From NCBI RefSeq assembly GCF_014202075.1, contig NZ_JACHFZ010000002.1, forward strand, positions 434,001 to 498,000: a DNA stretch of 64,000 nt. The letters run 5' to 3'. Shown here piece by piece: positions 1 through 64,000 of the stretch. Source of the stretch: Brevundimonas basaltis. Lineage in GTDB: Bacteria > Pseudomonadota > Alphaproteobacteria > Caulobacterales > Caulobacteraceae. Position 1 is the stretch's first letter, and each line of letters starts with the position of its first letter. The notes beneath the pieces are model-generated. The model did no database searches. It had not been told where the DNA came from and saw only the letters and a program-made list of their open reading frames with translations. Both the position numbers and the translations under genes were made by a program.

Positions 1-1383
1 GGCTCGCCGGACAGTGTCTACGACACCTACGCCGGCATCGGCGACGAGAACTCGGTCATGAACCAGGGCGCCTCGGCGACGATGGAAGCCCGTCTGAACA
101 ACAACCTGACCTTCAAGTCGATCACCGCCTGGCGGGAAGGCGACACGGACACCGTGATCGACTTCGACAACACCCCGGCGCCGACGCTGGACATCCCGGC
201 CTATTATGCGGACGACCAGTTCACCCAGGAGTTCCAGCTCCTGTTCGACTATGACCGGATCCAGGGCGTCGTCGGCTTCTTCTACCTCGACGGCCACGCC
301 GAGGGTGCGTTCGACACCATCGCCGGCAACCTGAACCTCGTGATCGGCACCGCCGGTTCGGTGGAGACCGAAAGCTGGGCCGGGTTCGCCGACGTCAACC
401 TGGACCTGACCGATCGCCTGCACCTCGGTCTGGGCGCCCGCTACACCCTGGACAACAAGACCGCCACCGTGTTCCGCGCCAACTATGCGACGGCCACCCG
501 CAGTCCGCTGCTGGGCGGCACGCCGCGCGCGCCGACGTTGATCCGCACGGACTACACGGCGTCGAACGACTACGATCAGTTCACGCCGCGCATCGCCCTG
601 TCCTACGATCTGACCGACGACGTAACGACCTATGCGTCCTACTCCCGCGGTTTCAAGTCGGGCGGGTTCGACATGCGCGGCGACGCCATCTTCACTCCGG
701 ACACGGTCAACGGCTACGAGCCCGAAACCGTCGACTCCTACGAGATCGGCCTGAAGGGCTCGCTGGACCGGCTGTCGTTCGCGGCGGCGGTGTTCCGTAA
801 CGAGTACAACGACCAGCAGGTCACCACCCAGGTGCCCGCGGTGACCGGAGTGGCCAGCTTCGTCGACAACGTCGGATCCTCGACCATAACCGGCGCCGAA
901 TTCGAGGGCCGGCTGCGCATCCTCGACAACCTGCACGCCAACTTCGCGGTCGGATATCTGGACGCCCAGTTCGACGAGTTCCTGCGCTACAACCTGACCA
1001 CCAGGGTCTATGAAGATATCGCCGACCAGGTGGTGCTGCAGAACGCGCCGAAATGGACCGGCTACCTCGGTCTGACCTGGTTCGGCGACGTGGGCGGCGG
1101 CGAGCTGGCGGTGACGCCGTCGGTCTCGTACCGCGACGATTACAGCATGTTTGAGTTCCCGAGCCCCACCCTCGACCAGGAGGCCTATGCCCTGGTCGAC
1201 CTGTCGATCGTCTGGATCGATCCGACCGACCGCTACACCGTCGGCCTGTACGGCAAGAACCTGACCGACGAGGAATATCGCGTCGGCGCCTACAACTTCC
1301 CGGGCGCGCTCTTCAACAACTCGGTCGTCGGCTACTACGGCCCGCCGCAGACGGTGACCGCCTCGCTGCAGGTCAAGTTCTGA
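1..1383 (+). CDS. TonB-dependent receptor, C-terminal part (5' truncated by window edge)
   Basis: The reading frame is open from base 1, so the start lies outside the window. The roughly 460 residues seen look like the beta-barrel of an outer-membrane TonB-dependent receptor: alternating aromatic strands, the barrel phrase SYSRGFKSGGFD, a late segment GLYGKNLTDEEYRVGAYNF, and a C-terminal strand ending in phenylalanine (SLQVKF) as expected for BAM-inserted porin-like proteins. Such receptors import siderophores, vitamin B12 or oligosaccharides using TonB-ExbBD energy. The substrate cannot be told because the plug domain is missing. A strong terminator follows directly. Confidence 0.93.
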   Translation, partial: GSPDSVYDTYAGIGDENSVMNQGASATMEARLNNNLTFKSITAWREGDTDTVIDFDNTPAPTLDIPAYYADDQFTQEFQLLFDYDRIQGVVGFFYLDGHAEGAFDTIAGNLNLVIGTAGSVETESWAGFADVNLDLTDRLHLGLGARYTLDNKTATVFRANYATATRSPLLGGTPRAPTLIRTDYTASNDYDQFTPRIALSYDLTDDVTTYASYSRGFKSGGFDMRGDAIFTPDTVNGYEPETVDSYEIGLKGSLDRLSFAAAVFRNEYNDQQVTTQVPAVTGVASFVDNVGSSTITGAEFEGRLRILDNLHANFAVGYLDAQFDEFLRYNLTTRVYEDIADQVVLQNAPKWTGYLGLTWFGDVGGGELAVTPSVSYRDDYSMFEFPSPTLDQEAYALVDLSIVWIDPTDRYTVGLYGKNLTDEEYRVGAYNFPGALFNNSVVGYYGPPQTVTASLQVKF

Positions 1384-1420
1384 TCCGAAAGACTCCTGAA
1401 GCCTGATCGCATGTGATCAC

Positions 1421-1458
1421 GGGCGGCGGTTCACCTGAGCCGCCGCCCTTTTTCTTTT
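1421..1458 (+). terminator. Rho-independent terminator after the TonB receptor
   Basis: A 9-bp GC stem (GGGCGGCGG at 1421-1429 with CCGCCGCCC at 1440-1448) is followed by TTTTTCTTTT. It ends the receptor transcript before the MFS gene. Confidence 0.9.
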
Positions 1459-1519
1459 ACGCCGCGCCACGGCGCAGCTACCGTTCCGACCAACGAACAG
1501 ACAAGTCGAGGGAAACGTC

Positions 1520-2875
1520 ATGACCGATACGGTCGCCGCCAATCCGGCCGCACGCCCGCGCTACCGCTACTGGGTGCTGGCGATGCTGTTCCTCGTCTAT
1601 GCGTTCAATTTCCTCGATCGCCAGATCATCTCGATCCTGGCGATCCCGATCCGCGAGGAACTCGACCTCTCGGACCGGCAGCTGGGTCTGCTGGGCGGCA
1701 TCGCTTTCGCCCTGCTCTATTCGACGCTGGGAGTGCCGATCGCATGGCTGGCCGACCGGACCAACCGGGTGCGGATCATCGCCATCTCCCTGACGTTCTG
1801 GAGCGCCTTCACGGCCGTCTGCGGCTTCGCCCAGAACTTCTGGCAGTTGTTCGCCGCGCGCATTGGCGTCGGGGTCGGCGAGGCCGGAGGCGTGGCTCCG
1901 TCCTATTCGCTGATCGCCGACTACTTCCCGCCCCAGAGCCGGGCCCGGGCCCTGGCGTTCTACTCGCTGGGCATTCCCATCGGCAGCGCTTTCGGCGTGA
2001 TCGCCGGCGCCCAGATCGCGGGCGGGGCCATGGGCGAGAATCTCGACTGGCGCGCCGCCTTCGTCATCGTCGGCCTGGCGGGCCTGGCGCTCGCACCCCT
2101 GTTCCTGTTCTTCGTGCGCGAGCCTGTTCGCGGCGGGCTGGATTCCGGCAAGGCGGCCGCGCCCGAGCTGAAACATCCCCCCCAGCAAGGCGAGGGCCTG
2201 GCGGGCAAGGCGCTGGAGACCGAGTCCCGCCCCGGCCTCGTGGCGACGCTGAAACACCTCTCCAAAAAGCCGTCGTTCTGGCTGCTGACGCTCGGAGCGT
2301 CCTGTTCGTCGATGATGGGCTATGGCGTGTTCTTCTGGCTGCCCAGCTTCTTTGCGCGCAGCTTCGGACTGGACATCATCGAAACCGGATGGATGTTCGG
2401 GGCCGTCCTGTTCTTCGGGGGAAGCCTCGGGATCATAGCCGGAGGGGTGCTGGCCGACTGGCTCGGCAAGGGCAGGAAAACCGCTTACGCCGTGGTCCCC
2501 GCCGTGGCGTTCCTGCTGGCCTTCCCGATGTATGTCGCCGGGGTTCTCGCCCCGTCGGCGATGCTGGCGGTGCTGTTGTTCCTCATTCCCACGGCCCTCG
2601 GGCTCAGCTGGCTTGGGCCCACCCTGTCGGCATTCCAGCACCTGGCCCCGCCGAACATGCGGGCGATGGCCTCGGCGATCTTCCTGCTGATCAACAATCT
2701 GCTGGGCATCGGCGGGGGCGTCTATGTGCTGGGCGAGGTCTCGACCTTGCTGACGCCGCAGTTCGGCGATGAGGCGCTGCGGTATTCGATCATGCTGGGC
2801 GCGTCATTGTATGTGGTGGCCGGGGTCCTGTTCCTCCTCGCCGCGCGCACCATCGAACGCGACTGGGTGCGCTGA
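1520..2875 (+). CDS. MFS transporter, spinster-like
   Basis: A 451-residue inner-membrane protein with about 12 hydrophobic segments. The first helix carries YAFNFLDRQIISIL, the loop 2-3 signature is LADRTNRVRI (major facilitator GxxADRxxR type), and helix 4-5 has ARIGVGVGEAGGVAPSYSLIADYF, typical of the spinster-like branch often found beside TonB receptors in Caulobacterales. The ATG start is preceded by a GAGGGAAA Shine-Dalgarno. With the upstream receptor it may form an uptake pair, since outer-membrane receptor plus inner-membrane permease is common. The substrate is unknown. Confidence 0.9.
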   Translation: MTDTVAANPAARPRYRYWVLAMLFLVYAFNFLDRQIISILAIPIREELDLSDRQLGLLGGIAFALLYSTLGVPIAWLADRTNRVRIIAISLTFWSAFTAVCGFAQNFWQLFAARIGVGVGEAGGVAPSYSLIADYFPPQSRARALAFYSLGIPIGSAFGVIAGAQIAGGAMGENLDWRAAFVIVGLAGLALAPLFLFFVREPVRGGLDSGKAAAPELKHPPQQGEGLAGKALETESRPGLVATLKHLSKKPSFWLLTLGASCSSMMGYGVFFWLPSFFARSFGLDIIETGWMFGAVLFFGGSLGIIAGGVLADWLGKGRKTAYAVVPAVAFLLAFPMYVAGVLAPSAMLAVLLFLIPTALGLSWLGPTLSAFQHLAPPNMRAMASAIFLLINNLLGIGGGVYVLGEVSTLLTPQFGDEALRYSIMLGASLYVVAGVLFLLAARTIERDWVR

Positions 2876-3021
2876 TCCGCCTTCGGGGGAGGCCAAGCCG
2901 GAGCGGCCGGGTCCGGCCTCCGCCGCCCCGCCGCCTTATTGAGGCTGTTTTTCGAGGCAGACTGAACCTCGCCGGGCGTCGCGGCGCCCGGTTCCTCCCC
3001 CCTACGCCGAAAGAGTACGAT

Positions 3022-3480
3022 TTGATGATCGCCACGCTTCTGTTCGCCGCCGTGACCGCCGCCGCCCCGGCGCCGGCCGACGATTTCAAGACCCTTTGCC
3101 TCGCCACCAAGGGCGATGTCGCGGCGGTGACCGCCGCCACCGCCGCCCAGGGCGCCTGGTCCGCCCCGGTCCAGCAGGACGGCCTGACCGTCTGGACCCA
3201 CACCGCCGCGGGCGTCGAGCGCAATCTGGTCGTCGGCGAACAGGCCGCTCCGGACGGCAAGCGTCTGGCCTGTATGCTGACCAGCCTGCCGGCCGAGCCG
3301 GGACTGACCACGGGCATCGCCACCATGCTGGGCGGCGTGTCGATGGCCGTCGAGGCCAACCCGGGTCTCTACGCCTATGCCCCCGACGCCGACGCCTATC
3401 GCGCCGGCGACGTGACCTTCGTCCAGGTCACCAGCGAGGCGGACAGCACCAGCCTGACCGCCATCCGTCCGGTCAAGTAA
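3022..3480 (+). CDS. Small secreted hypothetical protein
   Basis: 152 residues with an N-terminal hydrophobic stretch (LLFAAVTAAAPAPA) that reads as a signal peptide, so probably periplasmic. The mature part begins DDFKTLCLATKGD and contains two cysteines (TLCLAT and LACML) that could form a disulphide. The opening resembles that of the secreted protein at 6507-7112 ([11 protein letters not shown]), suggesting a shared small family. It has its own terminator downstream. No function can be assigned. Confidence 0.7.
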   Translation: MMIATLLFAAVTAAAPAPADDFKTLCLATKGDVAAVTAATAAQGAWSAPVQQDGLTVWTHTAAGVERNLVVGEQAAPDGKRLACMLTSLPAEPGLTTGIATMLGGVSMAVEANPGLYAYAPDADAYRAGDVTFVQVTSEADSTSLTAIRPVK

Positions 3481-3508
3481 GCCGGCCGGGTTCGCCCGCC
3501 GCCTGACG

Positions 3509-3540
3509 CGCCCCCTGCCCGACCGGCGGGGGGCGTTTCG
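3509..3540 (+). terminator. Rho-independent terminator
   Basis: Stem CGCCCCC (3509-3515) with GGGGGCG (3529-3535) followed by a short TTT run. It lies between the secreted-protein gene and sucC. Confidence 0.65.
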
Positions 3541-3621
3541 CTGTCCGGCGCGCGCCAGGCGGTTGCACCCGCGAAGGCCCGGGTCCTATAAGCGCGCGAC
3601 TCTTCCCCGAAGGCGGCATCC

Positions 3622-4812
3622 ATGAACATTCACGAGTATCAGGCCAAGCAGGTCCTGAAGGGCTTCGGCGCCCCGGTCGCGGCCGGCGTGGCCATCACCT
3701 CGGCCGACGAGGCCGAAGCGGCGGCGAAGCAACTGCCCGGACCCCTGTACGTCGTGAAATCGCAGATCCACGCCGGCGGGCGCGGCAAGGGCAAGTTCAA
3801 GGAGCTCGGCCCCGACGCCAAGGGCGGCGTGCGCCTGGCGAAGTCGATCGAGGAGGTGGTGGCCCACTCGAGGGAGATGCTGGGCAACACCCTCGTCACC
3901 GCCCAGACCGGCGACGCCGGCAAACAGGTCAACCGACTCTATATCGAGGACGGCGCCGACATTGAGCGCGAGCTCTATTGCTCGCTGCTGGTCGACCGGC
4001 AGTACGGCCGCATCGCCTTCGTCGTCTCGACCGAGGGCGGCATGGACATCGAGGCCGTGGCCCACGACACGCCCGAGAAAATCCAGACCATCGTCATCGA
4101 TCCGGAAGCCGGCGTCACCGAGGGCGACGTGGCCACGATCAACGCCGCGCTGAAGCTGGACGGCGCGGCGGCCCAGGACGGCGAGACCCTGTTCCCGACG
4201 CTGTACCGGGCCTTCGTCGACAAGGACATGTCGATGCTGGAAATCAATCCGCTGATCGTCATGACCAACGGCCGCCTGCGCGTGCTGGACGCCAAGGTCA
4301 GCTTCGACGGCAACGCCCTGTTCCGCCATGAGGACATCAAGGCGCTGCGCGACGAGACCGAGGAAGACGCCAAGGAAATCGAGGCCTCGGAGTGGGACCT
4401 CGCCTATGTCGCCCTGGACGGCAACATCGGCTGTATGGTCAACGGCGCCGGCCTCGCAATGGCGACGATGGACATCATTAAACTGTACGGCAAGGAGCCC
4501 GCCAACTTCTGCGACGTCGGCGGCGGCGCCTCCAAGGAAAAGGTCGCGGCGGCGTTCAAGATCATCACCGCCGACCCGGCCGTGCAGGGCATCCTGGTCA
4601 ACATCTTCGGCGGCATCATGCGCTGCGACGTCATCGCCGAGGGCGTGGTCGCGGCCGTGAAGGAAGTGGGCCTGAAGGTGCCGCTGGTGGTCCGCCTCGA
4701 AGGCACCAATGTCGACGAGGGCAAGCGCATCCTCAACGAGTCCGGCCTGGCCATCACGGCGGCCGACGACCTCGACGACGCGGCCCAGAAGATCGTGGCG
4801 GCGGTGGGGTGA
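3622..4812 (+). CDS. sucC: Succinyl-CoA synthetase (ADP/GDP-forming) beta subunit
   Basis: 396 residues, the usual length. It begins [19 protein letters not shown], the classical SucC N-terminus, followed by the ATP-grasp domain ([12 protein letters not shown] near residue 55, metal/nucleotide region MLEINPLIV near 205) and the C-terminal ligase domain ([34 protein letters not shown]). With SucD it converts succinyl-CoA to succinate with substrate-level phosphorylation in the cytoplasmic TCA cycle. Unusually, sucD does not follow directly: four unrelated genes separate them. Confidence 0.98.
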
Positions 4813-5044
4813 CGTCTGGACCCGGCCTGTTCGTCCTGACCATCAACGGCTTTTAGTCTGCCCTCTGGAGGGGTTGCGGCATCCGGGCCCCTCCATGATC
4901 CCCGACGGGATACCCGCGTTCGCGGGTTGACCGGTCGCGCGGTCCACTTCCACACTGACGGGGTTCTGGCCTGGCCCGGCGATCGCCGCCGTGACGGAGG
5001 AGCGTTCCGTGGGTCCGACGACCCGTCGTTCGAGGTGTCAGGCG

Positions 5045-5767
5045 ATGAAGATGATTGGGTCCCGTGAGCGGTTCGTGGCTGCCCTCAGTTTGGCCGGTTT
5101 GCTGTCGGCCTGTGGCGGCGAGCCCGCCCCCGCCGGGCCGCCAACCGCCGCCGAGCTGATCCGGTTGAACGAAATGCCGCGCGCCCATCTCGAGGCACTT
5201 TGCCCGACCGGAGCCATGTCGGACGGGGCGTCGTTCGCCTATTTCGAACGGACGGCGGCTGAACTGGAACTGGGTCCCGACGACGGGGCGCCGGTTGCGG
5301 ATCCCCGCTACGGGGAGGTGCGGGATTCGCGCTGGGTCAGCAGCCGGCGCCTGACCGGGCGTGACGGACAGCCTGTGCGGGCGACGCTCTGGATCGGTCA
5401 GCTCAAGCCGGGCGTGCACGACTCCCGCTTCCTTACCATCCCCGACAAGGACGGCCGCAACATCCGGGGCGGTTGGGATGGCGACCAGCGCCGTTTTACC
5501 TCGGCGGTCAGCTGCGTGCTGCACATCGAGGGGGCGACGCGCGAGGACGCCACGGCGATGCTGCGCGAGTACAGGGAAGGCTATTATGACGGCATGGGGA
5601 TCGGCACCTTTCCCGGCACCGTCACCGCCGCCGCCCCCTTGGGGCAGTTCGCCGAATGGCGCTGGGTCAACGGCAACAACCCGGACCAGTATGTCGAAAC
5701 CGATCTGCTCGCGCCGAAGCCCGGCGAGACCGGCGTGACCCTGGTCCGCCGCTATGTTTTCTGGTGA
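5045..5767 (+). CDS. Predicted lipoprotein of unknown function
   Basis: The ATG at 5045 (or 5051) gives a clean lipoprotein signal: positively charged start, hydrophobic [14 protein letters not shown] with lipobox LSAC, then a Gly-Gly-Glu-Pro linker. An upstream in-frame GTG at 4991 would place the signal too far inside. The mature domain of about 210 residues has two further cysteines (LCPTG, VSCVLH), is rich in aromatic residues, and ends [10 protein letters not shown]. No recognised family. It sits between sucC and sucD together with a toxin-antitoxin pair, and looks like inserted cargo. Confidence 0.75.
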
Positions 5768-5782
5768 GGGCGCTCCACGGAT

Positions 5783-5795
5783 TGTGTGCCACACA
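5783..5795. promoter_or_regulatory. Palindrome upstream of VapBC-type pair, likely operator
   Basis: TGTGTG-C-CACACA is a perfect 13-bp dyad 21 bp before the antitoxin start codon. Ribbon-helix-helix antitoxins usually autorepress through such sites, so this is inferred to be the operator. Confidence 0.5.
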
Positions 5796-5816
5796 TAACC
5801 CGTGTAGCTCTCTGCC

Positions 5817-6080
5817 GTGACCCGCAACCTGACCCTCGCGATCGACGACGACCTGCTGGACAAGGTGCGGGTGCTGGCGGCCATGAAGCGGACCAGCGTC
5901 AACGAGATGGTGCGCGGCTTCCTGACCCGACTGGTGGAACAGGAGCAGTCGAAAGACGAGGCTCGCGAAGCCCTGCTGAAGCTGATCGACGAGTCCGAAG
6001 GCCGCGGGGGTGAGGGCTGGCGTCCCCCCACCCGGGAAGAGACCTACAGCGGGGAACCACGGTTTGATCGCGAATTCTGA
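5817..6080 (+). CDS. Ribbon-helix-helix antitoxin (VapB-like)
   Basis: 87 residues from a GTG start. The N-terminus NLTLAIDDDLLDKVRVLA..TSVNEMVRGFL has the strand-helix-helix pattern of an RHH/CopG-like DNA-binding antitoxin (DUF6364-like). The acidic, Pro/Gly-rich tail would contact the toxin. It overlaps the PIN toxin frame downstream, as is normal for vapBC operons. It is expected to neutralise the toxin and repress its own promoter through the dyad at 5783-5795. Confidence 0.8.
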   Translation: MTRNLTLAIDDDLLDKVRVLAAMKRTSVNEMVRGFLTRLVEQEQSKDEAREALLKLIDESEGRGGEGWRPPTREETYSGEPRFDREF

Positions 6081-6489
6081 GGTCTTCCTCGACACCAACA
6101 TCCTGCTCTACGCCGCCCTGGGCCGCGATCACGCTGGTCATCGGTGGGCGCGGGCGCGTGAGATCGTGCTGACGGAGGACTACTGCACCTCCGGTCAGGT
6201 GCTGGCCGAATTCTACAACAACGCCACCCGGAAGGGCGCAACGCCCCTGACCCCGGACAAGGCTCGCGAATGGGTCCGCATCGTCGCGATGAAGCCCTGC
6301 CAGCCCGTGACGCCCGAGGTGGTGCTGGCCGGCATCGACCACGCCCGCCGCTATCAGATCAGCGATTGGGACGGCGCCATCATCGCCGCCGCCGAACGCC
6401 TCGGCGCACGCGTCCTCTATTCCGAAGGCCTGAGCCACGGTCAGACCTACGGGTCGGTTCGCGTCGAAAACCCCTTTCTCCCTGCCTGA
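6064..6489 (+). CDS. PIN-domain toxin ribonuclease (VapC-like)
   Basis: About 141 residues from a TTG at 6064; a GTG at 6010 would add 18 residues upstream of the domain. PIN-domain features: the N-terminal acidic motif VFLDTNILLY, a conserved central acidic region (SGQVLAEFYNNATRKG), and C-terminal ISDWDGAIIAAAERLGARVLYSEGLSHG. VapC toxins are Mg-dependent endoribonucleases cutting tRNA or rRNA. The gene overlaps its antitoxin by 17 nt, so translation is coupled. The pair interrupts the sucC-sucD neighbourhood. Confidence 0.85.
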   Translation: MIANSEVFLDTNILLYAALGRDHAGHRWARAREIVLTEDYCTSGQVLAEFYNNATRKGATPLTPDKAREWVRIVAMKPCQPVTPEVVLAGIDHARRYQISDWDGAIIAAAERLGARVLYSEGLSHGQTYGSVRVENPFLPA

Positions 6490-6506
6490 TGGAAAACGAG
6501 CCGCCC

Positions 6507-7112
6507 ATGTCCATTCTCGACGACAGGACCAGCAAAGGCTTCGGCGCCAACCGGCCGATGCGCCGCGGGCCGGTCTTCGCCCTCGCGCTGGCGGCGGCCC
6601 TCGGCCTTGCCGCCGCCCCGGCGGCGGCCGACGAGTACTTCGTCCTGTTCAGGGCGATGTGCCTCGACACCGACGCCGACGCCGCCCGGGCCGAGGCGGT
6701 CGCCGACGCGGCCGGCTGGGGCGAGATTCCGCCCGAACGGCTGCAGGAGTTGGCTGACTCGACCTCGGTCGTCGGCGCGCGCGGACGGATCGGGGCTACG
6801 CCCGCCGGCATTCTCGTTCTGATGACCGGCCTCTCCGCCGACAGCGATGCGGCCTTCGCCACCGAGGTCTGCAACCTCTTCGGCTTCCGCCAGACCCCGA
6901 CCCGGGACGCGTCGCCGGAGATCGAACAGTGGGTCGGCCTGCCCCCGCAGCGCGTTGAGGGGGCGTCGCGGATGTGGAGCTGGGAGGTGCGGAACGGCCG
7001 CAAGGTCGCCCGCGAACCCGACGCCCCTACCGCCGCCAGCTACGCCATCGTCACCACCAGCAAGCCGACCAGTTTCCGCTACGAACTGGCCCGAACCCGT
7101 CCGGCGAACTGA
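6507..7112 (+). CDS. Secreted hypothetical protein
   Basis: About 201 residues from the ATG at 6507; another ATG at 6489 overlaps the toxin stop. A signal peptide is clear: basic region GANRPMRRG, hydrophobic [19 protein letters not shown], then cleavage before DEYF. The mature domain has cysteines in [11 protein letters not shown] and [10 protein letters not shown], with a conserved-looking AAGWGEIP. The start of the mature part is reminiscent of the secreted protein at 3022-3480. It precedes sucD with a 44-bp gap and may be cotranscribed. Function unknown. Confidence 0.7.
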
Positions 7113-7156
7113 CGTCCAGTTCGACCGTCACGCCTCAGCAAACACCGGAAATCCGC

Positions 7157-8059
7157 ATGTCCATCCTCGTCGACAAGAACACCAAGGTCATCGTCCAGGG
7201 CCTGACCGGCAAGACCGGGACCTTCCACACCGAGCAGGCGCTTCGCTACTACGGCACGCAGATGGTCGCCGGGGTGCACCCGAAGAAGGGCGGCGAGAAC
7301 TGGCACGGGTCGGAGGGCGAGACCCTGCCGATCTATGCGACCGTGGCGGAAGCGAAGGAGGCCACCGGCGCCGACGCGACGGTGATCTATGTGCCGCCGG
7401 CGGGCGCCGCCGACGCCATCATCGAGGCCATCGACGCCGAAGTGCCTTTCATCACCTGCATCACCGAGGGCATCCCGGTGCTGGATATGGTGCGGGTCAA
7501 GGCCCGGCTGGACCGCTCGAAGTCGCGACTGCTCGGCCCGAACTGCCCGGGCATCCTGACCCCGGAAGAGTGCAAGATCGGCATCATGCCGGGCTCGATC
7601 TTCAAAAAGGGCAATGTTGGCATCGTCTCTCGCTCGGGCACTCTGACCTATGAAGCGGTATTCCAGACCACCAACGAGGGTCTCGGCCAGACCACGGCCG
7701 TCGGCATCGGCGGCGACCCGGTCAAGGGCACCGAATTCATCGACGTGCTGGAACTGTTCCTCGCCGACGACGAGACCCGGTCGATCGTCATGATCGGCGA
7801 GATCGGCGGCGCGGCCGAGGAGGACGCGGCCCAGTTCCTGATCGACGAGGCGAAGAAGGGCCGCAAGAAGCCGATGGTCGGCTTCATCGCCGGACGCACC
7901 GCGCCCAAGGGCCGGACCATGGGCCACGCCGGGGCCGTGGTCTCGGGCGGCAAGGGCGACGCCGAGTCCAAGATCGCGGCCATGGAAGCCGCCGGCATCC
8001 GTGTCTCGCCGTCCCCGGCGCGGCTGGGATCGACCCTCGTTGAGGTGCTCAAGGGCTGA
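7157..8059 (+). CDS. sucD: Succinyl-CoA synthetase (ADP/GDP-forming) alpha subunit
   Basis: 300 residues from ATG ([21 protein letters not shown]). The Rossmann CoA-binding domain has [10 protein letters not shown] and AGVHPKKGG. The second domain has LLGPNCPGI and SRSGTLTYE, and the phosphohistidine lies in [18 protein letters not shown] near residue 255. It is the catalytic partner of SucC. A start is possible further upstream in the frame, but the sequence there is low-complexity Arg-rich shadow. Confidence 0.98.
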
Positions 8060-8064
8060 TTGTC

Positions 8065-8082
8065 TGTCCCGATAGCGGGACA
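8065..8082. repeat. Stem-loop after sucD
   Basis: TGTCCCG / CGGGACA with a 4-nt loop lies in the 170-bp sucD-sucA gap. It is followed by A-rich rather than T-rich sequence on the plus strand, so it is more likely an mRNA-processing or stabilising hairpin than a terminator for the suc genes. Confidence 0.4.
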
Positions 8083-8228
8083 AAAATCGGGTGAATTTCG
8101 GGGGATTCGGGAGAAATTCCCCCCTTTCGCCCCCATTCGGTCATGACCCATAAGGAAACAGCGCCTATACCAGCGGCGCCGGCTTCGCGCGGACGTGCGC
8201 GGACCGCCCAAGGGACGTGACGAGAACA

Positions 8229-11200
8229 ATGGCGGACGATGCCGGTCGGCTGAACCAGGTCTTTGCCGAGACCAGCTTCCTGTATGGCTCGAACGCCTCG
8301 TTCATCGAGGACCTGCACGACAAGTGGGCGACCGATCCGGCCTCTGTGTCGGGCGAGTGGCGCGCCTTCTTCGACCAGCTCAGGGACAACGCCGAGACGG
8401 TGAAGGCCGCCAGCGCCGCCGGGGGCTGGGGCCGTTCGGGCGCGGCCGAGCCGACCGAGGAAGCCGCCGTGTTCGACGGCCGCTGGCCGGAGTCCAGGAT
8501 GGGGCCGAAGCCTGATCCGAAAAAGGCCGGCGCCGCCGCCAAGGGTCAGGCCGCCCCGGCCGCGGACGTCTCGGCCGAGGCCATCCGCGCCGCCGCCCAC
8601 GATTCGATCCGCGCCCTGATGCTGATCCGCAGCTATCGCGTGCGCGGCCATCTACAGGCGACGCTGGACCCTCTGGGCATCGAACAGCCGACCGAGAACC
8701 CCGAGCTGACGCCGGAGTTCTACGGCTTCTCCGAGGCCGACATGGACCGGCCGATCTTCCTCGACGGCGTGCTGGGTATCGAGACCGGCACCATCCGCGA
8801 GGTTCTGGCCCTGCTGAAGCGCACCTACTGCGGCAATATCGGCATCCAGTTCATGCATATCGCCGAGCCGGAGGAGAAGTCGTGGCTGCAGGCGCGCTTC
8901 GAGGGCGCCGACAAATTCGAGCAGAACGCCTTCACCCGGGAAGGCAAGCTGGCCATCCTCTACAAGCTGATAGAGGCCGAAGGGTTCGAGCGCTTCCTGC
9001 ACAAGCGCTTCCCGGGCACCAAGCGGTTCGGTCTGGACGGCGGCGAGGCCATGGTCCCGGCTCTGGAGCAGATCATCAAGCGCGGCGGGGCCCTGGGCGT
9101 CGACGAGATCGTGCTCGGCATGGCCCACCGCGGCCGGCTGAACACCCTGGCGGCGGTGATGGGCAAGCCCTACCGCGCCATCTTCCACGAGTTCCAGGGC
9201 GGCTCGACCGTCCCGTCCGACATCGAGGGCTCGGGCGACGTCAAATACCATATGGGGGCCAGCTCGGACCGCGAGTTCGACGGCAACAAGGTCCACCTGT
9301 CGCTGACCGCCAACCCGTCCCACCTCGAGATCGTCAATCCGGTGGTGCTGGGCAAGGCGCGGGCGAAACAGGCCTTCGACATCCGCGCCGCCAACGCCGG
9401 CAAGCCGGAGGCGCAGTGGGCGCTGGACCGGTCCAAGGTCGCCCCGCTGCTGATCCACGGCGACGCCGCCTTCGCCGGCCAGGGCGTGGTCGCCGAATGT
9501 TTCGCCCTGATGGGGCTGAAGGGCTACCGCACCGGCGGGACGATGCATTTCGTCGTCAACAACCAGATCGGCTTCACCACCAGCCCGCGCAACAGCCGCT
9601 CTTCGCCCTATCCCTCGGACGTGGCCCTGATGGTCCAGGCGCCGATCTTCCACGTCAACGGCGACGACCCCGAGGCGGTGGTCTTCGCCGCCAAGGTGGC
9701 CACCGAGTTCCGCCAGAAATTCCACAAGGACGTGGTGGTGGACATGTTCTGCTACCGCCGCTTCGGCCACAACGAGGGCGACGACCCGACCTTCACCCAG
9801 CCGGTGATGTATTCGAAGATCCGCGCCCTGCCGTCGACGCGCGAGATCTACGCCGACCGGCTGATCGCCGAGGGTGTGATCACCCAGGCCGAGGTCGATG
9901 CCGAGATCGAGCGGTTCGAGGCCTTCCTCGACGCCGAGTTCGAGGCCGGCAAGACCTTCAAGGCGCACAAGGCCGACTGGATGGACGGCCAGTGGACCGG
10001 CATCGGGCAGCCCGACGGCGAGGAGCGCCGCGGCGAGACCGCCGTGCCGGCGGCGAAGCTGTCCGAGCTCGGCCATCGGCTGACAACGCTCCCCAACGAC
10101 GTCGACGTGCACAAGACGCTGAAGCGCGTCATGGACGGCCGGCGCGAGATGATCTCGAGCGGCGAGAACATCGACTGGGCCACCGCCGAGAGCCTGGCCT
10201 TCGCCGCCCTGCTGGACGAGGGTTTCCCGGTGCGCCTGTCGGGCCAGGACTCGGTGCGCGGCACCTTCAGCCAGCGCCATTCGGGCATCGTCGACCAGAC
10301 CACCGAAGCCCGCTACGTCCCGCTCAACAACCTGCGCGAGGGTCAGGCCGAGTTCGAGGTGATCGACTCGGCCCTGTCGGAAGAGGCCGTGCTGGGCTTC
10401 GAATACGGCTACGCCCTGACCGACCCCAACACCCTGGTGATGTGGGAGGCCCAGTTCGGCGACTTCGTGAACGGCGCCCAGGTCGTGATCGACCAGTTCA
10501 TCACCTCGGGCGAGCGCAAATGGCTGCGCATGTGCGGGCTGACCATGCTGCTGCCGCACGGTTACGAGGGGCAGGGACCCGAGCATTCGTCGGCCCGGCT
10601 CGAGCGCTTCCTGCAGCAGTGCGCCGAGGACAATATCCAGGTCGCCAACTGCACCACCCCGGCCAACTATTTCCACATATTGCGCCGCCAGATGCACCGG
10701 CCGTTCCGCAAGCCGCTGATCATCATGACCCCCAAGTCGCTGCTGCGGCACAAGAAGGCGGTCTCGACCCTCGCCGACATGGCCGAGGGCAGCTCGTTCC
10801 ACCGCGTCCTGCACGACGACGCCCAGACGCGGCCCGCCGTCGCGGGGGTCACGCTGAAGGGCGATACGGAGATCCGCCGCGTCGTGCTGTGCTCGGGCAA
10901 GGTCTATTACGACCTGCTGGAGCGCCGCGAGAAGGACGTGGCCGAGGGCAAGGGCGGCGACGACGTCTATCTGATGCGGCTGGAGCAGTTCTATCCGTGG
11001 CCGATGAAGTCGCTGATGACCGAACTGGCCCGTTTCCCCAACGCCGAACTGGTCTGGTGCCAGGAAGAGCCCAAGAACATGGGCGGCTGGACCTTCGTCG
11101 ATCCGTGGCTCGAACTGACGCTCGACAAGATGGACGTGAAGGCCAAACGGGCCCGCTATGTCGGGCGCCCGGCCTCGGCCTCGACCGCCGCGGGTCTGAT

Positions 11201-11252
11201 GAGCCGGCACCTGAAAGAACTCGACGCCTTCCTGACCGACGCCTTCGCCTGA
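8229..11252 (+). CDS. sucA: 2-oxoglutarate dehydrogenase E1 component
   Basis: 1007 residues from the ATG at 8229 (MADDAGRLNQVFAETSFLYG); a GTG four codons upstream is the alternative. The N-terminal E1o region (FIEDLHDKWATDPASVSGEWR) is present, followed by the ThDP-binding core (HGDAAFAGQGVVAECF near residue 410, NNQIGFTTSP, CYRRFGHNEGDDPTFTQP) and the C-terminal transketolase-like domains (GQDSVRGTFSQRH, GYEGQGPEHSSARLERFLQ). It decarboxylates 2-oxoglutarate and transfers succinyl to the E2 lipoyl group encoded next door. Confidence 0.98.
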   Translation: MADDAGRLNQVFAETSFLYGSNASFIEDLHDKWATDPASVSGEWRAFFDQLRDNAETVKAASAAGGWGRSGAAEPTEEAAVFDGRWPESRMGPKPDPKKAGAAAKGQAAPAADVSAEAIRAAAHDSIRALMLIRSYRVRGHLQATLDPLGIEQPTENPELTPEFYGFSEADMDRPIFLDGVLGIETGTIREVLALLKRTYCGNIGIQFMHIAEPEEKSWLQARFEGADKFEQNAFTREGKLAILYKLIEAEGFERFLHKRFPGTKRFGLDGGEAMVPALEQIIKRGGALGVDEIVLGMAHRGRLNTLAAVMGKPYRAIFHEFQGGSTVPSDIEGSGDVKYHMGASSDREFDGNKVHLSLTANPSHLEIVNPVVLGKARAKQAFDIRAANAGKPEAQWALDRSKVAPLLIHGDAAFAGQGVVAECFALMGLKGYRTGGTMHFVVNNQIGFTTSPRNSRSSPYPSDVALMVQAPIFHVNGDDPEAVVFAAKVATEFRQKFHKDVVVDMFCYRRFGHNEGDDPTFTQPVMYSKIRALPSTREIYADRLIAEGVITQAEVDAEIERFEAFLDAEFEAGKTFKAHKADWMDGQWTGIGQPDGEERRGETAVPAAKLSELGHRLTTLPNDVDVHKTLKRVMDGRREMISSGENIDWATAESLAFAALLDEGFPVRLSGQDSVRGTFSQRHSGIVDQTTEARYVPLNNLREGQAEFEVIDSALSEEAVLGFEYGYALTDPNTLVMWEAQFGDFVNGAQVVIDQFITSGERKWLRMCGLTMLLPHGYEGQGPEHSSARLERFLQQCAEDNIQVANCTTPANYFHILRRQMHRPFRKPLIIMTPKSLLRHKKAVSTLADMAEGSSFHRVLHDDAQTRPAVAGVTLKGDTEIRRVVLCSGKVYYDLLERREKDVAEGKGGDDVYLMRLEQFYPWPMKSLMTELARFPNAELVWCQEEPKNMGGWTFVDPWLELTLDKMDVKAKRARYVGRPASASTAAGLMSRHLKELDAFLTDAFA

Positions 11253-11321
11253 TAAGCGTCCCGGGCGACGGCGGCGCCGTTTCCGGGATGACACACGAAC
11301 GAACCTGAAAGAGCCCTCTCC

Positions 11322-12842
11322 ATGGCCGACATCCTCACCCCCGCCCTCGGCGAATCCGTCACCGAAGCCACCATCGGCAAGTGGACGAAGAAGGCCGGCG
11401 ATCCGGTGAAGAAGGACGAGGTCCTCGTCGAGCTGGAGACCGACAAGGTCTCGCTCGAGGTGGTGTCGCCCGCCGACGGGACCCTGGCCGAGATCAGGGC
11501 CGCCGACGGCGAGACGGTGATCCCGGGCGCCGTGCTGGGCGTGGTCAGCGAGGGCGCGGCCGCCGCGCCGGCGGCCCCGAAGGCGGAGGCCCCGAAAGCC
11601 GAGGCGCCGAAGGCGGAACCTGCGGAGTCGGCGCCGGCCGCCGCCGCCGCGAGCCAGACGGTGCCGATCATGACCCCGACCATGGGCGAGAGCGTCGCCG
11701 AGGGCTCGATGGGAACCTGGCTGAAGAAGTCCGGCGACACCGTCGCGAAGGACGAACTGCTGGTCGAGATCGAGACCGACAAGGTCGCCGTCGAGGTGTC
11801 GGCCCCCGCCGCCGGCGTCCTGACCATCGAGGCGGACTCCGGCGCGACCGTGACTCCCGGTCAGCAGATCGGCAGCATCGCGGCCTCGGAGGCCGGAGCC
11901 GCTCCCGCGCCGTCCGCCGCCGCACCGGCGCCGGCCAAGGCCCCGGCGAAGGGCGACGCCCCCCATCTGTCGCCCTCCGTGCAGCGCGTGGTCAGTGAGA
12001 ACAACCTCGACCCGAAGGCCATCGAGGCCACCGGACCCAAGGGCAACATCACCAAGGGCGACGCTCTCGCCGCCATGGGCGCCGCGCCGAAGGCCGCCCC
12101 GGCCCCGGCCGCCGCTGCTCCGGCCGCCCCGCGCGCCGATCAGCCGCGCGAGGAGCGGGTCAAGATGACCCGCCTGCGCCAGACCATCGCCCGCCGCCTG
12201 AAGGAATCCCAGAACACCGCCGCCCAGCTGACCACCTTCAACGAGGTGGACATGACCGAGGTCATGGCCCTGCGCAGCCAGTACAAGGACGCCTTCGAGA
12301 AGCGCCACGGGGTCAAGCTCGGCTTCATGAGCTTCTTCACCCGCGCCGTGGTGCAGGCCCTGCACGAAATCCCGGCGGTCAACGCCGAGATCGACGGCAC
12401 GGACATCATCTACAAGAACCACTACGACATCGGCATCGCTGTCGGCACCGAGAAGGGCCTCGTCGTGCCGGTCCTGCGCGACGCCGACGCGCTGTCGCTG
12501 GCGGGCATCGAGAAGGGCATCGCGGCGCTGGGCAAGGCGGCCCGCGACGGCGACCTGACCCTCGACCAGCTGCAGGGCGGCACCTTCACCATCACCAACG
12601 GCGGCACCTACGGCTCGCTGATGTCGACGCCGATCCTCAACGCGCCGCAGTCGGGCATCCTCGGCATGCACAACATCGTCCAGCGCCCGATGGCCGTGAA
12701 CGGCGAGGTCAAGATCCGGCCGATGATGTACCTGGCCCTGAGCTACGACCACCGCATCGTCGACGGCAAGGAGGCGGTGACCTTCCTCGTCCGGATCAAG
12801 GAACTGCTCGAGGACCCGGCGCGGGCGCTGCTGGACCTGTAG
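11322..12842 (+). CDS. sucB: Dihydrolipoyllysine succinyltransferase (E2 of 2-oxoglutarate dehydrogenase), two lipoyl domains
   Basis: 506 residues. Two lipoyl domains are visible: residues about 1-76 (lipoyl-Lys in [11 protein letters not shown]) and about 108-183 ([11 protein letters not shown]), joined by an Ala/Pro/Glu-Lys linker. The E1/E3-binding domain follows at about 215-250 ([17 protein letters not shown]), then the catalytic domain with [16 protein letters not shown] near the C-terminus. Well-studied bacterial SucB proteins have one lipoyl domain, so the second is notable. It carries the succinyl group from E1 to CoA. The lpd (E3) gene is not seen in this window. Confidence 0.97.
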
Positions 12843-12891
12843 GGCAAGCTGTTTCCGGCATCATGGCCTGGCTGGACGGGAAGGCGGCGGA

Positions 12892-13209
12892 ATGATCGAG
12901 ATAGCCCGCTTCGCCGATGTCTATGAAGCCGAGATCGTGGCGTCCCGGCTGAGAGCCGAGGGCTATGACGCCGTGCTGGGCGGGGCCGAGCACGCGAAGG
13001 TCAACTTCCTCGTCCTGCAGGCGCTCGGTGGCGTGAACCTGTCAGTGCCCGACAGTCAGGCCGACGCGGCCCGAGCCTTGCTGGAGGCGCTTCGGGGCGG
13101 CGCCGAGCGGATCGAGGATGCCGATCCTGTTTCGCCGAGACCCGCCCGAAAGGCGGGACTTGTGGCCATCCTGACCGTCATCGGGCTGGGCTTCCTCGTC
13201 GGGCGCTGA
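12892..13209 (+). CDS. DUF2007-type small signal-transducing-like protein
   Basis: 105 residues. The N-terminal domain (ARFADVYEAEIVASRLRAEGYDAVLG...NLSVPDSQADAARALLEAL) matches the pattern of DUF2007 proteins, a short ACT-like fold. The C-terminal 25 residues (AGLVAILTVIGLGFLVG) form one membrane anchor. Convergent with the CoA-transferase gene downstream, 8 bp between stops. The family's role is unknown. Confidence 0.75.
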   Translation: MIEIARFADVYEAEIVASRLRAEGYDAVLGGAEHAKVNFLVLQALGGVNLSVPDSQADAARALLEALRGGAERIEDADPVSPRPARKAGLVAILTVIGLGFLVGR

Positions 13210-13217
13210 CGCCTTCC

Positions 13218-14408
13218 CTATCGGCGATCGGAGGCCAGCTGTCGCAGCACCTCCTCCGTATGCTCGCCCAACGCGGGCGGCGGGCGGTCGTAGGCGACGG
13301 GCGTGGCCGACAGGCGGATCGGCGAGGCGACGGTGCGGACCGTGGCGGACAGGTCGGGGCGGGCCTGGGTCACCTCCAGTCCGCGGTGCCTGGCCTGCGG
13401 CTCGTCGAACACCTGATCCACCGTATTGACCGGGCCGCAGGGCACCCCGGCCGCCTCGAGCACCGTCATCAGCGTCTGCATGCTGTGGCCGGCGGTCAGG
13501 GCGGACAGTTCGGCGGTCATCACCGCGCGGTGCTCGATGCGCAGGGCGTTGGTCGTGAACCGGGGGTCGGCGCCGAGGCCCGGCGCGCCCAGGGCGCTCG
13601 CCAGCGCGCGGAACTGGCCGTCGTTGCCGACGGCGATGACGACCATGCCGTCCGTGCAAGGAAAGGGCTGGTAGGGGGCCAGGTTGGGGTGGGCGTTGCC
13701 CATCCGCGTCGGGGTCTTGCCGGAGACGAAAAAGTTGGTCGCCTGATTGGCCAGCATGGCGGCCTGGACGTCGAACAGGGCGATGTCGATATGCTGGCCC
13801 TGTCCCGTCGCGCGGGCGTGCAGCAGGGCGGCGAGGATGGCGTTGGAGGCGTAGAGGCCGGTGAACAGGTCGGCCACGGCGACGCCCACCTTCATCGGCT
13901 CGGCCCCCGGCGCGCCGTCCGGCTGGCCGGTCACCGACATCAGCCCGCCCATGGCCTGGATCATGTAGTCGTAACCGGCGCGATGCGCGTCCGGCCCGTC
14001 CTGGCCGAAGCCGGTGATCGAGCAATAGACCAGTTTCGGATTGATCGCCGACAGGGCCGCGAAGTCGAGGCCGTACTTCTTCAGCCCCCCGGTCTTGAAA
14101 TTCTCGACCAGCACGTCGCACGTCTTCGTCAGCTCACGGACGATCCCGGCCCCCTCGGGCGTGGCGATGTCCAGCTCGACTGATTTCTTGCCCCGGTTGG
14201 CGCACAGGAAATAGGCCGCGTCGCCCTTCGAGCCGTCGGCCTTCGTCGTGAACGGCGGCCCCCAGTGGCGGGTGTCGTCGCCGGCCCCCGGCCGCTCGAT
14301 CTTGATCACCTCGGCCCCCAGGTCCGCCAGGGTCTGCGTCGCCCACGGCCCGGCCAGCACGCGGCTGAGGTCGAGGACGCGAACGCCGGCCAGCGGTCCC
14401 TGCGTCAC
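13218..14408 (-). CDS. CaiB/BaiF (class III) CoA-transferase, possible succinyl-CoA:glutarate CoA-transferase
   Basis: 396 residues from a GTG at 14408 (reads MTQGPLAGVRVLDLSRVLAG). The family III signature is clear: VLDLSRVLAGPWATQTLADLGAEVIKIERPGAGDDTR, the catalytic Asp region VENFKTGGLKKYGLDF, and AGYDYMIQAMGGLMSVTG. It sits divergent to a glutaryl-CoA dehydrogenase gene, the arrangement expected for SUGCT-like glutarate activation in lysine degradation; that substrate is inferred from context only. Two bases separate it from the stop of the upstream DUF6356 gene, so the two are cotranscribed. Confidence 0.9.
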   Translation of the reverse strand: MTQGPLAGVRVLDLSRVLAGPWATQTLADLGAEVIKIERPGAGDDTRHWGPPFTTKADGSKGDAAYFLCANRGKKSVELDIATPEGAGIVRELTKTCDVLVENFKTGGLKKYGLDFAALSAINPKLVYCSITGFGQDGPDAHRAGYDYMIQAMGGLMSVTGQPDGAPGAEPMKVGVAVADLFTGLYASNAILAALLHARATGQGQHIDIALFDVQAAMLANQATNFFVSGKTPTRMGNAHPNLAPYQPFPCTDGMVVIAVGNDGQFRALASALGAPGLGADPRFTTNALRIEHRAVMTAELSALTAGHSMQTLMTVLEAAGVPCGPVNTVDQVFDEPQARHRGLEVTQARPDLSATVRTVASPIRLSATPVAYDRPPPALGEHTEEVLRQLASDRR

Positions 14409-14410
14409 GC

Positions 14411-14677
14411 TCAGAGTCCCGGGTCCCAGACCCCGGCGTTGCGCATGCGGCATTCCTGGGCCTCGCGGGCCCGGCCGTCCATCTCCTCGGCCATGCAGCA
14501 GACGGCCTTGGACACCGTGGCCTTGTGCACTCCCGGCACCAGCGCATGCAGAAACGCGCAACCGGCCAGCTTGAGGAGGCGCAACCCGAACCGCGACGAG
14601 GCCGCCATGTGGTGGAGATAGCTCTCCTTCACCTCGCGAGGGTGGTCCACAAACAGTCGATTGAAGGTCTGAATCAT
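14411..14677 (-). CDS. DUF6356-family small protein
   Basis: 88 residues (MIQTFNRLFVDHPREVKESYLHHMAASSRFG...). The pattern DHPREVxESYxxHxxxAxRFGxxLLxLAGxAFxHALVPG is characteristic of the small DUF6356 family in alphaproteobacteria, with a hydrophobic middle segment that could be a membrane helix. It is first gene of a minus-strand pair with the CoA-transferase and shares a 130-bp divergent promoter region with the acyl-CoA dehydrogenase. Function unknown. Confidence 0.75.
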   Translation of the reverse strand: MIQTFNRLFVDHPREVKESYLHHMAASSRFGLRLLKLAGCAFLHALVPGVHKATVSKAVCCMAEEMDGRAREAQECRMRNAGVWDPGL

Positions 14678-14807
14678 CCCGGCAGCCTAGCGTGTCGCGG
14701 GCGCTCCCTCTACCCGCGGCCGCCATTCTGGCCTAAACCGCGCCGCAGAACAGGGGGTCGGCATCGCGACCGCCGAAATCCGCGCCCGCTCAAGGAAAGA
14801 CCATCCC

Positions 14808-15998
14808 ATGGCCGACGGCTCCGCTTCTCCCGCCAAGACCTTCCGCTGGGATGACCCGCTGGACCTGTCGGGCCGGCTGACCGACGACGAGCGGATGATC
14901 CAGGACGCGGCGCGGTCCTACGCCCGCGAGAAGCTGCTGCCGCGCGTCATCGAGGCCTTCCGCGACGAGGTGTTCGACAAGTCGATCATGACCGAGCTGG
15001 GCGAGATGGGCTTCCTCGGCGCCATGCTGCCGGAACAGTACGGCGGCTCGTCGGTCAGCCACGTCGCCTACGGCCTGATCGCGCGCGAGATCGAGGCGGT
15101 CGACAGCGGCTATCGCTCGGCCATGAGCGTGCAGTCGTCGCTGGCGATGTACCCCATCTTCGCCTTCGGCTCGGAAGAGCAGAAGATGCGGTTCCTGCCG
15201 AAGATGGCGGCCGGCGAAGTGATCGGCTGTTTCGGCCTGACCGAGGCCGACGGCGGCTCCGACCCCGCTTCGATGAAGACCAGGGCGGTCAAGGTCGACG
15301 GCGGCTACCGCCTGAACGGCGCCAAATACTGGATCACCAACAGTCCCATCAGCGACCTCGCCGTGGTCTGGGCCAAGCTCGACGACGTGATCCGCGGCTT
15401 CGTCGTCGAGCGCGGCATGGACGGTTTCACCACCGACAAGATCGGCGACAAGCTGAGCCTGCGCGCCTCGATCACCGGCGACATCGGCCTGAACGACGTC
15501 TTCGTGCCGGATGCGAACCTGCTGCCCGGCGTGAAAGGTCTGCGCGGCCCGTTCTCCTGCCTCAACAAGGCCCGCTACGGCATCGCCTGGGGGGCCATGG
15601 GCGCGGCCGAATTCTGCCTGCACGCCACCCGCGACTATGTCGGCGAGCGCATGCTGTTCGGCCGCCCGCTGTCGTCCCGCCAGCTGGTGCAGAAGAAGCT
15701 GGCCGACATGCAGACCGAGATCTTCCTCGGCTTCGAGGGGGCGCTGGCCCTCGGCCGGCTGCTCGATCAGGGCGCCTGGGTCCCCGAGGCCATCTCGATG
15801 ATGAAGCGCAACAACTGCGGCAAGGCCCTGGCCATCGCCCGCGAGGCCCGCGACATGCACGGCGGGGCCGGCATCACCGGCGAGATGCACGTCATGCGCC
15901 ACGCCATGAACCTCGAGACGGTCAACACCTATGAGGGCGCCCACGACGTCCACGCCCTGATCCTGGGCCGTGCCATCACCGGCGAAAGCGCCTTCTGA
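14808..15998 (+). CDS. gcdH: Acyl-CoA dehydrogenase, probably glutaryl-CoA dehydrogenase
   Basis: 396 residues, family-typical. Motifs: [20 protein letters not shown] (FAD/substrate loop), [44 protein letters not shown], and the C-terminal catalytic segment [25 protein letters not shown], whose [11 protein letters not shown] form is typical of glutaryl-CoA dehydrogenases. It oxidises and decarboxylates glutaryl-CoA to crotonyl-CoA. The divergent CaiB-type transferase would supply its substrate. The thioesterase gene overlaps its stop codon. Confidence 0.93.
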
Positions 15999-16399
15999 TG
16001 AGCCAACCGCAGGGCCGGCTCGTCGGCCGGGTCATCGCCATGCCGGCGGACACCAACCCCGAGGGCGACATCTTCGGCGGCTGGCTGCTGGCCCATATGG
16101 ACCTGGCCGGCGCTACCCCGGCCTTCGAACTGGCCCAGGGCCGCTGCGTGACGGTGGCGCTCGACGCCATGGTGTTCCACCAGCCCGTGGCGGTCGGGGA
16201 CGAGGTGTCGATCTACGCGGCCGTGGTGAAGGCGGGGCGAAGCTCCATCCGGGTCCACGTCGAGGCCTGGAAGCGGTCGCGCAACGTGGCCCACGCCGAG
16301 GTCATGCGCGTCACCGAGGGCGTATTCACCTATGTGGCCATCGGCGACGACAAGAAGCCAAGAGCGCTGCCCGGGGTGCTGCCCGGCGCCGCGGCATAA
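15998..16399 (+). CDS. Acyl-CoA thioesterase, YciA-like hotdog fold
   Basis: 133 residues. The sequence RVIAMPADTNPEGDIFGGWLLAHMDLAG contains the active-site Asn and Asp pattern of YciA/BACH hotdog thioesterases. It continues with VTVALDAMVFHQPVAVGDEVSIYA and VTEGVFTYVAIGDDKKPR. It hydrolyses acyl-CoA to free acid and CoA in the cytoplasm. Its ATG overlaps the TGA of the dehydrogenase gene by one base, so translation is coupled. Confidence 0.9.
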   Translation: MSQPQGRLVGRVIAMPADTNPEGDIFGGWLLAHMDLAGATPAFELAQGRCVTVALDAMVFHQPVAVGDEVSIYAAVVKAGRSSIRVHVEAWKRSRNVAHAEVMRVTEGVFTYVAIGDDKKPRALPGVLPGAAA

Positions 16400-16456
16400 C
16401 CGAGCACAGCGCTCGGATATCTTGACGTTCGGGCCCGCGCCGCCTACCTCCCGGCC

Positions 16457-17041
16457 ATGGCCATCCGTCGCATCCTCACCATCGACAACGCCGCCGACGT
16501 GGCGGTGCTGAAGCAGGTCTCCCGCCCGGTCGAAGGGTCGGTGACGGACGAGCTGCGCGCCCTGATGGATGACATGCTCGAAACCATGTACGACGCCCCC
16601 GGCATCGGCCTCGCCGCCGTGCAGGTCGGCGACACCCGCCGGGTCATCGTCATGGACCTGGGCGACCGCGAGGGTGTCGAGGAGCCGGGCGAGGACGCCA
16701 CGGACGAGGCCCGCGCCGCCTTCGAGGAGGCCCGCCGCAATCCGCGCTATTTCGTCAATCCCGAAATCGTCTGGAGCTCGGACGAACTGTTCCAGTACGA
16801 GGAAGGCTGCCTGTCGGTGCCCGACGTCTACGACGCCGTCGAACGCCCGGCCCGTGTCCGCATTAAATACATGAACTACGCCGGAGAGCCGGTCGAGGAA
16901 GAGTGCGACGGCCTCTACGCCGTCTGCATCCAGCACGAGATGGACCACCTAGAGGGGGTGCTGTTCATCGACCACCTGTCCCGGCTTAAGCGCGAACGCG
17001 CCGTGGCCAAGGTCAGGAAGGCCGCGAGGATGGCCGCCTGA
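16457..17041 (+). CDS. def: Peptide deformylase
   Basis: 194 residues. All three deformylase motifs are present: [10 protein letters not shown] (motif 1), EEGCLSVP (motif 2, metal-binding Cys) and QHEMDHLEG (motif 3, HExxH). An acidic insertion ([19 protein letters not shown]) between motifs 1 and 2 resembles that of other Caulobacterales enzymes. It removes the N-formyl group from nascent proteins. It belongs with fmt, which lies 810 bp downstream, split from it by three small genes. Confidence 0.97.
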
Positions 17042-17268
17042 TGGCCCGCCTCAAGCGCAACCGCGACCGCATCGTCGACCCCTCCGGCCGCCGCCGTCTG
17101 ACCCGCAACGAAAAGGTCGGCGTGGCCAGCGTCGTCTCCCTGGTCGCCGTCGCCGCCGTCGGCGTGGTCGCCGGCCTGCTGATCGACCGCCTGCTCAGCT
17201 TCGACGACGCGCTGGATGCTGGCGGCGAATGGGACGAGGGCGGCGGCGTCTTCACGCGCTTCGACTGA
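17041..17268 (+). CDS. Small single-pass membrane protein
   Basis: 75 residues. The ATG overlaps the def stop by one base. It has a basic N-terminus (ARLKRNRDRIVD..RRRLTRNEK), one transmembrane helix (VASVVSLVAVAAVGVVAGLLI) and an acidic tail, predicting cytoplasmic N-terminus and periplasmic C-terminus. Translationally coupled to def. Function unknown. Confidence 0.65.
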   Translation: MARLKRNRDRIVDPSGRRRLTRNEKVGVASVVSLVAVAAVGVVAGLLIDRLLSFDDALDAGGEWDEGGGVFTRFD

Positions 17269-17292
17269 GGTTGGTGAACGCCCCTTCCGTGT

Positions 17293-17304
17293 GTTACATG
17301 TAAC
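17293..17304. promoter_or_regulatory. 12-bp palindrome before mazE-like start, likely operator
   Basis: GTTACATGTAAC is a perfect dyad ending 2 bp before the antitoxin ATG. Repressor binding there would block both promoter and initiation region. The autoregulatory role is inferred from MazE biology. Confidence 0.5.
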
Positions 17305-17306
17305 GC

Positions 17307-17516
17307 ATGACGAGTTCAGCCCGCCGTGTCGCCGATCACCGGTCCGCCCTGAGGGCGCAAGGCCTTCGTCCCGTGCAAATGTGGGTGCCAGATACGCGCG
17401 CGCCCGGCTACGCCGAGCGGGTCCGGTGTCAGCTGGAGGCCTTGCGAACCGATCCGCGCGAAGCGCGTCTGCTCGAGGAACTGGACGAATTCGCCGACTG
17501 GGGTGATTTCGATTGA
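17307..17516 (+). CDS. MazE-family antitoxin (DUF3018-like)
   Basis: 69 residues: VADHRSALRAQGLRPVQMWVPDTRAPGYAERVRCQ is the characteristic block of DUF3018-type antitoxins paired with MazF, followed by an acidic C-terminal tail ([15 protein letters not shown]) that would occupy the toxin's active site. The stop overlaps the toxin's TTG start (TTGA). Confidence 0.88.
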   Translation: MTSSARRVADHRSALRAQGLRPVQMWVPDTRAPGYAERVRCQLEALRTDPREARLLEELDEFADWGDFD

Positions 17517-17836
17517 AACGCGGCGATGTCGTGATCGCGGTCACGAAGGGCGATTACGGCAAGGTCCGTCCGGCCGTTGTCGTTCAGAGCGACATCTATG
17601 CCGATCATACGTCCGTGACCGTCGCCATGATGACGACGACGCTGACCGAACTCGACGACATCCGCATCACCATCGAACCCGATCCCACGAACGGGTTGCG
17701 AGATACATCCCAGGTGCTTGGCGACCGGGTGCAGACGGTGCGGCGCGACCGGATCAGGGAGGTCATCGGTGAACTGTCGCCGCAGCAGCTGACGGCCGTC
17801 AATCGCGCCCTCGCCTTGTTCCTCGGCTTCGCCTGA
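17513..17836 (+). CDS. MazF/PemK-family toxin endoribonuclease
   Basis: 107 residues from a TTG start: [27 protein letters not shown] is the MazF N-terminal block (RGDV and a KVRPAVVVQ variant of the KxRPaLVVs motif). The later [19 protein letters not shown] is the usual C-terminal strand-helix. MazF toxins cut mRNA or rRNA at short motifs. A 4-nt overlap with the antitoxin couples translation. The pair sits inside the def-fmt neighbourhood. Confidence 0.9.
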
Positions 17837-17850
17837 GGCAAAGCCTGCCC

Positions 17851-18822
17851 ATGCGCCTCGCCTTCATGGGAACCCCCGACTTCGCCGTGCCCTCGCTGGC
17901 CGAGCTGATCGCCAGCGGCCACGAGGTCGTGGCCGTCTACAGCCAGCCGCCGAAGCCGCGCGGCCGGGGCCAGAAGCTGACCCCCTCGCCGGTGCACGCC
18001 TTCGCCGAGACCATGGGCCTGCCGGTCTTCACCCCCGACTCGATGAAGTCCGCCGAGGCCATCGAGACCTTCCGCAGCCTTCAGGTCGACGCCGCCTGCG
18101 TCGTCGCCTACGGCCAGATCCTCAAGGCCGAGGTGCTCGACGCGCCCCGGCTGGGCTGTTTCAACCTGCACGGCTCCCTGCTGCCGCGCTGGCGCGGCGC
18201 CGCCCCGATCCAGCGCGCCATCATGGCCGGCGACCGCCAGACCGGCGTCCAGATCATGCGCATGTCCGAGGGCCTCGACGAGGGTCCCATCCTGCTGTCG
18301 GAGGTGATGGACATCCGCCCCGACGACACCGCCGCGACCCTGTCCGACCGCATGTCCCACACCGGCGCCAGCCTGTGGCCGCGCGCCCTCGCCGCCATCG
18401 AGCGCGGCGCCGTCGAAGGGACGCCCCAGACCGGCGAACCGACCTACGCCCGCAAGATCACCCCGGCTCAAGCCCGCATCGACTGGACCCGTCCGGCGGC
18501 GGAGATCGACGCCCACATCCGCGGCCTGTCGCCCTTCCCGGGCGCATGGTTCGAGGCCCCCGGCCACGACGGCCCGGTCCGCATCAAGGCGCTGATGTCG
18601 CGCGTCTCCGGCCCCGGCGAGGGCGAGCTCGGCGAGGTGCTGGACGCTGGCCGGGACGGGGGCCTGCGCGTGGCCTGCGGCGACGGCGTCGTCCGGTTGC
18701 TGACGGTCCAGCGCCCCGGCAAGGCGGCCCAGCCCGCCGACGAGATGCTCCGCGGCTTCGCCATCCCGGCCGGAACGGTGCTGCCTCCCTCAAGTAGCGA
18801 GCCCCCGCGGGGCGAGCGGTAG
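17851..18822 (+). CDS. fmt: Methionyl-tRNA formyltransferase
   Basis: 323 residues. The N-terminal formyltransferase domain starts [16 protein letters not shown] and contains the catalytic block [21 protein letters not shown] (Asn-His) and [11 protein letters not shown]. The C-terminal OB-fold domain includes [17 protein letters not shown]. It formylates initiator Met-tRNA, the step that def later reverses on the protein. truA follows after 12 bp. Confidence 0.97.
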
Positions 18823-18834
18823 GGAGACAAGGAA

Positions 18835-19572
18835 ATGCCTAGGTATCGCCTCACCCTCGAGTACGACGGCTGGGGCTACAACGGCTTCCAGGCCCAGACC
18901 GACCAGCCGACGGTGCAGGGCGCGATCGAGCGGGCCATCACCGCCTTCTGCGGCGAGACGGTGCGCATCGCCGCCGCCGGGCGCACCGACACCGGGGTCC
19001 ACGCCACGGGTCAGGTGATCGGCGTCGATCTGGACAAGCCCTGGCCGGCCAAGACGGTGATGAACGCCCTCAACGCCCATATGGTCGGGGAGGCGGTGTC
19101 GGTGCTGGACTGCGTCGAGGCCGACCCGGAGTGGCACGCGCGCTTCTCGGCGACCGGGCGGCGCTACCTCTACCGCATCCTCAACCGGCCCGGCCGCCCG
19201 GCGCTGGACCGCGGCCGGGTCTGGCACCTGAAGAAACCGCTCGACGCCGACGCCATGCACGCGGCGGCCCAGGCCCTCGTCGGCCTGCACGACTTCACCA
19301 CCTTCCGCGATGTGAACTGCCAGTCGAAATCGCCTGAGAAGACCCTCGACGTGGCGGGCGTTTCCCGTGTTGGCGAGGAGGTCCATCTGGTGTTCGAGGC
19401 GCGATCGTTCCTGCACCGCCAGGTCCGTTCCATGACCGGGACCCTCGCGGAGGTCGGCCAAGGGCGCTGGGCGGTGGACGAAGTGGCGGCGGCGCTGGCG
19501 GCGAAGGACCGCGCGGCGTGCGGGCCGGTCGCGCCGTCGGACGGGCTCTATCTGACCGGGGTCAGCTACTGA
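18835..19572 (+). CDS. truA: tRNA pseudouridine(38-40) synthase
   Basis: 245 residues: RYRLTLEYDGWGYNGFQAQ start, catalytic Asp in AAAGRTDTGVHATGQV near residue 55, and GRRYLYRI, HDFTTFRD and FLHRQVRSMTG blocks in the expected order. It modifies U38-U40 in the anticodon stem of many tRNAs. It lies in an operon with fmt. Confidence 0.97.
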   Translation: MPRYRLTLEYDGWGYNGFQAQTDQPTVQGAIERAITAFCGETVRIAAAGRTDTGVHATGQVIGVDLDKPWPAKTVMNALNAHMVGEAVSVLDCVEADPEWHARFSATGRRYLYRILNRPGRPALDRGRVWHLKKPLDADAMHAAAQALVGLHDFTTFRDVNCQSKSPEKTLDVAGVSRVGEEVHLVFEARSFLHRQVRSMTGTLAEVGQGRWAVDEVAAALAAKDRAACGPVAPSDGLYLTGVSY

Positions 19573-19586
19573 CGCTCATACCTCCA

Positions 19587-19723
19587 CCGTCATCCTCGGG
19601 CTTGACCCGAGGATCAGGCGTGGGACCGGGCTGTGCGACGGGGACGGCCCGACGCCTGTGACCGCAAGCGCCGTCACCGAGCGCCGGACGATCTGATCCT
19701 CGGGTCAAGCCCGAGGATGACGG
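19587..19723. repeat. Dispersed intergenic inverted repeat (31-bp arms)
   Basis: Arm 1 (19587-19617) and arm 2 (19693-19723) are exact reverse complements over 31 bp. Each arm is itself dyadic (ATCCTCGGG..CCCGAGGAT). Similar hairpins flank genes elsewhere in the window. They create false ORFs rich in Arg and Pro. This fills the truA to 19847 gap; the remainder shows nothing else. Confidence 0.8.
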
Positions 19724-19846
19724 GGAGGGGCGGGTAAGTCCGGTGTTCGGGTGGATGCCAATGGCCGCTCTCGACCCGTTGCGGACACTCGCCGGCTCGC
19801 CCAACATCACTTATCGTTGAGTTGATCCGCGTAGCAGGGGGGCACC

Positions 19847-20044
19847 ATGAAACGATCTCTCGCGACCTTTCTGGCGGGGGTGGCTATCACCGTCGGGTTG
19901 CTGTTCTTCGTCGATGGGATGGGGGTAAGCGGACCAGGATGGGTCATACTGCTGCTCTGCAGCGGCTTGGGCTTGCTCCTGGCTGAGGAAGTATTCCGTC
20001 GATTGCCTCGGCTGTCCGAAACGAAGTCCGCTTCCCGCCCTTAG
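19847..20044 (+). CDS. Small membrane protein, hypothetical
   Basis: 65 residues with two hydrophobic segments (TFLAGVAITVGLLFFVDG and WVILLLCSGLGLLLAEEVF) separated by a Gly/Ser turn, and a basic C-terminus. The ATG is preceded by a purine-rich AGGGGGGC. No family recognised. The base composition is less GC-rich than the neighbouring housekeeping genes. Confidence 0.5.
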   Translation: MKRSLATFLAGVAITVGLLFFVDGMGVSGPGWVILLLCSGLGLLLAEEVFRRLPRLSETKSASRP

Positions 20045-20065
20045 GCGACAGTCCGCTCCCGCCCC

Positions 20066-20359
20066 TTAGCCGACGTTCGCCTCTGGATCGGAACTTCTTC
20101 TTTCAAGCCTTTTATCAATCCGAACGAGCAGCCGAAGGCAGCCTCCTAGCGCGATCAGCACCAAGCCTTGGAAAGCCAACGGGGGCGTCGGAGTTGGTCG
20201 AACTCCGAACAGGGGCATCACCGCAACGACCAGCAGAACAGCACAAACGAGAAAGCCCAGCATCAGGATCGCCAAGCCAAACCCATCCATGAACCGCCGG
20301 AACTCTAGCCCGGTCATTTTCACACGCATTTTCACCCCCGCAGTTGCCGATGAAACCAT
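20066..20359 (-). CDS. Small two-pass membrane protein, hypothetical
   Basis: 97 residues, or about 83-87 if an internal ATG is used. Two transmembrane segments (FGLAILMLGFLVCAVLLVVAVMPL and LAFQGLVLIALGGCLRLL) are followed by a basic tail LVRIDKRLERRSS. Convergent with the small membrane protein at 19847-20044. Function unknown. Confidence 0.5.
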   Translation of the reverse strand: MVSSATAGVKMRVKMTGLEFRRFMDGFGLAILMLGFLVCAVLLVVAVMPLFGVRPTPTPPLAFQGLVLIALGGCLRLLVRIDKRLERRSSDPEANVG

Positions 20360-20459
20360 GCCCGAAGTTGAACCGGCGTACTACTCTCCGGCGAACACGC
20401 AGTCCGCATGGGTCCGCTTTCCACCCCTAGCGGCGGTTCGGAACGTCTGCCGTTCGGCC

Positions 20460-20612
20460 CCTTGTCATCCCCGACGACGCGAAGCGGAGATCGGGGACGT
20501 TCGGGCGTGAAATCGTCGTCTCCCGGACAATCGTGCGGAACTTTCCGGGGGGCCCTCATGGAAGCCCGTTCGGTCCCGGCTCGCCGCTTTCGCGGCATCC
20601 GGGATGACAGGC
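20460..20612. repeat. Intergenic dyad repeat
   Basis: TTGTCATCCCCGACG near 20461 and CCGGGATGACAGG near 20600 form the ends of an imperfect inverted repeat, with CGCGAAGCGG and CCGCTTTCGCGG inside. It is the same style of dispersed hairpin as at 19587 and 29095. Confidence 0.5.
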
Positions 20613-20613
20613 C

Positions 20614-20751
20614 CTACCGCTTGGCGCTCTCGGCGCCCGAGGTGACCGCGTCGCCGGCGGCGCGGACGTCGCGGCCGACGCCGGCGACGGTGTTGCAGGC
20701 CGAGACCGCGAGGGCGGCGGCGACGAGGCCGAGGGTGATGATCGTCTTCAT
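20614..20751 (-). CDS. Entericidin A/B-family small lipoprotein
   Basis: A 45-residue ORF. It begins MKTIITLGLVAAALAVSAC with lipobox VSAC, and the mature peptide NTVAGVGRDVRAAGDAVTSG matches the entericidin pattern CNTvxGxGxDvxxaGxaI. Entericidins are tiny cell-envelope lipoproteins linked to stationary-phase lysis or stress. Stop TAG at 20614. Confidence 0.85.
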   Translation of the reverse strand: MKTIITLGLVAAALAVSACNTVAGVGRDVRAAGDAVTSGAESAKR

Positions 20752-20849
20752 GTCAGGTCCCGTTCAAGGTCGAAATCTCAGGCGCAAACGCCAAGCGTGG
20801 CCGTGGGTTGCATGGCCAAGGTTTCAGCCGTCTGCTAACCGCTCAGGGC

Positions 20850-22511
20850 ATGACCCAGCCCGCGAACACCGCCGCCCGCCGCCTCGTCGAAACCCTGATC
20901 ATCAACGGGATCGACCGGGTCTTCTGCGTGCCGGGCGAAAGCTATCTGGCCGTGCTCGACGCCCTCGCCGACGTGCGCGACAAAATTCAGGTCATCGCCT
21001 GCCGCCACGAGGCCGGGGCCGCCAACATGGCCGAGGCCTATGGCAAGCTGACGGGACGGCCCGGCGTCTGCATGGTCACGCGCGGACCCGGCGCGACCCA
21101 CGCCTCCATCGGGGTGCACACGGCGCATCAGGACTCGACCCCGATGATCCTGTTCGTCGGCCAGATCGCCCTGACCGACCGCGGCCGCGGCGCCTTTCAG
21201 GAGGTCGACTATCGCGAGGTGTTCGGCGGCCTGGCCAAATGGGCCACCGAGATCGAGAGCCCGGAGCGCACCGTCGAGGTGGTCGAACGCGCCTTTGCCA
21301 CCGCCCTGCAGGGCCGCATGGGCCCGGCGGTCATCGCCCTGCCCGAGGACATCCTGCACGCCGACGGCGGCCCCGCCCCGATCCGGCCGGTGACGCCCGC
21401 GAAGGCGGCGCTGGCCCCCGATGTGCTGGCGGATATCGGCGCGCGGCTGGCGAAGGCCGAGCGGCCGCTGATCGTGGTCGGCGGCTCGGGCTGGACCGAC
21501 GCGGCCGCCGCCGCCCTGGCCGACTGGGCCGAGCGCTGCATGATCCCGATCTCGGGCTCGTTCCGGCGCAAGGACATCGTCGGCAACGACCGCCGCAACT
21601 ACGCCGGCGACCTCGGCCTGGGCTGCAATCCGAAACTGGTCGCCCGGGCCCGCGCGGCCGACCTGATCATCGCCATCGGCGCCCGGCTGGGCGAAAATCC
21701 GACCCAGGGCTACACCCTGTTCGACCGGGCGCACACGGCACAGGTGCTGGTGCACCTGCATCCCGGAGCGGAGGAGCTGGGCCGGGTCTGGCCGACGCTG
21801 GTCGCCGGCGTAGCGGACAACAGTCTGGCGGCGCGGGCCCTCGCCACCCTGGAGCCCGGCCGGACGTGGGAGGCCGAGGCCCGCGCGGCGCACGACGACT
21901 ATCTGGCCTTCTCGACCCCCGTGCCGGTGACCGGCGCGGTCAACATGAGCGAGTGCATGGCCCATCTGGCGGAGGCCCTGCCGCCGACCGCCATCATCAC
22001 CAATGGCGCGGGCAATTTCGCCGCCTGGCTGCACCGCTTCTACCGCCACCGCGCCTGCCGCACCCAGCTGGCTCCGACCTCGGGCGCCATGGGCTACGGC
22101 TATCCCGCCGCCATCGCGGCGAAGAGCGTCCACCCCGACCGCGAGGTCGTCTGCATCGCCGGCGACGGCGACTATCTGATGACCGGGCAGGAGATCGCCA
22201 CGGCGGTCCAGTACGGCATCAACGCCGTGGTCGTGGTCGTCGACAACGGAACCTACGGCACCATCCGCATGCATCAGGAGATGCACTATCCGGGCGCCCC
22301 GCGGACCATCGCCACCGACCTGAAGAACCCCGATTTCGTCCAGTACGCCGAGGCCTTTGGCGCCTTCGGCATTCGCTGCGAGCGCACCGAGGACTTCCCC
22401 GCCGCCCTCGCCGCCGCCCGGAACGCCGGCCGCCCCGCCATTGTTCACCTGATCACCTCGGCCGAGGATATCGCGCCCGGCCGGACCATCTCCGGCCTGC
22501 GTTCAAGATAG
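20850..22511 (+). CDS. ThDP-dependent enzyme, acetolactate-synthase-like
   Basis: 553 residues from ATG (MTQPANTAARRLVETLIING). The N-terminal PYR domain has IDRVFCVPGESYLAVLDAL and the catalytic Glu region ACRHEAGAANMAEAYGKLTGRPG; the central domain has a Rossmann-like fold. The C-terminal PP domain has GDGDYLMTGQEIATAVQ followed by VVVVDNGTYGTIRMHQE, the GDG...N metal/ThDP motif. It belongs to the acetolactate synthase/benzoylformate decarboxylase superfamily, but the substrate cannot be set from sequence. A stand-alone copy without a regulatory subunit argues against the biosynthetic IlvB. Confidence 0.88.
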   Translation: MTQPANTAARRLVETLIINGIDRVFCVPGESYLAVLDALADVRDKIQVIACRHEAGAANMAEAYGKLTGRPGVCMVTRGPGATHASIGVHTAHQDSTPMILFVGQIALTDRGRGAFQEVDYREVFGGLAKWATEIESPERTVEVVERAFATALQGRMGPAVIALPEDILHADGGPAPIRPVTPAKAALAPDVLADIGARLAKAERPLIVVGGSGWTDAAAAALADWAERCMIPISGSFRRKDIVGNDRRNYAGDLGLGCNPKLVARARAADLIIAIGARLGENPTQGYTLFDRAHTAQVLVHLHPGAEELGRVWPTLVAGVADNSLAARALATLEPGRTWEAEARAAHDDYLAFSTPVPVTGAVNMSECMAHLAEALPPTAIITNGAGNFAAWLHRFYRHRACRTQLAPTSGAMGYGYPAAIAAKSVHPDREVVCIAGDGDYLMTGQEIATAVQYGINAVVVVVDNGTYGTIRMHQEMHYPGAPRTIATDLKNPDFVQYAEAFGAFGIRCERTEDFPAALAAARNAGRPAIVHLITSAEDIAPGRTISGLRSR

Positions 22512-22519
22512 GAGCCGCC

Positions 22520-22990
22520 ATGCGCGTCGTTTCCGGTCTCGCCGCTTCGTCCCTGCTGCTCGGCGCCTTCGCCGCGCCCGGTCCGGTCAACCCCGTCAGG
22601 CCGGCCGCCGACCCGGACGTGTATGTCGTCCCCGCCGGCGAACTGGGCGACGACTGCGCCGTCATCGCCGCCGTGGCGAGGGACCATTACCGCTTCGACA
22701 CTACCGACAACCGCCCGCCGCCGATCCGTTTCGACGGCGACTACGCCCCAAGCTGCGACTGGCCCCGCCACGGCCTGGTCTTCGAGGCGTACGACCCTGA
22801 CGCGCCCGGCGGTCCGCGCCGGCGGACGCGCTGGGTCAGCTTCGCCCGCCCGACCTACGACGGCCTCGGGGCGGTGATCGAGACCTCGATCATGCACGGT
22901 CCCCTCGCCGGCATGGGCTATCAGTGCCGGGTCGCCTCGGGCTTCAACGGCTGGACGGCGATTGGCTGCCGCAACACCTGGGTGTCGTAG
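22520..22990 (+). CDS. Secreted hypothetical protein
   Basis: 156 residues from an ATG with an AGGAGCC Shine-Dalgarno. The signal peptide is VVSGLAASSLLLGAFAAPG. The mature part has four cysteines (DDCAV, APSCDWP, YQCRVA, IGCRNTW) suggesting two disulphides, and many aromatic residues. It follows the ThDP gene by 8 bp, so likely cotranscribed. Not recognised. Confidence 0.7.
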   Translation: MRVVSGLAASSLLLGAFAAPGPVNPVRPAADPDVYVVPAGELGDDCAVIAAVARDHYRFDTTDNRPPPIRFDGDYAPSCDWPRHGLVFEAYDPDAPGGPRRRTRWVSFARPTYDGLGAVIETSIMHGPLAGMGYQCRVASGFNGWTAIGCRNTWVS

Positions 22991-23035
22991 CGCTCAGCCG
23001 GTGACGGCGGCCCCGCGCCTGCCTATGTTCCGGCC

Positions 23036-25942
23036 ATGACCGACAGCGCCGCTCCCGAGACCACAGACCGCCCCCTCACCCAGGACGGTCCCGCCATCCG
23101 CCTGTGGATGATCGACGCCTCGGCCTACATCTTCCGCGCCTATCACGCCCTGCCGCCCCTGACGCGCAAGTCCGACGGCCTGCCGGTCGGGGCGGTGCAG
23201 GGCTACTGCAACATGCTGTGGAAGCTGATCCGCGATATGAAGGGCGACGACGGCCCGACCCATCTGGTGGCCATCTTCGACCATTCGGAAAAGACCTTCC
23301 GCAATGACATGTACGACCAGTACAAGGCCAACCGCTCGGCCCCGCCCGAGGACCTGATCCCCCAGTTCCCGCTGGTCCGCGAGGCCACCGCCGCCTTCGG
23401 CGTGCACTGCGTCGAACTGCCCGGCTACGAGGCCGACGATCTGATCGCCACCTACGCCTGCAAGGCCCGCGACGCCGGCGGCGAGGCGGTCATCGTCTCC
23501 TCCGACAAGGACCTGATGCAGCTGATCGGCCCCTCGGTGGTCATGTGGGATCCGATGAAGGAACGCCGCCTCGCCGAGGAGGCCGTGTTCGAGAAGTTCG
23601 GGGTCGCGCCCGACAAGGTGGTCGAGGTCCAGGCCCTGATCGGCGACAGCGTCGACAACGTCCCCGGCGCCCCCGGCATCGGCCCCAAGACCGCGGCCCA
23701 GCTGATCGGCGAATACGGCGACCTCGACACCCTGCTGGCCCGCGCCGGCGAGATCAAACAGCCCAAGCGCCGCGAGACCCTGATCGAATTCGCCGACCAG
23801 ATCCGCCTGTCGCGCGAGCTGGTCACCCTCGACTGCAACGCCCCGGCGCCCGAGCCGATCGACGACTTCGCCGTCCGCGACCCGGACCCCGAGGCCCTGG
23901 CCGCCTTCCTCGACAGGATGGAGTTCCGTAGCTTGCGCACCCGCGTCGGCGACGGCAAGGCGCCGGCGACCAACGGCACCGCCTTCGTGGCCCGGCCGAA
24001 AGCCCCCTCCGCCCCCGTGGCCACGCCCCGCTACGGCCAGGTCGCCGAGGGCCCGGCCGAGGTCCAGACCGTCGACACCGAAGCCTATGCCTGCGTCCAG
24101 ACGCTGGAAGAGCTCGACCAATGGATCGCCCGAGCGACCGAAGCGGGGGTCGTGGGGTTCGATTGTGAGACGGACGCGCTGTCGGCGACGCATGCCGGGC
24201 TGTGCGGCGTGTCGCTGGCCATCGGCCCGAACGACGCCTGCTACATCCCCCTGACGCATGAGCACCCGCCCGCGGCCGACGCCGGCGGCCTCGACTTCGG
24301 CGGCGAGACGGATGCCCGCGAGCCCCTGACCCAGATCGACAAGCCCGAGGCCCTGAAGCGGCTCAAGGTGCTGCTGGAGAACCCGGCGGTCCTGAAGATT
24401 GTTCAAAATGGAAAATATGACCTGGCGGTGATGGCCCAAAGGGGCATCCGCGTCGCCCCGATCGACGACACCATGCTGATCTCCTACGTCCTCGAAGGCG
24501 GCCTCCACGGCCACGGCATGGACGAGCTGGCCCGGCTCCACCTCGGCCATGAGCCGATCACGTTCAAGAGCGTGGCGGGGACGGGCAAGGCCCAGAAGTC
24601 GTTCAAGCATGTCGAGCTGAAACCGGCGACCTGCTACGCGGCCGAGGATGCGGACGTGACGCTCAGGCTGTGGCGCCTCCTCAAGCCGCGGCTGGCCGAG
24701 GCCCGGCTGACCACCGTCTATGAAACCCTCGAACGCCCCCTGCCGGCCGTGCTGGCCGACATGGAGCGGGCCGGCATCCGCGTCGACCCCGACCGCCTCA
24801 AGCGGCTGTCCTCCGAGTTCGGCCTGCGCATGGCCGAGCTGGAGCAGCAGGCGCACGACCTGGCCGGCCGCCCGTTCAACGTCGGCTCGCCGCGCCAGAT
24901 CGGCGACATCCTGTTCGGCGAGATGGCCCTGCCCGGCGGCCGCAAGACCGCCTCCGGCCAGTGGGGCACCGAGGCCTCGGTGCTGGAAGAACTGGCCCTG
25001 ACCCATGACCTGCCGCGCCTGCTGCTGGAATGGCGCCAGCTCTCCAAGCTCAAGGGCACCTACACCGACGCCCTGATCGAGGCCGCCGACCCGGCCACCG
25101 ACCGCGTCCACACCTCCTACCAGCTGGCCGCCGCCACCACCGGCCGCCTCGCCTCCAGCGACCCCAACCTCCAGAACATCCCGATCCGCACCGAGACCGG
25201 CCGCCAGATCCGCCAGGCCTTCATCGCCGCCCCCGGCCATGTGCTGATCAGCGCCGACTACAGCCAGATCGAGCTGCGCCTGCTGGCCCACATCGGCGAC
25301 ATCCCCGAGCTGAAACGCGCCTTCGCCGCCGGCATCGACATCCACACCGCCACGGCCAGCGAGATGTTCGGCGTCCCCGTCGACCAGATGGATCCCGAGA
25401 CCCGCCGCCGCGCCAAGGCGATCAATTTCGGCATCGTCTACGGCATCAGCGCCTTCGGCCTGGCCGCCCAGCTGAACATCCCCCAGGGCGAGGCCGGCGA
25501 CTATATCAAGACCTATTTCGAACGCTTCCCCGGCATCCGCAGCTACATGGACGCGACCAAGGTGCAGGTGCGCGAGACCGGCATGGTCCACACCGTGTTC
25601 GGCCGCCGCATCCACATCCCGGCCATCCATTCCAAATCGGGGGCCGAGCGCCAGTTCGGCGAACGCGCCGCCATCAACGCCCCCATCCAGGGCGCCGCCG
25701 CCGACATCATCCGCCGCGCCATGGTGCGCATGCCGGGGGCCCTGGAGGCCGCCGGCCTGTCAACGCGCATGCTGCTCCAGGTCCACGACGAACTGGTCTT
25801 CGAGGCCCCGGAGGCCGAGGCCTGGCGCGCCATTCCGGTGATCAAGCGGGTGATGGAAGGCGCGGCGGAACCGGCCGTGGCGCTGACCGTGCCGCTGGTG
25901 GTCGAGGCGCGGGCGGCGGGGAACTGGGACGAGGCGCATTGA
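23036..25942 (+). CDS. polA: DNA polymerase I
   Basis: 968 residues with all three activities. The 5'-3' exonuclease/FEN domain covers about residues 20-310 (LWMIDASAYIFRAYHALP, YEADDLIATYA, GDSVDNVPGAPGIGPKTAAQLI). The 3'-5' proofreading domain is at about 350-560 and keeps its acidic residues (GVVGFDCETDALS, YAAEDADVTLRLW). The polymerase domain has motif A SADYSQIELRLLAHI, motif B RRRAKAINFGIVYGIS and motif C QVHDELVFE. It removes RNA primers and fills repair gaps. The proofreading site looks intact. Confidence 0.98.
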   Translation: MTDSAAPETTDRPLTQDGPAIRLWMIDASAYIFRAYHALPPLTRKSDGLPVGAVQGYCNMLWKLIRDMKGDDGPTHLVAIFDHSEKTFRNDMYDQYKANRSAPPEDLIPQFPLVREATAAFGVHCVELPGYEADDLIATYACKARDAGGEAVIVSSDKDLMQLIGPSVVMWDPMKERRLAEEAVFEKFGVAPDKVVEVQALIGDSVDNVPGAPGIGPKTAAQLIGEYGDLDTLLARAGEIKQPKRRETLIEFADQIRLSRELVTLDCNAPAPEPIDDFAVRDPDPEALAAFLDRMEFRSLRTRVGDGKAPATNGTAFVARPKAPSAPVATPRYGQVAEGPAEVQTVDTEAYACVQTLEELDQWIARATEAGVVGFDCETDALSATHAGLCGVSLAIGPNDACYIPLTHEHPPAADAGGLDFGGETDAREPLTQIDKPEALKRLKVLLENPAVLKIVQNGKYDLAVMAQRGIRVAPIDDTMLISYVLEGGLHGHGMDELARLHLGHEPITFKSVAGTGKAQKSFKHVELKPATCYAAEDADVTLRLWRLLKPRLAEARLTTVYETLERPLPAVLADMERAGIRVDPDRLKRLSSEFGLRMAELEQQAHDLAGRPFNVGSPRQIGDILFGEMALPGGRKTASGQWGTEASVLEELALTHDLPRLLLEWRQLSKLKGTYTDALIEAADPATDRVHTSYQLAAATTGRLASSDPNLQNIPIRTETGRQIRQAFIAAPGHVLISADYSQIELRLLAHIGDIPELKRAFAAGIDIHTATASEMFGVPVDQMDPETRRRAKAINFGIVYGISAFGLAAQLNIPQGEAGDYIKTYFERFPGIRSYMDATKVQVRETGMVHTVFGRRIHIPAIHSKSGAERQFGERAAINAPIQGAAADIIRRAMVRMPGALEAAGLSTRMLLQVHDELVFEAPEAEAWRAIPVIKRVMEGAAEPAVALTVPLVVEARAAGNWDEAH

Positions 25943-25973
25943 TAGATAGTACTTGATACTGCTCTCCAAAAAA

Positions 25974-25991
25974 TGATAGATAGACCTATCA
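25974..25991. promoter_or_regulatory. Dyad TGATAG-N6-CTATCA upstream of HTH pair
   Basis: A perfect 6+6 dyad lies 17 bp before the ATG of the 26009 gene; a related TTGATAGATAG half-site lies at the polA stop. It is a candidate operator for the HTH protein encoded at 26383. Confidence 0.4.
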
Positions 25992-26008
25992 ATCAGTCGG
26001 AGCCGCCC

Positions 26009-26386
26009 ATGACCATTCTCAACATCGATCGATCCGTCGCAGCGATCCTGGAAGCGGCGCGCCAAGGAGAGTTCATCTCCTATGGTGATGTTGCGAAAGC
26101 CAACGGCTTCGAATGGTCTTTCACGATGAACCATCTGATGCCCAAGCACTTGGACATGATCCTCGCCAAGGCCGACGCTCAAGGTTGGCCGCTCATCACC
26201 GCAAATGTCGTGAACAAGCAGAATATTGGATCGGGCAAGCTTGAAGAGCAGTCTCTCAGTGGTTTCGTGTCCTGCGCACGGAGGCTCGGCTACGAGGTCG
26301 GAGACAGTGATCGCCAGGTATTTCTCGAGGAGCAGCAGCGCGAGACGTTCGCCTTCGCCAAGAAGTACGACGGAGGTGTCCAGTGA
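26009..26386 (+). CDS. Hypothetical protein, first of a coupled pair
   Basis: 125 residues from an ATG with GGAG 7 bp upstream; an ATG at 25973 lies inside the operator-like dyad and is less likely. It contains FISYGDVAKANGFEWSFTMNHLMPKHLDMILAKADAQGWPLITANVVNK, which in outline recalls small winged-helix domains such as those of alkyltransferase-like proteins, but I would not assign it. The C-terminus is acidic and basic mixed. The stop overlaps the GTG start of the next gene, so the two form one module. Confidence 0.65.
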   Translation: MTILNIDRSVAAILEAARQGEFISYGDVAKANGFEWSFTMNHLMPKHLDMILAKADAQGWPLITANVVNKQNIGSGKLEEQSLSGFVSCARRLGYEVGDSDRQVFLEEQQRETFAFAKKYDGGVQ

Positions 26387-26649
26387 CCGAAGTGACCAAG
26401 TCCGAGCGGATACGCCAGTTGGCGGCCGAGGGCATAAGTCGGAGCGACATCGCTCGCGAACTCGGTGTCCGCTATCAATTTGTATACAATGTGCTCAAGG
26501 CCGCTTCCATCGAGCCGGCCGACCCGAAACCGGCTCTAATCAAGTCCCCGGTGAGCGAAGAGGGGCTGACGATTGCAGAAGCCAAGCGGAGGTTGGCCCT
26601 GACGTTTGGGGTCGATCCCGGGGCAATCACGATCACTGTGCAGGGGTAG
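26383..26649 (+). CDS. Small HTH DNA-binding protein
   Basis: 88 residues from GTG. SERIRQLAAEGISRSDIARELGVRYQFVYNVLK is a clear homeodomain-like helix-turn-helix (resolvase/transposase or regulator type). The C-terminal half (EEGLTIAEAKRRLALTFGVDPGAITITVQG) looks like a small dimerisation or partner-binding domain. The 4-bp overlap with the upstream gene suggests a two-component unit with toxin-antitoxin-like architecture; the regulatory role is inferred. Confidence 0.7.
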   Translation: MTEVTKSERIRQLAAEGISRSDIARELGVRYQFVYNVLKAASIEPADPKPALIKSPVSEEGLTIAEAKRRLALTFGVDPGAITITVQG

Positions 26650-26865
26650 CCCGTCGGCTGTTCCGGCTGCACTGCGGATGCGGCCTGTCCGGAAGACACA
26701 CTCGGTAACGGGGGGCAGAACCCACATGTTGGCGGGATGAGGCGCGCTGAGGGGCTGCGACCGATAATGACGCCCCCTCATGATAGCGTCTGTCAGTGCG
26801 CCCGAACATGACTCGACGACCTATGGTTTTGCCGCCACAACTTCACGGGGTTGGGGGCTTGAGAC

Positions 26866-27732
26866 ATGACGGAGCCGCTTTTTCGGCTGACATACGACGG
26901 TGGCGATGCAGATCACCACGTCATCGACATGCGCCTTCTCGGTGCCTCGCTGCAGGGCGCCGACAAGATCATCTCGGATGGTCTGATCCTTCTGGTCCAC
27001 AGTCGCCCTCCACGCCGAGGGGAACGGGCACCCGTTATCGCCAAGGTCCGAGAGCCCGCGCCGGGTTCCTACGATCTGATCGGAGCCTTGCAGGACTACG
27101 CTTGGCTGCTACCGCTCGGGTTGCCGGTCGCTCAGCAGGTAGTTGGCACGCACATCAGCGAATGGCTTGCTGCTGTAAAGGCCTACTTCAGCGGCCGCCC
27201 CGATCTGGCGGAGGCCGCGATGCAAGCACTCGTTGATCTCAACCGCGACCACTTGGCAGCCAGGGATGCCGCTGAGGCGAGGATGCACGAAGAGCGGATG
27301 GGATATCTCGATGCCATCCGCCAAACCCTAGCCCAACAGCAAAAGCCGCTTGAGCAGTTTGTCGCGCCGGTAGGTCGCTCGGTTACTTCCGCAACGTTTG
27401 CGCCTGCTGGCGCGCGCTCAGTCAGCGTAAATCTCGAGGACGCCGACGCCATTAGAGCGTCAGGGGAGGTTAGCTGGACGGATCTTCAGGAGGTGCAGCT
27501 CAAGACTGATGGTTTCCGGTTCCACACTAGTGGGTTGAGCATAGAAAACCCCGAACGAGACGGCTATCTAATGGCAAAGGTTTCGGATCCCCGGTTCGAA
27601 CAACAAGAGAACGCTTACACCGCCGCAGCACAACGGCGGGCGGAGATCGTGGTGCTTGCCCGCAAAGGCTACAGGGGTGACGAGTTGGTTAAGATCGACA
27701 TCGTCGACTTCCGTCGAGAGTTGGGGCTCTAG
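26866..27732 (+). CDS. Hypothetical protein, 288 aa
   Basis: 288 residues from ATG (MTEPLFRLTYDGGDADHHVIDMRLLGASLQGADKIISDGLILL). The N-terminal part looks beta-rich. The middle has a hydrophobic stretch (LQDYAWLLPLGLPVAQQVVGTHI) and then a charged helical region (DAAEARMHEERMGYLDAIRQTLAQQQ). The C-terminal domain is beta-rich (LQEVQLKTDGFRFHTSGLSIENPERDGYLMAKVSDP). I do not recognise the family with confidence. Base composition is lower in GC than the flanking housekeeping genes, and it sits with an FRG-domain gene in what looks like a variable spot after polA. Confidence 0.65.
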   Translation: MTEPLFRLTYDGGDADHHVIDMRLLGASLQGADKIISDGLILLVHSRPPRRGERAPVIAKVREPAPGSYDLIGALQDYAWLLPLGLPVAQQVVGTHISEWLAAVKAYFSGRPDLAEAAMQALVDLNRDHLAARDAAEARMHEERMGYLDAIRQTLAQQQKPLEQFVAPVGRSVTSATFAPAGARSVSVNLEDADAIRASGEVSWTDLQEVQLKTDGFRFHTSGLSIENPERDGYLMAKVSDPRFEQQENAYTAAAQRRAEIVVLARKGYRGDELVKIDIVDFRRELGL

Positions 27733-27761
27733 GAGCAACGGACCTGACCGGTCGCTCCGCC

Positions 27762-28685
27762 TTACCGGACTGGATAACTTGCCGTGATGCGCTTGGCCGC
27801 TCTGTCCAACTCGGGGAATAGTGTGCTCTCCTCAATGCCGAGGCGTTCAAGCGCCTGTCTCAGCGGACCCTTAAGAGCTTGAGGCACAACGAAGCGAGTC
27901 TCCGTAATCTGGTGGGCGAAATTAATTCGGGTTTTGGGAACAAGTCCGCTGATTATGAAGCCGCCAGCTTGGGAAAGTATTCGCCTGTTGCTCATTTTTG
28001 GGTGTACGTAATATGGCTTAAACAGATCGATTGGATCGATAATGGGAAGGAAGTGAGGTTTCTCCACTCGAATGAATTGGTGAAGTCTTTGGAAAACCGA
28101 CTCTGCATTCAGGCGATCGATCTCTTCTTTCCTGCTGGCGCTTTTTGCTCTCTGACTTCTAAGTTCGACTATAGATTGCTTCTCAGAGCTTGTCATGTTC
28201 GCCAGATTCGCGATGCAGCTGATCGAATCGCTGTCGTAATACTTTTCGCGCTCCTCCGGGACCGAGAACCCGGTTACCAAGCCGTCGGCTTCCTTGCCCG
28301 CAGGGTCCGGTTGGGTCGCGAAATAGAGCGCGACCAATGGATTACGCGAGACATCCATTAGGCGGGTTGGCAGTCCGAAATGCTGCATCCGGACCAGCCG
28401 GTCAAACATGGTCTGGTCCGCCGAAAACTCGTGAGGGTGCACAGACACCAAGTCGCGCACAGCTCTTTTCTCGTTCTTCTGGAACTCGATCAGGTCGGGA
28501 CGAAACAGTCCTGGAACGTTCTCCCAGCTGGTGTCGCGCTGCCCTCGATAGCACTTGAACTTAGCATCCTGCTCGGCAAAGCGCGTTACGGCATCGATGA
28601 AGTTGGTAAGACCGGTGATCGGAGGAATCGACGGTGCCGGAGCGACCTTCGCGCGTTTACGGGGGTTGCTGAGCCGTTTTGCCAT
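27762..28685 (-). CDS. FRG-domain protein
   Basis: 307 residues from ATG at 28685. The FRG domain, named for a Phe-Arg-Gly motif, appears here as KCYRGQRDTSWENVPGLFRP followed by the hallmark MQHFGLPTRLMDVSRNPLVALYFA near residues 120-140. FRG proteins are uncharacterised but recur in bacterial accessory and defence regions. A lysine-rich, low-complexity N-terminus (MAKRLSNPRKRAKVAPAP) precedes the domain. AT-rich stretches in its 3' half contrast with the backbone, suggesting horizontal acquisition. Convergent with the 288-aa gene. Confidence 0.85.
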   Translation of the reverse strand: MAKRLSNPRKRAKVAPAPSIPPITGLTNFIDAVTRFAEQDAKFKCYRGQRDTSWENVPGLFRPDLIEFQKNEKRAVRDLVSVHPHEFSADQTMFDRLVRMQHFGLPTRLMDVSRNPLVALYFATQPDPAGKEADGLVTGFSVPEEREKYYDSDSISCIANLANMTSSEKQSIVELRSQRAKSASRKEEIDRLNAESVFQRLHQFIRVEKPHFLPIIDPIDLFKPYYVHPKMSNRRILSQAGGFIISGLVPKTRINFAHQITETRFVVPQALKGPLRQALERLGIEESTLFPELDRAAKRITASYPVR

Positions 28686-28705
28686 GTGTCTGGCTACCAC
28701 CCCCC

Positions 28706-28981
28706 TCACGTCATCGCCACATCCCCCCTCGCCCCATGCGGCCGCACCCAGAAGGTGACCCGTCCCGGGCAGCCCATGCGCCGGCAGGTCGTGCTGCGCC
28801 CCCACAGGACGAAGTGGGTCCCGCGCGCCCGGGCGATGCGTTTGAGGTCGGCCCGGATGCGCAGCTCGCACAGCTCGCACTCGGTATAGACCAGCCAGCG
28901 GTTGGACAGGATGGCGCCGACGGTGCGGCCGGCCATCTTCCAGTCTTCGGGGGTGTAGCGGTCGGGGTTGCGGCGGGTCAT
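28706..28981 (-). CDS. Small Cys-containing hypothetical protein
   Basis: 91 residues (MTRRNPDRYTPEDWKMAGRTVGAILSNRWLVYTECELCELRIRADL...). Cysteines in ECELCEL and TCRRMGCPG could form a zinc site. Strongly basic middle (RADLKRIARARG). Typical backbone codon use. Not recognised, but coherent enough to be real; it ends 20 bp before the FRG gene start. Confidence 0.65.
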   Translation of the reverse strand: MTRRNPDRYTPEDWKMAGRTVGAILSNRWLVYTECELCELRIRADLKRIARARGTHFVLWGRSTTCRRMGCPGRVTFWVRPHGARGDVAMT

Positions 28982-29094
28982 CTTTGTGAAGAGAGGGCGC
29001 TAACGATCGGCCCGCGGGGCCTCGCTGCTTGAGCGCGGGGTGGTGTTCGTCAGGGCGGTCGGTTCATGGCTCCGTGGCCAGCCTCAAATCTCAC

Positions 29095-29230
29095 CGTCAT
29101 TCCGGGGCCGGGACGGGCGCGAGCCCGGGGCGGAACCCGGAACCCAGGGGATCGGCCGCGATGACGGCCGCCGGGCGACCGGGTGGGCCGTCCTGGGTTC
29201 CGGGTTCCGCTGCGCGGCCCCGGAATGACG
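29095..29230. repeat. Long intergenic inverted repeat
   Basis: Outer arms CGTCATTCCGGGGCC (29095-29109) and GGCCCCGGAATGACG (29216-29230), and inner arms of 18 bp (29131-29148 with 29192-29209), are exact complements, allowing a large cruciform or RNA hairpin. It is the same class as the repeat after truA. Confidence 0.8.
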
Positions 29231-29241
29231 GGGTTTGGGCG

Positions 29242-29460
29242 TTATGGACGCAGTACGTCCCGCCCCCACCCCACCCGCCGCAGCTCGATGGCGGCGGCCT
29301 GGCGCAGGATGGCGTCGGGGGACAGGCGGTCGATCTCGGCCAGCAGGGTGCGGATGCCGGCGCGGCCGTCGGCGCTGGTCAGGTCCAGCCCCTGCAGGGC
29401 GGCGAGGAGGCGGACGGCGGGGTCGGGGCGGGCGGGGTCGGCTTGCGGCATGGGAAACAC
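29242..29460 (-). CDS. Small hypothetical protein
   Basis: 72 residues, or 69 from a second ATG. Predicted helical and leucine/alanine-rich (AVRLLAALQGLDLTSADGRAGIRTLLAEIDRLSPDAILRQAAAIELRRVGWG). Backbone-like codon use and an ordered amphipathic pattern support coding, but no family is recognised and the region is repeat-rich. Confidence 0.45.
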   Translation of the reverse strand: MFPMPQADPARPDPAVRLLAALQGLDLTSADGRAGIRTLLAEIDRLSPDAILRQAAAIELRRVGWGRDVLRP

Positions 29461-30005
29461 TCCAGAACTGACGACCGACCCGGGGGCCAGTTAGACTCGC
29501 GGAGGGGCCGGAGGCAAGGGGATGTTCGCGGTTTGTTCACAGGCGGGGCGGGGGAGCGTCTCCTCCCCGTTCGCCGCTTGCGAATGGGGAGGGGGACCGC
29601 GAAGCGGTGGAGGGGCGGTTGGCGGCGCCCCGATCGTGCGGCGGATGGAACTCCTCCGTCTCGTCGGCTCCGCCGCCGATCCACCTCCCCATCGCTGCGC
29701 GACAGGGAGGAGAACGCTGTGCTGACAATCCGCGAAAATATAGTCGGGTTGTGGAGACGATCCCCTACCTTTTCAGCCGCTTGCCCGAATCTAAACCCGA
29801 TCTTCCCGACCCATGGGAGAACCGGTCCATACTGCGCTCCGGTCTTTGACAATCGCACCGCCGACCCGCCGCCCGAGGCGCGCCCGGCTCACCCTGCCGG
29901 CCCGGATGTCGACTCTGCCGACTCCGCCACAGCGAATTTCCGCGCGACCCTGTCGACCCTGCCGACTCCGCCATACCGAATTTTTGGGTTCCGCCCGGGT
30001 GAGGC
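29461..30005. repeat. 545-bp gene-free stretch with inverted and tandem repeats
   Basis: It contains an inverted repeat with outer arms TCTCCTCCC (29559-29567) and GGGAGGAGA (29705-29713) and further internal dyads, then a 42-bp direct repeat in which GTCGACTCTGCCGACTCCGC (from 29908) recurs as GTCGACCCTGCCGACTCCGC (from 29950). ORFs across it are low-complexity Arg/Pro/Ser and not credible. No gene seen. Confidence 0.65.
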
Positions 30006-30398
30006 TCACGCCGTCCGGATCATTCCGTCCACGACCGTCACCGGCCAGGGCGTCAGCCGGCCGCCGGCGCAGGGCCCGCCGGTGCACAGGCCGGTCAGCG
30101 GCTCGAACACCGCCCCGTGCCAGCCGCACAGGATGCGCTCCCCGTCCGGGGTCAGATAGCGGTCCAGCTCGATGGCCAGCGGATGGCCCTGATGCGGGCA
30201 GCGGTCGACATAGCCGGCCACCGCCCCGTCCTTCCGCACCACGAAGCCGTGGAAGAAGGCCTCGCCGATCTGCAGCACGAAGGACCGCGCGCCCGGATCG
30301 GCCAGCTCGGTCTCCGGGCACAGGGGCACATTGACCGGGGTCTTCCAGACCCGCTTGCGCTCCGGTTCGGGCGCGGGGGGCTCCGGTTGTTCGCTCAC
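30006..30398 (-). CDS. Rieske [2Fe-2S] protein
   Basis: 130 residues from GTG, overlapping the gpsA stop by one base. Cluster ligands are CPHQGHPL (C-x-H) and CGWHGAVF (C-x-x-H), spaced as in Rieske ferredoxins. No transmembrane anchor, so a soluble electron-transfer protein. The Pro/Glu-rich N-terminus is disordered-looking. Role unknown. Confidence 0.88.
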   Translation of the reverse strand: MSEQPEPPAPEPERKRVWKTPVNVPLCPETELADPGARSFVLQIGEAFFHGFVVRKDGAVAGYVDRCPHQGHPLAIELDRYLTPDGERILCGWHGAVFEPLTGLCTGGPCAGGRLTPWPVTVVDGMIRTA

Positions 30399-31402
30399 TA
30401 GCTCCGCTCGGCCTTGAGCGGGCGCGACAGCAGGGCCTCGATCATCTCCGGCACCGTGGTCTCCCCGGCCAGCACATCGGCCACGGCCAGAGAGATGGGC
30501 ATGTCGACGCCGGTCTTCTCGGCCAGCTCGCGCACCGCCGGGGCCGATTCATAGCCCTCGGCCACCGAGCGCTTGCCGGCCAGGGCCTGCTCCACCGTCT
30601 GGCCCTGACCGAGAGCGAGGCCCAGGCTCATATTGCGCGACTGCGGGCTGGAGCAGGTCAGCACCAGGTCGCCGAGGCCGCACAGGCCGGCCACGGTCCC
30701 GGCCTGGCCGCCGAGGGCCACGCCCAGCCGGGTCATCTCGGCGAAACCGCGGGTGATCAGGGCGGCGTGGGCGCTGCGCCCCAGCCCCCGGCCCTCGCTG
30801 ATGCCGCAGGCGATGGCCAGCACGTTCTTGATCGCCCCGCCGACCTCGGCGCCGATCAGGTCGGAGGCCAGGTAGGGGCGGAAGGTCGGGGCCGACAGGG
30901 TCTCCATCAGGGCCTGGCCGAGGGCCGCGTCGGCGCAGGCCAGGGTGACCGCGCTGGGCAGGCCGCGCGCCACCTCGCCGGCGAAGCTGGGGCCCGACAG
31001 CACGGCGGCCGGGGCGGCGGGGAGGGTCTCGGCCAGCACCTCGGTCATCAGCTTCAGCGAGCCGCGCTCGATGCCCTTGGAGCACAGCACGACCGGCACG
31101 CCGGGCCGGTGGTGCGGCGCGAAGGCGGTCAGGGTCGAGCGCATGTGCTGGGCCGGCGGCACGGCCAGGATCAGGTCGCAGGCGGCCAGATCGGCGAGGA
31201 CGGCGGTGACCGACACCCGGCTGTCGAGCACCACGTCGGGCAGGAACAGCTCATTGACCCGGCGGGCGGTCAGGCTCTCGACCACCTCCGGCTCGCGCGC
31301 CTGCAGCAGGACGTCGAGCCCCGCCCAGCCCGCCACCTGGGCCAGGGCTGTGCCCCAGGCCCCCGCGCCGATCACCCCCGCCGTGCGAAATTCCATGGCC
31401 AT
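30398..31402 (-). CDS. gpsA: Glycerol-3-phosphate dehydrogenase [NAD(P)+]
   Basis: 334 residues. The N-terminal Rossmann motif [17 protein letters not shown] is followed by a substrate-binding C-terminal domain with [17 protein letters not shown] (catalytic Lys) and [14 protein letters not shown]. It makes sn-glycerol-3-phosphate for phospholipids. It starts 2 bp after the tsaD stop, so the order tsaD-gpsA-Rieske is an operon. Confidence 0.97.
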
Positions 31403-31404
31403 TC

Positions 31405-32529
31405 CTATGCTTTCGCGCCCTTGCGGCCGGGTTTGTGGGCCGGATCAGACAGGGCCCGCGCCTCGTCCAGCGGCCAGCGCGGCCGGGCCGCGGCGTCGAT
31501 GTCGGAGATCCAACCCTTCTGCAGCCGTTCCGCTCCCGCCAGGGCGATCATCGCCGCATTGTCGGTGCACCAGGCCATGGGCGGGGCGAGGAAGGCGAAG
31601 CCGTTCCTCGCGGCGGCCGCCTCCAGCGTGGCGCGGACCGTGCGGTTGGCCGCCACCCCGCCGGCCACGACCAGCAGGCGATGGTCGTGCCGCTCCGCAT
31701 AGGCCTTCATGGCCCGGTCCGAGCGGTCGGCCAGCTGGCGCGCGATGGCGCCCTGCACCGCGTCGGCGAGGTCGGCGCGGTCCCGGTCCGTCTCGCAGGC
31801 GTGGGCCAGCCGCGAGGCCGCGGTCTTGAGGCCCGAGAAGGAGAAGTCGCAGTCCTTGCGGCCGAGCAGGGCGCGCGGCAGGTCGAAGCGGCCCCCGTCG
31901 CCGCCCTCGGCCAGCCGCTCCAGCGCCGGTCCGCCCGGATAGCCGAGCCCCAGCGCCTTGGCGATTTTGTCGAAGGCCTCGCCCGCCGCGTCGTCGATGG
32001 TCGTGCCCAGCCGGGTCATGTCCCCGATGCCCCGCACCTCCAGCAGCTGGCAATGCCCGCCCGAGACCAGCAGCAGCAGGAAGGGATAGTCCACCGGCCG
32101 GCCCAGCCGCGCCGACACCGCATGGCCCTCGAGGTGATTGACCGCGACCAGCGGCAGATCCCGCGCCAGCGCCACCGCCTTGCCGAAGCTGAGACCCACC
32201 ATCACGCCGCCGACCAGTCCCGGCCCCGCCGTCGCCGCCACCCCGTCCAGTCCGTCGTAGCCCACCCCCGCCTCGGCCATGGCCCGCGCCGTGACGCCGG
32301 CGATCATTTCGACATGGCTGCGCGCCGCGATCTCGGGCACGACGCCGCCGTAGGCCGCATGATCGTCGATCTGGCTATGCACCACCGACGACAGCACCGT
32401 GGCCGCCCCGTCCGGCGTCAGCCGCACCACCGAGGCGGCGGTCTCGTCGCAGCTGGTCTCGAGGCCCAGCACGACGAGGGGTCCGGTTGCCCGGCCTGCT
32501 TCGCTGCTATAGTCCGCGCCCAGGTCCAT
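31405..32529 (-). CDS. tsaD: tRNA N6-adenosine threonylcarbamoyltransferase
   Basis: 374 residues from ATG at 32529 ([31 protein letters not shown]). The frame stays open far upstream, but that part is antisense to hemC. Motifs: [12 protein letters not shown], metal-binding [61 protein letters not shown]. It adds threonylcarbamoyl to A37 of ANN-decoding tRNAs with TsaB/TsaE/TsaC. Divergent from hemC, 43 bp apart. Confidence 0.97.
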
Positions 32530-32572
32530 CGGGTCGAGGTAACGGCCCCGTCCCTCCCGCGCAACGGTTCTC

Positions 32573-33511
32573 ATGGCTGCTCTCGTCCGCATCGGCACGC
32601 GCCGCTCGAAACTGGCCCTGACCCAGTCGGGCATGATGCAGCGCGCCATCGGACGGGCCCTGGGGGTCGCGGACGCCGATCTGGCCGAGGCCGTGCCGCT
32701 GGTCGAGATCGTCACCACCGGCGACCGGGTGCAGGACCGCCGCCTGATGGAGATCGGCGGCAAGGCGCTGTTCACCAAGGAGATCGAGGAAGCCCTGCTC
32801 GACGGTCGCGTCGACGTGGCGGTGCATTCGATGAAGGACGTGCCGGCCGAACAGCCCGACGGCCTGTGCATCGCCGCCGTGCCGCCACGCGAGGACGCCC
32901 GCGACGCCTTCGTCAGCGAGGCCTTCGCGTCGTTCGCAGACTTGCCGTCGGGCGCGCGCCTGGGCACCGCCTCGATGCGGCGCCAGGCGCAGGCGCTGGC
33001 TCTGCGCCCTGACCTGCAGATCGAGATGCTGCGCGGCAATGTCGACACCCGGTTGCGCAAGCTGGCCGAGGGCGAGTTCGACGCCATCCTGCTGGCCGTC
33101 TCCGGGCTCAACCGACTGGGGTTCGAACGCGCGATCCGCGAGCGGCTGGCGCTCGACGACTTCCTGCCCGCGCCGGGGCAGGGGGCGCTGGCCCTGCAGA
33201 CCCGGGCCGACGACCGGGACGCGGCCTGGGTGGCGGCGCTGAACGATCCCGCGACGGCGCTGGCCGTGGCGGCGGAACGTGGAGCCATGACCGCGCTGGA
33301 GGGCTCGTGCCGCACGGCCATCGGGGCCTATGCGGAGATCGCCGCCGGGCGGTTGAGGTTGACCACCGAGATGCTGGCGCCGGACGGCTCGGCGCGCTGG
33401 CGGCGGGCGGGCGAGATCGAGGCGGGCGGGTCGGAGCAGGCCCAGGCGCTCGGCCTGCGGCTCGGCGCCGAGGTCCGCGAGACGGCGGGCGATCAGAGGG
33501 TCGAGCCCTGA
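32573..33511 (+). CDS. hemC: Hydroxymethylbilane synthase (porphobilinogen deaminase)
   Basis: 312 residues. RIGTRRSKLALTQ start, KALFTKEIEEALLDGRVDVAVHSMKDVP, RLGTASMRRQAQALALRPDL and the dipyrromethane-cofactor cysteine region ALEGSCRTAIGAYAEI. It polymerises four porphobilinogens for haem/cobalamin precursors. A weak sigma70-like promoter (TTGCCC 32487, TATAGT 32508, 15-bp spacer) lies within the start of tsaD. Stop overlaps the putative hemD start. Confidence 0.97.
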   Translation: MAALVRIGTRRSKLALTQSGMMQRAIGRALGVADADLAEAVPLVEIVTTGDRVQDRRLMEIGGKALFTKEIEEALLDGRVDVAVHSMKDVPAEQPDGLCIAAVPPREDARDAFVSEAFASFADLPSGARLGTASMRRQAQALALRPDLQIEMLRGNVDTRLRKLAEGEFDAILLAVSGLNRLGFERAIRERLALDDFLPAPGQGALALQTRADDRDAAWVAALNDPATALAVAAERGAMTALEGSCRTAIGAYAEIAAGRLRLTTEMLAPDGSARWRRAGEIEAGGSEQAQALGLRLGAEVRETAGDQRVEP

Positions 33512-34182
33512 TCCCGATCCGCCGCGTCTGGGTCACCCGCGCCGAGCCGGGCGCGACCCGCACCGCCGACCGCTTGACCGGTCTCGGCTTCGAGCCGTTG
33601 GTCGCGCCGCTGCTGAGGATCGAGCCGATCCCACAGCCGGCGCCGGACCTGACCGGCGTCGACGCCCTGGCCTTCACCAGCCGCAATGGCGTCGCCGCCT
33701 TCGCGCGCCTGTCCGGAGAGCGGACCCTGCCGGTGTTCACGGTCGGGGACGCCACGGCCGGGGCGGCGCGGGCGGCGGGCTTCGCCGTCGTCCGCTCGGC
33801 CGCCGGAGCCCTGGCCGATCTGGTCCGGCTGCTGGCGGAGGCGGCCCCGGGCCCGGTGCTGGCGCCCGGCGCGCTGGAGCCTTCGGGCGACCTGCAGGCG
33901 CTGCTGGCCGGGCGCGCCGAGGTCCGGACCCTGCCGGTCTATCGCGCAGTCGAGACCGGGGCCGCGCCGCCCGCCGCCTTCGACGCCCTGCTGATCCATT
34001 CGCCGCGCGCCGCGCGCGCGGTGGCGGCGTGCGGCCGGTTCGCCGGCCAGACCGCCGTCGTCATCTCGGAAGCCGCCGCCGCGCCCCTGACCGCCTCGGC
34101 GGGTCTGGAGACCCGCATCGCCGCCCGCCCGGACGAAGCGGCCCTGTTCGAGGCGCTTGGCAAGCCCGCGCCCCGCGTATAA
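33508..34182 (+). CDS. hemD: Uroporphyrinogen-III synthase, non-canonical start
   Basis: About 224 residues (IRRVWVTRAEPGATRTADRLTGLGFEPLVAPLL...). The order VTRAEPGA..TADRL, ALAFTSRNGVAAFARL, VFTVGDATAGAARAAGF, LLIHSPRAARAV is that of HemD. It cyclises and inverts ring D of hydroxymethylbilane. There is no ATG, GTG or TTG near the domain start; the nearest candidates are CTG at 33508, which overlaps the hemC stop as CTGA, or ATC at 33511. A GTG exists only at 33307, deep in hemC. I place the start at the CTG, uncertainly. Confidence 0.85.
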   Translation: MIPIRRVWVTRAEPGATRTADRLTGLGFEPLVAPLLRIEPIPQPAPDLTGVDALAFTSRNGVAAFARLSGERTLPVFTVGDATAGAARAAGFAVVRSAAGALADLVRLLAEAAPGPVLAPGALEPSGDLQALLAGRAEVRTLPVYRAVETGAAPPAAFDALLIHSPRAARAVAACGRFAGQTAVVISEAAAAPLTASAGLETRIAARPDEAALFEALGKPAPRV

Positions 34183-34225
34183 AGAGCGCCTCTCGCGCGG
34201 GCGTGCACGTCTCCGCCGCGCCAAG

Positions 34226-34301
34226 GCCGCTTTAGCTCAGCTGGTAGAGCATCGCATTCGTAATGCGGGGGTCAGGTGTTCGAGTCACCTAAGCGGCACC
34301 A
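34226..34301 (+). tRNA. tRNA-Thr (anticodon CGT)
   Basis: 76 bases forming a complete cloverleaf: acceptor GCCGCTT/AAGCGGC, D-arm GCTC..GAGC, anticodon stem TCGCA/TGCGG with loop TTCGTAA (anticodon CGT, reads ACG), T-arm AGGTG/CACCT with loop TTCGAGT, discriminator A and encoded CCA. It is the integration site of the tandem elements downstream, and its 3' half is repeated at 55145. Confidence 0.97.
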
Positions 34302-34303
34302 CC
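34257..34303 (+). repeat. Attachment site copy 1 (tRNA-Thr 3' end)
   Basis: 47 bp from the anticodon loop through CCA plus two bases, identical to 55145-55191. This is the classic signature of tyrosine-integrase insertion into a tRNA 3' end, which leaves the tRNA functional. Confidence 0.93.
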
Positions 34304-34433
34304 ACTCCAGAGCCACTCTAACTAGGAAGACGACGCGCGAGCGGTGGGAGTGCCGTATCGCTGGGTCGGCGCGTGGGTCCCAGCTGGGTGTGCCGTTGGT
34401 CCGCTTCTGACTCGTTGTGCTACCCATTCCTGA
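34304..34433. other. Conserved element left end, copy 1
   Basis: Sequence just inside att copy 1 aligns with that after copy 2: CCACTCTAACTAGGA is identical, then CGAGCGG.GG.AG.GCC, CGCTGGG and GCGTGGGTCC.AGCTGGGT match with few changes. It contains an imperfect dyad CTAGGA...TCCCAG. It probably carries integrase arm-binding sites. Confidence 0.65.
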
Positions 34434-35306
34434 TCAATGACGAGTGGGCGGCGCGCCGATCAGCCATTGAAGTGCGAACAGAATGGCACCGCTCAGGCCC
34501 ACGGTGAGCGACCACACGACGATCTGCCGAAGCCCTACCAGAACCTCCGGCGTCTGCGCGACCCCGTCGATGACGAGCGGACGAGTGAAGCGCAGCCACC
34601 AGACCCGCAGATGGTCTGTCCACTGCGGATCGCCGTCCAGCGCCGTGCACTCGAAATACGACATCATAGCGCGCCAGTGGCCCGCCGTGACGCTGGGTGC
34701 CTGCAACGACCTCGGAGAGCGATAGTGCTCCAGGACAAGCATCGTCTCCTTCGGGGTGAACCCCTCGCTGCGCGCCGGCGCTAGCATGCAGAGCACCGTC
34801 CCTCTCTCCGTGCGATGATAACTCAGTGAGGCCCCCGACTCGACGAGCAAGCGGACATGACTGACAGGAAGGCCGACTTCGGAAGGGGCAGGTTCGACAA
34901 TCTGATCCACCGGGCGACTGCCGTAAAACACGTCGAACTGCCGGCGATCGTTACCGCCCATCCTGCCGCCACACTGAACGTAGAAGCTGTAGGCGGACGA
35001 GAAATAGGCATGGCGTTCGTCGCTATCCGCCAAACGGTTGAACCAGCGTTCGGCCATCAATTCGCAGAACTGTTCAAAGTCGCGTTTGCGGATCCACCGT
35101 CGGTTTCGTCGGTCGGCTACCGTCACGCTGAACGCCTCTCTCGCAAAGAACGCGCGCACTCGGAGGAGGCTTCGCTATTCGTTTGTAAACAGGTAGGTCC
35201 GACCGATCATCCCCAATCAGTCTGGTCTCCGATGGCGTACCAGAACCGGCCGTCTTGAGAAAAGCAACGCAATACCCTTGAGCAGCGTCGGAGTCAGAAG
35301 CGGACC
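34398..35306. repeat. 16-bp inverted repeats flanking a single-gene cassette
   Basis: GGTCCGCTTCTGACTC at 34398-34413 and its exact reverse complement GAGTCAGAAGCGGACC at 35291-35306 bound a 909-bp segment holding only the 34434-35159 gene. No transposase and no clear target duplication are visible. Confidence 0.7.
34434..35159 (-). CDS. Hypothetical protein with C-terminal membrane helix
   Basis: 241 residues from ATG at 35159. It starts MRAFFAREAFSVTVADRRNRRWIRKRDFEQFCELMAERWFNRLAD, is largely soluble and Arg/Trp-rich, and ends in one membrane helix IVVWSLTVGLSGAILFALQWLIG (tail-anchored). No family recognised. A perfect 16-bp inverted repeat (34398-34413 and 35291-35306) flanks the gene, marking it as a discrete cassette in the att-proximal slot of element 1. 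Confidence 0.65.
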   Translation of the reverse strand: MRAFFAREAFSVTVADRRNRRWIRKRDFEQFCELMAERWFNRLADSDERHAYFSSAYSFYVQCGGRMGGNDRRQFDVFYGSRPVDQIVEPAPSEVGLPVSHVRLLVESGASLSYHRTERGTVLCMLAPARSEGFTPKETMLVLEHYRSPRSLQAPSVTAGHWRAMMSYFECTALDGDPQWTDHLRVWWLRFTRPLVIDGVAQTPEVLVGLRQIVVWSLTVGLSGAILFALQWLIGAPPTRH

Positions 35307-35522
35307 CAGTTGGAACCGCTAGGAAACAAGCGCAGAAATCCGCAGACGCTAGTGCGTCAAATGCCGCTCATGACACGATGTGGCGGTTCAGAACGTCGCT
35401 CGCCGGCGTTAAGCGCGTCTAGTTCAATCTGCTCAGCTTTCGAAGCTGTCCCGGCGGCAGAGCATTTTTGGTGGACCGTCCGCCATCTTCTCATGCAATG
35501 GTTGCGTCGGGAGAGGGTTCAA
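35160..35522. other. 363-bp intergenic stretch
   Basis: It holds the right 16-bp inverted repeat and presumably the divergent promoters of the membrane protein and helicase genes. The helicase frame is open to 35310, but that part reads as low-complexity and lacks the conserved helicase start. Otherwise nothing recognised. Confidence 0.4.
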
Positions 35523-38500
35523 ATGTCCAGCGAAGATGTAGTGGTGCCGGCTACGGAGCCGGTGTCAGTGTTCCAAAGCGATCTGCCGATCGACGCAAAA
35601 CTAGAACGAGCGCGAACTGAGTTGCTGGACCTCTCGGCCCGCAATCGGTTGCTGAACATTCCGCGTTCAGCGAAGAGCGCCAAAACGCTCGAAATCGTGG
35701 ATGAGCGCGGTGCGGAGGTGTTTCGCCTGCTCTCAAAGGACGGCAAGGCCTTCACTTTTTTGGCAGGCCGCGGCGAGGTCGAGGAAGGCGAAGATGAGAT
35801 CGCCGAACTCGTTCAGCCGGACGAAGACGGCGTAGACAATCGAGGCGTTTCGAACCGCCACTCTGATACCCGCCTGCAAACGAGACTGACGCCGGCAGGT
35901 CTTCAGAAGAAGCTGCTGGATCTCTATTACGACGCTCGCACACTCGAAGAGGAGCAGGGGGTAAACATCCTGTTCCTTGCGATCGGTACGCTGAAATGGA
36001 TCGATCCAAACAACGCGACAGTGAGCCGGTTTGCACCGCTCATTCTGGTCCCGGTGGAGCTGGAACGCGGCAACGCGGCCGAGAAGTTTAAGCTGAAATC
36101 CCGCCAAGAAGATTTTGCGGCGAACCTTTCGCTGGAAGCTTACCTAGATCGCGTTCATGGCGTGAAGCTTCCAACATTTGAAGCTGGGGACGACTTTGAT
36201 CCGGTGGTCTACGCAGCCGCAGTGGCGGACGCTGTCTCTGCCAAGCCGGGATGGGCGGTCGACCTAGACGATGTCGTGCTCGGCTTCTTCTCGTTCGCCA
36301 AGTTTCTGATGTATCGGGACTTGGACCCGCAGACATGGCCGGCGAACGCTAAGCTGTCAGACCATGCTCTCCTGAAGCCCCTGATGACCGAGGGCTTCGC
36401 CGAGGGCGAGCCGCTGCTGTCCGAAGACCAGTCCGTCGACGACCACGTGTCGCCCTCACAGATGGTCCATATCGTTGACAGTGATAGCTCCCAGACACTG
36501 GCAGTCGAAGAAGTGCGGCGGGGTCGCGATCTAGTTATCCAGGGGCCACCCGGGACAGGTAAATCGCAGACGATCGCGAACATAATCGCAGCGGCCGTCG
36601 CGGACGGTAAGACCGTCCTATTCGTGGCCGAGAAGATGGCGGCGCTTGAGGTGGTCAAGCGGAGGCTCGACAGCACCGGCGTTGGCGATGCCTGTCTAGA
36701 ACTGCACAGCAACAAGGCAAACAAGCGGGCGGTCTTGGAGGAGCTTCGCCGGACGTGGGAGCTTGGCGCTCCCCGGGCTGACAACCTCGCTGTGCTCAAC
36801 GCGCGGCTCACGGATGCCCGAGATCATCTGAATGCACACGCTGAAAGACTGCACCGCCCGCTCGGTCAGTCGGAATACACGCCGTATGACGTAATCGGGC
36901 ATCTTGTGCGTCTACGTCACGCCGGGGTGAAGCCTGCCTATTTGAGACTCGAAGGCCCTGAGTCTTGGTCACGCGAGGATTTCGACAAGCGCTCTCGTCT
37001 GGTTTCGGAGTTGGCTGAACGCGTTCTCGACCTTGGTTCCCCGGGCGAGCACCTATGGCGAGGCATCGATCTCGACCGTGCATTGCCACCAGAAATCGCG
37101 CGGATCGAGGCCCGACTTTCTGGCTTGGCCGATCAGCTGTCGCGCATCCGTTTCGACCAGGGTGAGGTCGCAACGATGCTGGAAAAGGACGCGCCTTCGT
37201 TGGCGGATCTCGAGGCCGTCCTCGAACTCGCAACAAGGATCTCGACAGCTCCGGATCTTGAGCCCGACGCTCTCGCCTCTGAAGCTTGGGACAAGCCTGA
37301 CGATGTCCGAGCTTTGGTAACGGCAGGTTCGGACTTGGAAGCCCTGCGTGCATCTCTCGACTTCAAAATTTCGGCCGCCGCTTGGGATACGGATGTCGAG
37401 GAGATTGCCCGGGCCCTTGAACCTCTCGACCAATCAACACCGGTCGAGGCGTTCGAGCGAGCTCGTAGCCTGTCGGAGCGAAGCCCGACCATCACCGATA
37501 CCGCCGTGCGACTCGCCAAAGCTCTTGGCCGAAGCGAAACACCCACCTCGATATCAGCGCTCGAGACGTTGGCGCAGGTCGGCGACCGAGTGGCAGACGC
37601 GCCTGAGGCCGATGCGTCCGCATTTGCCCAAGACCTTTGGGACGGCGGAGTTGACCGGGCTTCTGACCTAGCGAATGCCGTCAAAGGTCTAGAGGACGCA
37701 CGTTCAGAAATCGGGTCGGCACTTAGCGATTCAGCGTGGAACGCTGATCTTTCCGACGCCAGACGAAGCCTTGCCACACACGGCACCTCGCTGTTCCGCG
37801 TTTTCAACAGCGAATGGCGTTCAGCAGACAGGCTTGTCCGCTCATATCTCTCCGATCCGAAGGCCCCGCTTCAGCGTAGGCTCGGTTGGCTCGACGCCTT
37901 GGGGCGCGGCCAAGGTGCCCAAAAGCTCATTAGAGACGATGACCAGTTTGGCCGATCCGCCTTTGGTAGCGACTGGCGAGCGGAACGCTCCTCGTCCGCG
38001 CCGCTCCTTGCCCTCGTCGAATGGATGCGCAGCCTAAAGGGCCTGGGCGCTGAGCCTCGGCTTATCGTCGGACGCAAGCCTGATCGGTCGAGAGTCGGTG
38101 AACTAGCCAAAACATTGACCGCCCAGTTGCAGGCGGCCCGTAGTGAGTTGGCGGACCTCTGGGAGGATCTTGGCACGGCGCGTTCGCTAGTGTTCGGCGG
38201 CGTTGAAACAGTGTCGGACACTGTGCTCACTACTGCGGGCGAGGCAGCTTCGGGGCTGGCCGGCGCCCATGCCGGCTACTTGGCGCTGGCTGTCGCGGAT
38301 GAGGCGTCGTTGGATGCCCGCCGGCAGAACCTTTCAGAACTGATGCGCGGCCAAGCGGCATTGAAGGCACTTCGCGCGCAGGCGGCGATGGGACACAGCG
38401 CTTTCGGAAAACAGTGGCACGAGACCAAGTCCGATTGGGAGTCGCTCTCGGCCATTGTCGATTGGGTTGATAGCAACCGGGATATCCGCGTCCTTGCCTC

Positions 38501-41500
38501 TCGAGTACCGGAGAGGTCAGCAGTTCCTGCGCGCTGCGAAGCGATCATCGTCGCGCGAGACGCTTGGCGAGACCTGCTCGCGGCTGCGCTGGCGGACTTA
38601 AAGGCTACGTCGGAAGCAGCACTCACTACCGAAAACGCACTGACCTTGGCGAGTTCCGAAACCTCCAGCCGGCTGACCGCTTGGCAGAATGGCGGCGAAG
38701 CCTTGACGACTTGGGTGAGTTATCGGGCACGCGCGCATGAAGCCAACTCGTTGGGTCTTCAAGACGTGGTTGACCGCTTGCATAGCGGCGGTCTTGCTCC
38801 CATCCAGGCTCTACCGGATTTTGAACAGGCCTTTTTCGAGGCGGTACTTGAGTATCAGATCGAAGAGGAACCAGAATTGGCGACCTTCGATGGAGAGCTT
38901 CATGGTCGCAAAGTCCGCGACTTTGTCGACCTCGATCACCAGCGGATCAAAGCGGCCGCCATGCAAGTTGCGCTGGAGCATCATCGCCGCGTTCCGCCGA
39001 GGAGCGGCGGCGCGGTTGGACCTCTGGGCGTCCTGAAGGGCGAGATGGCTAGGAAGCGGGGGCACATGCCTATCCGCCAACTTATGCAGAAGGCATCTCA
39101 GCCGATCCAAGCGCTTAAGCCGGTCTTCATGATGAGCCCGCTTTCCGTGGCTCAGTTTTTGCCACCCGGCGCACTGACCTTCGACTTGCTGGTCATGGAT
39201 GAGGCGAGCCAGATTCAGCCTGTCGATGCTCTGGGCGCGATCGCTCGGTGCAAGCAGGTCGTTGTCGTGGGTGATCCGCAACAGCTTCCGCCGACCTCCT
39301 TCTTTGCAAAAATGACGGGTCAGGCCGACGGCGACGAAGACGATGGACCGGCACGTGTCGCCGACATCGAAAGTATCCTTGGCCTTTTCACAGCGCGCGG
39401 GCTGCCCATGCGCATGCTTCGTTGGCACTACCGCAGCCGGCACGAATCCCTCATCGCGGTCTCCAACCGGCAGTTCTATGAGAACAAGCTGGTCATCATT
39501 CCGAGCCCGTACACGTCCCAATCAGGACTAGGGCTGCGCTTCCACCACGTTAAGGACGGCGTCTTTGAGACGGGCACTACCCGCACTAACCCCGTGGAGG
39601 CCAAGATTGTCGCGGCGGCAATTATCCACCACGCCAAGACCTCGCCAAAGCTATCCCTCGGTGCAGTTGCCTTCTCGTCTGCCCAGCGCAAGGCGATCCT
39701 CGAGCAACTGGAACTCCTACGTCGGCAACTTCCGCCAGAGGACGAAGCCTTCTTCCAAGCCCACCCATCGGAACCCTTTTTCGTCAAGAACCTCGAGAAC
39801 GTTCAAGGCGACGAACGTGATGTGATCTTCATATCCGTAGGCTACGGCCCGACCACCCTGGGCGGAAGGCCGCCAATGCGCTTCGGCCCTGTTGGCCAAG
39901 AGGGCGGAGAACGGCGGCTAAACGTACTTATCAGCCGGGCCAAACGCCGGTGCGAGGTGTTTTCGTCCATGACCGACGAGGACATTGATCAAGACTTCGC
40001 AGCGACCCGGAAGGGCGTATTTGCGCTCAAGCTGTTCATGCATTTTGCCCGAACCGGCCGGATGTCGTTGGCCGAGTCGGTCGGTCGCGACACCGACGGG
40101 ATTTTTGAGGAGCAAGTTGCTCTCGCGCTCCAAGGGCGGGGTTATCTAGTTCATCGGGACGTCGGTGTTTCCGGGCTCTTCATTGACATAGCCGTGGCTG
40201 ATCCTAATCAGCCTGACCGTTACCTGCTGGCCATTGAGTGCGACGGCCCCTCATACAAGAAGGCTCGATCCGCAAGGGATCGTGACCGTTTGCGCCGCAG
40301 CGTTTTGGAGGGTCAGGGTTGGTTCGTCCATCGCATCTGGAGCGGCGACTGGTTTAAGCGCCCACAAGAGCAACTCGATCGAGTCTTTGCTGCAATAGAG
40401 GCGGCCAAGGCCGAATTAGCTCGAGAAGGTCAGGCCAAAGATCGGCTGCCCGCCTACGAGATTGTTTCGGTCGAGCGCGACACGGTCACAGAGATGGGGC
40501 TTGCCGGGGTAGAAGAAATTCACGCCCTCTCGACCCCGTATGTCGAAGCAAGCCTGACCAAGCCGACCCACCTGTCCCTCGAAATTCACCATACGCCCAC
40601 TGGCATCTTGTCCCAGCTTGCGGAGCAGGTGGTTGCAACCGAGGGCCCGGTACATTTCGATGAAATCGTAGCGAGGGTCCGAGATGCTTGGGGCCTCGCC
40701 CGAGCCGGGGTTAGAATTCGGGACGCCGTACAACGAGCACTCGACGTGTCCGTCAGACAAGGGCGGGTCCTGGAGGCCGACGCCTTCTACACCGCACCCG
40801 GTGCAGACATTGTCGTGAGGGATCGCAGCAGCGCGCTGTCGCCTACCCTGCGCCGACCTGAGTTGCTCCCTCCGACCGAGATCGAAGCCGCTCTGTTGAG
40901 CGTCGTCTCGCGGAACTTCGGAGCCACAGAAGATCAAGCGGTGCAAGCGGTGGCTCGCGGGTTCGGCGTGAAGTCTACGTCAGCGCAGCTCAAAGATTTG
41001 ATCTCGGAGGTGGTTACTTCTGCGATCGAACGCGGGACGCTGGCCCGCAGAGATGCCCTGATTGACGTGGGCCCGAATGCCCCGAAGCTGGAGCGAGAAC
41101 CTCAGAAGCTTCCGATTGAGCTCTTGGTCGCAAAGGGAGAAGGAGAGCAACTTGAGTTCAAGCAAACTCTCCGGTGGGACGTCCGCCAAGAAGCCCTACA
41201 CAAGCGGCTTGAGGACCAGTGCCTGAAGGCTATTGCCGCCTTCACCAACTACAAAGGCGGCACTCTCCTGATCGGCGTCTGTGATGACGGTGCCGTGCCC
41301 GGATTGGACGCGGACTTGGCAACCTTCGGGGGAAGCCGAGATAAGTTTGACCTGCATCTCACGAACCTGATCAAGGACCGGTTTTCCGAGAGCTTCCGCG
41401 CCGGTTGCGTCTCGGTCTCCTATCCCACGGTCCATGAGAAGCTGGTCTGCCGCGTAGATGTGAAGCGCTCGCGCAAGCCTGTCTATCTGGCCATCTCAGA

Positions 41501-41609
41501 CGGTGCGGGCGCAGCGACGGACCGATTGATTGTTCGCGCCGGAGCATCGTCGCCCGAGATTCCGCTGAGTCAGGTGGCCGCCTATGTGCGCGAGCATTTT
41601 GACGGCTGA
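35523..41609 (+). CDS. Giant SF1 helicase-nuclease with C-terminal Schlafen AlbA_2-like domain (candidate defence protein)
   Basis: 2028 residues from an ATG with GAGAGG 8 bp upstream. Domain order: DUF4011-like N-terminus (LERARTELLDLSARNRLLN near residue 20); helicase Walker A GPPGTGKS near 341; a long helical insert of about 800 residues; Walker B LLVMDEASQIQP near 1225 with GDPQQLPPTSFF; AAA_12-like half with MLRWHYRSRHESLI, NVQGDERDVIF and RRLNVLISRAKRRCEVF; a Vsr/DUF559-like nuclease (FIDIAVADP, LAIECDGPSYKKARSARDRDRLR near 1570); a DUF3320-like segment; and an AlbA_2/Schlafen-like domain near 1876-1990 (GEGEQLEFKQTL, KGGTLLIGVCDDG). DUF4011/DUF3320 helicases are found in defence regions. 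The role is inferred. Confidence 0.88.
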   Translation: MSSEDVVVPATEPVSVFQSDLPIDAKLERARTELLDLSARNRLLNIPRSAKSAKTLEIVDERGAEVFRLLSKDGKAFTFLAGRGEVEEGEDEIAELVQPDEDGVDNRGVSNRHSDTRLQTRLTPAGLQKKLLDLYYDARTLEEEQGVNILFLAIGTLKWIDPNNATVSRFAPLILVPVELERGNAAEKFKLKSRQEDFAANLSLEAYLDRVHGVKLPTFEAGDDFDPVVYAAAVADAVSAKPGWAVDLDDVVLGFFSFAKFLMYRDLDPQTWPANAKLSDHALLKPLMTEGFAEGEPLLSEDQSVDDHVSPSQMVHIVDSDSSQTLAVEEVRRGRDLVIQGPPGTGKSQTIANIIAAAVADGKTVLFVAEKMAALEVVKRRLDSTGVGDACLELHSNKANKRAVLEELRRTWELGAPRADNLAVLNARLTDARDHLNAHAERLHRPLGQSEYTPYDVIGHLVRLRHAGVKPAYLRLEGPESWSREDFDKRSRLVSELAERVLDLGSPGEHLWRGIDLDRALPPEIARIEARLSGLADQLSRIRFDQGEVATMLEKDAPSLADLEAVLELATRISTAPDLEPDALASEAWDKPDDVRALVTAGSDLEALRASLDFKISAAAWDTDVEEIARALEPLDQSTPVEAFERARSLSERSPTITDTAVRLAKALGRSETPTSISALETLAQVGDRVADAPEADASAFAQDLWDGGVDRASDLANAVKGLEDARSEIGSALSDSAWNADLSDARRSLATHGTSLFRVFNSEWRSADRLVRSYLSDPKAPLQRRLGWLDALGRGQGAQKLIRDDDQFGRSAFGSDWRAERSSSAPLLALVEWMRSLKGLGAEPRLIVGRKPDRSRVGELAKTLTAQLQAARSELADLWEDLGTARSLVFGGVETVSDTVLTTAGEAASGLAGAHAGYLALAVADEASLDARRQNLSELMRGQAALKALRAQAAMGHSAFGKQWHETKSDWESLSAIVDWVDSNRDIRVLASRVPERSAVPARCEAIIVARDAWRDLLAAALADLKATSEAALTTENALTLASSETSSRLTAWQNGGEALTTWVSYRARAHEANSLGLQDVVDRLHSGGLAPIQALPDFEQAFFEAVLEYQIEEEPELATFDGELHGRKVRDFVDLDHQRIKAAAMQVALEHHRRVPPRSGGAVGPLGVLKGEMARKRGHMPIRQLMQKASQPIQALKPVFMMSPLSVAQFLPPGALTFDLLVMDEASQIQPVDALGAIARCKQVVVVGDPQQLPPTSFFAKMTGQADGDEDDGPARVADIESILGLFTARGLPMRMLRWHYRSRHESLIAVSNRQFYENKLVIIPSPYTSQSGLGLRFHHVKDGVFETGTTRTNPVEAKIVAAAIIHHAKTSPKLSLGAVAFSSAQRKAILEQLELLRRQLPPEDEAFFQAHPSEPFFVKNLENVQGDERDVIFISVGYGPTTLGGRPPMRFGPVGQEGGERRLNVLISRAKRRCEVFSSMTDEDIDQDFAATRKGVFALKLFMHFARTGRMSLAESVGRDTDGIFEEQVALALQGRGYLVHRDVGVSGLFIDIAVADPNQPDRYLLAIECDGPSYKKARSARDRDRLRRSVLEGQGWFVHRIWSGDWFKRPQEQLDRVFAAIEAAKAELAREGQAKDRLPAYEIVSVERDTVTEMGLAGVEEIHALSTPYVEASLTKPTHLSLEIHHTPTGILSQLAEQVVATEGPVHFDEIVARVRDAWGLARAGVRIRDAVQRALDVSVRQGRVLEADAFYTAPGADIVVRDRSSALSPTLRRPELLPPTEIEAALLSVVSRNFGATEDQAVQAVARGFGVKSTSAQLKDLISEVVTSAIERGTLARRDALIDVGPNAPKLEREPQKLPIELLVAKGEGEQLEFKQTLRWDVRQEALHKRLEDQCLKAIAAFTNYKGGTLLIGVCDDGAVPGLDADLATFGGSRDKFDLHLTNLIKDRFSESFRAGCVSVSYPTVHEKLVCRVDVKRSRKPVYLAISDGAGAATDRLIVRAGASSPEIPLSQVAAYVREHFDG

Positions 41610-41682
41610 GTGATCAGTACCGCGTCCAAGTTATTTGCGGATCGCGAGTTCTTGACGGGGCCGATCCAGGGGAGGGGATTCT

Positions 41683-43044
41683 ATGACGAAGTTGCCATCC
41701 ATCCTTAACAGGGGCGAGCCTTCTCGTCTCTTTCCAGTGCTCGCTGACACATCAAAAGAGGGCCGGACGCTCTCGATCTTCCTCGCCTGTCTCGAGAACG
41801 TCGATGAGTTCGGCAGAGCTATGATGGCTAGCCTCGATCAGCGGATGGGTGTTCGGGCAAGGATCGAAACCTACACGGAAGTCGGGCTCCAAAAGACCAT
41901 CGCGGGGGCGAAGCATCGACCTGATGGTTTGGTCGTGGTGAGCACGGGCAAGTCAACGTGGACAGCTTTGGTCGAGGCGAAAGTCGGCGCTGCTGAGCTG
42001 ACCAACGAGCAAATCGAAGCCTACCTAAGTTTGGCCAAGCTGAACGGCATTGACGCCGTCATCACGTTATCGAACCAGTTCACCTCCTTGCCGACCCACC
42101 ATCCCTTGGCTGTAAGCGGAGCGCTTACCCGCAAAGTGGACCTGTTCCACTGGTCTTGGGGTTACGTGATCACGCAAGCCCACGTCCTGCGAGAGACAGG
42201 GGACGTTGCTGATCGTGAACAACTCCTCCTCCTCAGCGAACTGCAGCGGTTTCTGCTCCACCCAAGCTCGGGAGTGAAGGAGTTCGATCAGATGCCAGCC
42301 GCTTGGGCTGAGCTTTGTGCCAAGGTTAGTGCCGGGGCGCTTCCGACCGCCAGAGCAATCGAAACCCAGCAGGTTGTCGGTGCTTGGCATCAAGTTCTTG
42401 AGCGAGTGACCTCCGTGCTCAGTCGCCAGTTGAACGATCATGTCGAGGTGCAAATGTCGCGCGCTGAAGCGAGCGATCCAGCCGTTCGTATGAAGGGCTC
42501 GCTCGAAAGCCTTACGCGTGAGGCTTGCCTTACGAACCACCTTCTCGTTCCCGCCGCCGCTGCGCCAATCCAGATTTCTGCGGACCTTCGAAAACGTGCG
42601 GTCAGCCTTCATATGCGGCTGAAAGCGCCCGCCGATCGTCAGTCGACGAAGGCGAGGGTGTCATGGCTTTTGCGGCAGCTAGCTCAGACGGAAGTGCGCG
42701 ATGTGCACGTCAAACTCCTATGGCCTGGCAGGGCAGCGGCCACTCAGTTCCCGCTGGCGAAGTTGCGGGACGCACCGGAGTTGGCGAGCCAAGACCGGGA
42801 GGGAATGAGCGTTCTTTCATTCGAGGTTCTGCTCGTGAAGGACTTGGGAGCCAAGTTTGCTCAGCGCAAAATTGTTGTGACTGAGCTGATCAAGGCTTCG
42901 ACAGAGTTTTATAACGGTGTGGGTAGCAGCCTGACTGCGTGGCAAGCGAAGCCTCCCAAGATCTCAGATGCCAAGCTGGCACCAGCGTCAGTCAGCGCCG
43001 AAGCTCTGAGAGAGCAGGTGGAGCAAGAGGCGCTAGATCGCTGA
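41683..43044 (+). CDS. PD-(D/E)XK-like nuclease-domain protein, partner of the giant helicase
   Basis: 453 residues. The N-terminal third has a nuclease-like core: AKHRPDGLVVVSTGKSTWTALVEAKVGAAELTNEQIEAYLSLAKLNGIDAVITLS, i.e. an Asp, then ExK after a hydrophobic strand, then a helix with Gln, as in PD-(D/E)XK folds. The rest (about residues 150-453) is not recognised: a helical region, then a beta-rich segment RKRAVSLHMRLKAPADRQSTKARVSWLLRQL. It lies 73 bp after the helicase on the same strand, so they are likely cotranscribed as a two-gene system. Confidence 0.75.
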   Translation: MTKLPSILNRGEPSRLFPVLADTSKEGRTLSIFLACLENVDEFGRAMMASLDQRMGVRARIETYTEVGLQKTIAGAKHRPDGLVVVSTGKSTWTALVEAKVGAAELTNEQIEAYLSLAKLNGIDAVITLSNQFTSLPTHHPLAVSGALTRKVDLFHWSWGYVITQAHVLRETGDVADREQLLLLSELQRFLLHPSSGVKEFDQMPAAWAELCAKVSAGALPTARAIETQQVVGAWHQVLERVTSVLSRQLNDHVEVQMSRAEASDPAVRMKGSLESLTREACLTNHLLVPAAAAPIQISADLRKRAVSLHMRLKAPADRQSTKARVSWLLRQLAQTEVRDVHVKLLWPGRAAATQFPLAKLRDAPELASQDREGMSVLSFEVLLVKDLGAKFAQRKIVVTELIKASTEFYNGVGSSLTAWQAKPPKISDAKLAPASVSAEALREQVEQEALDR

Positions 43045-43350
43045 GCGTCTCCACCGAGTGACCGCCGCGTGATGTCGTCTTCTGGAGCAAGGCCGGCGTT
43101 CGAACGCGCAACCAGCGGTATCTTATATGAAGATAACCAAGCTCCACATCGAGTAGCACTGGCCTAGCCGAGCCGTGTTTTTGGTTGGAAGCTGCTTCCC
43201 GGAGTGAAAGCTTCGCCGGGACAAACTCAAGAAGAACAACGCGTTTCAACCGATCACTAGCGCCCCTCGCGGGCACCCTCGACCCGCCCAACCCGAGCCC
43301 TCGTGACCTCCGTCGCGGGGGCTTTTTCTTTGCTTTGAAAGGAACCCTCC
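43045..43350 (+). promoter_or_regulatory. Conserved leader of element 1 core operon
   Basis: This region matches 57680-57989 of element 2 in several blocks: CAGCGGTATCTTATATGAAG (43115; CAGCGGTAACTTATAAGGAA in element 2), TGGCCTAGC, CCCGGAGTGAA, CAAACTCAAGAAG and GATCACTAGCGCCCCTCGCG. It ends with a terminator hairpin and a Shine-Dalgarno before the acidic gene. The A/T-rich CTTATA box may be the promoter -10. Such conservation in non-coding DNA suggests a shared control region. Confidence 0.65.
43296..43328 (+). terminator. Terminator/attenuator hairpin before acidic gene A1
   Basis: AGCCCTCG (43296-43303) pairs with CGGGGGCT (43316-43323, one T-G wobble), followed by TTTTTC. The ATG is only 23 bp after the T-run, with GAAAGGA in between. 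One of four such hairpins in the two elements. Confidence 0.7.
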
Positions 43351-43737
43351 ATGAAGTCACTCACCGACCGAGACGCGGTCACCGCCGCCCTCACAGACAC
43401 CACCCTGGATCCTGACCTTCGAGCCCTGATCGGTCTTCGAGTCTGGCAGGTAGACACCGATCGCCGGCTGCCCCTCGGCGAGACCCTCCAGATCGTCGTC
43501 GTCCAGCCCGGTGATCCTCCTGAGGTCATTCACGACGCAGTGGGCTTCCCGATCTGTTGGGATCAGGCGGAGCAGCCCGGCTGGGAGTGGTTCAACGACC
43601 ACGGCTCATGGTTCGAGCTAGCCTACGTCCTGACGGACGACTTTGGGATGCTGGTGCTCGTGCCGGACCATCCCGACACCAACGACACCCTCCTCTTCAA
43701 CTGCCGAGGCGTCGCAGACCGAAAAGACCCGGCCTGA
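43351..43737 (+). CDS. Small acidic protein A1 (element core family)
   Basis: 128 residues. By eye about 23 Asp/Glu against 9 Lys/Arg, so strongly acidic. It begins MKSLTDRDAVTAALTDTTLDPDLRALIGLRVW and contains QIVVVQPGDPPEVIHDAVGFPICWDQAEQPGWEWFNDHG. It is closely similar to the protein at 57990-58379 in element 2 and more distantly to its own downstream neighbour at 43826. Not a family I can name. Its charge and its place in a mobile element would fit a DNA mimic, such as an anti-restriction protein, but that is only a hypothesis. Confidence 0.8.
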   Translation: MKSLTDRDAVTAALTDTTLDPDLRALIGLRVWQVDTDRRLPLGETLQIVVVQPGDPPEVIHDAVGFPICWDQAEQPGWEWFNDHGSWFELAYVLTDDFGMLVLVPDHPDTNDTLLFNCRGVADRKDPA

Positions 43738-43775
43738 AACCCCTTTCCCCTCCTTCCGCCGACCCATCCGCCCGC

Positions 43776-43806
43776 GCCCTCCGACACCCGTCGCGAGGGC
43801 TTTTTC
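43776..43806 (+). terminator. Terminator/attenuator hairpin before acidic gene B1
   Basis: GCCCTC (43776-43781) pairs with GAGGGC (43795-43800), followed by TTTTTC. The ATG of the next gene is 20 bp downstream with CCGAAAGGAC between them. Confidence 0.7.
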
Positions 43807-43825
43807 ATGCCCGAAAGGACCCCCG

Positions 43826-44197
43826 ATGCTTTCACTGACGGACTGTGCCTCTACAGCGAGCGCCCTGAACGATCCCGACCTCGACCCCGATCTGCGCGTC
43901 CTGATCAGCCTGCGCACTCGGAACCTCAGCGACGACACCAAGCTCTTCATCGTCCAGGGCGGCGACACGCCAGAGGTCATCAACGAGGCCCTCGGCTTTC
44001 CCATCACAGGGGATCAGGCTGAAGAGCCTAGCTATGACTGGATCGAGGATCACGGCCGGTGGTTCGAGATCGCTCTCCACCCGAGCGACGAGGGGCCCAC
44101 CCGCATCTTCGTGGAGAACGGCCCCGGCACCGAGTTGGGGGTCCACTACCTGTGTCAGTCGCACTTCTGGTTCGACGGCGAGGGAAGCCGCCGGTGA
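43826..44197 (+). CDS. Small acidic protein B1 (element core family)
   Basis: 123 residues from ATG (MLSLTDCASTASALNDPDLDPDLRVLISLRTRNL). It shares with protein A the pattern LTDxxxxxxAL.D..LDPDLR.LI.LR, VVQ/IVQGGDTPEVIN.ALGFPI..DQAE and YDWIEDHGRWFE, so A and B are paralogues. The element 2 equivalent is at 58465-58860. Its stop overlaps the GTG of the next gene (GTGA). Function unknown. Confidence 0.8.
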   Translation: MLSLTDCASTASALNDPDLDPDLRVLISLRTRNLSDDTKLFIVQGGDTPEVINEALGFPITGDQAEEPSYDWIEDHGRWFEIALHPSDEGPTRIFVENGPGTELGVHYLCQSHFWFDGEGSRR

Positions 44198-44514
44198 AGC
44201 ACGCTCTCACGTTCGCCATTCTGATCGTTGCTTTTGCGATCCTGAAGGCCGTGGTGATCGCTCTCGTGATCGGGCTGGCTCTAGCGCTGATCTACTCCTT
44301 CGCCAGACAGCCACGAGAGACGCTGCTTTTCCTTGGCGTTCTCACTGTGACCGGGCTCGCCGGTGCTCAGCCTGCAGCCTTCATTGCGGCCGTCGCGGTC
44401 ATCTGCGTTACGGCCCTAATCTTCGGCCACCGGCGACGGAGTACGGGCGACAACCAGTCCCAAGCCCATCCGGCACGGCCTCTGATCGAGCTTGAACCTA
44501 GATCGAAGGCTTAG
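44194..44514 (+). CDS. Small membrane protein C1 (element core family)
   Basis: 106 residues from GTG. Hydrophobic segments are HALTFAILIVAFAILKAVVIALVIGLALALIYSFA and LLFLGVLTVTGLAGAQPAAFIAAVAVICVTALIF, separated by a basic RQPRETLLF loop, with a polar basic tail. The element 2 equivalent (58857-59144) shares RxPRETLLFxxVxVVTGLAxAxPAxFI. Translationally coupled to B1. Function unknown. Confidence 0.75.
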   Translation: MKHALTFAILIVAFAILKAVVIALVIGLALALIYSFARQPRETLLFLGVLTVTGLAGAQPAAFIAAVAVICVTALIFGHRRRSTGDNQSQAHPARPLIELEPRSKA

Positions 44515-44755
44515 CGGGTAGCCGCTTCAATACCTCAGCAAACAGCCGCGCCGGGTCTGCCTCCATCGCCCTCGCCAGTGCGACGAACTCCAGAACGTCC
44601 ACTCGGCGTTGGCCGCGTTCGATGATGGAGATGAAGGTCTGATCCTTCTGGACCCGGTCGGCCAGCTGAGCCTGCGTTAGGCCGGACTTTTGCCGAGCCT
44701 CCGCCAACACCTCGACGAGGTGTCGATGCTCGCCGCCGAAGATCGTCTTGGGCAT
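44498..44755 (-). CDS. XRE-family HTH regulator
   Basis: 85 residues from the ATG at 44755; a GTG at 44788 is possible. LVEVLAEARQKSGLTQAQLADRVQKDQTFISIIERGQRRVDVLEFVALARAMEADP is a full XRE/Cro-CI helix-turn-helix. Its 3' end overlaps the end of C1 by 17 bp, convergently. It occupies the position held by a LysR-type HTH protein in element 2. It probably controls the divergent gene and core functions through the TATGGAA dyad. Confidence 0.88.
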   Translation of the reverse strand: MPKTIFGGEHRHLVEVLAEARQKSGLTQAQLADRVQKDQTFISIIERGQRRVDVLEFVALARAMEADPARLFAEVLKRLPAKPSI

Positions 44756-44829
44756 CCGTGCGTCGCCGATTCCAAACCGGCAACCCACGTATATGGAAAA
44801 TTCGCTTAGGCAGTTTTTCCGTTTTTAAC

Positions 44830-44846
44830 TATGGAATCTTTCCATA
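44830..44846. promoter_or_regulatory. Perfect dyad TATGGAA-TCT-TTCCATA, likely XRE operator
   Basis: 7-bp arms with a 3-bp spacer, between the divergent XRE gene and the gene at 44906. A half-site TATGGAAAA lies at 44792. The dyad size and position suit an XRE repressor. Confidence 0.6.
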
Positions 44847-44905
44847 ATTTCAAGCCGGCGCTTTGGCTGGCATCCGCCCCACATTCACACCAAGGAAGCA
44901 AACTC

Positions 44906-45493
44906 ATGCTGATCTACGCATTAGCCACGATCCTACTTATCCAGTCGAACCCGCAGCCGGCTCAGCGGGCCGAGCCACCGCAATCCCAGCGTTTCGGTGC
45001 TTGGGAGGTTCGCACCCGCGTCGATGCCATCACCGATGAAGTATCCATCGGAGCCTATCTGGGAACGCCTGCTGACAATCTCGCGATCGCGTGCGCCCAG
45101 AACTCGCCAGACTCAACGGTCGTTCTCTGGCGATCGACTACGCGGTTCCGTCAGACAGGCTACATCCCGCGGACAGGACAAGATGCCAGGATGTATGGCT
45201 GGCCCGTGGGAAGCACGACCTACCGCTTCGACCAAGACCCGCCGGTAGATGCCTGGATATTCGGGCGGCAAGATTACAGCAGTGGTTTCGGCCTGACTGA
45301 CATCCAAGGCATCACAAGGCGAATTGCCACCAGTACGCGGATGGTCCTCCGGGACCGACTCTTCGAAACACACACCGTCAGTTTCGCCTTGGTCCCAACC
45401 GACACCCTCAGGATGCTGCGGCGTCTGGACGAGGTTTGCGGGACCAATCTCAGCGCCCCGCCGACTGACCAATCCGAAGCGGGTCGGCCGTAA
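44906..45493 (+). CDS. Secreted hypothetical protein
   Basis: 195 residues from an ATG preceded by AAGGAAG. The signal sequence is LIYALATILLIQSN. The mature part (RFGAWEVRTRVDAITDEVSIGAYLG, ACAQNSPDSTVVLWRS, RQTGYIPRTGQDARMYGW) has two cysteines and a beta-rich look; the opening FGAWEVRTRVDAITDE recalls periplasmic invasion-associated-locus-B-like domains, but I would not assign it. Present only in element 1, between the regulator and replication protein. Confidence 0.65.
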   Translation: MLIYALATILLIQSNPQPAQRAEPPQSQRFGAWEVRTRVDAITDEVSIGAYLGTPADNLAIACAQNSPDSTVVLWRSTTRFRQTGYIPRTGQDARMYGWPVGSTTYRFDQDPPVDAWIFGRQDYSSGFGLTDIQGITRRIATSTRMVLRDRLFETHTVSFALVPTDTLRMLRRLDEVCGTNLSAPPTDQSEAGRP

Positions 45494-46080
45494 ACACCGT
45501 TCAAACGGGGAATGATCCAAGGCGACCGGCAGAAGGTGGTTTCAGCCGGTCGCCAGCTCAAGTCCTACGGGAAGGTACGTTCGGTAGCTTAAAATGCCGG
45601 CGTAACAAGTAATAGGCGTCCGCAGGACAGATTTATTTTCCCACCGTTACGCGCGATAACTCAGCAATCGCTCCAAAACTCCCGAAAGTGGCGAATTATG
45701 CCTTTGACATCCTTCTCGGCGGGTGGTTGTCAGAAGGTCCAGCGCCGCCGCTAGGCGAAAAGACATGCTGAGAAGGGCTCGCCGGACCAGGCCCGCCCCC
45801 CGCTACGTCGCGGGGGGTCTCGTTCTTCCCGCAAGTGCGGATGCCTACCCCCCCGGTCCTCCCCTCTCATCGTAAATACTCAAATGACAAACGATCTCGA
45901 TCGTTCGGACGATGACGCCTGCCCGTCACCGAAGCCGAATGATCAAAAAGCCAAACCCCGCATCCATGATGCGCCCGGCGACACTCCCCAGTCTGGCGGC
46001 ACGGTCGCGCTCTGATCCGAGTGAGTCTGCTTCGGATGCCGCCGGCGGATGCGTCGGCAGAACCTGTGAGGACAGGAGAA
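45494..46080. other. 587-bp gene-poor stretch with two hairpins
   Basis: A perfect 10-bp stem (GGCGACCGGC 45521-45530 with GCCGGTCGCC 45545-45554) follows the secreted-protein gene, and CCCCCCGC/GCGGGGGG (45796-45803, 45810-45817) precedes TCTCGTTCTT, a plausible terminator. A 43-codon ORF (45884-46015, MTNDLDRSDDDACPSPKPND) is possible but lacks a ribosome-binding site. The region may contain the promoter or origin for the replication gene. Confidence 0.45.
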
Positions 46081-47316
46081 ATGAACATAAGAAAAGAGAT
46101 CGGGCCATTCCCGGACCGTCCGCCCCCAAGGTCGGATCGCCCGCCGGCCACGATCGCCAACGTCGAGCACCTACTGGAACATGCTGGCATCAAGGTGCGC
46201 TACAACGAGGTCAGCAAACGCGACGAAATCTTGCTCCCCAACAAAACGGGATCAAGAGACAACGTCGACAACGTCACCCTCACCTACATCATCAGTCTGG
46301 CTGCTGAGCACCACATACCCACCGGCAATGTCCCGGGTTTTGTGGAGGCCATCGCCAACAAGAATGCGTACAACCCAGTCCAGGACTGGATACGCAGTCG
46401 ACCATGGGACGGCACAGATCGACTGCCTGACGTCTACGGGACCGTCGTTCAGGCGGAAGGGTACCCCGAAAGCCTGAAGGAGATCATCCTGCGGAAATGG
46501 CTTCGCAGTGTCTCAGCGGCGGCAACCCGAAACAACTTTCGGAGCCGAGGCGTCCTGACCCTTCAGGGGGCACAGGGCGCTGGAAAATCCAGCTGGATTA
46601 AAGCCTTGATCTCCGACCCGGACCTGGCCGATGGCGTGATCAAGCTTGGTCACCACATGGACCCGTCCAATAAGGACTCCCTTATTGGAGCCATAGGGTT
46701 CGCGATCACCGAGATCGGCGAGCTCGACAGTTCGTTCAAGAAGGACATCGCTCGGCTAAAGGGCTTCCTGACGGATGACACTGACCGGGTTCGTCGGCCT
46801 TACGATCGTCGGGAGTCGAGCTACCCCCGACGGACGGTGTTCGCTGCGACCGTCAACGAGCACCAATTCCTACAGGACCCCACCGGGAACACACGCTTCT
46901 GGACCATCCCGGTCGCGTCCCTGAACTGGCAACACCAGATCGACATGCAGCAGGTGTTTGCTCAGCTAGCTCAGGAGGTGGAGGAAGGCGAGACATGGTG
47001 GTTGGCAGACGACGAGGAGGCCCTGCTTAACGACCTGAACTCGCGTCACAGCACCGCCAGCCCCGTAGCTGAACGACTGGCGGAGATGGTCGATATCGAC
47101 CGCATCGGCGCAGAAGGTCTTGCTGCAATGTCGGCCAGCGAGGTTCTCGAAGCGCTCGCTTTCCCGCTAACCAACCCGATGGCGCGCGAAGCTGGGGCCG
47201 CTCTAAGGAACCTCCTGGGCGACCCAAAGAAGATCAACGGTACCATGAAATGGCGTGTGCCCGTCCGCGACGTCGACGGATCCAACCCTGCTAAGCCGTG
47301 GGGGAAACCGTACTGA
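46081..47316 (+). CDS. VapE-family replication NTPase (D5/SF3-like)
   Basis: 411 residues from an ATG with AGGACAGGAG upstream. The virulence-associated-E domain is recognisable: NPVQDWIRSRPWDGTDRLPDVYG, then LTLQGAQGAGKSSWIKAL (Walker A near residue 165), IGFAITEIGELDSSFKKDIARLKGFLT, RRPYDRRESSYPRRTVFAATVNEHQFLQDPTGNTRFW. VapE proteins are replication/helicase-like NTPases of phages, PICIs and other satellites. No primase domain is visible in this copy. It likely drives element replication after excision. It replaces the unrelated primase-like protein of element 2. Confidence 0.9.
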   Translation: MNIRKEIGPFPDRPPPRSDRPPATIANVEHLLEHAGIKVRYNEVSKRDEILLPNKTGSRDNVDNVTLTYIISLAAEHHIPTGNVPGFVEAIANKNAYNPVQDWIRSRPWDGTDRLPDVYGTVVQAEGYPESLKEIILRKWLRSVSAAATRNNFRSRGVLTLQGAQGAGKSSWIKALISDPDLADGVIKLGHHMDPSNKDSLIGAIGFAITEIGELDSSFKKDIARLKGFLTDDTDRVRRPYDRRESSYPRRTVFAATVNEHQFLQDPTGNTRFWTIPVASLNWQHQIDMQQVFAQLAQEVEEGETWWLADDEEALLNDLNSRHSTASPVAERLAEMVDIDRIGAEGLAAMSASEVLEALAFPLTNPMAREAGAALRNLLGDPKKINGTMKWRVPVRDVDGSNPAKPWGKPY

Positions 47317-47807
47317 ACCGCGCCCGGACCGGGGCACCGGGAGGTGGGGGGAGGGGGTAGAGAAAAGCTTGAGATGATCGGTCCGAAAGACCGATCAAGA
47401 CGGCGAATCTCCCGCCCCTCCCCCCCACCACCTTCTGGCTGCCGCCCGGCGTGCGACGCCGTCTGCGGCTCTTCCATTGTCTTGATGTCCGCTCCCCGGT
47501 GGCGTCCCCCAGCGGCACCGTCGGGGGCACCCTGGACGCCTCCCACCAACTCGCCCGCCGGCAGTTGCTAGCCTCGGCTGCGGCAGGATTCCGGCGAGCC
47601 GAGGGGGCCGAAACGTGGTCCCGGGGCGGCCGTCCGGCCCCCGCCGATCACCCCACCATCCCCGCCCCCGACGCGTGGCCCCTGCGGCCCACTCTGGGGC
47701 ACCGCGGGCCCGACCCGCTCCAGACGACCCACCCTAATCGACCGCCTTCCCGGGCCGCCTGACGGCGCTCGCCCGTGGAACATCAAACATGCAAGGAGAC
47801 TAATCCC
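47317..47807. other. Gene-free stretch with conserved GC/pyrimidine-rich block (47655-47775)
   Basis: 491 bp without a credible ORF. The last part, 47655-47775, is nearly identical to 61946-62066 before the element 2 integrase (for example CCCGACGCGTGGCCCCTGCG and CCTGACGGCGCTCGCCCG). It is rich in C and G with G/C-run dyads. Conservation in front of both integrases suggests a promoter/operator, origin or integrase-binding region. Confidence 0.7.
47375..47397. repeat. 9-bp-stem hairpin after VapE gene
   Basis: TGATCGGTC (47375-47383) and GACCGATCA (47389-47397) are perfect complements around CGAAA. No T-run follows on the plus strand, so it may be a protein-binding dyad or an origin structure rather than a terminator. 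Confidence 0.55.
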
Positions 47808-48962
47808 ATGCCCAAGGCCAAACTCGACCACGCCTTTGTGTCCACCGCGCAATGCCAGCCCGGCAAAGCCAAAACCGACTGGTACGACACGATCGTCACC
47901 GGCTTCGTCTTCGAGCGTCGTTCCAGCGGCGGCGGCACCTACTACTTCCGCTTCTCCGATGCCGCCGGTCGGCAGGCTCAATATAAAATAGGCGGTGAAA
48001 CGGACATCAGCTTTGCAGCCGCAAAGAAGCGCGCGGTGCAGCTCAGGTCCGAGGTCGTCATGGGCGGCGACCCGAGGGCCAAGAAGGCAGAGGCGAAGTC
48101 CATACCTCTGTACAAGGAACTCTCGGCCATGCATCTCGCCGACGCGAAGCTCACGCAGCGGTCCTACTCGACGACTGAGGCTTATGTCAGAATCCATGTG
48201 ATCCCTAGGTGGGGAAAGGTCCGGCTCACCGACATCGAACCGCGCGCCATCTCCCAGTGGCTCGGCGAGAAGCGAGCCGAAGGACTGGCACCGGCGACGG
48301 TCGAAAAGATCAGGGTGATCTTCGGCCGATCCTTCGAGCTCGGCGCTAGATGGGGCGTCCCCGGGACTGACAAGAATCCGGTCAGGGCGGTGTCCAGGAA
48401 GCCCTTTCAGAACGCGAAGGAGAGATATCTCAGTCGGGAAGAATCGATCAGGCTTCGAGAGGCAGTCGCGCAGTCGCAGAACACCCAGCTGCAACATGTC
48501 GTCGGCCTGCTTCTGCTGACAGGTGCCCGGGTTCGCGAGCTCCTGGACGCGAAATGGTCAGACGTGGACGTCGAGCGTAGATCTTGGCTGATACCCACCT
48601 CGAAAACAGGGAAGCCACGCCACGTCCCGCTCTCGACGCCGGCGATCGCGATCATAGAAGCCCTTCCTCGCTTCAAGGACTGCCCTTTCTTGATACCGAA
48701 CCCTGACACCCTGAAGCCCTTCGTGTCGATCAAGCACAGCTGGCAGCGGGCGATTAAGGTGGCGAAGCTGCCCGGTCTGAGAATCCACGATCTCAGGCAC
48801 TCGGCGGCGTCCTTCATGGTCAACAGCGGTGTCGACCTGTTCGCCGTCGGCAAGGTGCTGGGTCACGCTAGTTACCAGTCAACCCAGCGGTATGCGCACC
48901 TCGCCAACGACACCTTGCTCGCCGCCGTCGAGGCGGGTGCCGCGAAACAGGCTGCGGCCTAA
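47808..48962 (+). CDS. Tyrosine recombinase/integrase of element 1
   Basis: 384 residues from the ATG at 47808 (AAGGAG upstream). The N-terminal arm-type DUF4102-like domain (DWYDTIVTGFVFERRSSGGGTYYFRF) and SAM-like core-binding domain are followed by the catalytic domain with all residues: Arg in LTGARVRELLDAKW, Lys in PTSKTGKPRHV, HDLRHSAASF, LGHASYQST and the nucleophile Tyr in QRYAHLAND. About three quarters identical by eye to the integrase at 62095. It should recombine at the tRNA-Thr att sites, though it lies about 6 kb from the nearer att. Confidence 0.96.
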   Translation: MPKAKLDHAFVSTAQCQPGKAKTDWYDTIVTGFVFERRSSGGGTYYFRFSDAAGRQAQYKIGGETDISFAAAKKRAVQLRSEVVMGGDPRAKKAEAKSIPLYKELSAMHLADAKLTQRSYSTTEAYVRIHVIPRWGKVRLTDIEPRAISQWLGEKRAEGLAPATVEKIRVIFGRSFELGARWGVPGTDKNPVRAVSRKPFQNAKERYLSREESIRLREAVAQSQNTQLQHVVGLLLLTGARVRELLDAKWSDVDVERRSWLIPTSKTGKPRHVPLSTPAIAIIEALPRFKDCPFLIPNPDTLKPFVSIKHSWQRAIKVAKLPGLRIHDLRHSAASFMVNSGVDLFAVGKVLGHASYQSTQRYAHLANDTLLAAVEAGAAKQAAA

Positions 48963-48968
48963 CTGCTT

Positions 48969-49025
48969 CCCCGCTTCGCGCGCTGGCTTCGGCTGGTTCG
49001 CGGGGCGGGGACCCGTTCTTTTTTT
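48969..49025 (+). terminator. Conserved terminator after integrase 1
   Basis: CCCCGC (48969-48974) can pair with GCGGGG (49000-49005); the loop contains CGCGCGCTGGCTTCGGCTGG and the stem is followed by a long T-run. The same loop and stem occur after the element 2 integrase. Confidence 0.6.
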
Positions 49026-49214
49026 CACCTTGGTGGGTCGTGCGCGTCAGCGCGCATAATGGACATTCCACGAATCAACTCGGGGGACGTCTGCAACGGG
49101 TGGGATGCGGATTTGCGGCTATCCGTGGCCGCTCGGGTCAGCTCGACAAACAACCTTGGCTTTACCGGTGCCCCACGCGACGGCTAGCATTGGTTTCTGA
49201 TCTGAGGAGCGACC

Positions 49215-49526
49215 ATGAAAGGCACGTTGAAAAAGGTTTGGGAGATATACCTCGGCGTTGGCGCAATCCTCGCTTCATCGGCCTTCATCAGCACCCACTT
49301 GGCGTTATTCTTAGTCCCCGGACGCCTTTACGAACAAAGCGGCGGCGAAGTAGGAACCGCGATCTGGGGCACAATCGTCTTTTACGTCATCAACTGTATC
49401 GGCGCGATCCTCCGCGCTTTCCTCTGGCCAATCAGCCTGGTTGCGCTGTTGAGCGGGCAAATCGGCTTCTGGGAGTTTCTTTTCCCGGCTCTCTATGGGA
49501 TGCCATCGGTCGTGTCGCCGCCCTGA
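49215..49526 (+). CDS. Small polytopic membrane protein
   Basis: 103 residues from an ATG with GAGGAGCG upstream. Three hydrophobic segments (YLGVGAILASSAFISTHLALFLV, AIWGTIVFYVINCIGAILRAFLWPISLVALL, IGFWEFLFPALYGM). No family recognised. First cargo gene after the integrase of element 1. Confidence 0.65.
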   Translation: MKGTLKKVWEIYLGVGAILASSAFISTHLALFLVPGRLYEQSGGEVGTAIWGTIVFYVINCIGAILRAFLWPISLVALLSGQIGFWEFLFPALYGMPSVVSPP

Positions 49527-49637
49527 CAGAGCGGGCATTGAGCGCACGTGCGCAAAGGGTCGGAAGCGGGCGTTGGTTAGATCCAGTGCTACAAGCTATG
49601 CCACCAGTTCTTGCGCGAACCATCCCGAGGTCCCGAA

Positions 49638-50396
49638 GTGCGGCGATACCTAATCATCGGAGTAGTCGCTTTCCTTGCAAACTGCGAGCAAGCGCCAGAA
49701 GCTCCGACTGCAGCAGCCCTGATCCGAGACGGTGTCCCGACGGCGTGCTCACATCCGGCGACCATGGCGGCGCTCAAGTCCGAAACCGGCGAATATGAAG
49801 GCGAGATTGGCTCAATTACCTTCGCGGGACGGGATGCCGCTCTTTATCAAGTCAGTTGCGAAGCAACGATCGGTGAGGCGTCGGTAAGCTATCAGGTCAG
49901 AGAAAACTTGGCCCTCCCCGGCGCAGTAACCGTTATCGTCGCCCGCTCTCCCGCTTCTTCGGCCCCCTCTCCCGCGAGCAGCGCACCATCCGCTCCGAAG
50001 CCGCGTCCGGTGTTGGCGTCGGCGCGAGGTCACACCTTTGACGTGCCGACCAACTACCCTGCGGCATTCTCCCTCTGGCGTCAGCAAACGGCTAGCCTTC
50101 CCCTTGAGGGCCGTCCGTGGGTTAGATCGCTTCGCGGGACCGCTGCGGAGGTGCGAAGTGTGCGCGTGGATGGCAGCGAGTATCTGTATGGCTGGGTCTG
50201 CGAGCCCCATAACTGCGGCGGAAACGAAGTTGCTCTGCTGTTGACCCGCGACCAAGGCAGAGTGGTTGGCCTCGTCCGACTGACCAATGAAAATCGTGAA
50301 ACCAACGACTTCCAAGTGGGGTCGCCAACTGCGCCTGAGGCTCGTTGCCTGCGGTTCTTCCTAGAGGATCGTTCCGACGCCACGCGGTGCTTCTGA
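49638..50396 (+). CDS. Lipoprotein with Ivy-like (lysozyme inhibitor) C-terminal domain
   Basis: About 252 residues from the GTG at 49638 (MRRYLIIGVVAFLANCEQ), a lipoprotein signal with lipobox LANC. The C-terminal 120 residues hold WVCEPHNCGGNEVALLLTRDQGRVVGLVRL, close to the CKPHDC block and following strands of Ivy, the periplasmic inhibitor of vertebrate-type lysozyme. The N-terminal domain (ALIRDGVPTACSHPATMAALKSETGEYEG) is separated by a Ser/Ala/Pro linker. Its role could be protection from host, predator or phage lysozymes; that is inferred. Confidence 0.75.
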   Translation: MRRYLIIGVVAFLANCEQAPEAPTAAALIRDGVPTACSHPATMAALKSETGEYEGEIGSITFAGRDAALYQVSCEATIGEASVSYQVRENLALPGAVTVIVARSPASSAPSPASSAPSAPKPRPVLASARGHTFDVPTNYPAAFSLWRQQTASLPLEGRPWVRSLRGTAAEVRSVRVDGSEYLYGWVCEPHNCGGNEVALLLTRDQGRVVGLVRLTNENRETNDFQVGSPTAPEARCLRFFLEDRSDATRCF

Positions 50397-50544
50397 CCGG
50401 GTGCGGGTGAGGACGTGTCTTTCTCCGCGGAGGCCCACCGAACCGGGTTAGTTCATTATGTCGGCCATCGTTAGATCGCAGAGTTATTGGTGGCTGATGC
50501 GCAACCGTGGCCCTATAAATCGGTAGGCCTTGGGGGAGGACGCA

Positions 50545-51870
50545 TTGAACCACGATCCGCGAGGATATTACGCGTCCTTGGAACTTCCGACGGACGCCAG
50601 CGCAACCGCGATCAAGGCTTCCTACCGGCGACTGGCCAAGCAACTGCACCCTGACCGCAATGCTGATCCGACTGCGGCTTCTAAATTCTCCGCTTGCAGC
50701 GAGGCGTATGCGGTCTTGGGGGATCCCGACAAGAAGGCGGCCTACGATAGCGCCGTCTATGAAGAGGCCGCTGCCCATCAAGAAGACGAGCCGCTCGAGC
50801 CCATCCATTGCTCGTCGTGCCGCAAACCTACGGCACAGCCCCGCAACGTCATTTTTAGAAGCGTCGTCAGCGTCGTCATCACCACGATAACTACGCCCGT
50901 TCAGGGCATATTCTGTTCAGTCTGCGCGAGAAAGGCTGGGCTTCGGGCATCAATTGTTTCTGGCCTGTTTGGGTGGTGGGGTGTCCCTTGGGGTCCAATT
51001 CTCACTGTCAAAGAGATCGTCCGAAACTCCATGGGAGGCGAGCGGAAGCCGGAACTCGACGACCGGCTGGCCTACTACAACGCCGTTGCCTTTGGGTCCC
51101 GGGGGCACCTCAACCTTGCTCACGCGATCGCCCGACAGTTACGCAACGCGAAGGACGAAGGCTTGGCCCTGGACGCCCTCAGGCTGGTGGATCATTTGGA
51201 GCGCGCCGGGGTTCCGAAAAGCGGTCCTGCGCTCAAATCCGGCTGGGAAAATAAGGCCGACCATTGGTTGGTCCATGGAGCGTCCTTGCTAGCCGTTCCC
51301 GCCGCCATTCTGCTGGCGATTGTGATGACGAGCGGCGGGAGCTCGCGTGCAGCGGCGGGGCAGCCCTATTCGCCCTACGACTACACAACGCCAAGACCTT
51401 CGAGGGCCGTCACACCCCCGAACCTCCCCGCGGAGCCAATGCCCTCAGTCCCGGTCTGTTCGGACCCGCCCAAGAACGGCGATGAGTTGCAACGTGACGG
51501 TTTCAAAGAGGACGGCCATCGCATCACGATCGATAATGGCGGATCGGGCAATGCCTTGGTGAAGGTCCGGAATGATACCGGACGGCGCGTCGCCACCCTC
51601 TATGTCGGCCGCGCTCAGCAGGGCTCGATCAACGATCTGCCAGACGGTCGATACCGCATTTCGTTCGCGGTCGGGGACCAGCTCGATGCATCATGCGCAG
51701 CCTTCGCTGGCGACTTCCAGGCGCAGCAGTTTCCTGGGGTCGAGACGTTCGAAACGAGGGTTGAGGGAGACCAAATTATCAGCAGCCACCTCCGCCTGAC
51801 GCTTCACTCGGTCACCGGGGGTAACGTCCGCCCACAAGGGTTAAGCGATGCCGCCTTCGACGCGGACTGA
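50545..51870 (+). CDS. J-domain (DnaJ-like) membrane protein
   Basis: 441 residues from a TTG with GGGGGAGGA about 6 bp upstream. The J domain covers residues 5-70 (DPRGYYASLELPTDASATAIKASYRRLAKQLHPDRN with HPD). Then cysteine pairs CSSC and CSVC form a possible zinc site around a hydrophobic stretch, followed by a transmembrane helix (LLAVPAAILLAIVMTSG) and a C-terminal beta domain (ALVKVRNDTGRRVATLYVGRAQQGSINDLPDGRYRI). J domains recruit Hsp70. It heads a cluster with SPFH, zinc-ribbon, YbjQ and SHOCT proteins. Confidence 0.85.
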   Translation: MNHDPRGYYASLELPTDASATAIKASYRRLAKQLHPDRNADPTAASKFSACSEAYAVLGDPDKKAAYDSAVYEEAAAHQEDEPLEPIHCSSCRKPTAQPRNVIFRSVVSVVITTITTPVQGIFCSVCARKAGLRASIVSGLFGWWGVPWGPILTVKEIVRNSMGGERKPELDDRLAYYNAVAFGSRGHLNLAHAIARQLRNAKDEGLALDALRLVDHLERAGVPKSGPALKSGWENKADHWLVHGASLLAVPAAILLAIVMTSGGSSRAAAGQPYSPYDYTTPRPSRAVTPPNLPAEPMPSVPVCSDPPKNGDELQRDGFKEDGHRITIDNGGSGNALVKVRNDTGRRVATLYVGRAQQGSINDLPDGRYRISFAVGDQLDASCAAFAGDFQAQQFPGVETFETRVEGDQIISSHLRLTLHSVTGGNVRPQGLSDAAFDAD

Positions 51871-52107
51871 CCTCCTGCGCGCTGCTTGGGAGACTCCGCC
51901 GGGGATCGGTATCGGCGGCCTCCAAAGCCATCGGTCGATCGACTTGGATCGAGGCACCTGACGAGCAATTTAGGTTGTACTTGTCTCTCGATCCACGGAT
52001 GTATAGCTCGGACCTTGGGGGCGCATCGGCGGCACGTGAGTGCGGTGTCGGTGACTCGGTGTCTGACGAAGAGGGGCATTGACCCTATCAGTTCAGAGGG
52101 GATTGGC

Positions 52108-53271
52108 GTGGGACTAGTTAGAGCGGCGTTCGGAGCGATCGGCGGCTCTCTGGCGGATCAGTGGAAAGATTTCCTGACCATCCCTGCGAACTTGCCGCCC
52201 ACGGCCGCACTTTTTCCTGCTGTCCCTGCCGGCACCAACGCCGGGCGCGGGTCGAACGTTCAAGCCTCCCGCTCGATCATCACGAACGGCTCTCGTCTCG
52301 TAGTTCCCGAAGGCTACGGACTGCTGCTCCTCCAAGACGGTGAGCTAACTGGGTTTGCAAGCGACCCCGGCGGCTACGTCTGGGAGTCAGAGAACGTCGA
52401 GTCCCAATCCTTGTTTGCAGGTGACACGATTGCGGCTTCGCTCGTGCGACAGTCATGGGAACGTTTCAAGTTCGGCGGGCGGCCTAGCGGCCAACAGCTC
52501 GCGCTTTTCGTCAGCCTAAAAGAGCTCCCCCACAACAAGTTCGGGACCCAATCAGAAATCTATTGGGACGACGCCTATCTCAACGCACAAGTGGGCGCGA
52601 CGACCAGAGGCACCTACAGCTTGAGGATTGTGGACCCCATCCTCTTTGCGAAACAGTTCGTCCCGGCGTCTTATTTGCAGGGGCAGGATTACTTTGATTT
52701 CACAGACCGTGAAAATGCTGCAGCAAATCAGCTCTTTTCCGAGGTGGTTGGCTCTCTGGCCGCAGCCTTCAGCATTTACACAAACGATGCCGGCAAAGGG
52801 AACCGCATCACCAAAATCCAACAGGATTCGGTCGGCTTCGCTGCCTCGCTCGGGCAGGCAGTCGAGGACGGATATCAATGGCTGGGAACGCGTGGGCTTG
52901 CCATAGCCAAGGTCGCCATTCTCGGGATTGAATACGATGAGCAAACGCGAGATTTGCTCAGGACGGTTCAGCGCGCCGACGCCCTGACTGGCGCTCGCGG
53001 AAACGCCAACCTTCAAGCTTCCGTTGCCTCGGGCATAGCCTCCGCTGGAGAAAGTGCCGGCACCGGAGGGCTTCTGGGCATGGGCATCGCCGCAGGTTCA
53101 ATGGGGCTGTCCGACCTGATGCAAAAATCCCCCCCAGCGGACTCCGCATCCAGTGGTCGGGCCAGCCAGGATCTGGTCATGGTTCTCGAGAATTTGAAAC
53201 GGGCTCTCGACGCCGGGCTGATTGATCAGTCTGAGTTCAACGCTGCAAAGGCCCGAGCGCTCGGGCTCTAG
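52108..53271 (+). CDS. SPFH-type protein with C-terminal SHOCT-like segment
   Basis: 387 residues from a GTG with AGAGGGG upstream. The pattern SIITNGSRLVVPEGYGLLLLQDGELTGFASDPGGYVWESE followed by GATTRGTYSLRIVDPILFAKQFVP is that of YdjI/virion-core-like SPFH proteins that form membrane-associated rings. The C-terminus LENLKRALDAGLIDQSEFNAAKARAL is a SHOCT-like short helical hairpin. A Gly/Ser-rich linker joins them. Likely membrane-surface scaffold. Confidence 0.8.
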   Translation: MGLVRAAFGAIGGSLADQWKDFLTIPANLPPTAALFPAVPAGTNAGRGSNVQASRSIITNGSRLVVPEGYGLLLLQDGELTGFASDPGGYVWESENVESQSLFAGDTIAASLVRQSWERFKFGGRPSGQQLALFVSLKELPHNKFGTQSEIYWDDAYLNAQVGATTRGTYSLRIVDPILFAKQFVPASYLQGQDYFDFTDRENAAANQLFSEVVGSLAAAFSIYTNDAGKGNRITKIQQDSVGFAASLGQAVEDGYQWLGTRGLAIAKVAILGIEYDEQTRDLLRTVQRADALTGARGNANLQASVASGIASAGESAGTGGLLGMGIAAGSMGLSDLMQKSPPADSASSGRASQDLVMVLENLKRALDAGLIDQSEFNAAKARALGL

Positions 53272-53300
53272 AAGAGTTGGTGATCACAGGCAACGCATAG

Positions 53301-53561
53301 ATGAAAATCATCAACTGCACCAAATGTGGAAGCAACGATCTGCTTCAAGAAGAACACTACGTTGTGTGTTCATATTGTCGGATTAAGTTCACGCCGTCGG
53401 TCGTAGATGCTCCGGCACCTAAATCTGTCATATCAGTTTATGACGATATTCAGGCGCTAATCATAAGGTGTCAGAATGAACCTCATAATAGAAGACGAAT
53501 CGCTGGATTAATCTTAGACATTGATCCCTCGAATATCGAAGCGCAAAAATATCTAAGATAG
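53301..53561 (+). CDS. Zinc-ribbon small protein
   Basis: 86 residues. CTKCGSNDLLQEEHYVVCSYCRIKF is a C-x2-C...C-x2-C zinc ribbon; the rest is helical (YDDIQALIIRCQNEPHNRRRIAGLILDIDPSNIEAQKYL). The DNA is clearly more AT-rich than its neighbours, suggesting separate origin. It lies between SPFH and YbjQ-like genes with gaps of about 30 and 10 bp, so in one operon. Confidence 0.75.
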   Translation: MKIINCTKCGSNDLLQEEHYVVCSYCRIKFTPSVVDAPAPKSVISVYDDIQALIIRCQNEPHNRRRIAGLILDIDPSNIEAQKYLR

Positions 53562-53571
53562 GGCTTGGAAA

Positions 53572-54192
53572 ATGAAGACCAAAGATATCGCGGCGAAGTA
53601 CGGGCTCGCCCATGGCCAGTTCGACGCCTGGCTCTCGAAGACGAAGTCGGTTCCCTTTAAATCGAGCATGATTGGGGGTCTTTCGATCGACAACGATGCC
53701 GATGTAGAGGTCGCGGTCAGGCGTTTTGAAGAGCACGTAGCAGAGCGCGAAAGCAGGGCTGCTGAAGAACGTGCGGCGCAAGACGCAGAACGTGTCGCCG
53801 CGGAGAAGGCCGCGGACGATAAACGTAAAGCATTGGCTAGCATGCTCATAACCTCGGGATTCAATTTCGATGGTTACACCATCACGAAGTATTCTGGGTA
53901 TATCTCGGGAGACGATGTCGTACAGATCGATCGCGGAACCTCTGGGTTTTTCTCTACCGCCACCAACGTAGGGGAGAGTCTGATGACTTCCCTATCGAGC
54001 ATCAGGCGACGGGCTCTGGCCGAGCTTAAGGAGGCGGCATACGACCTCGGATGCAACGCCGTGGTTGGCGTTGATTTCGACTACCTCACCCTTGATCCCG
54101 AAACTGCCTCGTCGAGTGGCGGTACTATGTATTTGCCCTACGTCTTCGGGGTGACTGCCAACGGCAATGCCGTCGTCATCGAGAAAAACTGA
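53572..54192 (+). CDS. YbjQ/UPF0145-type heavy-metal-binding domain protein
   Basis: 206 residues. The N-terminus MKTKDIAAKYGLAHGQFDAWL looks like a short HTH. A charged coiled region follows (RRFEEHVAERESRAAEERAAQDAERVAAEKAADDKRK). The C-terminal domain ITSGFNFDGYTITKYSGYISGDDVV...LKEAAYDLGCNAVVGVDFDY is the YbjQ/DUF74 fold, which forms pentamers. It follows the zinc-ribbon gene by 10 bp. Function in this setting unknown. Confidence 0.82.
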   Translation: MKTKDIAAKYGLAHGQFDAWLSKTKSVPFKSSMIGGLSIDNDADVEVAVRRFEEHVAERESRAAEERAAQDAERVAAEKAADDKRKALASMLITSGFNFDGYTITKYSGYISGDDVVQIDRGTSGFFSTATNVGESLMTSLSSIRRRALAELKEAAYDLGCNAVVGVDFDYLTLDPETASSSGGTMYLPYVFGVTANGNAVVIEKN

Positions 54193-54368
54193 CGTGTGTG
54201 AGCCGTCGCGACACCCGCCCGCCGCTCGGCATCGAACCGGCATGCGCGTGTTTGACCATAGTGCGGCGAAGAGTTGCTTTGACCCCTTCGGTCACTCCAA
54301 ATTAGCTGGGGGGCCGGGGGTGGTCACGGCGCGAGCCGCGTTGAGCTTTTAGGGACCAAGCTAAACTG

Positions 54369-54938
54369 ATGGCCAACAATCAAGGATCCCGGGGCTGGCT
54401 TGTTCTTTTCGCTATCTGCATAGCCGTTGGACTTGTCCTGGGGGGCGGCGCTTTTCGGTCGCATCAGATTACCGAAGAGCTGCGATTGAAGCAGGTCGAC
54501 GCGGAGGCGTCAGCTCCCCGGTTCAGTGACTATGAATCGATGACGAGCAGCGACCCCGGCTTCGCTACTCGAAACACCTTGCGACGAGAGGTTTTTCAAG
54601 CCGACGACGCCACGAGGAGGTGGTTGGACGCCCTAAGTGTTTACGCCGTGCTGTTCGCTGCACTCCTTGCGATAGCGGCGGTGGTGTATCTCGCTCGCGG
54701 AATCAGATTTGAGGCCGCCCGAAAGGCGGAGGCGGATAGGGAAGCCGGGGTGGAACCGCTCACGATGCGGATCGCGCGGGCCGCTAGCGAAATCAAACGG
54801 GCCATCCCCCGTCAGCCCACCCTAGCGGGAGGGAGATTATCTACCGCAGATGAGCTGCGAAAATGGACTGCTCTGCGTGAGGAAGGTCTCGTTTCCGAAG
54901 AAGAGTTTTTGAAAATGCGTGAGAAGCTGCTCGGGTAA
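54369..54938 (+). CDS. Two-helix membrane protein with SHOCT-like domain
   Basis: 189 residues. Transmembrane segments WLVLFAICIAVGLVLGGGAF and LSVYAVLFAALLAIAAVVYLARG enclose a periplasmic stretch. The cytoplasmic C-terminus ADELRKWTALREEGLVSEEEFLKMREKLLG is a SHOCT hairpin like that at the end of the SPFH protein, suggesting that the two oligomerise or share a partner. Last gene of element 1. Confidence 0.78.
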   Translation: MANNQGSRGWLVLFAICIAVGLVLGGGAFRSHQITEELRLKQVDAEASAPRFSDYESMTSSDPGFATRNTLRREVFQADDATRRWLDALSVYAVLFAALLAIAAVVYLARGIRFEAARKAEADREAGVEPLTMRIARAASEIKRAIPRQPTLAGGRLSTADELRKWTALREEGLVSEEEFLKMREKLLG

Positions 54939-55144
54939 TCCCGTCGCGCCATGAGCGGCAGTTCCGCAGGTATGGCGCAGGTCGGGATTTCGTCCGTTCC
55001 CACGTTAAATCGCGCAACTTAGGAAGCGGCCCTGCCGACCCCTCGGGCCAATCTGGGAAGAGCCTGGGTTGGGGTGCTGAACGTCTCTAAAATTCGGCTC
55101 AGAACCATTGTCCATAAGGCTTTCCCGACGGGGGTGGAGTAGCC

Positions 55145-55191
55145 TTCGTAATGCGGGGGTCAGGTGTTCGAGTCACCTAAGCGGCACCACC
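55145..55191 (+). repeat. Attachment site copy 2 (tRNA-Thr 3' fragment)
   Basis: Exact copy of 34257-34303. Upstream bases do not continue the tRNA, so this is only a 3' fragment, the junction between elements 1 and 2. Confidence 0.93.
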
Positions 55192-55336
55192 TTTCTAAAG
55201 CCACTCTAACTAGGACATTGGCAGGCGAGCGGCGGAAGCGCCTTAACGCTGGGAAGCCGCGTGGGTCCTAGCTGGGTAGCCTTCCGCAAGGGATGGGTTT
55301 TGGAACGATGCTGGGCGCTACCGCACTACCTGCTCG

Positions 55337-56275
55337 CTATATCGCCTTGGTCGACAGATCAGAAAAATAGTCCTCATCCACGCTTTTGACGACGTAAGTT
55401 GTCCGCGTCCGCACGCCCACACCATGCTGGATCATTAGCTGAGCCAGCATTTGACCATTGATCAGAACGATACGGTGCTGAACTTTGTTCAGATATTCCC
55501 TCGCCTCTTTTGAGAAATCCGAGGTGGTGACGAACACGCCCTTGGTCGCTCCTTCGCCGGTTAGAGAACCCACGAATTTCTGAATATCCGGGCGGCTGAT
55601 CTTGTTCTCGGGCGCATACTTTTTGGCCTGAATATAAACCGCGTCCAGACCCAATGCGTCCTCGTTGACGATGCCGTCGATCCCGCCATCTCCAGAGGCT
55701 TTGGTCATTTGGCCATTGGCGACGTCACCCCCGCCGTAACCCATGGCGCTGAGCAGATCGAGGATCAATCGCTCGAATCGCTGCGGTGTAATCTCCTGCA
55801 GGAGGCCAAGCAGATCGTCTCGCAGCGCCGACGTGAGCATCGCGTTGGCCGAATCCATCGCATCTTGCGGCGTCTGGCTGTCATCAATGACCGGCGCTAC
55901 GGCACTGACTCCTATCCCGTCGCCTCCAGTCAAGCTCTGGCTGCGCCAATCCTTGAAGCCTTCAAACTGGTCCAGCGTCTTGTTGGAGATGGAGGTCGGA
56001 TTAGTCGCCAAGAGCCTCCGGCCCGCGTCAGTGATCACATGGTGGTTCCGCTTCGGAGATTCGAGCAGGCCCGCTTTCGCCAAATACGTCCTGGCCCAGT
56101 GTGTGCGGCTCTGGAGAACAGTCATGCTCCCGCTAGGAATGATCTCTTCAGCTTCCTCATCGGTGATGCCGAACTCCGCTTTTATCGTCGGTACGCATTC
56201 AGCTACATTTTGCGCCCCGCCTGCGATCAACCGCAAGACTGGCAACATGAGGGTCTCGTAGCTGGGAACCGGCAC
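55337..56275 (-). CDS. mrr: Mrr-type restriction endonuclease
   Basis: 312 residues. The N-terminal winged-helix Mrr_N domain (MLPVLRLIAGG...LQSRTHWARTYLAKAGLLESPKRNHHVITDAGRRLL) is followed by the PD-(D/E)XK Mrr_cat domain: ITPQRFERLILDLLSAMGYGG, catalytic SGDGGIDGIV and YIQAKKYAPENKI, then FVTTSDFSKEAREYL. Mrr cuts modified DNA (type IV restriction). It follows a ParB-like gene on the same strand by 51 bp, so the two are likely one operon in the cargo slot of element 2. Confidence 0.93.
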   Translation of the reverse strand: MPVPSYETLMLPVLRLIAGGAQNVAECVPTIKAEFGITDEEAEEIIPSGSMTVLQSRTHWARTYLAKAGLLESPKRNHHVITDAGRRLLATNPTSISNKTLDQFEGFKDWRSQSLTGGDGIGVSAVAPVIDDSQTPQDAMDSANAMLTSALRDDLLGLLQEITPQRFERLILDLLSAMGYGGGDVANGQMTKASGDGGIDGIVNEDALGLDAVYIQAKKYAPENKISRPDIQKFVGSLTGEGATKGVFVTTSDFSKEAREYLNKVQHRIVLINGQMLAQLMIQHGVGVRTRTTYVVKSVDEDYFSDLSTKAI

Positions 56276-56326
56276 ACAAAGCTCCTGAGATAACCAAAGG
56301 TCGGCTGGCGGCTTGCCGTACGCTTG

Positions 56327-57628
56327 TCATGCCTTGAGCAGTTCCACCACCACATCTGCCAAGCTGTCCCACATCGACATCAGGTGCTCGGGCGACGGTG
56401 CGAAGTTGGGAGAATGAACGTATCGGTTCAGCGTGTCCGCAGAGACCAGCTTGTCACCCTGCTTGAATTTTTTGAGCACCTCCACCTGCTTGCCGTCGAT
56501 CTTTCCTGCCGCCTTCAGGTGCAGTCCGGCTTTTTCCAGCCGGCTTGCGAGCTTGTCTCCCTCTTGGACCGCTACGCCCGCCCTCTGGATATAGTTCTCC
56601 AAGGCGAGTTCGATCAGCACACGCAACAGGACTGAGACTGCGTTCGGGTGCTTGTGAAGATCCAGATGAAACTGCAGCTCTTCAAAAATCTGATGGTGGC
56701 GCTGAAGACGGCCTGGCCAGACAAGGCCAAAATCCTTCTGCGGGATGAGGGTTGTGCGGACCGTTGGCGTCGCTTTCGCGCTAGGCTTTACCTTGGCCGG
56801 CTTCGCGGAAGGCTTAGACCCGCCTGGAGACGCAGGCTTTGCGGGATCGGGCAGTATGCCTTCACCTTCCAGCTTATCTAAGTAGTTCGTCTTTCCGTCG
56901 GTGTCCCAGACGTGCCCCAAGACCAGCTTCCGGTCGGTCAAATCCTTGGCGATGCGGGCGAGCGCCGCGAGGGATTTTTTCTCATCCGATGTGAAGTGGA
57001 ACCGGCCGCCCTTCATGCTGATCCCGACACGCTGACGGAGAGGTTCCGCCGACAGAAGCCGATTGAGTGTTGATCGCTGGATCTTACGACGTGAAGGCAG
57101 CAGGTTTGCTTCGGCCAACCGCTTCTCGATCTCGTCAGCGACACTTGGACCACCGCCCTTGCCCGTGCGGTTGACGAAGGTCGACGTCATCCGGTCGTCC
57201 CACGTGCTCTGGCCTATTCCTTTCTGCACACCGGTGTGGCGGCGGAAAAGGATTTCATCGATGCGTTCGCGATCGGTCTCGACCTGACAGGTGATTTCCT
57301 TCGGAAAGGCTCCTTTCCAGAGCGCCCGCTGCTCTCGGAAGAAAGTCTGCAACTCGGTCGTCGGAGCGCGGCGCGGGTCATCGAGCAGCTTGAGGCACGT
57401 CACGCGTCTGTTGCCGTCGAAGACTGTGAACTTTGTCTTCTCCGGTGAAACGAGCGGATATTCGTAAATCTCCCCCTGCTCCACGATGTCCTTGGCGAGA
57501 TTCCGCATATGGGTTTCGCGCTCTTTGAAGAGCCAGGCGATCGCAGCGGTCTCGTTCTCCAGCTCGCCGTGCCGGTCATTGGCGCGGTTCACGAGAAGCG
57601 AGTTCAGCGGAAGCTTTCTTATAGCCAT
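56327..57628 (-). CDS. ParB/sulfiredoxin-like N-terminal domain protein
   Basis: 433 residues. The N-terminus has a ParB-like nuclease/CTPase-fold pattern: MAIRKLPLNSLLVNRANDRHG, RNLAKDIVEQGEIYEYPLVSPEK, and FTVFDGNRRVTCLKLL (GNRR box near residue 70). The central region is helical and basic, then a Pro/Lys/Ala linker (PAKPASPGGSKPSAKPAKVKPSAK), and a helical C-terminal domain (VLLRVLIELALENYIQRAGV...). Not a chromosomal partition ParB. First gene of a minus-strand pair with mrr; a specificity or modification-sensing role is inferred. Confidence 0.78.
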   Translation of the reverse strand: MAIRKLPLNSLLVNRANDRHGELENETAAIAWLFKERETHMRNLAKDIVEQGEIYEYPLVSPEKTKFTVFDGNRRVTCLKLLDDPRRAPTTELQTFFREQRALWKGAFPKEITCQVETDRERIDEILFRRHTGVQKGIGQSTWDDRMTSTFVNRTGKGGGPSVADEIEKRLAEANLLPSRRKIQRSTLNRLLSAEPLRQRVGISMKGGRFHFTSDEKKSLAALARIAKDLTDRKLVLGHVWDTDGKTNYLDKLEGEGILPDPAKPASPGGSKPSAKPAKVKPSAKATPTVRTTLIPQKDFGLVWPGRLQRHHQIFEELQFHLDLHKHPNAVSVLLRVLIELALENYIQRAGVAVQEGDKLASRLEKAGLHLKAAGKIDGKQVEVLKKFKQGDKLVSADTLNRYVHSPNFAPSPEHLMSMWDSLADVVVELLKA

Positions 57629-57989
57629 TGGTTCCCCCTAGCCGAAACCTACCAGTCAGGGTTGAGGTGGCAAGTATCCCGCATCACGACTTGGGAGTTA
57701 CGCCCGTGAATGTCATACGAATCTCGGCGGTTAAAACGCGTAAGCAGCGGTAACTTATAAGGAAAGAAGCAAGGATTACATCGACTAGCCTTGGCCTAGC
57801 GGAGGTCCACCCTTCCCGGGCGGCGCTGCCCCCGGAGTGAAGGCGTCTCCGGGCCAAACTCAAGAAGACCAACGCCTTTCCAGCCGATCACTAGCGCCCC
57901 TCGCGCGCCCCCCACACCACCACCCAACCCGAGCCCTCAGTGACCACCGTCGCTGGGGGCTTTTTCATGCCCTGAAAGGACCTCCGCCC
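57629..57989 (+). promoter_or_regulatory. Conserved leader of element 2 core operon
   Basis: 361 bp without a gene, divergent from the ParB-like gene. It matches the element 1 leader: CAGCGGTAACTTATAAGGAA near 57744, TTGGCCTAGC, CCCGGAGTGAAGGC, CAAACTCAAGAAGACCAACG and GATCACTAGCGCCCCTCGCG near 57886, then the terminator hairpin and GAAAGGA before the ATG. Confidence 0.65.
57932..57966 (+). terminator. Terminator/attenuator hairpin before acidic gene A2
   Basis: AGCCCTCAG (57932-57940) pairs with CTGGGGGCT (57953-57961, one T-G wobble), followed by TTTTTC (the T-run shares its first T with the stem). Relative to copy 1 the stem bases change in a compensating way (TCG/CGG versus TCAG/CTGG), which supports selection on structure. 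The ATG lies 24 bp downstream. Confidence 0.72.
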
Positions 57990-58379
57990 ATGCTGTCCCT
58001 CACCGACCGCGACGCGGTTACGACCGCCCTCAGCGACCCAACCCTCGACCCCACCCTACGTGCCCTTATCGGCCTTCGGGTCTGGCAGGTGGACACCGAC
58101 CGCCGGCGCCCCCTTAGGGACATCCTACAGATCGTCGTGGTCCAGCCGGGCGACCCTCCCGAGGTCATCCACGAGGCCGTCGGCTTCCCGATCTGCTGGG
58201 ATCAGGCCGAGCAGCCGGGATGGGAGTGGTTCAACGACCACGGCTCCTACTGGGAGCTAGCCTATGTCCTGACCGACGACTTCGGGATGCTGGTCTTCGT
58301 GCCAGACCACCCCGACACCAACCACACCCTGCTGTTCAACTGCCTCGGCTTCGCGGACCGTCCCCCGACGACCGACTGA
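57990..58379 (+). CDS. Small acidic protein A2 (element core family)
   Basis: 129 residues (MLSLTDRDAVTTALSDPTLDPTLRALIGLRVWQVDTDRRRP). Close homologue of A1 in element 1 across its whole length, including QPGDPPEVIHEAVGFPICWDQ and YVLTDDFGMLVFVPDHPDTN. Strongly acidic. The conservation between two elements whose other parts differ suggests an essential element function. Confidence 0.8.
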   Translation: MLSLTDRDAVTTALSDPTLDPTLRALIGLRVWQVDTDRRRPLRDILQIVVVQPGDPPEVIHEAVGFPICWDQAEQPGWEWFNDHGSYWELAYVLTDDFGMLVFVPDHPDTNHTLLFNCLGFADRPPTTD

Positions 58380-58410
58380 GCCAACACAACCCAACCTCCA
58401 TCCGACCCGA

Positions 58411-58442
58411 GCTCTCCCGGCACCGCCGCGAGGGCTTTTTTC
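58411..58442 (+). terminator. Terminator/attenuator hairpin before acidic gene B2
   Basis: GCTCTC (58411-58416) pairs with GAGGGC (58430-58435, one T-G wobble) followed by TTTTTTC. The ATG is 22 bp downstream with CCGAAAGGA between. Confidence 0.65.
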
Positions 58443-58464
58443 TTGCCCGAAAGGATACCCGCCT

Positions 58465-58860
58465 ATGCTTACGCTGACCGATCGCGCTTCGGTGTCGCGC
58501 GCACTTTCCGACACCACCCTGGACCTCGACCTCCGCGCGCTGATCGGCCTCCGCGCTTGGCAGCTTCACGTCGAGCAAGGCCGGCCAATCGGAACGAGGT
58601 TCAGGCTTGTCGTTGTCCAGGGTGGAGACACCCCGGACGTGATCAACACCGCCCTCGGCTTCGCCATCACGGGGGCCCGAGCCGAAGGGCACAGCTACGA
58701 CTGGATCGAGGACCACAGCCTGTATTTTGAGGTGGCTTATGGATCCGATGACGGGGGGCTGACCCGTGTGTTTGTGGAGAACGGCCCGGGTACCGAACTG
58801 GGCATTCACTCCCTGTGTCTGGCTCACTTCTGGCCGGCCGACGAGGAGCGGCAAGGATGA
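58465..58860 (+). CDS. Small acidic protein B2 (element core family)
   Basis: 131 residues (MLTLTDRASVSRALSDTTLDLDLRALIGLRAWQLHVEQG). It shares VVVQGGDTPDVINTALGFAIT, SYDWIEDHSLYFEVAY and VFVENGPGTELGIHSLC with B1 in element 1. Its stop overlaps the ATG of the membrane-protein gene. Unknown function. Confidence 0.8.
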   Translation: MLTLTDRASVSRALSDTTLDLDLRALIGLRAWQLHVEQGRPIGTRFRLVVVQGGDTPDVINTALGFAITGARAEGHSYDWIEDHSLYFEVAYGSDDGGLTRVFVENGPGTELGIHSLCLAHFWPADEERQG

Positions 58861-59144
58861 GGTGGGCGCTCGGCTTCTTCACCCTCTGCCTTGTCCTGGC
58901 CATTGTCAGGGCTGCCCTGATAGCTCTCGCCATCGCCACGGCTCTGGCGTTGCTCTTTTTCTTCGCCACAAGACCGCGCGAGACGCTCCTGTTCATGAGT
59001 GTTTTCGTCGTCACGGGTCTGGCGACTGCTCGGCCAGCACTCTTCATTGTGGTGTTGGGCATCGTTGCTGTGGCGGTGGTATTGGCGGGCTGGAAGCGAA
59101 AGCCGGTACCGTCTCCGAGCTTTAGCGAGAAGCGGCTTCGCTGA
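58857..59144 (+). CDS. Small membrane protein C2 (element core family)
   Basis: 95 residues from ATG. Hydrophobic segments LGFFTLCLVLAIVRAALIALAIATALALLFFFA and LLFMSVFVVTGLATARPALFIVVLGIVAVAVVLAG around the conserved RPRETLLF loop. Equivalent of C1 in element 1. Coupled to B2 by a 4-bp ATGA overlap. Confidence 0.75.
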   Translation: MRWALGFFTLCLVLAIVRAALIALAIATALALLFFFATRPRETLLFMSVFVVTGLATARPALFIVVLGIVAVAVVLAGWKRKPVPSPSFSEKRLR

Positions 59145-59213
59145 GCTCCCCTTGAGAACGGACGCCCCGAATCGGCTGACCCAAACCAAGGGAAGGTCGG
59201 GCCGAGGCGTCTC

Positions 59214-59555
59214 TCACAAGCTGGGGACCTTGATGTTTCTCGGCGAGTTGGGCGGGCCATACTGCGGAGCCGGCGGCGTCCGGGGCGCTCGGGCTTCATC
59301 GAGCAGCCTCAGCACCTCCTTGGCTACGGGCAGAAACGTCTCGCCGTCAGCGAGGAGCTTTGTCGATACGTTGGCGTGGAACAGCATCTTGCCGCCGAGC
59401 CACTGCTCGAGTTGCTGGATATGCTTCGTAACCGTTCCCTGATTAAGGCCAAGGTCGTCAGCCGTGTTCGTCCGCTTGGCCCCTTCGGCGACGTTCACGA
59501 ATGTCTCCAGCCACACGACGCGAAGGCCGCCAAACTTCGTCTTATCGCCTCGCAT
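59214..59555 (-). CDS. LysR-type HTH-only regulator
   Basis: 113 residues from ATG at 59555. GLRVVWLETFVNVAEGAKRTNTADDLGLNQGTVTKHIQQLEQWLGGKMLF is a LysR-type winged-helix, but the effector-binding domain is absent; the usual family length is about 300. The tail is Pro-rich. It occupies the slot of the XRE regulator in element 1. Confidence 0.8.
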   Translation of the reverse strand: MRGDKTKFGGLRVVWLETFVNVAEGAKRTNTADDLGLNQGTVTKHIQQLEQWLGGKMLFHANVSTKLLADGETFLPVAKEVLRLLDEARAPRTPPAPQYGPPNSPRNIKVPSL

Positions 59556-59847
59556 GAATGCGTCTCCTGTGCGGGCCGAAGGCCCAGAACGGGCTCTCAC
59601 CTACCCTGCTCTACGGCCGCCGAATATTCTTTTTTCGCAAAGTCCTAGCGGGGGTGTCTTCCGCCTTAATGCCTGCATTTTCGGAATAATTGAGGGGCTC
59701 CCGGCCCCTTTTCAGGCGGCATTTCAGCGGTTCACAACGTCTCCAGCGAGGACGCGACACCGACTGCAGCGGCTGTCCCGTGATCGCGATGAAGTCGCGC
59801 CATCCCGGCGCAAACACTCACATCGCAACGATTATGGAGACGAGCTA
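59556..59847. promoter_or_regulatory. Regulator-replication intergenic region of element 2
   Basis: 292 bp between divergent genes. It contains a small GC hairpin GGGGC/GCCCC (59694-59698, 59704-59708) followed by TTTT, and AT-rich patches (AATATTCTTTTTTCGC near 59625) that may be promoter or operator. The replication frame is open through it, but without helicase-like content. Confidence 0.4.
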
Positions 59848-61785
59848 GTGACCGAATCTAACCCAACCAACGAGCAACACAGTGCATCGGCTGCCGCCCC
59901 AGACGAGCAATCGAAGGGGGTCGAGCCCTCGACGATAGCTGTCCAGAAAACCGGTGAAACGGGCGCTTCAACGCCAGAACCTGTTTCGCCCCTTTCCTCA
60001 GGCTCGGACGCTGTGCCGGCGCCCCAGCCGCCGGCGGAGCCGGACTACGCCGACGACGTCTATACCCCGGCGCCCCGATCGAACCCGGTGGTGAACGCAC
60101 TCGTCGCCAACGGCCTCTACCTGAAGGACGAAGGCGACGGTTTCCACAGGGTCACATGCCCTTGGGCCTCGGAGCATCCGCCTGAAGTCTCGTCTGAGGC
60201 GGGCTACCTTGAGCCGTGCTTCGGCAGACCGATCGGGCAGTTCCGGTGCGCGCATAACCACTCCGAGAAGCGCGACGCGCAGAGTTTGATCGATCACCTC
60301 GGAATCACGCCGGATATCGCGCGGGCCAAGGCTGTCATTCTCCTGCAGACAGGGGAAAGTTATCGGGCGGTGGCTGCGTCAGAGAGAGTTCTGGCGGCGG
60401 ACGGGAGGTACTACAACGCTGGTGGCCCCATCGTCCGCACCATCCAGACGCCAGGACAAGGCATAGCGACCGAACTCGTCAACGATCAGACCCTAAGCTC
60501 CTTTCTCGCGTCGAAGATCGATTTCTTCAGGAAGGCGAAGGGCAACCAGTGGGAGCGATGTGATCCGCCTGCGAACATCGTCCAGAGCCTGCGGTATGGT
60601 CAGGATCGGCTCCATCTGCGGCCCCTCACGGGCCTGTCCAGGCAGCCGTTCTATGGGGCGGACGGGCGGCTTGTCGCCAAGTCTGGTTACGATGAGCCCA
60701 CGGGCATCTACGCGGATTTTGATGAGGCCAAATACGACCTCGGCAGCCCTACAAGGGATGATGCTGAACTTCAGCTCGACTACCTGAAGTGGCTTCTGCG
60801 AGAATTCCAGTTCGCGTCAGATGCTGATCTTGCGGCGGCTCTGGTCGCAATCCTCACCGCTGCTGTCCGCCCATCCCTTCCGCTCGCGCCGGCGTTCAAT
60901 ATCAATGCGCCTCGGTCAGGGGGCGGGAAGAGCTTTCTGGCGGGGCTGATCGCTTTGGCCGCCACTCCGGCCGAGCCCTACAGCGTGAGCTATCCGACCA
61001 CGCCAGAAGAGGCGACCAAGGTCATCCTGTCGATGCTGCTGGAGAAGCCCGCTGTCGTCTTGTTCGATGACATGCAGTTGCAGACGGGCTGGAAGTCGCT
61101 CGGTCCGATGAACAAGGCACTGACCAGTGCGACCATCACCGAGCGTGTTCTCAGTAGAAGCCGGACCGCCACGGCGCGCACCAACGTGCTCTTCCTCGGC
61201 ACGGGCAACAACGTAGAACCGGGCCAGGATATGCGTCGTCGCGTAGTATCCATCCGCCTCGCTCCGAGGACCCAGACGCCCACGCTGCAGCGGTACTCGT
61301 TCAACCCTGTCGCCCATATCCGGGAGCGCCGGGAGCACATCGTCCAGGCAGCGCTGACCATCATCGAAGCCCACCGTCTGGCCGGCCGCCCCGTCGAGGA
61401 CGTCCCTCCGATTGGAAGTTATGAAGACTGGTCGATGGCCTGCCGGCAGTCGCTCATATGGCTGGGTGAGCCTGATCCGGCGACCAGCCTGATCGAACAG
61501 GTTCAGAACGATACCGATCAAGATGCGCTCGCCGAGTTCTTGAGGCACTGGTTCAGGCTCTTTGGCGACGAACCCATGATGGTGCGTGAGGTGGTCCCCT
61601 ATCCCGCCAGAGATGCCAAGTTTGCCGACGCGCTGGACGAGATCGGAGTGATGGATGGCTCTGCCGTCAACACGAAGAGGTTCGGCTGGTACCTCAAGCG
61701 TCACCGAGGCTGCTGGGCCAATGGCTTCAGAATCGAGTCAGGCCCGAACTCTCAGCGCAATACTTGGCGGGTTCTCGGTGACTGA
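59848..61785 (+). CDS. Primase/helicase-like replication protein
   Basis: 645 residues from a GTG with GGAGACGAG upstream; the frame is open further upstream but that part is not conserved-looking. A low-complexity N-terminus precedes a zinc-finger-like segment CPWASEH...FRCAHNHSEKRDAQSLIDHLGI near residues 105-150, similar in layout to phage primase-helicases. The C-terminal NTPase has a Walker A RSGGGKSFLAGLIAL near 355 and Walker B VVLFDDMQ near 405, with TNVLFLGTGNNVEPGQDMRRRVVSIRL. It replaces the VapE protein of element 1. Confidence 0.75.
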   Translation: MTESNPTNEQHSASAAAPDEQSKGVEPSTIAVQKTGETGASTPEPVSPLSSGSDAVPAPQPPAEPDYADDVYTPAPRSNPVVNALVANGLYLKDEGDGFHRVTCPWASEHPPEVSSEAGYLEPCFGRPIGQFRCAHNHSEKRDAQSLIDHLGITPDIARAKAVILLQTGESYRAVAASERVLAADGRYYNAGGPIVRTIQTPGQGIATELVNDQTLSSFLASKIDFFRKAKGNQWERCDPPANIVQSLRYGQDRLHLRPLTGLSRQPFYGADGRLVAKSGYDEPTGIYADFDEAKYDLGSPTRDDAELQLDYLKWLLREFQFASDADLAAALVAILTAAVRPSLPLAPAFNINAPRSGGGKSFLAGLIALAATPAEPYSVSYPTTPEEATKVILSMLLEKPAVVLFDDMQLQTGWKSLGPMNKALTSATITERVLSRSRTATARTNVLFLGTGNNVEPGQDMRRRVVSIRLAPRTQTPTLQRYSFNPVAHIRERREHIVQAALTIIEAHRLAGRPVEDVPPIGSYEDWSMACRQSLIWLGEPDPATSLIEQVQNDTDQDALAEFLRHWFRLFGDEPMMVREVVPYPARDAKFADALDEIGVMDGSAVNTKRFGWYLKRHRGCWANGFRIESGPNSQRNTWRVLGD

Positions 61786-62094
61786 GCAGTTTCCGAAGGC
61801 TCGGCGATCCATCGCCGCCGGACCGGCCCCGCAAAAAACGGGTGAAAGAGGTCACCTGTTTCGCCCGTTTTCCGCGGCCCCGCCACGGACGCCAGTAGCG
61901 CCAAAAGCGGCCCCCTGACGCCCGCTTCGGGTCCCCCATGGCCCGACCATCCCCGCCCCCGACGCGTGGCCCCTGCGGCCAACTCTGGGGCAACGCGGGC
62001 CTGACCCGCTCCAGCCGACCCCACCCCAACCGACCGCCTTCCCGGCGGCCTGACGGCGCTCGCCCGCCGATCATAAAACCTGAAGGAAATCACC
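61786..62094. other. Gene-free stretch with conserved GC/pyrimidine-rich block (61946-62066)
   Basis: 309 bp. 61946-62066 matches 47655-47775 of element 1 along its length. It also contains CGGGTGAAAGAGG/CCGTTTTC-type short dyads near the replication gene end. No ORF is credible. Confidence 0.65.
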
Positions 62095-63249
62095 ATGCCT
62101 AAAGCTCACCTGACCCCCGCCTTCGTCGCCAATGCCGGCTGCGAGGTCGGCAAGAAAAAGACGGACTGGTACGACGACACTGTGACGGGGTTCGTCCTGG
62201 AGTGCCGCTGTGGCGGCGGCCGAACCTACTACCTTCGCTATCCCGACGCCGCCGGTCGTCAGAAGCAGCATAAGATCGGGAAGTACGAGGACGTCACGTT
62301 CGCCGCGGCCAAGAAGGAGGCGCAGAGACTCCGAGCGAAGGTCGTGATGGGCGGCGACCCCCGCGCCGAGAAGGTGCTGGCGAGAGCCATCCCCCAGTAC
62401 GTGGAGCTGTCGGTCATGCATCTCGACGACGCAAAGCTTCACCAGCGCTCCTACTCCACCACGGAGATGTACATGCGCCGGCACATCGTTCCGAAATGGG
62501 GGAAGGTGCGGCTGACGGACATCAACAGCCGGGCCGTCGCCCAGTGGCTCGGCGAGAAGCGGGCCGAGGGGCTGGCCCCGGCCACGGTCGAGAAGATCAG
62601 GGTCATCTTCGGCCGATCCTTCGAGCTAGGCGCGCGGTGGGGCATCCCCGGCAGCGAGAAGAACCCGACCCGAGGGGTGTTCAGGAAGCCCCTGGACAAC
62701 GCCCGGGAAAGGTTTCTCACGGCCGAGGAGGCGACCCGGCTGCGGGAGGCGGTGGCGCAGTCGCAGAACACCCAGCTCCAACACATCGTGGGGCTTCTGC
62801 TCCTGACGGGTGCCCGGGTGCGGGAGCTACTGGACGCCCGGTGGGAGCATGTCGACGTTGAACGACGGACGTGGCTGATCCCGACAAGCAAGACGGGCAA
62901 GCCGCGACGGGTCCCGCTTTCGACGGCGGCGCTGGCCATCATCGAAGCCCTTCCACGCTTCAAGGGATGCCCGTGGCTGGTGCCCAACCCTGAGACCAAG
63001 AAGCCGTTCGTCTCGATCACCCATAGCTGGCAGCGAGCGAGACGCGTGGCCAAGCTGCCGGACCTCAGGATCCACGACCTGAGACACTCGGCGGCGTCCT
63101 TCATGGTCAACAGTGGCGTCGACCTGTTCGCGGTTGGCAAGGTGCTGGGTCACGCCAGCTACCAGTCCTCGCAACGCTACGCCCATCTCGCCAACGACAC
63201 CCTGCTGGCCGCTGTCGAGGCCGGCGCGGCGAAGCAGGCTGCGGTCTAA
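62095..63249 (+). CDS. Tyrosine recombinase/integrase of element 2
   Basis: 384 residues (MPKAHLTPAFVANAGCEVGKKKTDWYDDTVTGFVLE). Same layout as the element 1 integrase: arm-binding N-terminus, core-binding domain, catalytic Arg in LTGARVRELLDARW, Lys in PTSKTGKPRRV, HDLRHSAASF, LGHASYQSS and Tyr in QRYAHLAND. AAGGAAA ribosome-binding site. Expected to use the same tRNA-Thr site. Confidence 0.96.
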   Translation: MPKAHLTPAFVANAGCEVGKKKTDWYDDTVTGFVLECRCGGGRTYYLRYPDAAGRQKQHKIGKYEDVTFAAAKKEAQRLRAKVVMGGDPRAEKVLARAIPQYVELSVMHLDDAKLHQRSYSTTEMYMRRHIVPKWGKVRLTDINSRAVAQWLGEKRAEGLAPATVEKIRVIFGRSFELGARWGIPGSEKNPTRGVFRKPLDNARERFLTAEEATRLREAVAQSQNTQLQHIVGLLLLTGARVRELLDARWEHVDVERRTWLIPTSKTGKPRRVPLSTAALAIIEALPRFKGCPWLVPNPETKKPFVSITHSWQRARRVAKLPDLRIHDLRHSAASFMVNSGVDLFAVGKVLGHASYQSSQRYAHLANDTLLAAVEAGAAKQAAV

Positions 63250-63261
63250 CCCCCCAACTCC

Positions 63262-63315
63262 GCCCCGCGCGCTGGCTTCGGCTGGTTCGTGGGGCGGGGG
63301 CCCTTTATTTTTTCG
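63262..63315 (+). terminator. Conserved terminator after integrase 2
   Basis: GCCCCGC with GCGGGG-type complement around the loop CGCTGGCTTCGGCTGG, followed by TTTATTTTTT. The same loop and stem as at 48969-49025. Confidence 0.55.
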
Positions 63316-63429
63316 GCGGCGATGCCGGCAGCGGCGATGAAGGAGCCGACTTGATGCACCGCACCCTGCTTAGGGCTGGGACCCGAAGGCGGCGGAGGGG
63401 CGCTGGCCCCGTCCAATAGCCCCTTCACG

Positions 63430-63843
63430 TCATTTCCTCGTCAATCGCACCGCAGTGGTGTTCATGCTGTTGGTGCACTCCAGCGTCGTTTGGCTGCGAC
63501 GGACGCAGATCAGGCGCGCGCTGTTGTAAGCCGCGTTGCCGCACCCGTTATATGTCACCATGAAGCGGGAGTAGTCCGATGCGAAACGAACGTTTCCGCA
63601 ACCTGACCAGGCGTCGAAGTTGTTGCCGGAGGCCTTCACGACCCCAGTGATCTCAATGTCGCCGTCAAACTCGATAAAATCGAGCGTGCTGCCAGACGAT
63701 TGGTCCGTCCAGCTGGTGTTGGCCCAGTCAGCCACCGAATACCTCTCTTGCGACAAGGCCGGCGGGGAAGCGAGCATCAACATCCCCATCGACGCGATGG
63801 CGAGCACTTTCAGGCCTTCAAGGATTTTCGCAGCTTTCGTCAT
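63430..63843 (-). CDS. Secreted hypothetical protein
   Basis: 137 residues. Signal peptide GLKVLAIASMGMLMLASPPALS with cleavage before QERYS. The mature domain (WANTSWTDQSSGSTLDFIEFDGDIEITGVV...) is small and beta-rich with four cysteines (GCGN, NGCGN, LICVRR, LECTN), likely disulphide-bonded. First visible post-integrase cargo of element 2. Not recognised. Confidence 0.6.
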   Translation of the reverse strand: MTKAAKILEGLKVLAIASMGMLMLASPPALSQERYSVADWANTSWTDQSSGSTLDFIEFDGDIEITGVVKASGNNFDAWSGCGNVRFASDYSRFMVTYNGCGNAAYNSARLICVRRSQTTLECTNSMNTTAVRLTRK

Positions 63844-63868
63844 GATCGGATTTCCGATTTAGGGGCGA

Positions 63869-64000
63869 TCAATCGCCGCGGTAAGACCACCGTGCAAGAG
63901 CCACGGCATGCCCATCCTGGCGGTGGCGGGCTATCCAGCGGTTTTTGGCATCCTCGGCTTCCTGCCACGAATCATAGTTAATGCTGCAGATCGCCGAGCC
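63869..64000 (-). CDS. C-terminal fragment of a hypothetical protein (open at right edge)
   Basis: 43 codons open to the window end, reading SAICSINYDSWQEAEDAKNR followed by a basic WSYRGD terminus. Amphipathic and low in low-complexity residues, so plausibly a real gene whose start lies outside. No family can be called. Confidence 0.45.
   Translation of the reverse strand, partial: GSAICSINYDSWQEAEDAKNRWIARHRQDGHAVALARWSYRGD

Follow-up and report, generated by a model that had tools for sequence, protein, structure and literature searches.

Two defence catalogues already hold models close to the giant gene described here: the NCBIfam model for the anti-phage protein ProA (NF058533; curated NCBI cut-off 1500 bits) and PDC-S37 of PADLOC. 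A third model, the DUF4011 anti-phage protein Hhe (NF042953; cut-off 2000 bits), shares homology with it in the DUF4011, helicase and MTES_1575-type nuclease regions. The HEPN-linked proteins of the MTES_1575 type likewise combine a Vsr REase with an SF-I helicase and a DUF3320/wHTH segment (PMC3710099). Hachiman HamAB, a sensor helicase with an effector nuclease (PMC12278908), offers an analogy only, and we claim no family relation to it.

We analysed a 64,000-nucleotide stretch of the Brevundimonas basaltis genome (the window), in which two co-oriented reading frames of 2028 and 453 residues, 73 bp apart, were confirmed where the first-pass annotation had placed them (Table 1). Judged by profile matches, the larger protein is a member of both the ProA and PDC-S37 catalogues; what is new relative to those models is its C-terminal AlbA_2 tail and the second gene.

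Table 1 Features of the locus, in window positions unless marked G000:C2
Feature	Position	Strand	Basis or remark
Left att core, 3′ part of tRNA-Thr(cgt)	34254..34301	+	= G000:C2:468254
ProA/PDC-S37-type helicase-nuclease with C-terminal AlbA_2, 2028 aa	35523..41609	+	ORF; Pfam, PADLOC and NCBIfam profiles
DUF4011 domain, aa 33-208	35619..36146	+	Pfam 2e-42
Walker A GPPGTGKS, aa 341-348	36543..36566	+	Intact; conserved in G061
Helicase second half: Walker B VMDEASQI, GDPQQLPP, NVQGDERDVIF, RRLNVLISRAK	39192..39944	+	Pfam; motifs all intact
MTES_1575 / Vsr-like REase, aa 1528-1625, FIDIAV...AIECDG	40104..40397	+	Pfam 1.5e-32
DUF3320 segment, aa 1688-1734	40584..40724	+	Pfam 4.6e-15
SLFN_AlbA_2 domain, aa 1873-2010, EGEQLEFK and LLIGVCDDG motifs	41139..41552	+	Pfam 9e-12
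453-aa protein: N-terminal PD-(D/E)XK nuclease (D81, E98, K100, Q110) and C-terminal alpha/beta domain	41683..43044	+	Alignment, predicted structure
VapE-like backbone gene of element 1	46021..47316	+	Pfam 1.7e-47
Tyrosine integrase of element 1	47775..48962	+	Pfam 6.1e-26
Second att core, junction of elements 1 and 2	55142..55189	+	= G000:C2:489142
Third att core	G000:C2:500800		Outside window

A ProA-type giant with an AlbA_2 tail

The 2028-residue protein runs from DUF4011 through a split SF1 helicase (AAA_11/AAA_30/AAA_19 and AAA_12), MTES_1575 and DUF3320 to AlbA_2, each above its Pfam gathering score. The domain list of the first-pass annotation holds except for DUF559, a cross-match below the Pfam threshold. 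The helicase and nuclease motifs (Walker A, Walker B, GDPQQLPP, NVQGDERD, RLNVLISRAK and FIDIAV...AIECDG) are intact. We prefer the ATG at 35523 to an upstream TTG as the start, because the 70% identical homologue in genome G061 aligns from about there and because the purine-rich GGGAGAGGG stands before it. Between the left att core and the helicase, and divergent from it, lies a gene for a 241-aa protein (34434-35159, minus strand) with a C-terminal hydrophobic stretch and no Pfam match.

Against NF058533 the helicase scores 1582.9 bits (1584 in the genome search) and clears the ProA cut-off narrowly (1583 vs 1500 bits). Coverage of the model is partial: the helicase aligns across model positions 350-1902, the match beginning at position 353. 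It lacks the first ~350 positions of the model and is therefore named ProA-type rather than ProA itself. The same N-terminus is missing from another helicase just over the cut-off (L112, 1506.5 bits). The PADLOC search that had been proposed returned PDC-S37 for the helicase at E=0 (1854 bits in three stretches, the best spanning 640-1543 of 1550) and no model for the 453-residue protein. From the matched length, which reaches profile position 1543 of 1550, the helicase and PDC-S37 would share the same core from DUF4011 to DUF3320; the PDC-S37 model, however, stops short of AlbA_2. Identity with Hhe was rejected (1034 bits against the cut-off of 2000), and the helicase is ~35-39% identical to the annotated Klebsiella Hhe. 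Compared with the HEPN-linked MTES_1575-type proteins, the helicase, Vsr-REase and DUF3320 parts are the same, but AlbA_2 stands where those proteins have HEPN and transglutaminase. We also looked for a partner model, 'ProB', beside NF058533 in the NCBI numbering; the accessions next to it are those of HyoA and of an unrelated family, with no match. A viral origin was likewise rejected: neither protein has relatives in IMG/VR, and among phage records the nuclease has none and the helicase three partial matches only.

The last ~170 residues, AlbA_2 included, extend past the ends of both the ProA and PDC-S37 models. AlbA_2 (PF04326) scores 46.0 bits in the window helicase and 41.7 in the G061 homologue, against a Pfam gathering score of 25.3. 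Across the ~780 genomes sampled in the order and class, G061 is the only other one with such a tail on such a helicase; its protein is 70% identical over the full length and keeps the whole architecture. The closest plasmid relatives (50-54% identity) end before the tail. Both tailed helicases conserve the motifs EGE(Q/R)LEFK and LIGV(C/S)DDG, and sequence matches to the PDB are weak. The residues that we take to be a putative AlbA_2 catalytic triad are assigned on the model of the mammalian Schlafens. In G061, uvrC lies directly upstream of the helicase and no gene of the 453-residue type accompanies it. The place that the nuclease gene has in the window is there occupied, starting 13 bp after the helicase, by a gene for a 201-aa protein (L111:5862-6467, minus strand) that looks TerB/BRCT-like by eye and has no Pfam hit.

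The neighbouring PD-(D/E)XK protein

The first-pass annotation had read a nuclease signature, RPDG...VEAK, in the second gene. Alignment of 48 homologues bears this out, with D81, E98, K100 and Q110 invariant. In the predicted structure (built from 7 sequences, mean pLDDT 67.5), strands at 82-87 and 92-100 and a helix at 108-120 set these residues in the usual PD-(D/E)XK frame. Residues ~22-196 of this model, at that pLDDT of 67.5, resemble many restriction enzymes, among them PaqCI, AspBHI, MspJI, FokI, EcoT38I and BamHI, with modest Z scores of about 5-6.5. The invariant residues, the strand and helix frame and the restriction-endonuclease matches over 22-196 are the reason that we call it a PD-(D/E)XK protein and a putative nuclease. 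Foldseek gave no hit at E<=0.001, no sequence relatives were found among solved structures, and no family matches in Pfam, PADLOC or PHROGs, the NCBIfam match being at chance level. For the C-terminal half, a YbjN/chaperone-like fold was considered and not used, its matches (up to Z 8.3) being about background.

Homologues also occur on 11 plasmids of Rhodococcus and Streptomyces, nearly all annotated as TerD family protein. Fusions on actinobacterial plasmids carry TerD at residues 6-171 (Pfam 2e-43) and the region like the 453-residue protein at 274-686. Two such proteins lie at L009:11182-13278 and L010:10843-13227, the former near SIR2, ThiF and Mov34/MPN genes.

A variable nuclease slot in tandem tRNA-Thr elements

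The tRNA-Thr att core (46-48 bp) is present in three tandem copies, which therefore delimit two tandem elements of 20.9 and 11.7 kb that have backbone stretches in common at roughly 70-83% DNA identity. The att-proximal slot holds the helicase and nuclease pair in element 1 and Mrr in element 2, as the first-pass annotation had proposed. Sister elements occur in two of 130 other genomes of the genus, with VapE 86-88% identical. In the same slot, one carries a type I RM system (hsdR, hsdS, hsdM) with a DUF5655/NucS-like gene and the other a GIY-YIG gene with a PDDEXK_1/RNase_H_2 (RecB-like) gene. The content of the slot thus varies yet bears nucleases in all four elements, which speaks for a role in defence on grounds other than the profiles.

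The pair is foreign cargo: its genes have a GC content of 60.4 and 58.2% against 68.4% for the core, and GC3 is 66% in the cargo compared with 93% in one core gene. The distal cargo of element 1 (49611-53271) encodes an Ivy-like lysozyme inhibitor domain, a DnaJ-domain protein and a protein with weak Band_7/SPFH and SHOCT matches. In element 2, a gene for a 433-aa protein with no Pfam match (56327-57628, minus strand) adjoins Mrr.

A possible optional partnership and its proposed working

Membership of ProA and PDC-S37, together with the changing restriction and nuclease cargo of the sister-element slot, makes the giant helicase-nuclease very probably an anti-phage protein, and the candidacy for defence put forward earlier is upheld on both counts. 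The epithet 'undescribed' is upheld in part: the helicase is catalogued, and the second gene and the AlbA_2 tail lie outside the models. We think it rather probable that the locus is a ProA/PDC-S37-family anti-phage helicase-nuclease with an extra AlbA_2 module and an accessory PD-(D/E)XK nuclease, carried as defence cargo of a tRNA-Thr element.

How far the two genes belong together is the main point of dispute. They may be independent defence genes that happen to occupy one cargo slot, the ProA-type helicase-nuclease being self-sufficient and the nuclease beside it acting solo, and we regard this as a real, if lesser, possibility. It would fit G061, where the full helicase, AlbA_2 included, stands without the nuclease, and it would fit the genome samples. 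Among 398 genomes of the order, the nuclease family is found in 22 and the helicase (E<=1e-100) in 25, with both only in the window's own genome where 1.3 others would be expected; among 385 genomes of the class, the counts are 22 and 10 (E<=1e-150), with both in two other genomes, on separate contigs (0.5 expected). No excess of co-occurrence appears in either sample. The nuclease family, present in about 5% of the sampled alphaproteobacterial genomes, is mostly solo, and its solo copies have no recurrent neighbour among 106 neighbouring genes, the recognisable ones being mostly metabolic and a handful matching PADLOC. The gap of 73 bp is no sign of tight coupling either. The two-gene system of the first-pass annotation thus faces the very finding that it had named as telling against itself; what sustains it is the closest subfamily, which is paired with helicases in two separate configurations.

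The closest nuclease clade (64-69% identity) argues against independence, being joined to a DUF4011 helicase in three of five resolvable loci, a contig-edge locus (L004) being left out. In Sphingomonas (L003), Croceicoccus (L005) and Sandaracinobacteroides (L007), which represent three families, the helicase follows just downstream of the nuclease in the same direction; L006 and L008 have the nuclease without it. The alignable DNA of L003 and L005 is the two-gene block only, with unrelated flanks, and the block shared by L005 and L007 extends from ~35 bp upstream of the nuclease gene to a point within the helicase. In L007 the helicase reading frame continues into a TrwC relaxase-like region (L007:11446-16938), as in a broken or rearranged paired helicase. 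In the window, moreover, the genes lie on one strand with no promoter-like or terminator-like site between them and terminator-like sites downstream of the second. The order is reversed relative to the window, where the helicase comes first, and the three helicases, ~39% identical to that of the window, form a distinct, fully supported clade; on the helicase tree the pairing takes no fewer than two changes. Since the paired helicases fall in separate clades, pairing either arose twice or the helicase partner was swapped. The simplest reading of these comparisons is either an optional partnership formed twice or such a swap; the pairing is plausible but not obligate, and chance co-residence in the cargo is possible.

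Two other roles were weighed. The helicase-nuclease might work in DNA repair or in maintaining the chromosome instead of in defence, in keeping with the G061 homologue, which directly follows uvrC and precedes the small TerB/BRCT-like gene, and with another DUF4011 gene, which belongs to the conserved core and borders a defence hotspot in P. aeruginosa (PMC10250203). Its patchy distribution (25 of 398 order genomes), foreign GC, mobile-element location and listing in two defence catalogues make this very unlikely. That the 453-residue protein is a Ter-type stress protein partner and not a defence nuclease, as the plasmid fusions to an N-terminal TerD domain might suggest, is highly improbable: TerD is absent from the window protein, and even the fusions keep the invariant nuclease residues.

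We return to the preferred reading, an AlbA_2-bearing anti-phage helicase-nuclease with an accessory nuclease. In the scheme we infer, from its trigger and substrates to any contact or cooperation between the two proteins, the DUF4011/SF1 motor would use ATP to recognise, or translocate on, abnormal (infecting) nucleic acid, and the Vsr-like nuclease would then cleave the recognised DNA, both steps being modelled on the protein families concerned. AlbA_2, if it has the activity assumed from its family, would be an added nucleic-acid-binding or RNA-cleaving effector acting on RNA or DNA, and the 453-residue protein would give a further restriction-type cut, swappable among such helicases. A bolder version, which we consider unlikely, is a modular unit in which DUF4011 helicases twice recruited an otherwise solo PD-(D/E)XK family, in opposite orders, and one lineage added AlbA_2, giving a three-nuclease machine against DNA and RNA.

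The nuclease family, with no entry in Pfam, PADLOC or NCBIfam, is flagged as worth functional work. The locus shows that ProA-type giants, which the catalogues list as single-protein models, can acquire a Schlafen-type effector domain and can occur with an uncatalogued nuclease family beside them.

What the first reader, a model, noticed from the sequence alone, without database searches (positions are those of the whole stretch)
50545..54938. J-domain, SPFH, zinc-ribbon, YbjQ and SHOCT gene cluster as element cargo
Five co-oriented genes encode a membrane J-domain protein, an SPFH ring-type protein with a SHOCT-like end, a zinc ribbon, a YbjQ pentamer-fold protein, and a two-helix membrane protein with SHOCT. 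The shared SHOCT hairpins and membrane scaffold domains suggest one membrane-associated complex, possibly for envelope stress or phage sensing.
Basis: partly seen in the sequence, partly recalled or inferred. Interest (0 to 1): 0.55.

Follow-up and report, generated by a model that had tools for sequence, protein, structure and literature searches.

The report
Mobile SPFH–zinc-ribbon–YbjQ gene trio
Three of the five genes form a unit that recurs in distant bacteria and probably builds a scaffold under the cell membrane; here it travels on a mobile element whose relatives often carry anti-virus genes in the same slot, so it is an untested candidate for guarding the membrane or fighting phages.

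Summary
The five co-oriented genes are real, and so is the element: an exact 45-bp tRNA-Thr 3'-end repeat brackets a 20.9 kb integrase element (34302-55189). The five are not one conserved cluster. The core is three tightly spaced genes: SPFH(+SHOCT), an 86-aa zinc ribbon, and a ~200-aa YbjQ protein with an N-terminal winged-helix-like domain and coiled coil. In 77 of 80 genomic SPFH relatives the neighbour is instead a ~430-aa double-zinc-ribbon (YdjG-like) protein, which no trio tested has. The J-domain and two-TM SHOCT genes are beside no other trio. Related elements carry defence-type genes in the same slot in 4 of 9 copies; the host genome lacks PspA. Best reading: a mobile, PspA-free variant of the YdjGHI-type SPFH membrane module, probably for envelope or phage stress. 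Anatomy and linkage are shown; function is inferred.

The parts
34226..34301 (+). tRNA-Thr(CGT); its 3' 45 bp (34257-34301) is the left attachment core
34302..55189 (.). integrated Element I, 20.9 kb, bracketed by exact 45-bp direct repeats
35310..41609 (+). 2099-aa helicase/nuclease matching PADLOC PDC-S37 and Hhe (left-hand defence cargo of Element I)
46021..47316 (+). VapE-like primase-helicase of Element I (frame open from 46021; true start not settled)
   Evidence: PF05272 E 1.7e-47; phrog_1313
47775..48962 (+). tyrosine integrase of Element I
   Evidence: PF00589 E 6.1e-26
50545..51870 (+). J-domain protein: J domain (HPD), zinc-ribbon cysteines, TM, C-terminal beta-rich tail; not conserved next to the trio
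52108..53271 (+). SPFH (Band_7_1) protein with C-terminal SHOCT, no TM; trio gene 1
53301..53561 (+). 86-aa zinc-ribbon protein; trio gene 2 (GC 0.41 against 0.55-0.62 for its neighbours)
53572..54192 (+). 206-aa protein: N-terminal winged-helix-like domain (aa 1-60), long helix (aa 42-87), YbjQ/DUF74 domain (aa 91-206); trio gene 3
54369..54938 (+). two-TM protein with C-terminal SHOCT; possible membrane anchor; no trio-linked relative found
55145..55189 (+). right attachment core of Element I, also left core of Element II
   Evidence: exact 45/45 copy

Best explanation
The core is a mobile three-gene module: an SPFH scaffold with a SHOCT tail, a small soluble zinc ribbon, and a winged-helix/coiled-coil/YbjQ protein. 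It is a PspA-independent variant of the YdjI-type SPFH module in which the double-zinc-ribbon YdjG-like partner is replaced by the zinc ribbon plus the YbjQ protein. Likely working, step by step. (1) The three soluble proteins assemble through SPFH and YbjQ oligomerisation (inferred from family knowledge). (2) They dock on the inner leaflet through a membrane partner that differs between hosts: here the two-TM SHOCT protein and perhaps the membrane J-protein; in G1002 a double-zinc-ribbon TM protein encoded next door (gene shown, role inferred). (3) The assembly detects or contains membrane damage such as phage entry or lysis and envelope stress (inferred from YdjI and from the defence-rich cargo slot). 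The J-protein would recruit DnaK to clients at the same membrane site (inferred, weak).
For: Trio linkage in six places, in two gene orders, with neighbours within about 50 nt. Three of the six (G1002, G1362, G1575, one bacterial family) were found through YbjQ alone and then proved to have SPFH and zinc ribbon adjacent. Partner swap: the YdjG-like gene is next to SPFH in 77 of 80 genomic relatives (76 within 600 nt; L087 at 775 nt; L097 and L105 end at contig ends; L063 is a trio) and in 0 of the 5 trios examined there. SPFH tree: window and the Actinomycetales MAG are sisters at 100/99 support, and the five trio rows then known need 3 changes against a shuffled mean of 4.9, 1 of 500 shuffles as low. 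The mini zinc ribbon matches the first zinc ribbon of the YdjG-like protein by profile (hhalign probability 91.8, E 7.5e-7). None of the window's trio proteins has a TM, as reported for YdjI (PMC8581546). No PspA in the host genome. Cargo slot between integrase and att in related elements: mREase_II, retron type VI RT, MBL/LmuA-like, MmeI type IIG + helicase + GIY-YIG.
Against: No phenotype, expression or interaction data exist here. PADLOC has no match for the J, SPFH or YbjQ proteins. In 5 of 9 related integrase copies the slot has no recognised defence gene, the window's two included. Some trios sit among what look like ordinary chromosomal genes (L127, L125), so the module need not be a defence system. 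The trio is rare: SPFH in the own genome only of 199 family genomes. The J and SHOCT-TM genes may be unrelated neighbours.
Confidence: 0.45

Rival explanations
1. One-component stress regulator: the winged-helix YbjQ protein is a transcription factor held at or released from the SPFH/zinc-ribbon membrane complex, analogous in logic to PspA-PspF or MerR-type control.
For: The N-terminal domain (block pLDDT 77-89 over aa 1-60) resembles RacA (Z 6.9, rmsd 2.5, 58 of 68 residues) and MerR-family regulators (Z 5-6) (Foldseek probability 0.84-0.99 for RacA chains).
Against: Z below 8 can be a common arrangement. The first 60 residues are net acidic in 5 of 5 relatives (K+R 9,8,6,5,6 against D+E 10,9,9,7,10). 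No significant sequence match to MerR families (best Pfam E 0.16; none in NCBIfam; none in PDB sequences).
Confidence: 0.2
2. General envelope-maintenance module unrelated to phage (membrane fluidity, metal or alkaline stress) that happens to be mobile.
For: YdjI belongs to an operon induced by alkaline shock and affects membranes in B. subtilis (PMC8581546). The SPFH+YdjG-like form is found across Lysobacteraceae and Actinomycetes. Some trios lie among chromosomal genes.
Against: Here it sits in an element with an Hhe/PDC-S37 helicase at its other end, in a slot used for restriction and retron genes by sister elements.
Confidence: 0.25
3. Five unrelated cargo genes: chance neighbours accumulated in an integration hotspot.
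For: The J and SHOCT-TM genes have no linked relatives. The zinc ribbon differs in GC (0.41) from its neighbours.
Against: 6 of 6 linkage for the trio.
Confidence: 0.05

Closest known systems
Bacillus subtilis pspA-ydjGHI (YdjI, a soluble SPFH protein that links PspA to the membrane with YdjG/YdjH; PMC8581546, abstract and passages read)
   Same: Soluble SPFH protein encoded next to a zinc-ribbon gene; needs partners for membrane binding (shown for YdjI, inferred here).
   Different: No pspA, YdjG-like or TPM gene beside it; no PspA in the genome; SHOCT tail where the B. subtilis protein (YdjL in PMC11237479) has a zinc ribbon; a winged-helix YbjQ protein is added.
SPFH + ~430-aa double-zinc-ribbon operon of Lysobacteraceae, Comamonadaceae and Actinomycetes
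   Same: SPFH 57-68% identical over its length.
   Different: The partner is a large double-zinc-ribbon protein with a C-terminal hydrophobic segment, instead of mini zinc ribbon + YbjQ.
YbjQ/DUF74 (PF01906; solved 1y2i, 1vr4, 2gtc, 3qkb)
   Same: C-terminal domain aa 91-206 by sequence and fold (Z 7.4 to 3qkb).
   Different: The solved ones are 92-133 aa single domains; this one has an added winged-helix-like domain and long helix.
RacA and pSK1 Par DNA-anchoring proteins
   Same: N-terminal winged-helix fold (Z 6.9 and 6.7) followed by a coiled coil (their DNA-anchoring roles and coiled coils are recalled).
   Different: No sequence match; acidic domain; YbjQ in place of the RacA/Par C-terminus.

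Membership tests
YdjI-type SPFH/PspA module | SPFH (Band_7_1) domain | tested here: met
   E 5e-5, just under the cut-off in the window; above it in L063, L008, L125, L127
YdjI-type SPFH/PspA module | adjacent YdjG-like double-zinc-ribbon partner | tested here: not met
   absent in the window and in the other trios tested
Phage-shock (PSP) system | PspA/IM30 in operon or genome | tested here: not met
   PF04012: 0 of 1 own genome; control rings in 9 of 14
YbjQ/DUF74 | PF01906 domain | tested here: met
   43.2 bits against a cut-off of 23
YbjQ/DUF74 | homopentamer | not testable with these tools
   only single chains can be predicted
SHOCT (SPFH protein) | C-terminal SHOCT hairpin | tested here: met
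   25 bits (cut-off 27) in the window; 30-38 bits in three relatives
SHOCT (two-TM protein) | C-terminal SHOCT hairpin | tested here: inconclusive
   23.9 bits against 27, E 3.2e-5
J-domain proteins | PF00226 with HPD | tested here: met
   71.3 bits against 27.8; HPD read
MerR/RacA-like DNA-binding proteins | winged-helix fold | tested here: inconclusive
   Z 6.9, below the tool's level of trust of 8
MerR/RacA-like DNA-binding proteins | DNA binding | not testable with these tools
   domain is net acidic in 5 of 5, which speaks against
Known anti-phage systems (PADLOC 2.0.0) | match to a defence model | tested here: not met
   J, SPFH and YbjQ no match; zinc ribbon and two-TM protein not tested

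The most novel reading that the evidence does not exclude
A new kind of mobile anti-phage or element-maintenance system in which an oligomeric winged-helix YbjQ protein, built like the DNA anchors RacA and pSK1 Par, ties DNA to an SPFH scaffold under the membrane through a zinc-ribbon adaptor, so that incoming phage DNA (or the element itself) is captured at the membrane.
Probability: 0.1. Interest if true: 0.85.

Novelty: new variant of a known kind. Interest (0 to 1): 0.5.

Why it matters
The best-studied SPFH module of the YdjI type works with PspA and YdjG/H. A compact, mobile, PspA-free version with a winged-helix YbjQ partner gives a small, testable system for asking what SPFH proteins do at bacterial membranes. 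It also gives the orphan YbjQ family a genetic context: its solved members are labelled hypothetical or UPF0145, and Pfam's name only guesses heavy-metal binding.

Tried and rejected
Five-gene cluster as the conserved unit: rejected; no J or SHOCT-TM relative in 80 SPFH loci or the other trios' flanks.

PSP membership: rejected, no PspA.

DNA binding by the N-terminal domain: left open; acidic and no sequence match. I first guessed an IF2-N-like domain from the sequence; no listed result supported it.

J-protein fold: the single-sequence model is useless (mean pLDDT 38), so no fold search was made; the C-terminal tail gave only FlgD_ig at E 0.027, below cut-off.

Searches with nothing or little: J in viral contigs, none; YbjQ in 72,556 plasmid and 50,697 phage records, none; SPFH in plasmids, 2 distant records; J without its J domain in plasmids, 3 partial records; SHOCT-TM in plasmids, one tail match; viral scans with alignments returned only the contig already known. 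SPFH in 385 class genomes: two weak extra hits (26% and 32% identity), not followed. Generic YbjQ is common: 92 other genomes of 398, none with a match that begins in the first 49 positions of the profile. G1602 has a YbjQ without the winged helix and no SPFH on its 7.9 kb contig: not counted as a trio.

The SPFH tree used 79 of the 80 loci (L105, cut by its contig end, is missing) and was built before G1575 was found; the partner count likewise predates G1575. Promoter and terminator scans gave nothing above shuffles. PADLOC on sister cargo: 10 proteins chosen by me from the 49 ORFs printed, of which 21 lie before the attachment core; left arms of the sister elements were not examined.

The host's phylum is not told by any search; I take it for an alphaproteobacterium from gene content and GC (recalled, inference), so 'two phyla' rests on that.

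Papers: PMC8581546 abstract and passages; PMC11237479 passages; PMC3581485 listing only. Searches for the combination showed no description of this trio; most subscription papers are not held.
Full report
What is there. The J-domain ORF is best started at the TTG at 50545, with a GGGGGAGG stretch just before it, and the SPFH ORF at the GTG at 52108, where relatives begin too. The domain assignments hold: J domain strong, YbjQ above its cut-off, SPFH and the two SHOCT tails slightly below theirs in this genome; for the SPFH protein both domains are above cut-off in relatives.

The element. The tRNA-Thr(CGT) at 34226-34301 lends its last 45 bp as a direct repeat found again, letter for letter, at 55145-55189 and at G000:C2:500803, that is 66803 on the window's scale. 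Two elements therefore sit in tandem. Element II (55190-66847, integrase 62095-63249) has a Mrr-type type IV restriction enzyme and a PD-Lambda-5_A protein at its left end. Genes of the elements have GC 0.55-0.66 (zinc ribbon 0.41), against about 0.74 for the genes I read as gpsA, tsaD and hemC next to the site (names by eye).

The cargo slot. Integrases of this family at E <= 1e-100 occur in 8 of 149 genomes of the host's family, 9 copies with the window's two. Each of the seven other genomes has a tRNA-Thr-like core (1 to 4 mismatches) downstream of the integrase. Between integrase and core, 4 of the 9 copies carry recognised defence-type genes: a mREase_II (L145), a type VI retron reverse transcriptase (L148), a metallo-beta-lactamase protein with weak LmuA/PDC-M48B matches (L149), and an MmeI type IIG enzyme with a helicase and a GIY-YIG-type (T5orf172) protein (L151). 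The other 5 (L146, L147, L150 and the two of the window) do not (I scanned 10 chosen proteins, left arms of sister elements not examined, L146's slot and Element II's right arm not scanned). So the slot favours defence genes, but position alone proves nothing for the window cluster.

The conserved core. A relative of the SPFH protein at 55% identity in an IMG/VR contig has next to it close relatives of the zinc ribbon (46%) and YbjQ protein (65%). One of these 80, L063 from an Actinomycetales MAG, has zinc ribbon and YbjQ downstream. Searches with the YbjQ alignment found three more (G1002, G1362, G1575, which share a family), and in each the zinc ribbon and SPFH genes are adjacent. Order is SPFH-ZnR-YbjQ in the window and L063 and ZnR-YbjQ-SPFH in the other four. 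The tally is 6 of 6 for the long, winged-helix-bearing YbjQ. One shorter relative (G1602, lacking that domain) had no SPFH on its short contig.

Partner swap. In the other genomic relatives the SPFH gene is followed by a ~430-aa protein with two zinc ribbons and a C-terminal hydrophobic stretch: 76 of 80 within 600 nt, one more at 775 nt, two cut by contig ends, one being the trio L063. None of the trios tested there has it. The profile of the mini zinc ribbon aligns with the first zinc ribbon of that protein. In the SPFH tree the window and L063 are sisters at full support, although L063 is an actinomycete and the window's host is taken for an alphaproteobacterium (inference), and the trio SPFHs are clustered more than shuffled labels. 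The Enterococcus row and L125 have long branches, so the deep order is unsure. This looks like an old alternative form of the module that moves between distant hosts.

The YbjQ protein. The model (mean pLDDT 61.8, three sequences) is good only for about residues 1-60. That part resembles RacA and pSK1 Par DNA-binding domains and MerR regulators, followed by a long helix and the DUF74 domain, which matches its solved relatives 3qkb, 1vr4 and 1y2i. The winged helix is acidic in all five sequences examined and has no significant sequence match, so DNA binding is not claimed.

Not part of the core. The J-protein belongs to a loose group with J domain, zinc-ribbon cysteines and a conserved FGWWG stretch, whose tails differ: a beta-rich tail here, an SH3 and aspartyl-protease tail in G020 (type I restriction-like neighbours by eye), a coiled-looking tail on a Deinococcus plasmid. 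The two-TM SHOCT protein has no relative beside any trio. In G1002 a double-zinc-ribbon protein with hydrophobic segments follows the trio. The membrane partner may thus be exchangeable; that is inference.

How it may work. YdjI of B. subtilis is a soluble SPFH protein that needs YdjG and YdjH to reach the membrane and is itself needed to bring PspA there (PMC8581546, abstract and passages). A comparative study links band-7, zinc-ribbon and SHOCT-like domains with sub-membrane stress complexes (PMC11237479, passages). The host here has no PspA. The most economical reading is a PspA-free SPFH assembly, brought to the membrane by a SHOCT or other TM partner, that guards or reports on the membrane. 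Its place in a defence-rich slot makes phage stress the first thing to test. Anatomy, linkage, partner swap and element are shown; membrane docking, oligomers and function are inferred.

Verdict. Observation confirmed; interpretation partly supported; new variant of a known kind; interest 0.5.

Noticed in passing
55337-57628 (Element II): A Mrr-type type IV restriction enzyme and a PD-Lambda-5_A-like protein (PADLOC E 5e-74) sit just inside the second element; a PD-Lambda-5 partner was not looked for.
   Followed up: partly
35310-43044: A 2099-aa helicase matching PDC-S37/Hhe, followed by a 453-aa protein with no Pfam, PADLOC or PHROG match, fills the left arm of Element I.
   Followed up: partly
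43198-44514 and 57831-59144: Both elements carry a repeated pair of small paralogous ORFs (68-89% identical DNA blocks), a shared backbone feature of unknown role.
   Followed up: no
49611-50396: A protein with an Ivy (lysozyme inhibitor) domain in its C-terminal half (E 2.5e-11) lies between integrase and J gene; it could counter phage or other lysozymes.
   Followed up: no
L133 (revcomp 9273-10916), G020: A J-domain/zinc-ribbon/TM protein with SH3 and retropepsin-like aspartyl-protease domains, next to what look like type I restriction genes; suggests membrane J-proteins with exchangeable tails in mobile elements.
   Followed up: partly
L148 2311-3490, G097: A type VI retron-like reverse transcriptase with a small HTH gene in the same cargo slot of a sister element at tRNA-Thr.
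   Followed up: no
53301-53561: The zinc-ribbon gene has GC 0.41 between neighbours of 0.55-0.59, although it is part of the conserved trio; its origin may differ from that of its partners.
   Followed up: no
L128 12951-19437: In the IMG/VR contig the trio lies right after three serine recombinase genes at the end of a prophage-like stretch, with lower GC3 (0.30-0.38 for YbjQ and SPFH) than the phage-like genes; inside or outside the prophage could not be told.
   Followed up: partly
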